This document shows, piece after piece, positions 1 through 38,629 of a DNA stretch of 38,629 bases. The stretch spans positions 1 through 38,629 of the forward strand of contig JAQXLU010000129.1 of assembly GCA_029012285.1 (NCBI GenBank). The letters are read 5' to 3'. The position numbers and the translations under genes are program-made. Every line of letters starts with the position of its first letter. Within the stretch, counting starts at the first letter, position 1. The DNA is from Clostridiales bacterium. Lineage in GTDB: Bacteria; Bacillota; Clostridia; Christensenellales; Aristaeellaceae. Under the pieces are notes generated by a model that was not told the DNA's origin, did not search any database, and was given only the letters and a program-made list of their open reading frames with translations.

Positions 1-2
1 AC

Positions 3-80
3 GTCGATTTCTACAATTTTGAACGTATTTCACTCAAAAACGGTCTTACTCCTGTTGAAATTCGGAGCAAGACCGTGTAA
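3..80 (+). CDS. IS3-family transposase, C-terminal end (partial)
   Basis: The first in-frame codons read VDFYNFERISLKNGLTP..EIRSKTV and then stop. This matches the end of IS3/IS150-type OrfB DDE transposases, whose last residues follow the pattern YN.ER....L.G.TP.E.R. Only about 25 residues lie in the window, and the catalytic core is outside. The terminal codons also form an imperfect hairpin (arms 40-52 and 64-76), and two further hairpins follow directly. The element therefore ends near base 141 or a little later, but its terminal inverted repeat cannot be fixed because the left end is missing. It could be an intact IS or a remnant. Confidence 0.7.
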   Translation, partial: VDFYNFERISLKNGLTPVEIRSKTV

Positions 81-96
81 ACTATGATTATTCTAT

Positions 97-141
97 GACA
101 GGGCCTTTCTTTCCCTGTCCGTTGGACTGGGAACAGTCCAA
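97..141. other. Two tandem hairpins at the IS3-type element end
   Basis: GACAGGG (97-103) pairs with CCCTGTC (113-119). TTGGACTG (122-129) pairs with CAGTCCAA (134-141) around a GGAA loop. They lie directly behind the transposase stop. They may be part of the IS right end or act as a transcription stop that insulates the element. No long T-tract follows either stem. Confidence 0.5.
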
Positions 142-241
142 TACAAGGTTTCAGTCCTTTTCTTTATGTTCTTGCAGAATCCTAAGAGAAGGTATTTTTG
201 AAACGAGGGCACACCCTCAGCAACGCGGCGAATTTAAATAG

Positions 242-288
242 AAGTCGTGGTCCTTGGCAGTGCGAGCGGCAGGAACCACGACTTTTTT
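242..288 (+). terminator. Rho-independent terminator
   Basis: AAGTCGTGGT (242-251) pairs perfectly with ACCACGACTT (275-284), further pairing is possible inward, and the T-run continues to 288. No intact plus-strand gene lies upstream within the window apart from the IS end, so this may be the orphan terminator of a lost gene or the read-out stop of the IS. The rest of 142-320 shows nothing else I can support. Confidence 0.7.
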
Positions 289-319
289 CGTATCGGGGGA
301 TGATTGAGCGGTTGCGGAG

Positions 320-417
320 TAAACCACATTATCTGCGCGAGAATGCAGGGGAAGCGATCATGAAGCACGATCCAGGCGCACTGAACAGAATCCTTCGGCC
401 GATTCCGTCGTCGTCAT
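320..417 (+). repeat. 98-bp direct repeat, copy 1
   Basis: This segment matches 19830-19927 at 96 of 98 positions, in the same orientation. The two differences are at 330/19840 and 378/19888. It ends 11 bp before the stop codon of the 201-aa minus-strand gene. The flanks of the two copies are unrelated beyond the repeat, so the boundaries are sharp. No inverted termini were seen. See copy 2 for a possible coding reading. Confidence 0.9.
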
Positions 418-428
418 GCGCTATGACA

Positions 429-1034
429 TTACATCTTTCCGCTGCCATCATTTCCGCCGAACTCGCAGCCGTGCGTATGGTGATGCCCGTAATACCAGCG
501 CCCATAGCGATAGCCGTAGTGTGAAGGACACCTGGAGCAGTCTCCTGTGCAGCGGCCCGGGTGGCTGCGTTTGGAGCCTGCATCCGAAGCGAGGCCAAGC
601 AGCGTGGAAAGGAAGCCCGGTCCTTTTCTCACCGGCTGTACGATCGTGATCTCTGGTTCAAAGGGTAGGTCCTCGATCTCACGGCGAATGCCATCTTCCT
701 TTGCCACAGTGTCGAGTAAATCCTCGTCAAAGCAGAAGCATTCCAGTTCCTCAAACTGTTCTGCTGTGAACCGTCCACGGCGGTTGCGGATGGCCTCGTT
801 GAACACGTCCTCCGCTACACAGCCGCCGAGCTCGATGATCTCAGCTGGTGTAAATCGTACTCCGTTTTGCATGGCACGCTTTACCAGTCTGGAAGAATTC
901 TCCTCATCGTAAAACTCATTGGCGATTTCGGCAACCTCTGCAGAGGAGATGAAATCGGTCAGCGTTGAAATCCTGCTGATCTGCGTGCTTTCGGCCCAGT
1001 CCCAGAACCGGGCGTAATAATCTGCCCACTTCAT
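429..1034 (-). CDS. Hypothetical protein with Cys/His-rich C-terminal tail
   Basis: This 201-aa soluble protein has no signal peptide. Residues 1-150 are acidic and helix-prone. The tail is striking: a short basic stretch leads to C-x3-C-x2-C, then an aromatic/Gly segment (HYGYRYGRWYYG), then HHHTHGC and a Gly-rich end. Three close cysteines, a fourth cysteine and a His cluster suggest metal (probably zinc) binding, although this is inference. The start at 1034 is supported by a GAGGT element about 9 nt upstream and by a promoter at 1056-1084. The stop sits 11 bp from the 98-bp repeat, and the IS end is nearby, so the setting is mobile. I do not recognise a named family. Confidence 0.65.
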   Translation of the reverse strand: MKWADYYARFWDWAESTQISRISTLTDFISSAEVAEIANEFYDEENSSRLVKRAMQNGVRFTPAEIIELGGCVAEDVFNEAIRNRRGRFTAEQFEELECFCFDEDLLDTVAKEDGIRREIEDLPFEPEITIVQPVRKGPGFLSTLLGLASDAGSKRSHPGRCTGDCSRCPSHYGYRYGRWYYGHHHTHGCEFGGNDGSGKM

Positions 1035-1055
1035 CGAGATACCTCACTGGATATT

Positions 1056-1084
1056 CCTATAAGTCCGTTTCGCGCCCTTGGCAA
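1056..1084 (-). promoter_or_regulatory. Sigma-A-like promoter for the 201-aa gene
   Basis: On the minus strand, TTGCCA (1079-1084), a 17-bp spacer and TATAGG (1056-1061) precede the start at 1034. The 5' leader would be about 15-20 nt, which still includes the GAGGT ribosome site. Confidence 0.5.
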
Positions 1085-1159
1085 TGTGTACTTATCGCAT
1101 GATTCAGCTGCTTCTTCGATCCATGATATGCAGTTGGCCTGAAAAGTTGATATGCGGTC

Positions 1160-1249
1160 TCATGCAGAGCAAGTTTCTTTTGTGGAACTATACATATAGC
1201 GGACAGCTACGTTGCCGGAGAGGTTGGTGTAGCTTTTGATCTTGCTCAT
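1160..1249 (-). CDS. Possible 29-aa small protein or gene remnant
   Basis: An ATG at 1249 is preceded by a clean GGAGG with a 7-8 nt spacing. It opens 29 codons beginning MSKIKSYTNLSGNVAVRYMY and ending at a TGA at 1160. The ribosome site is the main support. The size and the neighbouring debris leave open that it is the surviving 5' end of a longer gene. It is polar, without a membrane segment or signal peptide. I do not recognise it. Confidence 0.3.
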   Translation of the reverse strand: MSKIKSYTNLSGNVAVRYMYSSTKETCSA

Positions 1250-1311
1250 TGTGATTCCTCCAGATAGGTCCAACGATCGGTGCGCAGTTTTGCAGCCTCG
1301 CATTACCAACG

Positions 1312-1401
1312 TTAGTAAGCATACCGGACTGCGCCCTCGCTGATACCCATGTTGAAGCCGAGGAGCACATCCGCGCCTTTGTAGATAAAAGCTGTACACA
1401 T
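1312..1401 (-). pseudogene. N-terminal fragment resembling a linear-amide C-N hydrolase
   Basis: An ATG at 1401 reads MCTAF..KG.DVLLGFNM..SEGA and stops after 29 codons. An initial Met-Cys-Thr followed by a G-x-N-M motif is the N-terminal signature of Ntn hydrolases of the choloylglycine-hydrolase/penicillin-V-acylase superfamily, where Cys2 becomes the nucleophile. Family members run to about 300-350 aa, so this would be about a tenth of a gene. No continuation was found in other frames down to 1250. The call rests on a short match and is tentative. Confidence 0.35.
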
Positions 1402-1430
1402 TGCGAAGCAGGCATGCTTCCGATGGGATG

Positions 1431-1457
1431 ATTATAACATTGTTTTGTTTACAAAAC
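1431..1457 (-). promoter_or_regulatory. TATAAT box with adjacent perfect inverted repeat
   Basis: On the minus strand, TATAAT (1431-1436) is preceded by the inverted repeat GTTTTGT-AA-ACAAAAC (1442-1457), which covers the -35 region. There is no good -35 hexamer, the best being ATGTTT at 17 bp. This could be an activator- or repressor-controlled promoter left from the gene whose fragment starts at 1401. The rest of the 1250-1610 gap holds only a coding-like plus-strand stretch (about 1473-1583) that I cannot assign. Confidence 0.4.
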
Positions 1458-1610
1458 ATAATCAGGCTGGTGATGTGTGCAGAAAGTATATACACCGAAG
1501 CGGTGGACGTGGATGCCCTCCGCCGCTCCGGTATACCCATTGCCGCCGATGCGGTTTCGCTTTTCAAGCTCCAGGACGGCATTTCAATTCCAGCTTTACG
1601 ATCATTCTCC

Positions 1611-4022
1611 CTATCTCAACTTTGCCAAATAGCGCTTGCTTGCGGATTGGTTGCGGAAGAAATCAACAATCAGCCGTCCCAAACCACGAAAGAAATGGCC
1701 GTTGACCAGGAACACAATATCATCCACCATCCTGTCGCTGACCATGCCGCCGGACATTTTTCCCATGGCACGGAAGGGCATATTGTAGATGAACAGAATG
1801 TTCAGGTCGGGCTTTCCCTTGGCCTCGGCCTTGTTTTTCAGGTAGGTCAGGGTTTTGTAGGCCAAGCGGGCAAGGCCGGTTTTGGCATAGTAGAGCTGGC
1901 AGATGGCATCGTTCCTCGTCAGTTCGCCGCTCCAGCGGCCATTCGGGATTGGGCGACCCAGCAGCTTACGGAATTCTTCATCGGATACGGACTTGATGTC
2001 GCCGCTTTCATAGCTGGGCATCCCATCATAAGGGAGGGGCGCGTTGGTGCCGGTGACATGGATTTGACCGGTCAGGCGGATGTCAGAAACGCTTGCACCC
2101 ACGCAGATTTCATAGTCGGCAGTCTCCACTTCCCACTGATTGGTTTTCACATTGAAATAGCGGAAAGCCTTGTTGTCCAGCTTGACGGTGATGGTTTTGC
2201 TCTCCCCTGCTTTCAGGAATACCTTGACAAAGCCCTTCAGCTCCTTCTTGGGACGGAAAATTTTCCCATTCTTGCAGGAAATGTACACCTGGGCAATCTC
2301 CGCGCCGTCCATCTTTCCGGTATTGGTGAGGGTGAAGGTAACGGATTTCTCATCGGCTTTCAAATTGCTGTAAGAGAAGCTGGTGTAGCTTAACCCATGG
2401 CCGAAGGGATAGCGAACGGGAACCCTGGCTGTATCATAATAGCGGTAACCAATGTACAAGCCCTCCCGGCATTCGCTTGTGCGCTCCTTGCTGGGGAAAT
2501 AGGGATCGGAGGGATTGTCCTCCAATTTCAGCGGCCAGGTTTCGTTCAGCTTGCCGGAGGGGTTGAGTTCACCCAGAATGGCCTTGGCCATGGCAGAGGC
2601 GCCGGCCTGACCGCCGAGATAGCCGTGGATTGCGGCGCGATATTTGCTTTTTTCCGGCATCTCAAAGGGAGCGCCGCCGGAGAGTACCAGGGTGACGTTT
2701 TGATTGACGCTGGCCACGGCCTCAATCAGCGCCTGCTGACTCTGGGAAAGCTCCATGTGCAGCCGATCCATGCCTTCGGATTCCAGAATTTCGTCCAGAC
2801 CCACGCAAAGCAAAACCACTTCCGCATCCTTTGCGATACGAACCGCTTCCTCGATCATCCCCGGATCAGGCTGGGGATTCTTCCGGTCAAAGCCCTGGGC
2901 ATACCCGGTGATTTCCAGTCCGTGCGAGGCCAGACAGTCAAAGAGATTGTCCAGCTTGGTTGGGTTGACCTGACTGGAGCCCGCCCCCTGATACCGGGGT
3001 GTTTTGGCAAAGTCGCCGATGATGGCGGCTTTGGTTTCCTTTTTCAAGGGGAGAATGCCGTCGTTATCCAGCAGCACAATCGAGCCTTCTGCGCATTTTT
3101 CCGCAATGGCGTGGTGGGCATCCTTGTCAAACGCCTTGGGTGCGGCAGACACGGACTCGGTGAGGGAGAACACTTGATTGAATAGCTCTTCCAGCCGTTC
3201 ATCCAGCACCTTTTCGGAGATTTTTCCGTTTTTGACCGATTCCACAAGCCCGATGGCGCAGTCCGGGCCGGGGACGGGCATGACCAGATTGGAGCCGGCC
3301 ATCACCCCCGCGACATGGTCGTTGTCCCCGCCCCAGTCGGTGACCACCACGCCGTCAAAGCCCCATTCCTTGCGCAGAATCTCTGTCAGCAGGTGGGCAT
3401 TTTCGTTGGCGTAGGTCCCGTTGACCATGTTGTAGCTGGACATGATGGCTTTGGCGCCGCCCTCCTGCACAGCCATCTCAAAAGCGGTGAGGTAGATTTC
3501 CCGCAGGGTGCGCTCGTCCAATACAGAATCCATGCACATCCGCCGCAGCTCCTGAGAGTTGACGGCAAAATGCTTGGGACAGGCGGCAGCGCCCTTGCTC
3601 TGGATGCCCCGGACATAGGCAGCGCCCATTTTCCCGGCGAGATACGGATCCTCCGCGAAATACTCAAAATTCCGCCCGCACAGGGGGGAACGCTTCATAT
3701 TCAGTCCCGGCCCCAGCACCATGTGGACATCATTGGCCGCAGCCTCCTCCCCCAAAGCGCTTCCCAGTTCTTCCCCCAACGCCACATCCCAGGAGTTGGC
3801 CATGGTGGCAGCGGTGGGGAAACAGGTGGCGGGGACGGAGGCGTTCAAACCCAGATGGTCACCAGCTCCCGCCTGCTTGCGCAGACCATGGGGGCCGTCG
3901 GACAGGAAAATTGGGGGAATCCCCAGCCTGCTGCCGTCCCAGGTGGTCCAGGTACTCCAGCCCTGCAAGAGGGCTGCTTTTTCTTCCAGGGTCAATCCTT
4001 CGATTTTTTCTTTCAGCTTCAT
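1611..4022 (-). CDS. GH3 beta-glucosidase, cytoplasmic
   Basis: This 803-aa protein has no signal peptide and the standard GH3 order. The N-terminal TIM-like domain (about 1-300) carries LSDGPHGLR and KHFAVN, and the nucleophile is Asp229 in VVVTDWGG. An alpha/beta-sandwich domain (about 310-530) and a fibronectin-III-like domain introduced by YPFGHGLSYTSF follow. A C-terminal extension of roughly 130 residues after the Fn3 domain contains a basic/hydrophobic segment near the end. The likely reaction is release of beta-linked glucose from imported oligosaccharides or glycosides; xylose cannot be excluded. The start at 4022 has a GGGAGGG ribosome site about 8 nt upstream. It is the last gene of the minus-strand operon, separated from the symporter gene by a 324-bp gap that holds a MITE. 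Confidence 0.93.
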   Translation of the reverse strand: MKLKEKIEGLTLEEKAALLQGWSTWTTWDGSRLGIPPIFLSDGPHGLRKQAGAGDHLGLNASVPATCFPTAATMANSWDVALGEELGSALGEEAAANDVHMVLGPGLNMKRSPLCGRNFEYFAEDPYLAGKMGAAYVRGIQSKGAAACPKHFAVNSQELRRMCMDSVLDERTLREIYLTAFEMAVQEGGAKAIMSSYNMVNGTYANENAHLLTEILRKEWGFDGVVVTDWGGDNDHVAGVMAGSNLVMPVPGPDCAIGLVESVKNGKISEKVLDERLEELFNQVFSLTESVSAAPKAFDKDAHHAIAEKCAEGSIVLLDNDGILPLKKETKAAIIGDFAKTPRYQGAGSSQVNPTKLDNLFDCLASHGLEITGYAQGFDRKNPQPDPGMIEEAVRIAKDAEVVLLCVGLDEILESEGMDRLHMELSQSQQALIEAVASVNQNVTLVLSGGAPFEMPEKSKYRAAIHGYLGGQAGASAMAKAILGELNPSGKLNETWPLKLEDNPSDPYFPSKERTSECREGLYIGYRYYDTARVPVRYPFGHGLSYTSFSYSNLKADEKSVTFTLTNTGKMDGAEIAQVYISCKNGKIFRPKKELKGFVKVFLKAGESKTITVKLDNKAFRYFNVKTNQWEVETADYEICVGASVSDIRLTGQIHVTGTNAPLPYDGMPSYESGDIKSVSDEEFRKLLGRPIPNGRWSGELTRNDAICQLYYAKTGLARLAYKTLTYLKNKAEAKGKPDLNILFIYNMPFRAMGKMSGGMVSDRMVDDIVFLVNGHFFRGLGRLIVDFFRNQSASKRYLAKLR

Positions 4023-4142
4023 GACTTACCCTCCCTTTCGGAGATCACGGAACGAATCTGAATCGTCGTTTCCGCAGCATACACCCCAGGCGGACATCCC
4101 ATCCATCATGGAACAGTGACCATTTCATCCCGAGTTCTCTTT

Positions 4143-4305
4143 TATTGCTCCACCAATTTCATCGTGAATTCAGATGCGGGATGAGAAATCGTTCCAGCCA
4201 AGGAACGAAACCGCAGGAATACTGGAGGTATTTCAAGGTTGAGTGACGCAGGATGGAGCGATTTATCGCCCGCAGATGATTCACGATTTAGTTGGTGGAG
4301 CAATA
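4143..4305. mobile_element. 163-bp MITE-like element, copy 1
   Basis: Termini TATTGCTCCACCAA and TTGGTGGAGCAATA form about 27-bp imperfect inverted repeats (left arm 4143-4169, right arm 4279-4305). The outer TA at each end fits a TA target duplication, as made by IS630/Tc1-type transposases, although this is inference. The interior has small hairpins (GTTCC..GGAAC; AATAC..GTATT) and no gene. A second copy at 19388-19550 differs at 5 positions. It sits between the GPH symporter gene and the downstream GH3 gene. The rest of the 4023-4346 gap contains nothing I can assign besides the GH3 ribosome site. Confidence 0.85.
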
Positions 4306-4346
4306 TCGAAAACGAAAGCAGCGGACACACTGCTTTCGTTCTTGGA

Positions 4347-5732
4347 TTATTTCTTCCGTTCAGCGATTGCTGCCTGCTCCCGGCTCAGGTTCTTCTCCAC
4401 ATTGAAGAAGAGAATCGCAATGGCGCAGAACAGATACGCGCCGGTTTCGATCCAGATGTAGTTCACAGAGGAGGCGGTTTGGATGTCCAGCACGGCGTTG
4501 AGCGCCTGGATGATAGCACCGCCGATGGGGGTTGCCGCCACCATCAGGGAGGAATAGATGGACATGGTCAAGCCGTCGGTGCGAATCCCGGTCTTGTACT
4601 CCACATGGTCAATGACATCCGCCAGCATCGCCAGAATCAGATAGCAGGCAGGCGCGGAGCCCAGGCACTTCAGGGCAATGCCCAGCCCGACAACCACCAG
4701 ATTGCTGCCGCCCATCCCGGCAATCACGCCGCCCAGGGTGCCCACCACCATGCCCGCAAAGCACAGCATGCGCTTGCTGAATTTGTTGGCCAGGGGCACA
4801 ACCACAGCCGCTGCCACCGCCATCGGAATGGCGCCCAGCACCGCCAGCAGCGCCTGCGCGGCACCGGTGGTATCGTTCAGCACATGCTGGCAGAAGAACA
4901 CCATGGAGCCGTTCTTCACCGCGCCCGCCCACTGGAAGCCCAGATAGAACGCGATGACGATCCACCACCATTTTTCCGAGGTGACGGCTTTGAGCTGCTG
5001 TCCCATGGATACGGCTTTCGCCTCGCCCTCGGTCTGCGTGCCCATGGTCTCCTCGGTCACGCGCTCCCGGGTGAACAGGAATTGCAGGTAAATGGTCAGG
5101 GCGGCGAAAATCGCCACGGCGGCCATGCAGAGGAACCAGCGCATCTGGTTGGCTGGCTCGTAGGTCAGGACATTGGCAACCAGGATGGGGAATACCATGG
5201 AGCCCGCGCCCATCACGCCCAAGCCCGCCACGTTGGTCATGGAGGCAAGCGCGCTGCGTTTGCCGCTGTCCCTGGTGGAGAGGGGGATCATGGTGGAGTT
5301 TGCGGTATTGTAGATGGGGTATGCCACGGCGTAATACAGGTTATAGGCAATGGCGATCCAGACGTACCGGGCTGTGCCCTCAAAGGGAATGACGAACATC
5401 AGCACACTGGCAACGGACAGCGTCAGCGCGGACAGGAGGATCCAGGGTCTTGCCTTCCCGGCCAGGGAGCGGGTGCGCTCGATCAGCTGCCCCACAACGA
5501 GATTGGCTGCCACGATCAGCACCGTGGACACCAGTTGGAGCACCGACAGGAACCCGGCATTCAGACCCAGCACATCCCCCAGATAGGCCTGGAGGAAGCT
5601 GGTGAAAATCCCGGAGGAAAGCATTGCGCCGAAGGGGCCGATGAAATAGCCGATCAGCAGCTCCGGCGTTTTGACCGTATCGGTGCGGATGCAGCTTTTC
5701 GCCCAGGGCTGTTCAAAGACTGATTTTTTCAT
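4347..5732 (-). CDS. GPH-family glycoside:cation symporter (MelB-like)
   Basis: This 461-aa integral membrane protein has about 12 hydrophobic segments. The N-terminal region (LLIGYFIGPFGAMLSSG and following) and the IERTRSLAGKARPWIL loop between TM2 and TM3 resemble the glycoside-pentoside-hexuronide group of the major facilitator superfamily. In MelB this loop carries the conserved D-R/T-R-x-G-K-x-R-P-W motif. Family members import disaccharides or glycosides with Na+ or H+. The start at 5732 is 3 nt after the stop of the GH78 gene, and its GAGGAG ribosome site lies in the end of that gene, so the two are probably translationally coupled. By context it imports the rhamnosylated or glucosylated substrate cleaved by its neighbours. 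Confidence 0.9.
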   Translation of the reverse strand: MKKSVFEQPWAKSCIRTDTVKTPELLIGYFIGPFGAMLSSGIFTSFLQAYLGDVLGLNAGFLSVLQLVSTVLIVAANLVVGQLIERTRSLAGKARPWILLSALTLSVASVLMFVIPFEGTARYVWIAIAYNLYYAVAYPIYNTANSTMIPLSTRDSGKRSALASMTNVAGLGVMGAGSMVFPILVANVLTYEPANQMRWFLCMAAVAIFAALTIYLQFLFTRERVTEETMGTQTEGEAKAVSMGQQLKAVTSEKWWWIVIAFYLGFQWAGAVKNGSMVFFCQHVLNDTTGAAQALLAVLGAIPMAVAAAVVVPLANKFSKRMLCFAGMVVGTLGGVIAGMGGSNLVVVGLGIALKCLGSAPACYLILAMLADVIDHVEYKTGIRTDGLTMSIYSSLMVAATPIGGAIIQALNAVLDIQTASSVNYIWIETGAYLFCAIAILFFNVEKNLSREQAAIAERKK

Positions 5733-5735
5733 GGT

Positions 5736-8288
5736 TTATTCTCCTCTTTGATAGGGTTCCGAAACCGTATAGGTGCCCTGAGTCAATTTCTGCGTCTTTC
5801 CGCTGGGCATGATCAGGGTGCAGACGGTTCCGGCGGGCACCGTCACCGTCTGGGTAAAGACATGGTTTTCATCCATCTCCCAGCCGGAAGCGGCCTTGCC
5901 GTAGGGGGTCATCACCTCGGCCTTTGCCCAGGTCAGGCCGCCGCCGGGGAAGGGCTGAACCCGGAATTCCCGGTAGCCCGCACTGATCGGCTCCAAGCCC
6001 GCCACCCGGCGGTACAGGAAGTCGCCCACCGCGCCGCTGGCATAGTGGTTATAGCTGATCATGCCCCCGGTGCCGTCGTCCCCGATGGGACATAAGCCGT
6101 TTTCATCCAGGCCGTCCCACCGTTCCCAGATGGTGGTCGCGCCCACCCGTACCTCATACAGCCAGGAGGGGCTCTTGGTGTTCATCAGCATCCGATAAGC
6201 CGTATCGGCATAGCCGTTGTCCAGCAGGGCAAACAGGATATAGGGGGTACCGGGGAAGCCGGTGCCGATGCAGCAATCGTTGTCCTCCACCAGTTTTGCC
6301 AGGTGGGCAGCAGCGGCCTTCCTGCGGGGCTCATCCAGCATGCCGAAATACAGCGGCAGCACATAGCCGGTCTGGAACTGCTGCTTTTTCAGCTTTCCGT
6401 CCTCGTCCATCAGCAGGCTCTGGTAGGCATCCGCCACCCGGCGGCTGAGCTCCCGGTATTCGGCAGCCTTCTCCTGCTTGCCCAGCAGCGCACTGATCCT
6501 TGAAAGCATGGCGGAGGTGTTGCACAAGCTTGCCGTGGCCGTCCACTTGGAGCGAGCCTGCCACTGGGACATTTGGGGTACATCCGGCGCTACCCAATCG
6601 CCGAAATGGAACACCGAGGGGGTGTGCCAGATGTAGCGCTGCTTGCCAAAGCCGACGAGATTGGCCCAGAATTTGCAGGCCTTGACGTACCGCTCCATGG
6701 AATCATAGGCTTCTTCCAAAACGTGGATGTCGCCGGAGGCCATATACACCGCCCAGGGCACCAGAATGCAGGCATCGTCCCAGAAATCCACTGCCATGTT
6801 GGGCATGGTGGCGGGGAAGCCGTAGCCCTGCGCCGGAATGGTATTGGGAATCCCCCCCGTTGGCAGCTGCTCCGAGCGCAGATCCCGGAGCCATTTTTCC
6901 AGGAACCGGGTCATATCGAAGTTGAAAACCGCGGTGGGGGCAAATACGGCGATGTCCCCCGTCCAGCCCATTCGCTCGTCCCGCTGGGGGCAATCCGTGG
7001 GAATCTCCACAAAATTGGAGCGGGCACCCCAGCGGATGTTTTCATTCAGACGGTTCAGCAGCGCATTGGAGCAGGAGAAGGAGCCGTTTTCCCGGATGTC
7101 CGAGTACACCGCCCAGGCGCAGACCTCCAGCTCCTCCCGCCGGGCCCCCTCGATGGAGATGTAGCGGAAGCCCATGTAGGTGAATCGGGGCGCGTATTCC
7201 TGTTCGCCCTCCCGGCAGATGTAGGTGAGGGTTGCCTTGGCGCTGCGCAGGAAGGCCGTGTGCAGATCACCGTCAGCCTTGAGGATCTCCGCGTGGCGGA
7301 CGGTGACCTTCTGCCCCGCCTTGCCCCGGATTTTCAACCTGACAATTCCGGCGAAATTCTGCCCGAAGTCATAGATCAGCCGTCCGTTGACTTCTTTCAT
7401 AAAGTGGGCTTCAAACCGCTCTCTGCGAACCACCGGCAAGCCGATCTGCGCGGAAATGGCAGGATGGATTCTGACCGTTTCACAGGCCGCTCGATGCCAG
7501 TTGGCTTGCTCCAAATCCACCCGGGCATCGTAGGTTTCGCCGTCATACAGGTCTGCCAGCTTCACCGGGCCGTCCAGGGTCACATCCCAGCTCTCGTCGG
7601 TGCCGATGCAGCTGACGGAGCCGTCGGCATAGGTCAGGCGCAGCTCCAGCAGCAGTGCCTGGCGGGGGGCTGTGATGCGGTTGGCTCGGGTGAACACAAA
7701 GCTGCCCACTGCCCAGCCGCCGGCCACCTCCGCCGTGAGGGTATTTCCGGCTTGAAGCATGGCGGTGACATCATAGCGCTGGTACTGCAAATGATGCTTG
7801 TAGGAGGTGAAGCCGGGGGCAAAATACTGATGGCCCACCTTTTTCCCGTTGAGCTTCAACTCATATATGCCCAGTGCCGTCGCCAGAATCTCGGCATGGG
7901 CAACTGCTTTCTTCGTTTCAAAGACCTTGCGGAAGGTCATGACCTGGGGGGAGACCTTCTTCTCCTTGAAGATATATTCCCCGTCCGTGATCCACCGAGC
8001 CTGCCAGGGGGTATCCATGCGCCCGGTTCGGAAGGTGAAGCTGGCGCTGTCCTGTTCCGATTCGTTTTCGATGGTCAAAACCGCTGTGTAATCCGTGAAG
8101 GGTTTCAGCTCCGCCAGCGGACAGGGCACGGCGATCTGCGCCATCGCGTCCGTGCAGGCACCCGCCACAGACAGCTTTGCCCCTGTCATGTTCCCCTCAT
8201 AGCAAAAGGAGAAGCGGGGGGGCGTATCCGTTACAAAGTGTTCCGCCATGCCGTCGGCGGTAAAGGAAAGGATTTTCAAATTCTTCAT
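5736..8288 (-). CDS. GH78 alpha-L-rhamnosidase
   Basis: This 850-aa protein lacks a signal peptide, so it acts in the cytoplasm on imported substrates. The order is an N-terminal Ig-like domain ending in FRTGRMDTPWQARWI, a beta-sandwich carbohydrate-binding domain (YELKLNGKKVG, YDFGQNFAGIV), the (alpha/alpha)6 catalytic barrel, and a C-terminal beta domain. The catalytic block TDCPQRDERMGWTGD carries the acidic residues conserved in the family, and TTIWERWDG gives the distal glutamate. The start was placed at ATG 8288 (MKNLKILSF) because GGAG lies about 8 nt upstream; a longer 859-aa reading lacks such a site. The enzyme removes terminal alpha-L-rhamnose. Two GH3 enzymes and a GPH porter alongside suggest rhamnose-glucose conjugates such as plant glycosides. 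Confidence 0.95.
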   Translation of the reverse strand: MKNLKILSFTADGMAEHFVTDTPPRFSFCYEGNMTGAKLSVAGACTDAMAQIAVPCPLAELKPFTDYTAVLTIENESEQDSASFTFRTGRMDTPWQARWITDGEYIFKEKKVSPQVMTFRKVFETKKAVAHAEILATALGIYELKLNGKKVGHQYFAPGFTSYKHHLQYQRYDVTAMLQAGNTLTAEVAGGWAVGSFVFTRANRITAPRQALLLELRLTYADGSVSCIGTDESWDVTLDGPVKLADLYDGETYDARVDLEQANWHRAACETVRIHPAISAQIGLPVVRRERFEAHFMKEVNGRLIYDFGQNFAGIVRLKIRGKAGQKVTVRHAEILKADGDLHTAFLRSAKATLTYICREGEQEYAPRFTYMGFRYISIEGARREELEVCAWAVYSDIRENGSFSCSNALLNRLNENIRWGARSNFVEIPTDCPQRDERMGWTGDIAVFAPTAVFNFDMTRFLEKWLRDLRSEQLPTGGIPNTIPAQGYGFPATMPNMAVDFWDDACILVPWAVYMASGDIHVLEEAYDSMERYVKACKFWANLVGFGKQRYIWHTPSVFHFGDWVAPDVPQMSQWQARSKWTATASLCNTSAMLSRISALLGKQEKAAEYRELSRRVADAYQSLLMDEDGKLKKQQFQTGYVLPLYFGMLDEPRRKAAAAHLAKLVEDNDCCIGTGFPGTPYILFALLDNGYADTAYRMLMNTKSPSWLYEVRVGATTIWERWDGLDENGLCPIGDDGTGGMISYNHYASGAVGDFLYRRVAGLEPISAGYREFRVQPFPGGGLTWAKAEVMTPYGKAASGWEMDENHVFTQTVTVPAGTVCTLIMPSGKTQKLTQGTYTVSEPYQRGE

Positions 8289-8345
8289 GTGCTCTACTCC
8301 AAAAAGAGAAACCACTGTATTGACGCTTGGTTTTCAGTTTTCAGA

Positions 8346-8390
8346 GAGCCGCAGCCCAATCCCCGGTATCCCAGGGATGGACTGCGGCTC
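8346..8390 (-). other. Strong intercistronic hairpin
   Basis: GAGCCGCAG (8346-8354) pairs with CTGCGGCTC (8382-8390), and the stem extends inward through the Gs and Cs. It lies in the 114-bp gap between the small membrane-protein gene and the GH78 gene. No T-run follows on the minus strand, so it is more likely an mRNA-processing or partial-attenuation element than a full terminator. Confidence 0.5.
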
Positions 8391-8402
8391 GTCAGAGGTT
8401 CA

Positions 8403-8867
8403 TTAGGCCTTCTTCACATCCACAAAGGCGGAAATGACGGAGGCAAGCAGGCTCACGCCGTAAGCCACCATGCTGGCGATGGCCCAGGTGGCGGAGGACA
8501 GGTTGGCAGCCGTCTGCACTTCCTTGGCCACGTCGGCATTGGAGAAGTAGATAAAGCCCAGACCCTCGATCCGTCCGCCGATGAGGCTGATCAGGCAGTA
8601 GGCCAGCACCACGGGCGCGGCGATCTGGAGCGCACCGGTCACCAGTGCCACCAGGTTGCCGGCATAGCCCTTGGTTTCCACCATGCTCAGCGCGGCGGTG
8701 ACGACCAGCGCGGCAATGGCAGCCCAGGTCAGCGGCATGGTACTCACGGCGGCGTTCTGGAAGTAGCCCGCGCCGCCAATGTTCACGGAATAAATCACGA
8801 AGGAAACAACGGCAAGCACCGCTGCGGCAATGGCGAACCAGGCGCCTGCGGAGAACTTCTTATTCAT
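8403..8867 (-). CDS. Four-TM membrane protein of unknown function
   Basis: This 154-aa protein has four predicted membrane helices (about 8-28, 45-65, 70-100 and 125-148), a basic N-terminus (MNKKFS) and a VDVKKA tail. Its ATG overlaps the stop of the upstream GH3 gene in a TAATG junction, and its GGAGG lies in the last codons of that gene, so translation is coupled. I do not recognise a family with a known role. By coupling to a GH3 that is itself membrane-anchored at both ends, it may help hold or assemble that enzyme at the membrane; this is inference only. Confidence 0.75.
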   Translation of the reverse strand: MNKKFSAGAWFAIAAAVLAVVSFVIYSVNIGGAGYFQNAAVSTMPLTWAAIAALVVTAALSMVETKGYAGNLVALVTGALQIAAPVVLAYCLISLIGGRIEGLGFIYFSNADVAKEVQTAANLSSATWAIASMVAYGVSLLASVISAFVDVKKA

Positions 8868-11800
8868 TATTTAACCTCCTTCTTCTTGCCGGGAAGCAGC
8901 GTCAGGACAGCCCAGGCGGCAGCCGCCAGTACGGTCAGGACAGTGCTCACGGTGACCGCGATGGACAGCGCGGTGTCATACCAGGTGTCCACCTTCTCGG
9001 TGCGCACGTTCAGAACGGCACTGTTGGCAAAGGCATAGAGCTGATACTTCAGGTTCTCACGAGCCTGCTCCACCAGGGTGGCATCGTTCTTCACGGTTTC
9101 AACGCTGATGTAAGGCCAGTTGGTGTCCACGCCGCCCTCGCCCATGTTGATGTGGCTGTTGTCAGCGGCAAAGTCGGCAACCTGGGTGATACCGGCCATG
9201 ACCATGGACTCGGCGTTGAAGTAGTAGTTATTGTTGTTCATGTCCGTGGAGATCAGACCCTTGAAGCCCCACTCGTCGCGCAGGATGTTCTGAATCATGG
9301 GCGCGTAGCAGGCGGCATTGGTGGCACCGATGCGGTTGAAGGCCACCATCACGGCCAGACCCTTGGCATCGCTCAGGCCGCCCTGGAAGCCGCGCAGGTC
9401 GGTTTCACGGAGCTTCTGTTCGTTCATGTAGGCAGAGATGCCGCCGCGGTTGTGCTCCTGATCGTTGAAGCCGATGTGCTTGGGGCCGTTCATCACGCCC
9501 TTGTCGGCGCAGCCCTGCAAAATGCCGTAGCCAATGCGGTTGGTGAGCATGGGATCCTCGGAGATGTACTCGTAGTTACGGCCGTTGTAGGGAACGCGGC
9601 GCTGGGTCAGGCCAGTGCCCCACAGATCGAAGCGGTTGATCCACAATCCGGAGTTGCCTTCCACCCGACCCCACTCATAGGCCAGCTCGGGGTTGAAGGA
9701 GGAGGCCATCAGGGTCTGGGAGTGGATGTTGAACTTGTAGGTCTTGCCGGTCTTTTCATCAGTGTAGCCGGTGGTGAAGCCGCTGACACCCTCGTTCTGG
9801 ATCACCACGGGGTTGTCGATGTTGGTCAGGGTATCGGAGCGGCTGCCGCCATGGATGACAGCGCCCACCGCCTCGTCGATGGTGATTTCGGACACCAGCT
9901 CATCCCAGAAGGGATCGTTGATGTTGTCAATCTGCTCCTGCTGCACGTTGACAGCGTCGAATTTCAGACCCTTGTCCACGCCTTCGGCGGCGGGGTTGTT
10001 GTTCTGAATGGTGTACACCTGGCCGCGCAGCCGGGCGATCCACTCGTCCGCCTTGGGGCTGTCGCCGATCTTGATGGCCACCTCGTTGTAGTTGATGGGG
10101 TAGGTGCCTTCCCAATCCTGACGGGACAGGTAGGTGACGGTGTTGTCGCCGGTCCAGTAGTTCAGGTCGGCATCGTCTGCCACATTGGTCACGGTGGTGC
10201 CGTTCTGGGTGGCGAAGGTGGTCTTGTCCAGCTTGGCCAGGTTCCAGGTGGCAACAGCGCCCTTGCCCTCAGCATCCATGCCGTCGGCAACGGTCTTGCC
10301 CTGGGCGGCGAGGAAGTTGTTGACGGCCTCATGAGCACCGGCAGCGGCGGTGAAGAGGTAGTCGCCCTCATCCAGGATGTAAGTCTTGGCCGCCTTGTAG
10401 TCATAGCTGGCCAGATACTTGGTGGGCACGGTGATGGTAATGTCGGCGGTAGAACCGGCCTTCACCAGGGTCTTGCCGGAGTTCAGGAACATCACGGCGG
10501 ACTTTTCCACCAGGTTGGTGCGGTCATACTCGGTGTAGGGCTGCTGCGCATAGAGCTGCGCCAGGAACAGACCATCCTGATTGCTGAGGTTCTTCAGCTC
10601 GATGACGGCGGTGATGTTGCCGTTTTCGCTGTTGTCCACCTTGACGCTCTTGATGTTCTGCTCATAGGGCAGATAGGACAGGCCATGGCCGAAGGTGTAC
10701 AGCACTTCCTTGCCGTAGTCCCAGTTCTCGGACTGGGTCGCGCCCTTGGAGGAATCCGCCTTGAAGGAAGGATTCATAATGGCATCGTAGTAACGGGTTT
10801 CGTAGTACTTATAGCCCACGTAGATGCCCTCGGCCTCAACGATGTAAGTACCGCCGTTGTAGGTGACGGAGCCGCCGAAGGAGCCCGCCTCGGTATTGGC
10901 GATGGCCACGCCGGGGTAGCGGGGATCCTGGGTGCCGTCGGAGGCAACGATCTCATAGTCCGCGTAGTAGCCGCCGCCGAAGTTCATCACGGCGGGGATG
11001 GAGGCGTTGTCCGCCACATAGGTATCGGGCAGCGCGCCGGTGGCATTGGCAGCGCCGGTCAGGACGTTGGCAATGCCGATGCACTGGTAGTCGTTGACCA
11101 CGCCGATGTAGGCGATGCCGTCCACCTCATGCTCGCCGCCGGCGGCGATGTCCTTGAGCACCATGGTGTTGCCGGAGTTCACCAGCACGATGACCTTGGA
11201 GCAGGTCTGCTTGGCCAGATCAATCACCGCCAGCTCCTCATCGCTGAGCGCCAGGGGATCCTTGCCGGTGGGGTTGCCCAGGCTGTCCAGGGCGGAGCCG
11301 GGCTTGTAGGTGTTGCCTTCACCGGCGCCGCGGGCAAACACGCAGATACCCACGGAGCTGTCCTTTTCAATCAGCGTGCTCCAGTCGATCGGGATATCAA
11401 ACTCCCCAAAGCGGTCGGGCGCGATCTCCACGATCTTGTAGCCCGTCATATCGCCGGGGGCGCTGACAAAGATGTTGTCGTACATCGTGGTGGGAACCTC
11501 AACGCCGGTCCAGCGGTTGGGAACCATCTCGATGTGCTTGTTCAGGAACTTATTCATGTAGATGGACTCGATTTCCGCATTGACCTTCACGCCGGCATCC
11601 TTCAGCGCCTGCAGAAGATCCACGGCATCCTCATTGTTGGCCTTCAGGTCGCCGCCCGCGTTGATGAAGGGCGCATAGGCAGCCAGGCCGAAGAGAACAA
11701 CGGTGTCCTCCTTGTTCAGCGGCAGCGCGCCGTTGTCATTCTTCATCACAACGGTGCCCTCTTCACCTTCACGGATGGCAATGGCCTTGGCGGCAGCTGC

Positions 11801-12004
11801 CATTTCCTCGATGGTGCTGTAGTCACTCTGGAAGCGGATGCCGTCCTCGTTGTTGAGGGTCACATAGCTCTCCGTTCCCAGAAAGCCATCCAGCGCGTTG
11901 CGGTAGGTGTTTGCCAGACCCGTTCCGATGGTGGACAGAACCAGGATGCTGGCAGTCAGTGCCGCAATGCCGCGCATGAATGCCGCGAGTTTCTTGAACT
12001 TCAT
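8867..12004 (-). CDS. Membrane-anchored GH3 glycosidase with permuted domain order
   Basis: This 1045-aa protein has an N-terminal membrane segment (about 8-32) and a second near residues 1010-1032, followed by PGKKKEVK. The catalytic part is therefore likely outside the cell and tethered at both ends. The alpha/beta-sandwich domain comes first (from about residue 60), then the Fn3-like part introduced by YTFGHGLSYLPYEQ, and only then the TIM-like domain. That last domain carries KHIGFNDQEHNRGG and the nucleophile Asp921 in GLISTDMNNNNYYF. GH3 enzymes with swapped halves are known from ruminal Ruminococcus and Butyrivibrio. The start was set at ATG 12004, with AGGAGG 7-8 nt upstream; a longer reading from 12076 lacks such a site. 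The promoter is at 12102-12130. It is the first gene of the operon. Substrate uncertain (beta-glucoside likely). Confidence 0.9.
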   Translation of the reverse strand: MKFKKLAAFMRGIAALTASILVLSTIGTGLANTYRNALDGFLGTESYVTLNNEDGIRFQSDYSTIEEMAAAAKAIAIREGEEGTVVMKNDNGALPLNKEDTVVLFGLAAYAPFINAGGDLKANNEDAVDLLQALKDAGVKVNAEIESIYMNKFLNKHIEMVPNRWTGVEVPTTMYDNIFVSAPGDMTGYKIVEIAPDRFGEFDIPIDWSTLIEKDSSVGICVFARGAGEGNTYKPGSALDSLGNPTGKDPLALSDEELAVIDLAKQTCSKVIVLVNSGNTMVLKDIAAGGEHEVDGIAYIGVVNDYQCIGIANVLTGAANATGALPDTYVADNASIPAVMNFGGGYYADYEIVASDGTQDPRYPGVAIANTEAGSFGGSVTYNGGTYIVEAEGIYVGYKYYETRYYDAIMNPSFKADSSKGATQSENWDYGKEVLYTFGHGLSYLPYEQNIKSVKVDNSENGNITAVIELKNLSNQDGLFLAQLYAQQPYTEYDRTNLVEKSAVMFLNSGKTLVKAGSTADITITVPTKYLASYDYKAAKTYILDEGDYLFTAAAGAHEAVNNFLAAQGKTVADGMDAEGKGAVATWNLAKLDKTTFATQNGTTVTNVADDADLNYWTGDNTVTYLSRQDWEGTYPINYNEVAIKIGDSPKADEWIARLRGQVYTIQNNNPAAEGVDKGLKFDAVNVQQEQIDNINDPFWDELVSEITIDEAVGAVIHGGSRSDTLTNIDNPVVIQNEGVSGFTTGYTDEKTGKTYKFNIHSQTLMASSFNPELAYEWGRVEGNSGLWINRFDLWGTGLTQRRVPYNGRNYEYISEDPMLTNRIGYGILQGCADKGVMNGPKHIGFNDQEHNRGGISAYMNEQKLRETDLRGFQGGLSDAKGLAVMVAFNRIGATNAACYAPMIQNILRDEWGFKGLISTDMNNNNYYFNAESMVMAGITQVADFAADNSHINMGEGGVDTNWPYISVETVKNDATLVEQARENLKYQLYAFANSAVLNVRTEKVDTWYDTALSIAVTVSTVLTVLAAAAWAVLTLLPGKKKEVK

Positions 12005-12059
12005 GTTTCTTCCTCCTGTGTGTCTTTTATAACAACAGCGAAGCGGAAAATCCACTGTC

Positions 12060-12082
12060 GCTTTTGTTTCGCTCACAAAAGC
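12060..12082. promoter_or_regulatory. Perfect inverted repeat in the GH3 operon leader
   Basis: GCTTTTGT (12060-12067) and ACAAAAGC (12075-12082) are exact inverted arms with a 7-bp spacer. The site lies about 20 bp downstream of the -10 box of the minus-strand promoter, where a repressor would block elongation or an RNA hairpin would form in the leader. The TTTTGT/ACAAAA core also occurs in the palindrome at 1442-1457. Confidence 0.5.
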
Positions 12083-12101
12083 ATGTCGTGTTCTATATCA
12101 T

Positions 12102-12130
12102 ATTTTGCCACATTGCACTATTCCTGTCAA
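12102..12130 (-). promoter_or_regulatory. Promoter of the GH3-GH78-GPH operon
   Basis: On the minus strand, a perfect TTGACA (12125-12130) is followed after 17 bp by CAAAAT (12102-12107). It fires toward the permuted GH3 gene, with a leader of about 95 nt. It is divergent from the promoter at 12194-12222, and the LytTR-like repeats lie between the two. Confidence 0.65.
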
Positions 12131-12142
12131 CACGCCGGACTT

Positions 12143-12172
12143 CCAGTTACGCCTGTTTTTCGACCAGTTACG
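12143..12172 (+). promoter_or_regulatory. Probable LytTR response-regulator binding site (two 9-bp direct repeats)
   Basis: CCAGTTACG occurs at 12143-12151 and again, identically, at 12164-12172, with a 12-bp spacer and so a 21-bp period. LytTR-domain regulators bind pairs of imperfect 9-bp direct repeats around a GTT core, separated by 12-13 bp, usually just upstream of the -35 box. Here the second repeat ends 21 bp before the TTGACA of the acylation-locus promoter. A LytTR regulator is encoded at 18426-19136. The same site lies 12 bp beyond the -35 box of the divergent GH3 promoter. Confidence 0.7.
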
Positions 12173-12193
12173 TTTTCCCCCATGCCCGCTGAA

Positions 12194-12222
12194 TTGACAA
12201 GCACCCTCCCTTGGGCTACAAT
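12194..12222 (+). promoter_or_regulatory. Promoter of the acylation locus
   Basis: TTGACA (12194-12199), a 17-bp spacer and TACAAT (12217-12222) give a near-consensus sigma-A promoter. Transcription would start near 12229. That rules out the in-frame TTG at 12211 as translation start and supports GTG 12256. Confidence 0.8.
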
Positions 12223-12255
12223 GGAGGTCAACAGGACGGAAGGGGGAATGCGGGC

Positions 12256-14019
12256 GTGAAAAAGCTGGGGCTTCTTGCCGCTTTGGCTGCGCTGGCAGTC
12301 CTGCTCTGCGGCTGCAGCGCGAAGCAGACCGCTTCCGACCTGTGCAGCGTGGTATGGGAGGACAATGAAGAGATTCTCTTTCGCAATCAGGTGTTCACGG
12401 TTCCAAGGGGCAGTGACCTGACGGTGACAGTCAGCATTCCGCAGGGCAAGCGCGTTGCCTCCGTCAGCTATTCTGGAAGCACCGTATCCGCCTGCATCCA
12501 GGAAACCGCCGCCCGCCGGGATTTTCAGATCACCCTCCCCGCCGTTCGCTATCCCACCCTGGTTCGGCTGACCCTTTTGCCGGATTACACCACCCTTTAC
12601 CGCTGCGAGGGGAGCGAACCCATCCTCGTGACGGAAACCAGCGAGCGTCTGCGGTGCAACAGCCTGCCCTGGCAGCCGTCCTTTTCCAGGGAAGGCCAGT
12701 ACCCCCTGGGCTGGCGCGTTGATGGCATGGAGGGGTGCATCGGCTTTGGAAGCCGGTTCGACCATTCTCCCGCCCAGACCATGGCGCTGGAATGCCATTG
12801 GATGCCCTGCACCTCGGCGGAGGCCTTTGATTACACCATCCGGGATGGCGGAGCGGTCATCACCGGATATGCGGGCACCGGCAGCATCCTCATCCCGGAC
12901 AAGCTGGGCGGCTTCCCGGTGGTCGGCATTGCCGGACATGCCTTCGGGGCTGTGGAAGCAGAGATGCTGGCGCTGCCCCACACGCTGCAATTCATTCAGC
13001 CGGGTGCCTTCCAATCGCTCAAGGCGGAGCATGTTTACCTCTTTGACAGCCTGTGTCAGATCAGCGACGATTCCTTCGGGGAATCCGTCATTTCCCACCT
13101 GCACATTCACGCCGCCACGGAGCCGGTGTACTGCGGCACCTATTTTGACACGCTGTCCGAAAAAGTGGATTATCTGTCCCAGGTTCGGGAATCTCCCAAG
13201 ATCATCCTCTTCTGCGGCTCCTCCGCCCGGTTCGGCTACAACAGCCCCATGCTGGAGGCGGCTTTCCCGGGCTACCGGGTGGTGAATATGGGGGTCTATG
13301 CCTATTCCAATATGCTACCCCAGGCCATGCTACTGGAAGGCTACCTCCAGGAGGGGGACATTGTGCTGTCCTCCCCGGAGCTGGATGCCATCGACACCCA
13401 GTTCTGCGGCAGCAGCCGGTTGGACAGCGAATTTTTCGCCATGATGGAATCCAACTACCAAATGCTGGCAGATTTGAACCTCTCCGGGTTGGAGGGCATC
13501 TTCGACGCGCTGGGGGAATATCTGCAAGTCAGGCAGGGCATGACACCCCGCTCCTACCTGGACATCCCCGCCCACTTTGACGAGGACAATCACCCCAGCG
13601 CCGCGCTGAGCTACAACCGGCAGGGGGATTACATGCTTCACCGTCCCGGCAACACCGATGGGAAGCTCTTTGGCATCAAGCGGGCCTATTACAACGCAGC
13701 GCACATCCGGGAAGCGGACTTTCAGGGGCTGAACCGGGTCTATGATCGTTTCCGGGAAAGGGGTGCAGCGGTCTATTTCACTTACTCTCCCCGGAGCGAA
13801 CGCAGCATCTCCGCCGACAGCGACAGCGCGTCCATCGCGGCGCTGGATCAGGCCTTCCGGGAAAAGCTGCATGTCCCGGTGATTTCCCCGATCCAGGATT
13901 CTCTCATGGATGCCTACTACTTCTACGGTACCGACAACCACCTGACCACGGAGGGCGCGGCCATCCACACGAATGCGGTCATCCGGGACTTGCGCCGGGC
14001 ATTGGAGGAAACCCCATGA
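12256..14019 (+). CDS. LRR-SGNH surface lipoprotein (acylation-locus gene 1)
   Basis: This protein has 587 aa from GTG 12256, with AGGGGG about 8 nt upstream. The N-terminus KKLGLLAALAALAVLLCGC is a lipoprotein signal with Cys20 as the anchor. Residues about 25-190 are beta-rich and include a GW...HW stretch like Listeria/Bacteroides-type surface repeats. Residues about 190-275 form a BspA-like leucine-rich module (ITGYAGTGSILIPDKLGG and following). The rest resembles SGNH/DltD/AlgX-type proteins: the Ser motif is FCGSSARFG (Gly321-Ser322-Ser323) and the C-terminal Asp560-x-His562 lies in GTDNHLTTEG. Such proteins take acyl groups passed across the membrane by an MBOAT protein and put them on a surface glycan. 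The stop overlaps the next start. The target glycan is unknown. Confidence 0.8.
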   Translation: MKKLGLLAALAALAVLLCGCSAKQTASDLCSVVWEDNEEILFRNQVFTVPRGSDLTVTVSIPQGKRVASVSYSGSTVSACIQETAARRDFQITLPAVRYPTLVRLTLLPDYTTLYRCEGSEPILVTETSERLRCNSLPWQPSFSREGQYPLGWRVDGMEGCIGFGSRFDHSPAQTMALECHWMPCTSAEAFDYTIRDGGAVITGYAGTGSILIPDKLGGFPVVGIAGHAFGAVEAEMLALPHTLQFIQPGAFQSLKAEHVYLFDSLCQISDDSFGESVISHLHIHAATEPVYCGTYFDTLSEKVDYLSQVRESPKIILFCGSSARFGYNSPMLEAAFPGYRVVNMGVYAYSNMLPQAMLLEGYLQEGDIVLSSPELDAIDTQFCGSSRLDSEFFAMMESNYQMLADLNLSGLEGIFDALGEYLQVRQGMTPRSYLDIPAHFDEDNHPSAALSYNRQGDYMLHRPGNTDGKLFGIKRAYYNAAHIREADFQGLNRVYDRFRERGAAVYFTYSPRSERSISADSDSASIAALDQAFREKLHVPVISPIQDSLMDAYYFYGTDNHLTTEGAAIHTNAVIRDLRRALEETP

Positions 14020-14255
14020 CACTGCTGATTTTCCAATATCCCCTGCTGTGCCTGGCTGCCCTGGGCTGCGGAGGGCTCTGCGCCGTGGGGGCAAGACAGG
14101 GCAATGGGTGGTGGTTCTGGGGGTGCTGCATGGCGCTGACCGCCCTGGTTGTCGCCGCGCTGACCTGTATGATCCCCTATGTGGAGATCATTTTGCTGCT
14201 GCTGCCGTCGGTATACAGCACCTTTATCACCGGGAGGAAGGAGGGCGCACCATGA
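14016..14255 (+). CDS. Small membrane protein of the acylation locus
   Basis: This 79-aa protein has two or three hydrophobic segments (about 2-24, 30-50 and 53-70) and a basic tail (TGRKEGAP). It overlaps the preceding stop and the following start by ATGA at both ends, which is strong evidence for a real, coupled gene. GGAGGA precedes the ATG. In D-alanylation operons a small membrane protein (DltX) accompanies the MBOAT protein DltB; this protein has the same place but no sequence likeness that I can claim. A role in assembling the SGNH-MBOAT complex is inference. Confidence 0.75.
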   Translation: MTLLIFQYPLLCLAALGCGGLCAVGARQGNGWWFWGCCMALTALVVAALTCMIPYVEIILLLLPSVYSTFITGRKEGAP

Positions 14256-15616
14256 CCTTCACCCAGCCGGTTTTTCCCCTTTTCCTTCTTTTGGTGCTGC
14301 TGGGGCTTCGGCTTTTGCCCCCGCAGCGGAAATGGCAGCTGCTTTTGCCCGCCTCCTGGCTTTTCTACGCCTGGTACAGCCTCCCGCTGCTGGGGCTGCT
14401 GGGGCTGGCGACGGCTGTCTCCTTTGTCTGCGGCGTGCTGATGGAGAAAAAGGAAAAATCCCGCAGGGGCTGGTTCCTCTTGGGGTGCATCAGCCTGCTG
14501 GGGATTCTGTTCGTTTTCAAGTATCTGGATTTTGCCGCCCTGGGCATTGCTTCGCTGCTGCGGCTGGCGGGCGCTCCCAACGATTTCCGGGGATTTGGTC
14601 TGATCCTGCCCATGGGCATTTCCTTCTATGTGTTTCAGACCCTTTCCTATCTCATTGACGTGTACCGGCGGGAGATTCCGGCGGAACGGCATTTTGCTGT
14701 CTATGCGCTGTTTGTCTCCTTCGTCCCCCAGCTGGTGGCGGGGCCCATCGAGCGGCCGGCGGACCTGCTGCCCCAGCTTCGATGCCCGGGAAAGCCCATG
14801 ACGGCGGAGGGGCTGCGCCTGCTGCTTCGGGGCTATGCCAAAAAGGTGGTCATTGCCGATACCGTGGCTGTCCTGGTGGACAACGCCTACGCCCAGGGGA
14901 CTGCCGCCGGGGGGCTGGCGCTCACGGCCGCCACCGCACTGTTTGCCCTCCAAATCTACTGCGATTTTTCCGGCTATACCGACATCGCCCGGGGCTGCGG
15001 GGCGCTGATGGGCATCCGCCTTTCCGAAAATTTCCGCCGCCCCTACGGCGCTGTCACGGTTCAGGAGTTCTGGCGGCGCTGGCACATCTCCCTGACCCGG
15101 TGGTTCCGGGACTATGTGTACATTCCCCTGGGGGGAAGCCGGAGAGGCAGGGCTTGCACCGTCCGCAATATTCTGATCGTCTTTCTCCTCAGCGGTCTCT
15201 GGCACGGCGCGGATGTGAAATTTCTGATCTGGGGCGGTTTGCACGGGCTGTATCTGTGCCTAGAGCTCTGGCTCAAGCCCCGGCGTTTCCCGCTGCGCCG
15301 CGCCCTGACTCTGCTGCTGGTGGGAATCGCCTGGGTTTTCTTCCGGGCAGCCAGCCCGGTGGCGGCGCTTGCCATGATGAAAACCATATGCACCGATCCG
15401 GCACCCCTGGGGCTTTTCAGCGGCCTTGGGATTTCCGCCCCACAGGCATTGATGGTGCTGGGCATTCTGCCGCTGCTGCAAGTTGTCGAAAAGCTCCCGC
15501 CCCTTTCGGAGAAGCACAGGCTCCGGTATCTGGTTCTGATTTTGCTGATTTTCTTTTGCCGGATGCAGCTACTGACACAGGGCGGCTCCGATGCCTTCAT
15601 CTATTTCCAGTTTTAG
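14252..15616 (+). CDS. MBOAT-family membrane O-acyltransferase (AlgI/DltB-like)
   Basis: This 454-aa polytopic membrane protein keeps the AlgI/DltB landmarks. It has VFKYLDF, ILPMGISFYVFQTLSYLIDV, FVPQLVAGPIERP, FWRRWHISLTRWFRDYVYIP (His278), and the invariant histidine of the family in GLWHGA (His318). It moves acyl groups from a cytoplasmic donor across the membrane for transfer to a surface polymer. No dltA/dltC-like activation genes occur here, so acetyl-CoA or a similar soluble donor is more likely than D-alanyl carrier protein. The start at ATG 14252 overlaps the previous stop and has GGAGG upstream; a longer in-frame reading from 13973 would run through the preceding genes and is rejected. 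The stop lies 9 nt from the next gene. Confidence 0.93.
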   Translation: MTFTQPVFPLFLLLVLLGLRLLPPQRKWQLLLPASWLFYAWYSLPLLGLLGLATAVSFVCGVLMEKKEKSRRGWFLLGCISLLGILFVFKYLDFAALGIASLLRLAGAPNDFRGFGLILPMGISFYVFQTLSYLIDVYRREIPAERHFAVYALFVSFVPQLVAGPIERPADLLPQLRCPGKPMTAEGLRLLLRGYAKKVVIADTVAVLVDNAYAQGTAAGGLALTAATALFALQIYCDFSGYTDIARGCGALMGIRLSENFRRPYGAVTVQEFWRRWHISLTRWFRDYVYIPLGGSRRGRACTVRNILIVFLLSGLWHGADVKFLIWGGLHGLYLCLELWLKPRRFPLRRALTLLLVGIAWVFFRAASPVAALAMMKTICTDPAPLGLFSGLGISAPQALMVLGILPLLQVVEKLPPLSEKHRLRYLVLILLIFFCRMQLLTQGGSDAFIYFQF

Positions 15617-15625
15617 GAGGCCGAT

Positions 15626-17056
15626 ATGAATCGACGGGGAATTGTCAGTCTGCTGCTGGGAATCTGTTCGCTCCCCTTGGTGCTGCTTCTGCTGGGCTTT
15701 CTGCTCCCCGCCCAGTACGGGGGGACCTATCTGGGGGAAATGCCTGAAAAGCACCGCCGACTGAACACCGCCCAGGGAAGGCGCATCATCGTGATCGGCG
15801 GAAGCAGCGTCCCCTTCGCGCTGAACAGCCCGCAGCTTGAACAGCTGCTTCCCGGCTGGACGGTGGTGGACTACGGCCTCTATGCCCCGCTGGGAACCGT
15901 CACCATGCTGGACTGGGCGCTGGAGGGCATCCGGGAAGGGGATCTGGTGATCCTGTCCCCGGAGCAGGATGCCCAGGCACTGTCCTGCTACGTGGATGGG
16001 GAAAGCATCTTGCAGGCCTGTGATGGGCATTTCGACCTGCTGACCCGGCTGAACCCGACCCGCTTGGAGGCCGTTGCCGCCGCCTTTCCAGCCTTTGCCG
16101 GAAAGAAGCTGCACTGCGCCCTTTGGGGTCAGCCGGAGTCCACGGGCATTTATACCCGAGCCTCCTTCAATGCCTACGGGGACATCGACTGCCCCGGACG
16201 GGAGCGGAACATCCTGCCGGGATTGCGGCAGCAAAACCAGCAGATTTCCTTTGACCCCCAGATGCTTTCGGCGGATTTTATTCAGGAGGTCGCGGCTTTT
16301 GCTCAGGCAGTTCGGCAAAAGGGCGCGGACATTGTCTATCACTTCCCGCCCATGAACGCGGCGGCGGTTTCCGAGGAAGCCCTTACCACTGTGGATGCCT
16401 ATTATGATTTTCTTGCCAAGGCATTGCCGATGCCCATCCTTGGCGATCCCCACCACTGCATTCTGGATGCCGAATGGTTCTATGACACCAATTTTCATCT
16501 GAACGCCGCCGGTGCCATCGTCTTTACCGGCCTTTTGGCAGAGGACATCAAGGTATATCTTCGTGATTCCTCCCCCACGGCCCTCTCCCTGCCTTCCAAG
16601 CCCGCACCCCGGCAGGCGGTCTATACCGGGGATGATTCCTGCGCCGATTGCTTCACCTACCGTCAAGAAGGGGAAGGCTGGGTCATCGACGGCCTCACCG
16701 CCCAGGGCAGACAGCAGGAAGCACTGATTCTACCCACCCATTACCAGGGTCAGCCCGTCACCGGGATGGCGGCGGATGTGCTGAAAAACCACACCGCCTT
16801 GAAGGCGCTGACCATCCAGCCCAACATCCCCGTCCTGCCGGATGGCTTTGTCCAGGGCTGTATCCGCCTCCGTCGGATCCTGCTCACCGGGGAAGAGCCC
16901 TCGGCTTACAGCGTCGGGGACAGGCTGATGGAGGGCGCTTCCTTCCTGATTCAGGTTCCTGCCGCCGCCCTGGATGCTTACCGGCGGAATTATTCCTGGC
17001 AGCAGTATGAGCCCTGGCTGACCTCCGAATCATCGGATTTCCAGGGCAGTAAATAA
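15626..17056 (+). CDS. SGNH-LRR membrane protein (acylation-locus gene 4)
   Basis: This 476-aa protein is anchored by one N-terminal membrane segment (about 6-28). The SGNH part follows at once: IVIGGSSVPFALNSP (Gly59-Ser60-Ser61) and, near residue 285, FYDTNFHLNAAGA with Asp287 and His291. From about residue 335 the sequence turns into a BspA-like leucine-rich module (LILPTHYQGQPVTGM, LKALTIQPNIPVLP, CIRLRRILLTG). The domain order is the reverse of the first gene, where the LRR module comes before the SGNH part. AGGAGG precedes ATG 15626. It is the last gene of the locus, with a terminator 9 bp after its stop. It probably acts outside the membrane with the MBOAT protein; donor and acceptor are unknown. 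Confidence 0.8.
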   Translation: MNRRGIVSLLLGICSLPLVLLLLGFLLPAQYGGTYLGEMPEKHRRLNTAQGRRIIVIGGSSVPFALNSPQLEQLLPGWTVVDYGLYAPLGTVTMLDWALEGIREGDLVILSPEQDAQALSCYVDGESILQACDGHFDLLTRLNPTRLEAVAAAFPAFAGKKLHCALWGQPESTGIYTRASFNAYGDIDCPGRERNILPGLRQQNQQISFDPQMLSADFIQEVAAFAQAVRQKGADIVYHFPPMNAAAVSEEALTTVDAYYDFLAKALPMPILGDPHHCILDAEWFYDTNFHLNAAGAIVFTGLLAEDIKVYLRDSSPTALSLPSKPAPRQAVYTGDDSCADCFTYRQEGEGWVIDGLTAQGRQQEALILPTHYQGQPVTGMAADVLKNHTALKALTIQPNIPVLPDGFVQGCIRLRRILLTGEEPSAYSVGDRLMEGASFLIQVPAAALDAYRRNYSWQQYEPWLTSESSDFQGSK

Positions 17057-17064
17057 CGATGCAC

Positions 17065-17105
17065 AAGAAAAGCGGCAGACCTTTGGTTCGTCTGCTGCTT
17101 TTCTT
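17065..17105. terminator. Bidirectional terminator between acylation locus and two-component system
   Basis: A 16-nt arm (17065-17080, starting AAGAAAAGC) pairs with 17090-17105 across a 9-nt loop, with one G-T pair. A-rich and T-rich stem ends work in both directions. It lies just after the SGNH-LRR gene and just before the 3' end of the convergent kinase gene. Confidence 0.85.
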
Positions 17106-17106
17106 C

Positions 17107-18426
17107 TTATTCGGGTCGGTTGAACAGCACCCGCAGCTCAAACCAGCCGTTTTCAGCGCGTACAGTCATGGAGCCGCCGTATTTGTCCACAATGGTGCCG
17201 ATGCTTTTCAGGCCGAAGCCGTGGAAATCCGTGTCCTGCTTGCTGGTGACGGGCATGCCGTCCACCATTTTCAGCTCCCCTCGATAACAGTTCTCCATGT
17301 GGATGCGCACAAAGGACTTCTGGCGGCTCACCGTCAGGTGGATCAGCCGCTTTTCCTGCTCTGGAATTCCGCTGACGCTTTCGATGGCGTTGTCCAGCGC
17401 ATTTCCGAACAGAATGCTGATGTCCATGGCGTTCATGAAATCCAGGGCGCTTCCATCCGCCGTGCAGGTCAGGACGATGCCCTCCCGCTGGCATTGCAGG
17501 CTTCGGGCGGTGAGAATGGTATCCAGCACATTGTTGCCGGTTTTGTTCCTGGCCTCATAGGAGCGGATATCCTGCTCCAGCTCATCCAGATACTGTAATT
17601 TCTCCCCCGATGTGATCTCGCTGCGGAGCAGGGCGATCTGGTGCTTCAAATCGTGGTATTTCTGATTTACCAACCGGACGCTTTCCTCATGGATGCGGTA
17701 GTTATCGTACTGCATGGCCAGCAGCTTTTGCAGGTAATCCGCTTTGACCCGGAAGGACATGTTCAGATTCTGCATATGAAAGGAGAACATGATCCCCACG
17801 CCGCCAACATCCGTCAGGGAGCGAATGATGAAGATTTCCTGGGTAAAGACGCTGGAAAAGGGGGTGTTCTGGTACACAAACGAAAGGTTGCTGATGGTGT
17901 AGACGGAAACCGCCAGCAGCGCCATGGTGCCCAGCTGCTGCCAGCTCACCGCCATTTGCGCGTTTCCCTCCGTGTGGCGGCTCTCCAGCAGATACGGCAC
18001 AGCGAATACCGCCAGATACGTCACCGCCATGACGGCCATGCCATAGGGCAGCGTTCCCGGAATCCAGCCGTTTCGCTGGAGGAAGTAGAACACCTGCCAC
18101 TCCACAGCGGCCGCAGCCTCCCCCAGGATGAAGGCCCGGACGCAGAAATAGGCCGCCTTTTTCCAGTCCACCTCGCACATGGAATGCAGATAGATCAGCA
18201 TCATGGTCACATCCAGCAGCATGCACGGGATGAAGTATATCCTGTCAATGCCGTCCGTCAGCACCATGAAGGAGCTCACCCCCAGCAGCGCCGTCAGGCT
18301 GATGCCCACCCCAGTGGGCTTGCTCAGGCTTCTGTGGGGCAGCAGGAAGGAATACACCAGGCAGGACAGCCAGTAGGCCAGGGCGTAATTGAATCCCGGG
18401 GTATGGGAAAAGTCGCCTCCCGCCAT
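17107..18426 (-). CDS. GHKL sensor histidine kinase (AgrC/LytTR-system type)
   Basis: This 439-aa protein has about six N-terminal membrane helices (1-215) and a cytoplasmic GHKL kinase part. The phospho-acceptor is probably His258 in YHDLKHQ, preceded by a coiled helix. The ATP-binding N-box is GNALDNAIE and the G-box is FHGFGLKSI. Kinases with many membrane helices and a YHDxK/RHD motif pair with LytTR regulators and often sense peptides or envelope state. Its ATG overlaps the regulator stop in a TAATG junction, so the two are coupled. No AgrD-like peptide or AgrB peptidase was seen nearby, so the signal is unknown. Confidence 0.92.
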   Translation of the reverse strand: MAGGDFSHTPGFNYALAYWLSCLVYSFLLPHRSLSKPTGVGISLTALLGVSSFMVLTDGIDRIYFIPCMLLDVTMMLIYLHSMCEVDWKKAAYFCVRAFILGEAAAAVEWQVFYFLQRNGWIPGTLPYGMAVMAVTYLAVFAVPYLLESRHTEGNAQMAVSWQQLGTMALLAVSVYTISNLSFVYQNTPFSSVFTQEIFIIRSLTDVGGVGIMFSFHMQNLNMSFRVKADYLQKLLAMQYDNYRIHEESVRLVNQKYHDLKHQIALLRSEITSGEKLQYLDELEQDIRSYEARNKTGNNVLDTILTARSLQCQREGIVLTCTADGSALDFMNAMDISILFGNALDNAIESVSGIPEQEKRLIHLTVSRQKSFVRIHMENCYRGELKMVDGMPVTSKQDTDFHGFGLKSIGTIVDKYGGSMTVRAENGWFELRVLFNRPE

Positions 18427-19136
18427 TACTTGCTCACCTCGTTGATGTAGTCATTCAGCGCATCCATCAGCGGCTTTTTCCGGGAGCGGCTGACGGTCAG
18501 GGTATCCCCATCTACGGTGACACTGCTGCTGTGGATGCAGTCCACATACTCCAGATTCACCAGATAGCAGTTGCTGATGCGGAAAAAGTGCTCCTTTTCC
18601 AGCTTCTCCGCCGCGTCCGTCAGGGACCCCTTGCAGGTATAGCTGGTATCCCGGGTGTGGTAGATCAGATCGTGGTTGACGATTTCCACATAGACAATCC
18701 GGGAAACCTCCACTTTCACAACGCCATTGTGGATGGGAATGGAAAGATAGCGGCGAGCTCTGCGCTCCATCCGTTCCAGGGCGCGGCTGATGCGCTGGGA
18801 GAAGGCATAGTAGCTCACGGGCTTGAGCACATAGTCCAGCGCATCCACGGTATAGCCCTTCATGGCGTATTGGGGCATATTGGTGATGAAGATGATCACC
18901 ACCTCCTGATCCTGCTGCCGGATGAGCTCCGCAGCGCGCATCCCATCCATCCCTGCCATTTCAATGTCCATGAGAATCAGATCCCAGGAGGCGCTGTAAT
19001 CGGCTGTGATCTCCTTTCCATCCGAAAAAGTGGCAATATGGAACTTGTGCCCGCTTTCCAGAGAGAAGCGGTTCAGAAACGCCGTCATTTCCTCCCGATA
19101 CCGGGCATCATCCTCCACAATGGCAACACGAATCAC
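18426..19136 (-). CDS. LytTR-family response regulator
   Basis: This 236-aa regulator starts at GTG 19136, chosen because AAAGGAG lies about 9 nt upstream and the receiver domain begins at once (IRVAIVEDD). An ATG at 19169 would add 11 residues ahead of it. The receiver carries phospho-Asp57 in LILMDIEMAG and the late Lys in YVLKPVSY. Residues about 135-235 form the LytTR DNA-binding domain (HNGVVKVEVSRIVYVE, FFRISNCYLVNLEYVD). LytTR domains bind paired 9-bp direct repeats, and such a pair lies at 12143-12172 upstream of the acylation locus. The promoter is probably the extended -10 at 19207-19215. Confidence 0.92.
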   Translation of the reverse strand: MIRVAIVEDDARYREEMTAFLNRFSLESGHKFHIATFSDGKEITADYSASWDLILMDIEMAGMDGMRAAELIRQQDQEVVIIFITNMPQYAMKGYTVDALDYVLKPVSYYAFSQRISRALERMERRARRYLSIPIHNGVVKVEVSRIVYVEIVNHDLIYHTRDTSYTCKGSLTDAAEKLEKEHFFRISNCYLVNLEYVDCIHSSSVTVDGDTLTVSRSRKKPLMDALNDYINEVSK

Positions 19137-19206
19137 ACGAAAGCGCTCCTTTCTGCGGTTATTGCTCATGTCCTTACAAAAAGTGCTGCAAGTTGCCTAT
19201 GTGGCC

Positions 19207-19215
19207 ATTATAACA
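19207..19215 (-). promoter_or_regulatory. Extended -10 promoter for the two-component system
   Basis: TGTTATAAT on the minus strand combines a perfect -10 with the TGn extension. The -35 is poor (TTTTCT at 17 bp), as is common for extended -10 promoters. It lies about 70 bp before the regulator start. Confidence 0.55.
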
Positions 19216-19372
19216 CAGGAAGCGACCTCAGAAAAGCCCCCAAATGCCGGGGGGAACGGAGGATAGCCTGATCTGTCGATGCGTCGGGAACCCGGTTGAT
19301 GAAGAAGGTCAGAAAAAGGCTGAAGCAGATCGAACCAGCCAGAATGTAGTGGAATATCATCAGAAAACCTGC
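19210..19372 (-). pseudogene. Possible C-terminal remnant of a membrane protein
   Basis: Directly inside the MITE boundary the minus strand is open for about 53 codons with a clear membrane helix (FLMIFHYILAG followed by ICFSLFLTFFINRVP), then a polar tail and a TAA that overlaps the TATAAT box of the next promoter. It has no start. It looks like the 3' end of a transporter-like gene cut by the MITE, although one other frame is also open here. Confidence 0.3.
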
Positions 19373-19387
19373 TATTGCTCCACCAAT

Positions 19388-19550
19388 TATTGCTCCATCA
19401 ATTAAATCGTGAATTCAGATGCGGGATGAGAAATCGTTCCAGCCAAGGAACGAAACCGCAGGAATACTGGAGGTATTTCAAGGTTGAATGACGCAGGATG
19501 GAGCGATTTATCGCCCACAGATGATTCACGATTTAGTTGGTGGAGCAATA
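19388..19550. mobile_element. 163-bp MITE-like element, copy 2, with extra left terminus
   Basis: The same element as at 4143-4305 (158 of 163 identical), in the same orientation, with inverted ends TATTGCTCCATCAA and TTGGTGGAGCAATA. An additional 15-bp left terminus (TATTGCTCCACCAAT, 19373-19387) abuts it. This suggests insertion next to, or recombination with, an older copy. It separates the membrane-protein remnant from a gene start on the minus strand. Confidence 0.85.
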
Positions 19551-19649
19551 GTTGGTTCTTCCCGGAAACTTGAGGGATTAGGGCAATACCGCACAAAAGA
19601 GTTGCGCAGTATTTTTCCGATATCCTTCTTGCTCACGGCTTTCACCTCC
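19551..19649 (-). pseudogene. 5' fragment of an unknown gene cut by the MITE
   Basis: On the minus strand GGAGGTG lies 6-7 nt before a GTG (19649) that opens MSKKDIGKILRNSFVRYC followed by PNPSSFREEP. The frame then enters the MITE and soon stops. A good ribosome site and a sensible N-terminus suggest the 5' end of a real gene broken by the insertion. I do not recognise the product. The start is accurate only to a few bases. Confidence 0.35.
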
Positions 19650-19775
19650 GTACGGATTACTCACTCTAAAGCCGGAGAAAGTCAAGCGAATTCTGCGCGT
19701 TTTCGTTCAGTCGGGAACGCTGTCTTCCAAAGAAAATGAGGGGCAAGGCCCCATCCCAGTGCGGAGAGTACGGAA

Positions 19776-19832
19776 ATGACGCAGGAAGAGAAACGCTGGA
19801 TCGGCGAAATGCGCGCTGCCGGGTGCAGCTAA
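19776..19832 (+). pseudogene. Truncated N-terminus of a small HTH-type protein
   Basis: GGAGAG followed by ATG 19776 opens MTQEEKRWIGEMRAAGCS and stops at once. The stop codon TAA is made from the first bases of the 98-bp repeat. The sequence resembles the start of short clostridial helix-turn-helix proteins of the type IxxLRxxGxSYxxIA, and breaks just where the turn would follow. The repeat therefore seems to have cut this gene. Confidence 0.4.
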
Positions 19833-19927
19833 ACCACATGATCTGCGCGAGAATGCAGGGGAAGCGATCATGAAGCACGATCCAGGCACACTGAACAGAA
19901 TCCTTCGGCCGATTCCGTCGTCGTCAT
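19830..19927 (+). repeat. 98-bp direct repeat, copy 2
   Basis: 96 of 98 bases match 320-417. In one plus frame it reads AKPHDLRENAGEAIMKHDPG and continues to RPIPSSS, with TAA placed exactly at the end of the repeat. It could therefore be the 3' end of a lost gene that has been copied twice; copy 1 runs on without that stop. The two copies are 19,510 bp apart and bracket the hydrolase, acylation and two-component blocks. Between it and 20072 I see two hairpin-forming inverted repeats, including TTACCCAA (20006-20013) with TTGGGTAA (20035-20042). Confidence 0.9.
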
Positions 19928-20071
19928 AATTGATCCGTTTGTATTATAACTTGTCTATGGTGGTATGTCCACTTTATCGACAATTAAAGGCAACTTGTAA
20001 CAAAATTACCCAAAGCATTACTTTGATTTGCAGATTGGGTAAATAGTGCTTGTAAAAGAAGCAATTGTGGC

Positions 20072-20100
20072 TTGATACACCACATGTGTGGCGATATAAT
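20072..20100 (+). promoter_or_regulatory. Promoter with palindrome in the spacer (DUF1349-AraC-MFS operon)
   Basis: TTGATA (20072-20077), 17 bp and TATAAT (20095-20100) form a strong promoter 31 bp before the first gene. The spacer holds CCACA-TG-TGTGG (20080-20091), a perfect inverted repeat that would place a regulator right on the polymerase site. The AraC protein of the operon or a repressor are candidates. Confidence 0.7.
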
Positions 20101-20131
20101 ATCTATAAATACCATTTTGGAGGTACACAAC

Positions 20132-20719
20132 ATGAAATTTCAGTGGCTGAACGAAAGTGAAATCAAATTGACCGACGACCGTATCGAGATCATGGCTCCC
20201 GGCCAAACCGACTTCTTCCGTGGCAGCATCGACGAATGTGAAGAAGGCATCCTGCCGGAGTCCCTTTGCAATGCGCCCTACTACTACACCGAGGTGGAAG
20301 GCGATTTTGTGCTGCGGGTCAAGGTGTCCCACGATTTCAAGGATACCTACGATTCCGCCTCCGTCATGGTGATGAAGGACGAGACCTGCTGGGCCAAGTG
20401 CTGCTACGAGCTGACCGACTTCGGCACCCATGCGGCGGTGAGTGTGGTCACCAAGGGTGATTCCGATGACGCCAACGGCTGCAATCTGGAAGGCAACACC
20501 GCATGGCTCCAGGTGTGCCGCGTGGGGAACAACTTTGCGTTCCATTACTCTGTGGACGGCGAAAACTTCTACATGATGCGCTACTTCCATCTGCCCGTGG
20601 AGCGGGTGGTGAAGGTGGGTCTGCTGGCTCAGGCCCCTGTGGGCAATGGCGGCGTCCGCGTGTATGAGCATCTGTCCATCCAGCCCATCACCGTGAAGAA
20701 CATCCGGGCTGGTAAGTAA
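20132..20719 (+). CDS. DUF1349 family (concanavalin-A-like fold) protein
   Basis: This 195-aa soluble protein has no signal peptide. The pattern of FFRGSIDE, APYYYTEVEGDFVLRVKV, DSASVMVMKDETCWAKCCYE, WLQVCRVGNNFAFHYSVDG and VGLLAQAPVGNGG matches the DUF1349 (YjjV/regulation-of-enolase-1-like) family, a lectin-like beta-sandwich often encoded beside sugar genes. Its reaction is unknown; a role in binding or handling a sugar is inference. GGAGG lies 9 nt before ATG 20132. It is first in an operon with an AraC regulator (29-nt gap) and an MFS transporter. Confidence 0.82.
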   Translation: MKFQWLNESEIKLTDDRIEIMAPGQTDFFRGSIDECEEGILPESLCNAPYYYTEVEGDFVLRVKVSHDFKDTYDSASVMVMKDETCWAKCCYELTDFGTHAAVSVVTKGDSDDANGCNLEGNTAWLQVCRVGNNFAFHYSVDGENFYMMRYFHLPVERVVKVGLLAQAPVGNGGVRVYEHLSIQPITVKNIRAGK

Positions 20720-20748
20720 GCCGTTCAGCACAGCACACAGGAGGCAAC

Positions 20749-21639
20749 ATGTCCATCATATTGGATCATCAGCTTCGGGAGAAGATAGCCCACGATGCGT
20801 CCGTATTCCCGATCAGCTATTTCCAGGATGAGCTGGCCCTGCTGCCGAATCAGGTGGGGCCGCTGCACTGGCATCCGGAGTTTGAGATCGCCACGGCGGC
20901 GTCCGGTGTGCTGGAGTATCAGGTCGGTCAGGAGCGCATCACGCTGGAACCTGGGGACAGCATCCTTGTGGGCGGCAATATGCTCCACAGCATTCGGCAG
21001 CTGTCCGGCGATACCCCTGACCCGATGCCCAACATCGTGTTCTTCGGTTCGCTGATCGCACCGGAGACCAGCACCATCTATGCCCGGTATATCCAGCCCA
21101 TCATCGACGACCACGCGCTGCCTTATGTGGTGTTCCGGCATGACCGGAGCGAGCATGTGCCGGTCAATACGCTGATCCGGGACATCTACCGCCTTCTTCG
21201 TGAACAGCCCCGCTGCTACGAAATGGCGGTGCAGCGCCATCTCAGCAGCATCTTTGAGTACCTTGCCATGCGCTTTGATGATCTGCCCCGGACGGAGGCT
21301 ACCCGTGTGCAGCTGAATACACAGGTACGCGTCCAGCAGATGCTGGCCTTCATCAACGACCATTATGCGGAAAAGGTCACCCTGGGCGACATCGCCGGGG
21401 CTGCCAGCATCAGCCGCAGCGAGGCCGGGCGATGCTTTCAGGCCTACATGGGCTGTTCGCCGGTGGATGCGCTGATCCAGCACCGTTTGCAAAAGGCGCA
21501 TGGCATGCTGCATGATACGACCCGCACCCTGCAGGAAATCAGCCATGCCTGCGGCTTCAACTCGGTGAATTACTTCAGCCGTCAATTCCGCAAGCATTAC
21601 GGATATGCGCCCAGCCGAGCCAACGAACGGCTCAAATAA
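20749..21639 (+). CDS. AraC-family transcriptional regulator with cupin sensor
   Basis: This 296-aa protein begins with an AraC-type cupin sensor. The sugar-binding half (about 25-170) carries GPLHWHPEFEIATAASGVLEY and LEPGDSILVGGNMLHS. The C-terminal 100 residues contain two helix-turn-helix units: VTLGDIAGAASISRSEAGRCF, then LQEISHACGFNSVNYFSRQF followed by the usual Y-x-P-S. It probably senses a sugar and controls its own operon. AGGAGG precedes ATG 20749. The palindrome in the promoter at 20080-20091 is a candidate target, although AraC proteins more often bind direct repeats. Confidence 0.93.
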   Translation: MSIILDHQLREKIAHDASVFPISYFQDELALLPNQVGPLHWHPEFEIATAASGVLEYQVGQERITLEPGDSILVGGNMLHSIRQLSGDTPDPMPNIVFFGSLIAPETSTIYARYIQPIIDDHALPYVVFRHDRSEHVPVNTLIRDIYRLLREQPRCYEMAVQRHLSSIFEYLAMRFDDLPRTEATRVQLNTQVRVQQMLAFINDHYAEKVTLGDIAGAASISRSEAGRCFQAYMGCSPVDALIQHRLQKAHGMLHDTTRTLQEISHACGFNSVNYFSRQFRKHYGYAPSRANERLK

Positions 21640-21660
21640 GCTGCCCCGAAAGGAATATCC

Positions 21661-22851
21661 ATGACAGCCCAATCGAAATACCGTAAAACCCTGTTGGCCT
21701 GCTACCTGGGGTTCATCACCCAGGCCATCACCGCCAACTTTGCGCCGCTTCTGTTCCTGACCTTCAAGGACACTTACGGCATCCCGTTGGAGAAGATCGC
21801 CCTGATCCCCATGGCGTTCTTCCTGACGCAGCTGCTGATCGACTTTGCCGCCACCAAGTTTGTGGACAGGATCGGCTACTGTACCTGCGTGGTCTGTTCG
21901 CAGGTGCTGTCCGCCGTGGGTCTGGCGCTGTTGGCTGTGCTGCCGGAAGTGCTGCCCGACCCCTTCACCGGTATCCTGATCGCTGTGGTGCTTTACGCCA
22001 TGGGCGCAGGACTGATCGAGGTGCTCATCAGCCCCATTGTCGAGGCCTGTCCCTTTGATAACAAGGACGGCGTGATGAGCCTGCTGCACTCCTTCTACTG
22101 CTGGGGTATGGTGGGTGTGATCCTTGGCTCCACGGTGTTCTTTGCCGTCTTCGGCGTGGAGAACTGGCGGATCCTGGCCATCCTGTGGGCGGTGCTGCCC
22201 TTTGTAAACACCTTCAACTTCCTCAAATGCCCCATCGAACGCCTAACCGAGGACGGCGAGGGGATGAAGATAGGTCAGCTGTTCCGCATACCGCTGTTCT
22301 GGCTGATGGCGCTGCTGATGGTCTGCTCCGGCGCATCGGAGATCTCCATGGCGCAGTGGGCCTCGGCTTTCACGGAGTCCGCCATGGGCGTTTCCAAAAC
22401 CATCGGTGATCTGGCAGGCCCCTGCCTGTTTGCTGTGCTGATGGGTATCTCCCGCGTGTTCTACGGCAAGATGAGCGAGAAGCTGGATCTGACCAAGACC
22501 ATGCTGGGCTGTGGCGCACTGTGCATCGTATGCTACCTGCTGGCGTCTCTGTCCTCGTCCCCCGTGCTGGGATTGATGGGCTGCGCGCTGTGCGGCATCT
22601 CGGTGGGTATCATGTGGCCGGGTACGCTCAGCATCTCTGCCCAGAAATGTCCCAAGGGCGGCACCGTGATGTTTGCCCTGCTTGCGCTGGCGGGTGATCT
22701 GGGCGGCTCCATCGGTCCGTCTCTGGTGGGCAGTGTGTCCAGCATGGCAGACGGCAATCTCAAGACGGGACTCCTTGTTGCCACCATCTTTCCGGTACTG
22801 CTGATCGCCGGGCTGGTCGTGCTGAAGAAGTGGGTCAAAACCACAAAATGA
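21661..22851 (+). CDS. MFS transporter
   Basis: This 396-aa protein has about 12 membrane helices, with the inter-helix motif FAATKFVDRIGYCTCVVC after TM2 and a similar FYGKMSEKLDLTKTM in the second half, as in the major facilitator superfamily. The closest general type is the sugar:H+ symporter/FucP-like branch, but the substrate cannot be read from the sequence. AAAGGA lies upstream of ATG 21661, 21 nt after the AraC gene. The operon ends at the hairpin at 22861. Context suggests a sugar or sugar acid whose signal the AraC protein senses. Confidence 0.88.
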   Translation: MTAQSKYRKTLLACYLGFITQAITANFAPLLFLTFKDTYGIPLEKIALIPMAFFLTQLLIDFAATKFVDRIGYCTCVVCSQVLSAVGLALLAVLPEVLPDPFTGILIAVVLYAMGAGLIEVLISPIVEACPFDNKDGVMSLLHSFYCWGMVGVILGSTVFFAVFGVENWRILAILWAVLPFVNTFNFLKCPIERLTEDGEGMKIGQLFRIPLFWLMALLMVCSGASEISMAQWASAFTESAMGVSKTIGDLAGPCLFAVLMGISRVFYGKMSEKLDLTKTMLGCGALCIVCYLLASLSSSPVLGLMGCALCGISVGIMWPGTLSISAQKCPKGGTVMFALLALAGDLGGSIGPSLVGSVSSMADGNLKTGLLVATIFPVLLIAGLVVLKKWVKTTK

Positions 22852-22860
22852 TCTGAATAC

Positions 22861-22908
22861 AAGAAAAGCGTCCGCTGCCTGACCGAACAGGTGGCAGACG
22901 CTTTTCTT
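22861..22908. terminator. Bidirectional terminator after the MFS gene
   Basis: AAGAAAAGCGTC (22861-22872) pairs perfectly with GACGCTTTTCTT (22897-22908), with more pairing inside. It resembles the terminator at 17065-17105 (same AAGAAAAGC ends). It also serves the convergent small gene that ends at 22929. Confidence 0.85.
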
Positions 22909-22928
22909 ATAGTATTTTGGTTGCAAGT

Positions 22929-23204
22929 TCATTCTACGGAGTTGTTGACAGTTTGATGGATGGTCTCATTCAGATGACTCTTCTGCATTTCTGCGATCTT
23001 CTCTCGCAGATCATAGAGTGCGGTGCCGATGGTATCAAAGGCAGAGGCAGCGACTTCTTCGTTGTTCTTCATGCCCAGCCGGTGAAGGGGTTCGGCATCA
23101 CCCTCGTACAGGGCAAGCGCTCCTTCTGCCAGTAAGCGGATGTTTGCGATGTCATTGCCCACATTCCAGAAGTAGGTGTTGAGTGCCTTAATCTGATCGT
23201 TCAT
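22929..23204 (-). CDS. Small hypothetical helical protein
   Basis: The 91-aa product from ATG 23204 (a Met one codon upstream is also possible) is largely helical and acidic (MNDQIKALNTYFWNVGNDI, LYDLREKIAEMQKSHLNE). It has no membrane segment. Its ribosome site is weak. The 5' end abuts a broken response-regulator gene on the other strand. It may be a small regulator or adaptor protein, but I do not recognise it. Confidence 0.5.
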   Translation of the reverse strand: MNDQIKALNTYFWNVGNDIANIRLLAEGALALYEGDAEPLHRLGMKNNEEVAASAFDTIGTALYDLREKIAEMQKSHLNETIHQTVNNSVE

Positions 23205-23212
23205 CACACATA

Positions 23213-23452
23213 CACCAGCTCTGCATAGACGATGCTCAGGAACACAAACGCGTGTATTCCATCCAGCGGTTTTCGGATGGCGTTGCTTTTTTGTCCGCCG
23301 AAAAAGCGGTATTCGATTTGGTCTTCATGGATGTGGAAATGCCTTTTATGGATGGTCTGAAGACTGCAGAGAAACTGCGTGAAAAGGACAGCCAGACTGT
23401 ACTGGTGTTCGTTACGAAGCTGTTCCAATACGCCGTGAATGGTTATGAATGA
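23213..23452 (+). pseudogene. Truncated response-regulator receiver domain
   Basis: The plus frame reads LCIDDAQEH, then RFSDG, then FDLVFMDVEMPFMDGLKTAE and ends at VFVTKLFQYAVNGYE before a TGA. This is the receiver domain of a LytTR-type regulator, with its acidic pocket (IDD) and phospho-Asp (FMDVEMP). The fragment has no start codon with a ribosome site, ends before the usual VDALDYxxKP motif, and has no LytTR domain. A short open frame follows (23445-23543, MNEGHGFTPAGVQTAMEKTL) without a clear match. It differs in sequence from the intact regulator at 18426-19136, so it is not a recent copy. Confidence 0.7.
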
Positions 23453-23554
23453 AGGACATGGATTTACTCCCGCAGGTGTACAGACTGCCATGGAAAAGAC
23501 ATTGCGGATGATAAAGCTAAGCAGGGAGCAGCGAAACATCTGAATTGACGTCTA

Positions 23555-23585
23555 CCCCCATCCGCCAACGACCGGCAGATGGGGG
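23555..23585. other. Hairpin upstream of the ABC operon
   Basis: CCCCCATC (23555-23562) pairs with GATGGGGG (23578-23585), and inner GCC/GGC pairs extend the stem past one mismatch. No T-run follows. The gap 23586-23759 is AT-rich; a GATAAT box lies near 23694, but no convincing -35 is present, so I mark no promoter. Confidence 0.45.
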
Positions 23586-23759
23586 ATTATTAACGTGGCC
23601 AAGAGGAGAGCACTGTTTGAGGAATAAATGACAAAATCCAAAGAATTCAATAATTCCACAAACAAATCCATATAGTTTTTGGCAAGAAAATATAGGATAA
23701 TAGACATGTAATCTATTGTAGGTCTCGTTTTCTTGAAGCTGAAGAGGAGTTGAGAAGAT

Positions 23760-24689
23760 ATGACGCAGGTTGTGACAAAGCGCGAAGAGCGGGCAAAAAC
23801 CTGGCGGCGCGTGAAAGAATACAAGTGGCAGTACATGATGTTCCTGCCGGCTGCAATTCTGCTGATCCTGTTCAGCTATATGCCGATGATTGGTCTGATC
23901 GGTGCGTTCAAAGACTACCGCATCGGCTTCACCCTGGCGAACAGCCCCTGGTGCGGCTGGGAGAACTTCCAGTTCTTCCAGGATGCACACTTCTGGAAAG
24001 TTGTCCGCAACACGCTGAGCATCACGGTAGGCCGCATGGTGTTTGGCTTCCCGGCGCCCATCCTGCTGGCGCTGCTGCTCAATGAACTGCAGCATCAGAA
24101 GTTTAAGCGCGTGGTACAGTCTGTCAGCTACATGCCTCACTTCGTATCCTGGATCGTGGTGGCCTATCTGCTGGAGTCCCTGCTGGCACCTACCGGTTTG
24201 TTCAACCAGGTCAACCGCATGATCGGTCATGCACCGGTGTTCTACATGGGCCGCTCTGACTTGTTCAGTCCGATCATCATCATCAGCGGCATCTGGAAGG
24301 ATATCGGTTGGAATACCATTGTATATCTGGCGGCGCTGTCGGGCATCGATCCCCAGCTGTATGAGGCTGCGAAGGTGGAAGGCGCGAACAAGTGGCAGCA
24401 AACCCGGTTTATCACCATCCCCTGCATCATGCCCACGATCGTGCTGCTGCTGACGCTGGCCATGCCCGGTCTGATCCAGGCTGGTACCGATCAGATCTAC
24501 CCTCTGATGAACACCGCCAACATGGGCGTTGCTGAGGTTATCGACATCTACGTGCTGCGCAACGGTCTGCAGCAGGGCTACTACGGTATGTCCACGGCAC
24601 TGGGCCTGGTGAGCTCCGTACTGTCCCTGGGGCTGGTGCTGGGCACCAACAAGATCGCTCAGCTACTCAACGGCGAAGGTCTGTGGTAA
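23760..24689 (+). CDS. ABC sugar transporter permease, LplB-type
   Basis: This 309-aa protein has six membrane helices and the binding-protein-dependent permease signature EAAKVEGANKWQQTRFITIP, which docks the ATPase. The N-terminal WQYMMFLPAAILLILFSYMPM and the GAFKDYR segment match the LplB/YtcP-associated group of complex-carbohydrate importers. GAGAAG-type pairing is weak, but GAGGAG lies about 15 nt upstream. It forms the channel with the next gene. No ATPase gene is present in the window; importers of this class commonly use a shared MsmX-type ATPase encoded elsewhere. Confidence 0.93.
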   Translation: MTQVVTKREERAKTWRRVKEYKWQYMMFLPAAILLILFSYMPMIGLIGAFKDYRIGFTLANSPWCGWENFQFFQDAHFWKVVRNTLSITVGRMVFGFPAPILLALLLNELQHQKFKRVVQSVSYMPHFVSWIVVAYLLESLLAPTGLFNQVNRMIGHAPVFYMGRSDLFSPIIIISGIWKDIGWNTIVYLAALSGIDPQLYEAAKVEGANKWQQTRFITIPCIMPTIVLLLTLAMPGLIQAGTDQIYPLMNTANMGVAEVIDIYVLRNGLQQGYYGMSTALGLVSSVLSLGLVLGTNKIAQLLNGEGLW

Positions 24690-24701
24690 GGAGGTGTCGC
24701 A

Positions 24702-25628
24702 ATGAGAACCATCAAACGCAGCAATGCGATCCGCAAGAGCACGGGCGAGAAGATTTTCAACGTTTGCAACACCATCTTCATGTTTGCCCTTTGCCTTGTG
24801 ATGCTCTATCCTGTGTACTATGTGCTGGTGCTGTCCCTAAACGAGGGTACAGACTCCATGAAGGGAGGCATCTGGTTCTGGCCCCGCGCCTTCACGATGT
24901 TCAATTACCAGTATGTGCTTTCCAACGGCCTGCTGCAAAACTCCTACATGATCACCATTGGCCGCACCGTGCTGGGTACGGTGCTGGGCCTTGCGGTCAA
25001 TGCGCTGGCTGCCTATACGCTGTCTGAGCGCAACATCCCCTTCAAAAAGGTGATGATGACCTTTGTGCTGATCCCCATGCTGTTCAACGGCGGCCAGATT
25101 CCCTACTTCCTGCAGCTGCGCAATCTGAGGCTGTACAACACCTTCTGGGTATTTGTGATTCCGGGCTTGGTCAATGTGTGGAATATATTCGTCATGAAGC
25201 GGTTCTTCCAGGATATTCCGGACAGTCTGCGCGAGAGCGCCCGCATCGACGGTGCAACCCACATGCAGACGCTGGTGAAGATCATTCTGCCCCTGTCCCT
25301 GCCGATGCTGGCGTCGCTGGGTCTGTTCACTGCGGTCGGTCATTGGAACGACTGGTTCTCCGGCGCGTTCTATGTGCAGACCAACGACCTGATGCCCGTG
25401 CAGACCTACCTGCAAAAGCTCCTGACGGCCAATAACATCTCCATGGTCAAGACCAACAATGCCCTGAATGCTGAGGCAGCCTTCCGTGAGAGTCAGACCG
25501 CCCGCATGACCGCCACTTCCGTCAAGATGGCTGCTGTCATGGTAGGCACGCTGCCCATCTTGTGCGTGTACCCCTTCCTGCAGAAATACTTCGTCAAGGG
25601 CATGCTGACCGGTTCGGTGAAGGGCTAA
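24702..25628 (+). CDS. ABC sugar transporter permease, YtcP/LplC-type
   Basis: This 308-aa protein has six membrane helices and the permease loop ESARIDGATHMQTLVKIILP. It begins MRTIKRSNAIRKSTGEKIFN, typical of the second permease in Lpl-type importers. GGAGG lies 7-8 nt before ATG 24702, 12 nt after the first permease gene. It is followed by a hairpin and the binding-protein gene. Confidence 0.93.
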   Translation: MRTIKRSNAIRKSTGEKIFNVCNTIFMFALCLVMLYPVYYVLVLSLNEGTDSMKGGIWFWPRAFTMFNYQYVLSNGLLQNSYMITIGRTVLGTVLGLAVNALAAYTLSERNIPFKKVMMTFVLIPMLFNGGQIPYFLQLRNLRLYNTFWVFVIPGLVNVWNIFVMKRFFQDIPDSLRESARIDGATHMQTLVKIILPLSLPMLASLGLFTAVGHWNDWFSGAFYVQTNDLMPVQTYLQKLLTANNISMVKTNNALNAEAAFRESQTARMTATSVKMAAVMVGTLPILCVYPFLQKYFVKGMLTGSVKG

Positions 25629-25689
25629 GTCAGCTTCCGGTATGATGACCCAGCTTGTGGTAAAGAGGCCGAATTCCCCATCGGATTTC

Positions 25690-25709
25690 TGACGGAAGGC
25701 ATTCCGTCA
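25690..25709 (+). other. Hairpin between permease and binding-protein genes
   Basis: TGACGGAA (25690-25697) and TTCCGTCA (25702-25709) form a perfect 8-bp stem with a GGCA loop, 30 bp before the binding-protein start. No T-run follows. Such stems often protect the downstream mRNA so that binding protein is made in excess over permease. Confidence 0.5.
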
Positions 25710-25739
25710 AGATCATACATTTTCAAAGGAGGTTTTCCC

Positions 25740-27374
25740 ATGAAGAAGATCCTTGCGCTGCTCATGTGCGTTGCCATGCTGATGGGCATGGTTTCTGCCA
25801 GCGCCGAGACTGCCGAGATGCCCACGATCACCATCTGGGCCGGCATGTCCTCCAACTGCCCGGAGGAGACCCTGCATCAGGGCACCATCCGCGATCTGCT
25901 GGGCATCAACTACACCGTTGAATGGACCCAGGGCGATTTCCTGACCACCCTGAACATGAAGATCAACGCTGGTGAACTGCCGGACGTGTGTGTCTTCTGG
26001 AACGACACCGTGGCTGCCAACGCCCTGATCAACTCCGGTCTGGTGCAGCCCGTGGACGCCTTCGTGACGGATGCTGAGAAGTATCCCAACCTGGCGGCTA
26101 TCCCAGCTGAGACGCTGGATTATATCCGTGCCAGCACCCCCGACGGCAAGCTGTGGTACCTGCCCGGCAACTACGCCATCGAAGTGAACGATCCCTGGCC
26201 CGGCTGGACCGTTGACGCCTGGTGGGTCCGCAAGGATCTGCTGGCTCAGGTCGGCATGACCCTGGAAGAGCTGAACACCCTGGAAGGCATCGAGAAGTTC
26301 GCCCGTGCCACCTACGGCATGGTGACCGCTGACGGCCTGATGGTGCAGCCCATCAGCTACTCCTCTGAAGCTGGCTATAACATCATCCTGAACGCCTTCG
26401 GTATCGACACCGGCGCCGGCAAGAGCGGCATGCCCGCCATCTCCATGGTGGACGGCGAGAAGGTCTTCCTCTACGACCATCCCAACCTCAAGAATGCCTA
26501 CGCCTGGATGAACAAGATGTACCGCGAAGGCCTGATGGATATGGAGGTCACCACGCAGAAGAACGAGCGTCTGACCGAGAAGATGAACTCCGGCTCCATC
26601 GCCATCTACCCCGGCAGCGCCTGGTCTCCCGGCCTGAACAACGCCTGGTACGCCATGCAGACTGCTGAGGACAACGTTGCCGCTGCTAACCTTGAGCCCC
26701 TGAAGGTCCCCACTGCTGAGGGAGTTGCCGAAGCCGGTAAAGTCTTCTACGTCAATCCCTTCAACAATGCCATGGTCTTCATCAGCAAGAACTGCAAGAA
26801 TCTCGATGCTGTGCTGAAGTATCTGGATTGGTGCAACCGTCAGGATCCCATCAGCCAGCAGGAAGTCAACGAAGGCCCCGAGGGCGTGTACTGGTACTGG
26901 GTGGACGAGCCCTACGGCGAGTGGGACTTCGTGCCTGAGTACAAGGCCATGCGCGACAGCGGCGATCAGGCCCTGGTTGACACCTGCACCACGCAGATGT
27001 ACTACCTGAGCAACTACAGCCGTGAGTGGTATCCCTGGTGGACCCAGCAGGTCACCTCTCAGAATCCTTTCGCCAACCGTCTGAACGAGTGCTGCCAGAT
27101 CATCTCATCTTCCTTCGGCATCTCCCGTCCCATGCACGTGTATGACGGCGTGCCCATGCTGGCCGGCGGCAAGCTGGAGCGCTATCTGCCCACGCTGGAA
27201 GCGATCTCTGAGGAATACGGCGCCCGCCTGATCATGGCCGGTTCCGACCGGGACTTCGACAAGGCCTGGGATGAGTACCAGAGCCAGCTGGAGACCCGCG
27301 GCCACTGGTCCGAGGTCAAGACCGAGTGGAACGAGCAGTTCGCTGCTTACGTGGACGCTACGGGCGAATGGTAA
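25740..27374 (+). CDS. Extracellular solute-binding protein, LplA-type
   Basis: This 544-aa protein has a Sec signal MKKILALLMCVAMLMGMVSA followed by SAE, a usual signal-peptidase I site (after Ala22). There is no lipobox: the only cysteine is in the middle of the hydrophobic core (Cys10). The mature part (TITIWAGM, GDFLTTLNMKINAGELPDV, WWVRKDLLAQVGM) matches the long extracellular-binding-protein family that feeds LplBC importers of plant or host oligosaccharides. AAAGGAGG lies about 8 nt before ATG 25740. Terminator at 27391. Without lipidation it must be held by other means or be partly released, which is unusual for a Gram-positive binding protein. Confidence 0.92.
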   Translation: MKKILALLMCVAMLMGMVSASAETAEMPTITIWAGMSSNCPEETLHQGTIRDLLGINYTVEWTQGDFLTTLNMKINAGELPDVCVFWNDTVAANALINSGLVQPVDAFVTDAEKYPNLAAIPAETLDYIRASTPDGKLWYLPGNYAIEVNDPWPGWTVDAWWVRKDLLAQVGMTLEELNTLEGIEKFARATYGMVTADGLMVQPISYSSEAGYNIILNAFGIDTGAGKSGMPAISMVDGEKVFLYDHPNLKNAYAWMNKMYREGLMDMEVTTQKNERLTEKMNSGSIAIYPGSAWSPGLNNAWYAMQTAEDNVAAANLEPLKVPTAEGVAEAGKVFYVNPFNNAMVFISKNCKNLDAVLKYLDWCNRQDPISQQEVNEGPEGVYWYWVDEPYGEWDFVPEYKAMRDSGDQALVDTCTTQMYYLSNYSREWYPWWTQQVTSQNPFANRLNECCQIISSSFGISRPMHVYDGVPMLAGGKLERYLPTLEAISEEYGARLIMAGSDRDFDKAWDEYQSQLETRGHWSEVKTEWNEQFAAYVDATGEW

Positions 27375-27390
27375 TCAACAGGTAAACGCC

Positions 27391-27424
27391 GGAGGCATGG
27401 GGTGTATGCTCCATGCCTCCTTTT
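27391..27424 (+). terminator. Terminator after the binding-protein gene
   Basis: GGAGGCATGG (27391-27400) pairs exactly with CCATGCCTCC (27411-27420) and TTTTG follows. It lies upstream of the separate kinase promoter, so transporter and regulator genes are separate transcripts with possible read-through. Confidence 0.85.
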
Positions 27425-27440
27425 GCCTTCATACAGGCAG

Positions 27441-27469
27441 TTGTTATTTGAATTGATAAACGGTATAAT
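27441..27469 (+). promoter_or_regulatory. Promoter of the YesM/YesN-GH operon
   Basis: TTGTTA (27441-27446), 17 bp and a perfect TATAAT (27464-27469). The start point near 27476 leaves a leader of about 20 nt and fixes the kinase start at ATG 27495. Confidence 0.75.
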
Positions 27470-27494
27470 GAGAGTCAGAGAGGAGCTGACTGAC

Positions 27495-29261
27495 ATGCAT
27501 AACTGGTTACAGCGATGGAGGCTGCCAATGAGTATCATCATTGCGGCTACGGCGTTGCTTTTGTATATCATTCCCTCACTGGCGCTCAACATCTATATCG
27601 AGGATCAGCGAAAAAATGTGTATGACCAGCACTACGAATCGCTGGCCATGGATGCAATCAGCCGGACAGTGTCGCAGCTCAATTACCGCATCAACCTCTA
27701 CGAGGTGCAGCTGACAGGCGTGGCTTTCAATGAAGAACTGTACAATCAGCTGCTGCAGGAGTACACAGACCCCATTGCGCAGTGGGAAACGGTTCGTAAC
27801 ATGGAATTTGCGTATCAGTATGTGCACGGATTGCTGCCGGGGATGACGCAATTCCGCATCTACCACAATAACCCGACGCTGCTGGAGAACGGCGGCGTGC
27901 TCTGGAAGCCCGGCGACCGGCTCCTGGATGGTGAAATAGAGCGGGATTGGTATGCCCGGAAGCTGAATGTAAACAAGGCAGAATGGCGCGTCCATATCCA
28001 GCCGTACAACGGTGAATCCTACGCGGTTCTGACCAATAACATTCCCCGCGGCACGGCGGGCAGCATTGGCATGCTGTATCTGAAGATATCCAATATGCCT
28101 GCCTTTGGCAGCGTCATGAAAAGCAGCAGCGATTCGGGCACGATTCATGCCATGGCGGATGACCAAGGGGTGATTTTCCTGTCTACCGATGGTAACATGG
28201 TCGGAATGACGCTGGAAAACACTGCATTCAGTGATCTGGAGGCCATCCGCATCGCGTCCTACGGCAAGAATACAGTGCTGCTCCGGACAGAAGACGGATA
28301 CCATATTTTCAATCATCTCAGCAACGGATGGAGGCTATACAGCTTTATTCCCATGAGTGGTATAATCCGCGATATGGAGCACCTGAGTGTACTGTACGGT
28401 ATCGGTCTGGTGATCGTGCTGATTCTTGGCGTTGCAGCGGTGCTTACGATCGTGCAGTACTACCGTATGCGCCTCAAGCGTCTTAACCGCCGTCTGCAGA
28501 GCGATGTGCCGGATATTTCCCAGCCTGCCGCGCTGCAAAGCGGTATCCCGGACCATGTGGCGCAGGTGGAAGCCTACTACGGCAGCATTGTCAAGCAGAT
28601 GAAGGGCCTCAAGCTGCGCGAAATGGAAGAGGCTATGCGGGCCATGGAAAGCTACGTCAATCCTCACTTCCTGTACAACACGCTGGGGCTGATCCGCTGG
28701 CGTGCGCTGGATGACGGGGATGAGGATCTCTGCTCTCTCGTGGACGACATGACGACCTACTACCGTCTGTCTCTCAGCGGTGGCAAGAGCGTCGTGACCG
28801 TGTCGGACGAGATCGCCCATCTGCAGGCTTATATCGACATCCAGCAGCGGCGCTGGGGCGATATGGTGCAGATCGAATATGACATTGACAACGCGGCCCT
28901 GGAGGCCTACACGCCCAAGAACATCCTGCAGACGATCGTGGAGAACTGCTATGTGCACGGCATGATCCCCGGGCGGAACGATCTGCGGATCGATATCAGC
29001 GTGAAGAAGGAAATGAGCGGCATCTGCTTTGTGGTGGCAGACAACGGCATGGGCATCGAGCCGGACAAGCTGGAATACCTGAACCGGAAGGATGATACGG
29101 AGATCAGCGGCATCGGCATACGAAGCGTCCGGCAGCGCCTGCATCTCTACTTCGGCAGGAACATGACCATGCAGATCACATCCGCGATGGGCAAGGGCAC
29201 ACGGGTGATGATCCGTATTCCATACTGCAAACAGGAACCGACCATCATAGGAGGCGAATGA
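27495..29261 (+). CDS. YesM-type sensor histidine kinase
   Basis: This 588-aa kinase has a first membrane helix (about 12-34), an extracellular sensor region of about 260 residues, a second helix (about 295-325, IGLVIVLILGVAAVLTIV), and a cytoplasmic part. The phospho-acceptor His391 lies in SYVNPHFLYNTLGLIRW, the family hallmark, and the ATPase motifs are IVENCYVHG, VVADNGMGI and GIGIRSVRQRL. YesM kinases pair with AraC-type regulators beside sugar transport genes. The start at ATG 27495 has GAGAGGAG upstream; an earlier in-frame start lies before the promoter. Its stop overlaps the next start (ATGA). Confidence 0.95.
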   Translation: MHNWLQRWRLPMSIIIAATALLLYIIPSLALNIYIEDQRKNVYDQHYESLAMDAISRTVSQLNYRINLYEVQLTGVAFNEELYNQLLQEYTDPIAQWETVRNMEFAYQYVHGLLPGMTQFRIYHNNPTLLENGGVLWKPGDRLLDGEIERDWYARKLNVNKAEWRVHIQPYNGESYAVLTNNIPRGTAGSIGMLYLKISNMPAFGSVMKSSSDSGTIHAMADDQGVIFLSTDGNMVGMTLENTAFSDLEAIRIASYGKNTVLLRTEDGYHIFNHLSNGWRLYSFIPMSGIIRDMEHLSVLYGIGLVIVLILGVAAVLTIVQYYRMRLKRLNRRLQSDVPDISQPAALQSGIPDHVAQVEAYYGSIVKQMKGLKLREMEEAMRAMESYVNPHFLYNTLGLIRWRALDDGDEDLCSLVDDMTTYYRLSLSGGKSVVTVSDEIAHLQAYIDIQQRRWGDMVQIEYDIDNAALEAYTPKNILQTIVENCYVHGMIPGRNDLRIDISVKKEMSGICFVVADNGMGIEPDKLEYLNRKDDTEISGIGIRSVRQRLHLYFGRNMTMQITSAMGKGTRVMIRIPYCKQEPTIIGGE

Positions 29262-30019
29262 GCGTGTATACCGTGTTGATATGCGACGATGAGAAATTCC
29301 AACGGGAAGGCCTGGCACGCCATGTCAACTGGGCGGAGCATGGGTTTGACACGCCCATCCTCTGCGCCAGCGCGTGGGAAGCGCTGGAGGTGCTGCGGGA
29401 GCGCACGGTGGATCTGCTTCTGACCGATGTGTGCATGCCCGGTAAGGACGGGCTGGAGCTGATCGAGGAATGCCGCGCGATCCAGCCGGAGCTGTACGTC
29501 GTGATGATCTCCAGCTTTGCCGAGTTTGATTATGCCCGCCGGGCGATGCAGAGCGGAGCGCGGGAATACCTGCTCAAGCCCATCAAGCCATCGGATGTGC
29601 ATCAGGTGCTGACGACCTTCCTGCACTGGAAGAGCACCAGTGAGCCTGGTACCGTAGCGATGGACAAGAATGCCGCCCGGGTGATGCAGCTACTGGAAGA
29701 GCATCTTGTGGAGGGCATCACCATTGCCGAACTGGCAGACGCCGTCCACATGAATGCGTCCTATCTGTGTACTCTGTTCAAAAAAACCTACGGCGTGACT
29801 ATTGCAGATCAGATGAATACCCTGCAGCGCGAGCGCGCCTGTCAGCTGCTGGCAACCTCCGATCTGTCCATGGGAGAGATTGCCTATCAGACCGGCAGCC
29901 GCACGGCGTCCAACTTCGCCCAGTGGTTCCGCAAATCAGTGGGAATGACGCCTGGCGAGTATCGACGCCTGGTGAGGGAAAATTCCGGAATCCCCAATGT
30001 GAACAACAAGATATCCTGA
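29258..30019 (+). CDS. YesN-type response regulator (REC + AraC HTH)
   Basis: This 253-aa regulator has a receiver domain (1-125) with acidic pocket CDDE, phospho-Asp57 in LLLTDVCMPGKDG and YLLKPIKPSD. The C-terminal AraC domain (about 150-245) has two helix-turn-helix units: ITIAELADAVHMNASYLCTLF, and then MGEIAYQTGSRTASNFAQWF. The start overlaps the kinase stop. It probably activates the importer operon and the glycosidase genes when the kinase senses extracellular oligosaccharide. The beta-galactosidase gene follows after 44 nt. Confidence 0.95.
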   Translation: MSVYTVLICDDEKFQREGLARHVNWAEHGFDTPILCASAWEALEVLRERTVDLLLTDVCMPGKDGLELIEECRAIQPELYVVMISSFAEFDYARRAMQSGAREYLLKPIKPSDVHQVLTTFLHWKSTSEPGTVAMDKNAARVMQLLEEHLVEGITIAELADAVHMNASYLCTLFKKTYGVTIADQMNTLQRERACQLLATSDLSMGEIAYQTGSRTASNFAQWFRKSVGMTPGEYRRLVRENSGIPNVNNKIS

Positions 30020-30063
30020 AAATCGCTTGTTTGAAGATGAATCGTGTTTACGGAGGAGAAAAG

Positions 30064-32376
30064 ATGAAATTCAATGACCAGATTCTGCTCAAAGACGGCT
30101 GGCTGTTCTCCAAAGGCGCCTGTGAAGGGGCGGAAAGTGTTGATTACGATGACAGCTCCTTTGCGTCGGTCACACTGCCCCATGACTGGCAGATCAGTGA
30201 AAAACGCGATCCGGACATGGACATGGGCTGGTCGCAGGGCTACTATCCCCGCGAGGAGATGGCCTGGTACCGCCTCCGGTTTGATGCGCCGGTAGATTGG
30301 CAGGAAAAGGTGGTGCAGCTGAAGCTGGATGGGTGTCAACGCTTCTATGACATCTATCTGAACGGCGTGCGCGTCGGTGGTCATCGCTTTGGCTATGTGC
30401 CCACGGTGACACCGCTGGACGCTCAGCTGCTTTATGGGCAGAGCAATGTGCTGGCGATCCGGGTCAACAATGAAAAGACCAAGGGCGACCGCTGGTACAG
30501 CGGCGCAGGTCTGTGCCGCATGGCTTCCTTCCTGGTGGATGAGAAGGTTCACATTGCGCCCTGGAGCGTGTTTGCACAGTACGAACTCAATGGCAGCGCA
30601 GTCGAGGGCAAGGTCGATGTGCAGTGCATGAACGCCGCAGCGGAAGACTGCGCCGGTACGCTGGCACTCACATTGAAGGATGCTGAGGGCAATCAGGTCT
30701 GGAATGCGGACGTGGCGCTGCAGCTGAAGGCGGGCGATAATGCCGTGACGGTTCCCATGGAGCTCGCGGACGTGCAGCTCTGGGATGTGGATGCCCCCAA
30801 CCTGTACCACCTTGACGTTGCGCTGAAAACCGAATACGGCACGGATCATGTGACGGAAAACATCGGCTTCCGCACCTTCGGCTTCGATGGCGACAACGGC
30901 TTTACGCTCAATGGCCGCAATATGAAAATGTACGGAGCTGACCTGCATCATGACGGCGGCGTGTGCTTTGGTGCAGCAGTGCCCAAGGCGGTCATTCGCC
31001 GCAGGCTGACCGAGCTGAAAAAGATGGGCTGCAATGCGATCCGCTGCAGCCACAATCCCCATGACGAGGCCATGTATGACCTGTGCGACGAGCTGGGCCT
31101 GCTGATGATCGACGAGGTCTACGACAAGTGGTGCCGCAGCAACCTGTATTTCGGCATCCTGTTTGAGGAAGACTGGCGTGACGACCTGAAGGCCATGGTG
31201 CTGCGCGACCGGAATCATCCCTCCATTGTGCTGTGGAGCCTGGGCAATGAGATTGAAGTCCAGTTCACGGATTATTTCTACGAGCAGCTGAAGGTCATGA
31301 TCGCCTACTGCAAGGAGCTGGATCCCACACGCCCTGTGACGGAAGTGCTGGTCGGCTTCTGCGGCGGAGAGTACAGTGATGCAACCCCGCTGGAAAAGAA
31401 GGTCAACGCCGTGCTGCGGTACAGCGAGATCGTGGATGTGTTCTGCGGCAACTACATGGAAAACTACTACACTGCCTTCCGTGACGCCGGTATGGACAAG
31501 GCCATCATCGGCACAGAGGTGTTCAGCTACTATCGCCATGAGGAACTGACAGCCACCGGCGTGGCAGCCCAGTCTCCCTGGAGAGACGTTGATGAGCACC
31601 CCTATGTCTGCGGCGGCTTCGTTTGGGCTGGCGTGGACTATCTGGGCGAGTCTTCCGGCTATCCGTGCAAGGGCTGGACGGGCTGCCCCATTGACAGCAC
31701 CGGTACCTGGAAGCTGCGTGCATGGCATCTGGCCTCCCAGTGGTCGGAAGAGCCGATGCTCAAGCTCGGCGTCATGGACGGTGAACAGGTTGCATGGGAC
31801 GGCGCCAGCAGCATGTGGGGCTTCCCGAATGTGACGGGTCACTGGAATTATCCTCAGCAGGATCGGATCATCCATGTAGTTGCCATGACCAATTGTGATG
31901 AAGTGCGCCTATACCAGAATAACGATTTTGTCCGCGTTGGTCATGCCGGCGCCCTGGACCGCATGATCCACATGTATGTCCGTTACAGGCAGGGAACGGT
32001 TCGCGCAGAAGGCTGGAAGGATGGCCAGAAGGTGATCGAAACCACCTTGAAGACCAGCACGAAGCCGGAGAAGCTGCAGCTGACTTGCGATCCTGCCATG
32101 GATGACGGCCTTCTGCAGGTCGATTGCTGGCTGCTGGATGAGCATGAACAGCCTTGGGTCAATACATGCCCGGAGATCCATGTGGAAGTCGAAGGACCTG
32201 CCGCATTGGTGGGCTTGGATCATGGTGATTTCATGCGCGAAGTGGATCCGCATGCCAATCATTGCAGCGTGAAGGATGGCCATGCGATTGCCTATGTGCA
32301 GCGCACTGGCTCTGGGAAGGTCACCATCCGGGCAACCGGGCCGGCTGGCATGGCAGCAGAGCTTGTATGCGAATAA
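30064..32376 (+). CDS. GH2 beta-galactosidase
   Basis: This 770-aa protein has no signal peptide. An N-terminal galactose-binding-like sandwich (about 8-165, LPHDWQISEKR) precedes an Ig-like domain and the TIM barrel. Catalytic residues are Glu396 (acid/base, WSLGNEIE) and Glu485 (nucleophile, IIGTEVFSYY). GFVWAGVDYLGE also fits the family. The C-terminal part (600-770) is an Ig-like domain as in short LacZ relatives. It cleaves terminal beta-galactose in the cytoplasm; beta-glucuronidase or other GH2 activity is less likely but not excluded. The start at ATG 30064 has GGAGGAG 6 nt upstream; an earlier reading frame start at 29767 overlaps the regulator and is rejected. Confidence 0.88.
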   Translation: MKFNDQILLKDGWLFSKGACEGAESVDYDDSSFASVTLPHDWQISEKRDPDMDMGWSQGYYPREEMAWYRLRFDAPVDWQEKVVQLKLDGCQRFYDIYLNGVRVGGHRFGYVPTVTPLDAQLLYGQSNVLAIRVNNEKTKGDRWYSGAGLCRMASFLVDEKVHIAPWSVFAQYELNGSAVEGKVDVQCMNAAAEDCAGTLALTLKDAEGNQVWNADVALQLKAGDNAVTVPMELADVQLWDVDAPNLYHLDVALKTEYGTDHVTENIGFRTFGFDGDNGFTLNGRNMKMYGADLHHDGGVCFGAAVPKAVIRRRLTELKKMGCNAIRCSHNPHDEAMYDLCDELGLLMIDEVYDKWCRSNLYFGILFEEDWRDDLKAMVLRDRNHPSIVLWSLGNEIEVQFTDYFYEQLKVMIAYCKELDPTRPVTEVLVGFCGGEYSDATPLEKKVNAVLRYSEIVDVFCGNYMENYYTAFRDAGMDKAIIGTEVFSYYRHEELTATGVAAQSPWRDVDEHPYVCGGFVWAGVDYLGESSGYPCKGWTGCPIDSTGTWKLRAWHLASQWSEEPMLKLGVMDGEQVAWDGASSMWGFPNVTGHWNYPQQDRIIHVVAMTNCDEVRLYQNNDFVRVGHAGALDRMIHMYVRYRQGTVRAEGWKDGQKVIETTLKTSTKPEKLQLTCDPAMDDGLLQVDCWLLDEHEQPWVNTCPEIHVEVEGPAALVGLDHGDFMREVDPHANHCSVKDGHAIAYVQRTGSGKVTIRATGPAGMAAELVCE

Positions 32377-32408
32377 TGCGGAACTGAATGCAAAGAGGAG
32401 GATCGTTT

Positions 32409-33593
32409 ATGATCGCACGCACGCCCCCGATGGGCTGGAATTCCTGGAATACCTTCGGCTCCAATATCAACGAAGCCCTCATTCAAGAGATGGCGGACTT
32501 TATGGTCAACGAAGGCTACAAGGACGCGGGCTATGAATACCTGGTCATCGATGACTGCTGGAGCCTGCGCCAGCGCGGCGCAGACGGTCGCATTGTGCCC
32601 GACCCGGAGAAGTTCCCCAACGGCATGAAGGCCGTGGCAGATTATGTCCACAGCAAAGGCCTGAAGTTCGGCGTGTACTCCTGCGCGGGTGCGCGCACCT
32701 GTGCGGGCTATCCCGGCAGCTATGACCATGAGTTCGTGGACGCCCAGACCTTTGCAGACTGGGGCGTGGATTTTCTCAAGTACGACTACTGCAACTTCCC
32801 CTCCTCCGGCGACTGCAAGGCCCGCTACCTGACCATGTCCATGGCGCTGAAGGCAACGGGGCGGGAAATCCTCTTCTCCGCCTGCAACTGGGGCCAGCAG
32901 GAGCCTGGCACCTGGATGCGTCAGATCGGCGCCCACATGTACCGCTCCACCGGCGACATCATGGACAACTACCTGTCCTTTACCAATATCGTCAAGTCCC
33001 AGCTGAACAAGCTGTGCATGTCTGCCCCCGGCTGCTTCAACGACATGGATATGATGACCGTGGGCATGTGCGGCAAGGGCAATGTGGGTTTGGGCAAGGT
33101 GTGCACCTACGAGGAGTACCGGCTGCAGTTCACCCTGCGGGCGCTGTGCGGCGTACCGCTGATGATGGGCGCTGACCTACGCTCCCTGGCCCCGGAATAC
33201 AAGGAGCTGATGCAGAACAAGACGCTGCTTCGCATCAACCAGGATGAGGAATGCCGCGCGCCCTACGTCGTCCGTCGCGACAGCGTGTGCGTGCCCAACC
33301 CAAATCCCGGCCCCGGCGAGGATCCCTGGATGCACATCCCCGAGACCGCCTTCATCTTCCTGCGCCACCTGTCTGACAATGAGTTCGCGCTGTTCTACAT
33401 GAACCTGGCGGATCAGGGCGCGGAAGTCCACGGCGAATTCGTGGATATGGGCCTGCCCGTGACCAGCGGCGTGGCCCTGGACATGACCGACGCCTTCACC
33501 GGCGAGCACATCGGCCAGGTGACGGACTTCTTCAACCCCCACATCGAGGGCCACGACTGCAAGCTCTACCTGTGCAAGCTGGTGTCTTGCTGA
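32409..33593 (+). CDS. GH27 alpha-galactosidase
   Basis: This 394-aa protein is the usual GH27 length without a signal peptide. It begins with the family signature TPPMGWNSWNTF and carries YLVIDDCW, the nucleophile Asp126 in FLKYDYCN, and CFNDMDMM (Asp212/Asp214) for the acid/base. It removes alpha-1,6-galactose, for example from galactomannan side chains. GAGGAGG lies 7-8 nt before ATG 32409. It is 32 nt downstream of the beta-galactosidase gene in the same operon, ending at the terminator at 33608. Confidence 0.95.
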   Translation: MIARTPPMGWNSWNTFGSNINEALIQEMADFMVNEGYKDAGYEYLVIDDCWSLRQRGADGRIVPDPEKFPNGMKAVADYVHSKGLKFGVYSCAGARTCAGYPGSYDHEFVDAQTFADWGVDFLKYDYCNFPSSGDCKARYLTMSMALKATGREILFSACNWGQQEPGTWMRQIGAHMYRSTGDIMDNYLSFTNIVKSQLNKLCMSAPGCFNDMDMMTVGMCGKGNVGLGKVCTYEEYRLQFTLRALCGVPLMMGADLRSLAPEYKELMQNKTLLRINQDEECRAPYVVRRDSVCVPNPNPGPGEDPWMHIPETAFIFLRHLSDNEFALFYMNLADQGAEVHGEFVDMGLPVTSGVALDMTDAFTGEHIGQVTDFFNPHIEGHDCKLYLCKLVSC

Positions 33594-33607
33594 GGCAAGA
33601 ATTACCG

Positions 33608-33643
33608 ACTTCTCCCGGGCGTTTGTGTTCGGGAGAAGTTTCA
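33608..33643 (+). terminator. Terminator after the GH27 gene
   Basis: ACTTCTCCCG (33608-33617) pairs exactly with CGGGAGAAGT (33630-33639), followed by TTCACTTT. The T-run is broken, so termination may be partial. The following 33644-33749 shows no convincing promoter, which suggests that GH36 expression depends at least partly on read-through. Confidence 0.7.
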
Positions 33644-33749
33644 CTTTGATGCGATACGCTGTGATAGAAGATACAAAGTAGTGGAAGTACCATAGCGTGA
33701 TGGGCATTATTGCCAATGAATTGGATTGAACATGAAGAGGTGAAATGAC

Positions 33750-35903
33750 ATGATTCTGTACGACCAGACAAACCAGATCTTTCATCTGCAAGGATTGACC
33801 TTTAGCTATATCCTTAGTGTCTACAATGGTGTGCTGATGCATATGTACTGGGGCAAAAAGCTCCCCGAAGGCGATCATGCCGGACTTTTCGTTCTTTCCG
33901 GCGAAGCAGCCTCCTTTGACCCGCCCTGCAACCGGCATCCCCGGGAGGTTCTCACCCAGGAAAAGGGTTATTTTGGACAGCGATCGCTGAACCTGATCAA
34001 TACCCATGGGGATGACGTACTCTCCCTGCGCTATGAAGGCCATCGTGTTTTTGCGGGCAAGAAAAAGCTGCAGGGGCTGCCTGCCTCCTATGTGGAGAGC
34101 GACGCGGAAGCCGATACCCTGGAGATCGATCTGCGGGATGCACTCACCGGTGCGGCAGTTACCCTATCCTACACCGTGTTTCACGATTTTGATGTGCTGG
34201 CTCGCAGTATGGTCATCCGAAACGAGAGCGATCAGCCCATGACCCTGACGGAAGTGCAGACCTCCGTGCCGCTGCCCATGGACGATTATGAGATCATCCA
34301 TCTCAAGGGTGCGTGGGCCCGTGAACGCTTTGCACAGCGGATTCCCATGCCCCAGGGCACCTTTTCCATCAGCAGCCGCCGCGGTGCGTCCAGCCATGAG
34401 AACAATCCATTCCTTGCACTGGTGAAGCCTCATACCACCGAGCACGGCGGAGACGTCTACGCCATGACCCATGTGTATTCCGGCAGCTTTAGTGCGTCGG
34501 TGGATGTGGGGATCGACGCTGCGCCCCGGATGATGATGGGCTTGTGCTCCGATGTGTTTTCCTGGCAGCTGGAGCCGGGCGCGGCATTTCAGGCGCCCGA
34601 GACGCTTTTGACCTATGCCCATGATGGTCTGAACGGCTTGTCCCACCGGATGCACGCGTTTATCCGTCAGCGCATCTGCCGCGGCATGTGGCGCGACCAG
34701 TCCCGTCCCATTCTCATCAACAACTGGGAAGCCACCTACTTTGATTTTAATTCCGACAAGCTGGTGGAGATTGCCCGGCGCGGCGCGGAGATCGGCTGCG
34801 AACTGTTCGTTATCGATGATGGATGGTTTGGCAAGCGCAATGCGGACAACTGCTCCCTGGGCGACTGGGTGGTCAACGAAAATAAACTCCCTGGAGGTCT
34901 GAAAACGCTGGCGGAGCGCATCAACGCCCTGGGCCTGCAGGTTGGATTGTGGTTCGAGCCGGAGATGGTCTCCCCGGACAGCGACTTGTATCGTGCACAT
35001 CCTGACTGGTGCCTGCATGTGGAGGGCCGGGAGCGCACCACCGCCCGCAACCAGCTGATTCTGGATGTGAGCCGGAAAGAGGTGCAGGACTACATCATCG
35101 AAAGCGTGAGCAGTGTGCTGCGCTCTGCGCCCATCAGTTATGTGAAGTGGGACATGAACCGCAACATGATGGAGGGCTTCAGCGCCGCCTTGCCCGCTGC
35201 CCAGCGCATGGAAACCCAGCATCGCTACATGCTGGGCCTCTACCGCGTGCTGGAGGAGATCACCTCCGCTTTCCCCAAAGTACTGTTTGAAAGCTGCTCC
35301 GGCGGCGGTGGACGCTTTGACTGCGGCATGCTTCACTATATGCCCCAGACCTGGACCAGCGACGATACGGATGCTTCCGAGCGTGTGCGCATCCAGTACG
35401 GCACGTCGCTGATCTACCCCTGCAGCAGCATGGGCGCTCATGTCAGTGCGGTGCCAAACCACCAGACCGGTCGCACCACACCCTTCCATACCCGCTGCAA
35501 TGTGGCCATGGGCGGCAATTTCGGCTTTGAGCTGAATCTGAACAAGATCAGCGAGGAGGAACTCCGCTGCGCCAAGGATGCTGTTGCCACCGTAAAGAAG
35601 CTGCGCACCACCATGCAGCAGGGTGAGTATTCCCGCTTGGTGAATCCGCTGACCAGCAACGGACGCAGCGCATGGCAGTTCACCGATGATGAACGGGTGA
35701 TCGTGTGCATCTATCAGGATTATGCTTCACCCAATCCCCAGCCCTGGCATGTGAAGCTGACCGGCCTGGATGAAAATGTAGTCTATGTGGACGAAGCCCA
35801 CGGCCTGCGCTGCTCCGGCGGAGCACTGATGAGCATTGGCATTCCTGTACCCAGGGCATGGCAGGATCACGAAAGCTGGATCTATTGCTTCGAAAAGGCC
35901 TGA
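33750..35903 (+). CDS. GH36 alpha-galactosidase
   Basis: This 717-aa protein matches the usual GH36 size and order: an N-terminal beta-sandwich, a TIM barrel and a C-terminal beta domain. Motifs include NNWEATYFDF, FVIDDGWFG, WFEPEMVSPDSDL, the nucleophile Asp468 in YVKWDMNRNM, the substrate-binding ESCSGGGGRFD, and the acid/base Asp538 in WTSDDTDA. There is no signal peptide. It cleaves alpha-galactose from raffinose-type sugars and galactomanno-oligosaccharides and would complement the GH27 enzyme. GAGGTG lies about 8 nt before ATG 33750. Confidence 0.97.
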   Translation: MILYDQTNQIFHLQGLTFSYILSVYNGVLMHMYWGKKLPEGDHAGLFVLSGEAASFDPPCNRHPREVLTQEKGYFGQRSLNLINTHGDDVLSLRYEGHRVFAGKKKLQGLPASYVESDAEADTLEIDLRDALTGAAVTLSYTVFHDFDVLARSMVIRNESDQPMTLTEVQTSVPLPMDDYEIIHLKGAWARERFAQRIPMPQGTFSISSRRGASSHENNPFLALVKPHTTEHGGDVYAMTHVYSGSFSASVDVGIDAAPRMMMGLCSDVFSWQLEPGAAFQAPETLLTYAHDGLNGLSHRMHAFIRQRICRGMWRDQSRPILINNWEATYFDFNSDKLVEIARRGAEIGCELFVIDDGWFGKRNADNCSLGDWVVNENKLPGGLKTLAERINALGLQVGLWFEPEMVSPDSDLYRAHPDWCLHVEGRERTTARNQLILDVSRKEVQDYIIESVSSVLRSAPISYVKWDMNRNMMEGFSAALPAAQRMETQHRYMLGLYRVLEEITSAFPKVLFESCSGGGGRFDCGMLHYMPQTWTSDDTDASERVRIQYGTSLIYPCSSMGAHVSAVPNHQTGRTTPFHTRCNVAMGGNFGFELNLNKISEEELRCAKDAVATVKKLRTTMQQGEYSRLVNPLTSNGRSAWQFTDDERVIVCIYQDYASPNPQPWHVKLTGLDENVVYVDEAHGLRCSGGALMSIGIPVPRAWQDHESWIYCFEKA

Positions 35904-35918
35904 GGGAAAAAGGGCTGC

Positions 35919-35967
35919 TTGCCATCTGCCAACCGCAATAGAGCACGATTGGCGGATAGGGCAATTG
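35919..35967 (+). other. Imperfect hairpin after the GH36 gene
   Basis: TTGCCATCTGCCAA and TTGGCGGATAGGGCAA can pair with bulges. No T-run follows. A weak terminator is possible; the next promoter begins at 35970. Confidence 0.35.
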
Positions 35968-35969
35968 TA

Positions 35970-35998
35970 TTGACACATGCTTTCCACTGTGTTATGCT
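35970..35998 (+). promoter_or_regulatory. Promoter of the beta-mannosidase gene
   Basis: TTGACA (35970-35975), 17 bp and TATGCT (35993-35998) give a clear sigma-A promoter with a leader of about 105 nt. Confidence 0.75.
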
Positions 35999-36011
35999 GA
36001 TTTCACAACCT

Positions 36012-36089
36012 AAGCAAGCGCTGGTTTATTTGGCGGCGACGCTGGCGATGCCTTTTCCGCCATCGCACCATCTCATTCAATCAGCGCTT
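36012..36089 (+). promoter_or_regulatory. LacI-like operators and hairpin in the beta-mannosidase leader
   Basis: AAGCAAGC-GCTGGTTT (36012-36027) is a 16-bp imperfect palindrome centred on GCGC, as in LacI-family operators. A second site, CAGCGCTT (36082-36089), is the exact inverted match of AAGCGCTG (36016-36023). Between them GCGATG/CATCGC can form a hairpin. The first site lies just downstream of the promoter, where a repressor would act. Confidence 0.45.
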
Positions 36090-36109
36090 ACTTAAAAGGA
36101 GCGTTGCAA

Positions 36110-38617
36110 ATGAAAAAGCTGATCAATTTGGCTGCTGGAACGTGGCGCATGCACGAATGTGGCAGCGATATTTGGCACGAAGCCCATATCCCCGGCAGCG
36201 TCTATGCCGACCTTATGGCTGATGGCACCATGCCCGATCCTTTCTATCGGGATAATGAGTTTGCCTTTTTCGAGTTGATGAAGAAGGAATGGGAGTATGT
36301 GTGCTCCTTCCGCCTGGCGGAGGAAGCCCTGATGCCTGCCCATCTGGAGTTGGTCTGCGAGGGCCTGGATACCCTGGCGGACGTATTTCTCAACGGCGTG
36401 TTGATTGCCCATGCAGACAACATGCACATCACCTGGGAATGGGATGTGAAGCCCCTACTACATTGGGGTGAGAACGAACTGCGCATCATTTTCCGCAGCC
36501 CTATCAATTTCTGTGCAGAGAAGCATGCGCAGGCCCCTGGTTGGGAGTCCTCCGACGCGACGCCCGGCTTCCGCCATCTGCGCAAGGCCCATTGTATGTT
36601 CGGCTGGGACTGGGGTCCCCGGCTGCCCGACGCCGGCGTGTGGCGGCCCATTTACCTGCGCTGCTGGGATGCGGCGCGTGTGGAATCAGCGCTGATTACC
36701 CAACAGCACGCAGATGACCAGGTCACGCTGACCATCGCACCGGAGATGAAAGGTCAGGCCGACTGGCAAGCGATCATCACCGCTCCCGACGGCGCCGTGC
36801 TGACCACTCCGGTGACGAATGCTGCTACAGCGGAAATTATCATTGAAACTCCCGCGCTCTGGTGGCCCCGCGGCTATGGCGAGCAGCCCCTGTACACGGT
36901 TGAAGTCCGCGCCATTGTGGACGGCATTGTCGTGGATACCTGGGTGCGCCGCATCGGCTTGCGCACGCTCTCCATCAGCCGGGAGAAGGATCAGTGGGGC
37001 GAAGAGTTCTGTCACATCGTGAATGGCGCCAAGATCTTTGCCATGGGCGCAGACTACATCCCCGAGGACAATATCCTCGCCCGCGTCACCCCGGAGCGAA
37101 CCCGCCGTCTGTTGGAGGATGCGGCTCTGGCCAACATGAATACTGTGCGCATCTGGGGCGGCGGTTACTACCCGTCTTCGGCTGCTTCGGCTCCCTTCGA
37201 CGGATTCTACGACATCTGCGATGAACTTGGATTGCTGGTCTGGCAGGATCTGATGTATGCATGCGCATTCTATGACTTGACGGAGGACTTTGAAGCTTCC
37301 ATCCGCGTGGAGACCGAGCAGAACGTCAAGCGGCTGCGTCATCATGCCTCCCTGGCTCTCATCTGCGGTAATAATGAGATGGAAGTGTTCATGGGCTATG
37401 CTAAGGACAGCCTTGTGCTCGGAGATGACCGTTACAATCCCAAAAATCATCGCCATGTCACCGACTATGTGAAGATGTTTGAGTATCTGCTTCCCCGCAT
37501 TGTGAAAGCGCATGCGCCGGACACCTTCTGGTGGCCTGCCAGTCCCTCTTCGGGTGGTGACTTTGACGGTCCCAATGACTATGATCGCGGCGATGTGCAT
37601 TACTGGGACGTGTGGCACGGCGAGAAACCTTTCACCGAATACCGCAAATTCTTCTTCCGGTATGCCAGCGAGTTCGGCTTCCAATCCTTCCCCTGCCTGA
37701 AGACTGTTGAAAGCTTCACAGAACCAGGCGACCGCAATATCTTCAGCCGCATTATGGAGCGCCACCAGCGCAATGGTGCCGCCAACGGCAAGATCATGGC
37801 CTACCTGGCCCAAACCTACAAGTACCCCAACAGCTTTGATGATCTGCTGTATGCCTCGCAGCTCCTGCAGGCGGAGGCCATCCGCTACGGCGTGGAGCAC
37901 TGGCGGCGCAACCGTGGCCGATGCATGGGCGCGATTATCTGGCAGCTGAACGACTGCTGGCCCGTGGCAAGCTGGGCTTCTCTGGATTACTACGGTCGGT
38001 GGAAGGCTATGCACTATGCGGCGAAGCGATTCTTCGCCCCCATCATGATCTCCGCTGAGGAGGAAGGCGAACTGAGCCAGAACCCGAAGATCAACGAATA
38101 CCGCACCACGCCCATTGAGCGCTCCATCCGTCTGAACGTGGCCAATGAGACCATGCAGGATGTGACCGGTGTGGTACACTGGGCGCTGCGCACTGCGGAT
38201 GCTGACATTGTCCGGGAGGGCAGCGTCGAGCTGACCGTCCCCGCCCTGTCTGCAAAGTGGCTGGACAAGCTTGTCTTTGAGGATGCAACCCTCACCGGGC
38301 ATTATGTCAGCTTTGAGTTCAACGTAGATGGAGAGGTTGTCAGCGAGGGTACGGCGCTCTTCTGCGCGCCCAAGCACTTCGATTTCCTTGACCCGCAGCT
38401 GACTGCCTGTGTGGAGGGAGACGAGATCGTCGTGCATGCCTCTGCTTTCGCCCGCCAGGTGTGGGTGGAGTCTGATGATCGAGCCGGGACGCCCGGAGCG
38501 GATCTGCTGCTCTCTGACAACGCCTTCGACATGAATGCAGGTGCGAAGCGCATCCGTATCCTGCGGGGTGAAGCAAAGAATCTCCGAGTCCGCAGTGTGT
38601 ATGATCTTGGAAGGTGA
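36110..38617 (+). CDS. GH2 beta-mannosidase
   Basis: This 835-aa protein is close to the usual length for the family, without a signal peptide. The N-terminal sandwich carries HIPGSVYADLM and the beta-mannosidase hallmark FGWDWGPRLPDAGVWRPI. The TIM barrel has MNTVRIWGGGYY, the acid/base Glu423 in ICGNNEMEVF, the nucleophile Glu521 in SEFGFQSFP, and WQLNDCWPVASW. It removes beta-mannose from the non-reducing end of manno-oligosaccharides. AAGGAG lies 8 nt before ATG 36110; a TTG two codons earlier is less likely. It has its own promoter and operators. The gene ends 12 bp before the window edge. Confidence 0.96.
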   Translation: MKKLINLAAGTWRMHECGSDIWHEAHIPGSVYADLMADGTMPDPFYRDNEFAFFELMKKEWEYVCSFRLAEEALMPAHLELVCEGLDTLADVFLNGVLIAHADNMHITWEWDVKPLLHWGENELRIIFRSPINFCAEKHAQAPGWESSDATPGFRHLRKAHCMFGWDWGPRLPDAGVWRPIYLRCWDAARVESALITQQHADDQVTLTIAPEMKGQADWQAIITAPDGAVLTTPVTNAATAEIIIETPALWWPRGYGEQPLYTVEVRAIVDGIVVDTWVRRIGLRTLSISREKDQWGEEFCHIVNGAKIFAMGADYIPEDNILARVTPERTRRLLEDAALANMNTVRIWGGGYYPSSAASAPFDGFYDICDELGLLVWQDLMYACAFYDLTEDFEASIRVETEQNVKRLRHHASLALICGNNEMEVFMGYAKDSLVLGDDRYNPKNHRHVTDYVKMFEYLLPRIVKAHAPDTFWWPASPSSGGDFDGPNDYDRGDVHYWDVWHGEKPFTEYRKFFFRYASEFGFQSFPCLKTVESFTEPGDRNIFSRIMERHQRNGAANGKIMAYLAQTYKYPNSFDDLLYASQLLQAEAIRYGVEHWRRNRGRCMGAIIWQLNDCWPVASWASLDYYGRWKAMHYAAKRFFAPIMISAEEEGELSQNPKINEYRTTPIERSIRLNVANETMQDVTGVVHWALRTADADIVREGSVELTVPALSAKWLDKLVFEDATLTGHYVSFEFNVDGEVVSEGTALFCAPKHFDFLDPQLTACVEGDEIVVHASAFARQVWVESDDRAGTPGADLLLSDNAFDMNAGAKRIRILRGEAKNLRVRSVYDLGR

Positions 38618-38629
38618 TTTGTTGCACTT

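Follow-up and report, generated by a model that had tools for sequence, protein, structure and literature searches.

The window (the whole stretch of DNA analysed, 38,629 nt from the draft genome of a Clostridiales bacterium) carries two divergent gene blocks with a pair of direct repeats between them and, convergent to the right-hand block, the genes of a two-component system (Table 1). The leftward block encodes a glycoside hydrolase of family 3 (GH3) with permuted domain order, a small protein and an alpha-L-rhamnosidase, and the rightward block a lipoprotein-like protein, an MBOAT O-acyltransferase and a protein of the kind that accompanies MBOAT in relatives; the latter is presumably SGNH/DltD-like, judging by motif. 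The GH3 is 67–74% identical to the GH3 of related loci L112, L114–L117, L119, L120, L122 and L124–L126. The two-component system comprises a GHKL sensor kinase, the N-terminal half of which appears hydrophobic by eye, and a LytTR response regulator encoded 6 kb from the repeats. Among the best 60 of 104 sequence matches of this regulator to solved structures, most cover the receiver half, and ComE is the one match recognised as a LytTR protein aligned across both halves.

Table 1 Features of the GH3–acylation locus and of the intergenic repeat pair.
Feature	Position	Strand	Remarks
Alpha-L-rhamnosidase (GH78-type)	5736..8315	−	Bac_rhamnosid domains; homologue in 45/80 relatives' loci
Small protein	8403..8867	−	No Pfam or NCBIfam match; adjoins GH3 in relatives also
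GH3, permuted domain order	8867..12004	−	Domain matches, Glyco_hydro_3_C before Glyco_hydro_3
Promoter-like TTGACA-17-CAAAAT, upstream of GH3	12102..12130	−	TTGACA starts at 12130, CAAAAT ends at 12102
First half-site, 11-mer TCCAGTTACGC	12142..12152	+	Contains the 9-mer at 12143–12151
Second half-site, 11-mer ACCAGTTACGT	12163..12173	+	Contains the 9-mer at 12164–12172; period 21
Promoter-like TTGACA-17-TACAAT, upstream of lipoprotein–MBOAT genes	12194..12222	+	TTGACA 12194–12199, TACAAT 12217–12222
Lipoprotein-like protein	12256..14019	+	Lipobox by eye; weak LRR_5 match below cut-off
MBOAT O-acyltransferase (PF03062)	13973..15616	+	DltB-like, far under equivalog cut-off (134 of 375 bits)
MBOAT-accompanying protein	15626..17056	+	Also in relatives; no Pfam match
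GHKL sensor kinase	17107..18426	−	HATPase_c_5; homologue in 80/80 relatives' loci
LytTR response regulator, presumed binder	18426..19169	−	Domain matches, Response_reg and LytTR

Beyond the two-component system, an AraC-type regulator and an MFS transporter (20749–22851) form another control unit of sugar type near the locus, and a fragment at 23249–23452 (plus strand) is 40% identical to the receiver of the LytTR regulator and contains an internal stop, perhaps the remains of a broken second response regulator. Near-identical direct repeats link 4142–4305 with 19387–19550 and 320–417 with 19830–19927 (97% and 98% identity, respectively), and are possibly mobile-element remnants.

The repeat pair and its flanking promoters

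The 9-mer CCAGTTACG occurs at 12143–12151 and again at 12164–12172 (sequence inspection), 21 bp start to start and with a gap of 12 bp, so that the pair described in the earlier note is borne out, with a chance expectation near zero. The window holds 2 copies of the 9-mer against 0.10 expected from shuffles, a pair with up to three mismatches is found once against 0.00 expected (100 shuffles), and no other identical 9-mers recur at period 21 in the window. LytTR operators, those of AgrA and others, share the broad consensus [TA][AC][CA]GTTN[AG][TG] twice, 12–13 bp apart. The 12–13 bp of LytTR sites, which the earlier note gave as the spacing, is correctly the gap between the repeats, so the 12-bp gap of the window fits, and the pair has the general form of a LytTR-type operator (two direct repeats of ~9 bp, gap of 12 (11–13) bp). 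It also resembles the operators of LytTR response regulators in lying upstream of a promoter, with genes for a LytTR regulator and a GHKL kinase nearby. In contrast, the unit, which in the register of the relatives is ACCAGTTACG, departs from them at the G of GTT, and the GTT core proposed in the earlier note was placed one base off. The neighbouring genes, glycoside hydrolases and an acylation module, differ from those of the known systems too.

Both flanking promoters assigned earlier are present. The second 9-mer ends 21 bp before the −35 of the plus-strand promoter (11/12 matches), and the site lies ~12 bp beyond the −35 of the minus-strand GH3 promoter (10/12); the region 12005–12260 contains three promoter-like sites against 0.3 expected. 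The repeats face the lipoprotein–MBOAT operon and point away from GH3, and no GH3-facing pair was found in the intergenic region by a period-21 scan.

Within the 2.8-Mb draft genome the exact pair (gap of 10–15 bp) occurs a single time, and among 18 genus genomes it is confined to that of the window. No homologue of the intergenic DNA was detected in 307 other family genomes, save for one 30-bp promoter match. The latter (L262, G060:C252:29-58; 90% identity to 12194–12223) is confined to the lipoprotein promoter, from its −35 to its −10; the L262 contig begins 28 bp upstream of the match, and the frame downstream is presumably GH130-like. A degenerate search of the 308 family genomes (CCANTTAYG-N12-CCANTTAYG, one mismatch), which again recovered the G026 site described below, gave matches in 58 genomes and serves as a lead only, the reversed control having scattered matches too and the places having been inspected in part. 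At L078, L079, L081 and L086 (G062, G063, G068 and G093) there are similar pairs, for example CCAATTCTG-N12-CCACTTATG, whose T-rich spacer closely resembles that of the window, but no homologues of window genes were found in the 3 kb examined.

A paired motif at related loci

An alignment of three sequences, searched against genome contigs of 84,980 species, identified 142 relatives of the regulator, and the best 80 of these 142 (46–62% identical to the window regulator) were kept. Neighbour counts (tblastn, 1e-10, 150 aa, weaker or shorter matches dropped) around these best 80 gave a kinase in 80/80 loci, a GH3 homologue in 62, a rhamnosidase in 45, one or the other in 67, and an acylation gene in ten. 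Regulator and kinase genes adjoining GH3/GH78 genes mark a locus of this subfamily, to which the window, with both GH3 and rhamnosidase, conforms. Forty loci with more distant regulators, taken from LytTR-rich order-level genomes such as G597, carry a GH3 homologue in 32 cases and a rhamnosidase homologue in none, and ten other LytTR loci from the window's own genome, G009, G026 and G042 include one GH3 homologue and no rhamnosidase. G597 itself has 48 LytTR matches in a 2.0-Mb genome, and six further order-level genomes have 15–22.

The first hint of a shared operator came from G026, in which the gap between GH3 and regulator contains ACCATTTATGC and ACCACTTATGC with a period of 21, and from G042, where GCAATTTATGC and ACCATTTGTGT lie ~30 bp before the −10 upstream of GH3. 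A consensus of these and the window pair detected 8 pairs (at least 16 matches) at period 21 in the 80 loci compared with 0–5 at other periods, and an iterated profile 109 pairs at period 21 compared with 4–31 at other periods. From the pairs of L156, L157, L159 and L187 a second profile was then built. Trained on the 80 loci with the window sequence excluded and used at a threshold of 18 bits, it identified 69 pairs (63 distinct) in 46 of the 80 loci; no pair exceeded the threshold in the stretches examined of the other 34. The motif of the subfamily is a pair of 11-mers, A-C-[CGA]-G-[TA]-T-[TC]-[AG]-[CT]-G-[CA], at period 21. As training selects period-21 pairs, and the seeds were originally found with a consensus derived partly from the window, the period peak is partly built in; the position of the −10, the gene context and the control loci are evidence independent of profile training.

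Of the 69 pairs, 55 fall outside the frames predicted by a crude caller; for 46 of the 55, the best −10 (allowed range 20–45 bp) is 29–31 bp downstream. The −35 is poor at these 55 sites (6/6 in none, mostly 1–3 of 6, 5 in three). Fifteen of 72 sites that the same caller scored as coding were left out of these counts, although some at least (L120, L072) are covered by spurious frames and are intergenic. Targets, defined as frames of at least 200 aa within 420 bp on the facing strand only, could be named for all but nine of the 69 sites, with families assigned from one representative per cluster. The 60 sites face 24 GH3, 14 rhamnosidase, seven GH2-type, six MFS_2 sugar transporter and three GH43 genes, and six others (two Sde182-like, and one each of GH2 beta-galactosidase, canonical GH3, the regulator itself and an unassigned frame).

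At the ten control LytTR loci of four genomes no period-21 pair reached 18 bits with the full profile or 15 bits with a profile in which motif positions 4–5 were masked. With the masked profile, the window and the 80 loci together gave 80 period-21 pairs, compared with 2–14 at other periods, and 47 more distant loci gave a weaker period-21 peak (27, compared with 3–15).

Departures of the window pair from the motif

The window pair matches the motif except at positions 4–5, where both copies have AG for G[TA]. This is why it scores only 11.6 bits with the full profile, below both a coding pair at 20479 (12.3 bits) and the 18-bit threshold applied to relatives. With positions 4–5 masked it becomes the best pair in the window (22.2 bits; next period-21 pair 14.0), a score reached by no pair at 44 other periods over 1.38 Mb, where at least 20 bits is attained at 0.004 per window per period. 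The designation as a LytTR-type direct-repeat site, made in the earlier note, is therefore well supported by length, gap and agreement outside positions 4–5 with the 63 distinct pairs of 46/80 loci. A chance repeat, or the site of an unrelated DNA-binding protein, would be in keeping with the low unmasked score and with the occurrence of similar pairs away from such systems, but is extremely improbable given the near-zero chance expectation and the agreement with a motif built without the window sequence.

In the masked scan of the 80 loci AG in both halves was found at no locus besides the window; one half of the L227 pair has AG, and A at position 4 of both halves is also present in L069, L072, L222, L227 and L251. 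An A at this position is likewise seen in the LytTR repeats ACCACTTAC-12 bp-ACCACTTAC and in one of the two halves of ACCAGTTAT-12 bp-ACCGACTAT, as given in the available part of PMC6193735. In AgrA, N201 is a DNA-contact residue (PMC4227749, available part), and the segment FFRISNC of the window regulator aligns with AgrA FFRCHNS, with N at the place of N201. Of 85 aligned regulators, 68 have K here; N is found in the window, L069, L072, L222 and L227, all of which have A-type pairs, and also in L140, L224, L229, L240, L247, L254 and L255, which have G-type pairs, and in L161 and L170, which have no pair over threshold. A strict rule coupling N at this place to A at position 4 was rejected, being broken by the seven G-type loci, and since N accompanies both types it would permit rather than dictate the A.

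The placement of the site is also unusual. From the second 11-mer to the −10 of the lipoprotein–MBOAT promoter is 43 bp, and this promoter has a 6/6 −35, compared with 29–31 bp in 46/55 and a 6/6 −35 in 0/55 intergenic sites of relatives; on the other side, the −10 of the GH3 promoter is 34 bp from the first 11-mer, which faces away from it. The window site thus has neither the canonical placement of the subfamily (29–31 bp before a −10 with poor −35) nor its canonical orientation towards GH3, GH78 or another glycoside gene, and its geometry differs from that of the relatives on either side. The variant bases at positions 4–5, the unusual distance and the good −35 and −10 elements on both sides would all suit a relic, an operator rendered non-functional by drift of both sequence and place, with the operon now on its own consensus promoter. 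Drift alone would not, however, leave two copies identical over 9 bp with the same deviation, which makes a relic very unlikely.

A site serving the divergent GH3 promoter, or both promoters, would agree with GH3 being the commonest target of relatives (24/60), with the distance to the GH3 −10, which is nearer to 29–31 bp than is the 43 bp on the opposite side, and with L191, where the same divergent GH3/lipoprotein layout has a weaker pair in the equivalent gap, facing GH3. The window repeats face away from GH3, however, and GH3-facing cases are common in relatives (targets having been sought on the faced strand only), so this arrangement appears quite unlikely. The paired site faces GH3 not only in L191 but in L112, L116, L117, L120, L072 and L069, opposite to the window. 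Two cultured relatives, Anaerobium acetethylicum (L128) and Gemmiger formicilis (L165), likewise have the locus and a pair ahead of GH3.

Regulator, targets and relation to known systems

The LytTR/GHKL two-component system encoded 6 kb away is probably the one that the pair serves, as a variant operator, a reading based on the repeat itself, its motif and spacing, the conserved gene neighbourhood and the paired sites of relatives. The regulator was singled out in the earlier note as the only intact LytTR regulator of the window, which holds for the window, but the draft genome encodes six LytTR proteins, two of which (contigs 56 and 6) belong to the same broad class, so it is not the only candidate. 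The pair could instead be the operator of one of these two paralogues, each of which lies beside its own GH3 in an RR-HK-GH3 locus of the same class, or of a kinase-less LytTR regulator missing from the draft. The repeats of kinase-less systems, as reported in the available part of PMC6193735, are very close to ACCAGTTAC and have a 12-bp gap. However, no matching paired site was found in the stretches examined at either paralogue locus, all six LytTR matches lie in frames of 235–294 aa and thus include no short kinase-less protein, and the window regulator adjoins the site and has close relatives with paired sites in the same gene context; control by another regulator is accordingly considered unlikely. 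As a separate observation, the locus on contig 6 (L264, position 5440) has ATTTGTCGTGA / ATTTGTCGCGA at period 21 upstream of the GH3 adjoining its related LytTR regulator, perhaps the paralogue's own operator with a different head sequence.

For the window system, two LytTR domains of the phosphorylated regulator would occupy the direct repeats, which are spaced by two helical turns on the same face of the DNA. At relatives' loci the site is usually 29–31 bp before the −10 of a promoter with a poor −35, facing GH3/GH78-centred genes, with the acylation module further down the same strand in some, and the poor −35 suggests activation. The window site, placed between the divergent GH3 and lipoprotein–MBOAT genes, is directed at the lipoprotein–MBOAT side, so the acylation operon is most likely what the regulator modulates, perhaps together with GH3, in a layout that may have arisen by rearrangement. 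A full −35, such as the window promoter has, could make the effect smaller or reverse its sign.

The link between the two-component system and acylation drawn in the earlier note is supported indirectly by four relatives (L112, L116, L117 and L120), in which a single strand carries first GH3 (73–74% identical to that of the window and divergent from the regulator), then the small protein, then MBOAT and its partners; a paired site facing GH3 lies just upstream. A transporter-like frame intervenes before the acylation genes in L112, L117 and L120. Activation of the acylation promoter by the window pair itself is less certain, in view of the 43-bp distance, the 6/6 −35 and positions 4–5. The one genus relative found to keep both regulator and acylation genes, G009, has no pair in the gap upstream of MBOAT; it bears only in part on loss of the repeats, as that gap lies between same-strand genes and the contig ends upstream of the gene row. 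In L112, one 938-aa frame (1–2815, minus strand) matches both window proteins that flank MBOAT and is probably a fusion.

A link to GH3, raised earlier only as a possibility, is also supported and is the commonest association of the subfamily, a GH3 homologue being present in 62/80 loci. The relatives thus suggest a regulon of glycoside hydrolysis, with acylation as an occasional member. The envelope or peptide signal first envisaged finds no support, the targets of relatives being glycoside hydrolases and sugar transporters; the hydrophobic half of the kinase and the pairing of GH3 with rhamnosidase point to a glycoside or a part released from it, and the ligand is most likely a glycoside or its product.

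In the LytTR Regulatory Systems of Streptococcus mutans and others (HdrRM, BrsRM), the repeats (ACCACTTAC or ACCAGTTAT, for example) are separated by 12 bp and lie mostly ~10 bp before the −35, and the regulators, partnered by a membrane inhibitor and not by a kinase, control bacteriocin genes as well as their own operon (PMC6193735, available part). The ~10 bp agrees with the 29–31 bp that separate site and −10 at the loci of the 80 relatives. The window differs in that its response regulator is paired with a GHKL kinase and that 22 bp lie between the 9-mer ACCAGTTAC and the −35. Classification of the window system as a kinase-less LytTR Regulatory System was rejected, as the regulator carries a receiver domain and is accompanied by a GHKL kinase, and a period-21 scan of the window found no paired site at the regulator's own promoter.

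Closer in gene content is Butyrivibrio proteoclasticus B316, described in 2010, in which three LytTR regulators each lie near a secreted GH3 bearing a membrane helix at its C terminus (PMC2914790, available part). The window shares the LytTR response regulator beside a membrane-linked GH3; that account, in its available part, describes the neighbourhood at three loci and includes no operator, regulon or acylation. The Gram-positive polysaccharide utilization locus Ros-7 (PMC5320581, available part) similarly has a LytTR regulator in a carbohydrate locus, as a table entry of RR[LytTR] and kinase, again with no operator given. No description of the operator was found in the open literature searched (longer result lists in part), PMC2914790 and PMC5320581 being pertinent among the matches listed. 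The LytTR–GH3 neighbourhood is already in print.

A wider reading is put forward tentatively: that a widespread, little-studied class of AgrC/AgrA-like LytTR/GHKL systems in Clostridia may be dedicated to glycoside hydrolysis (permuted GH3 plus GH78, GH2 and GH43), act through a defined operator of 21-bp period and in some lineages, including that of the window, also drive an O-acylation module, and that in the window a change of specificity in the regulator (N where AgrA has N201) may have gone hand in hand with one in the operator (A at motif position 4). Its standing is lowered by the seven loci with N and G-type pairs against five with A-type. LytTR systems have mostly been studied in the control of virulence and bacteriocins. 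An operator motif and a predicted regulon are now given for a LytTR class whose GH3 neighbourhood had been noticed and left unexplained. If true, this glycoside-use class of gut and rumen Clostridia would be a counterpart, among Gram-positive bacteria, of the sensors dedicated to polysaccharide loci in Bacteroides, and the link to acylation would tie a glycoside signal to surface modification.
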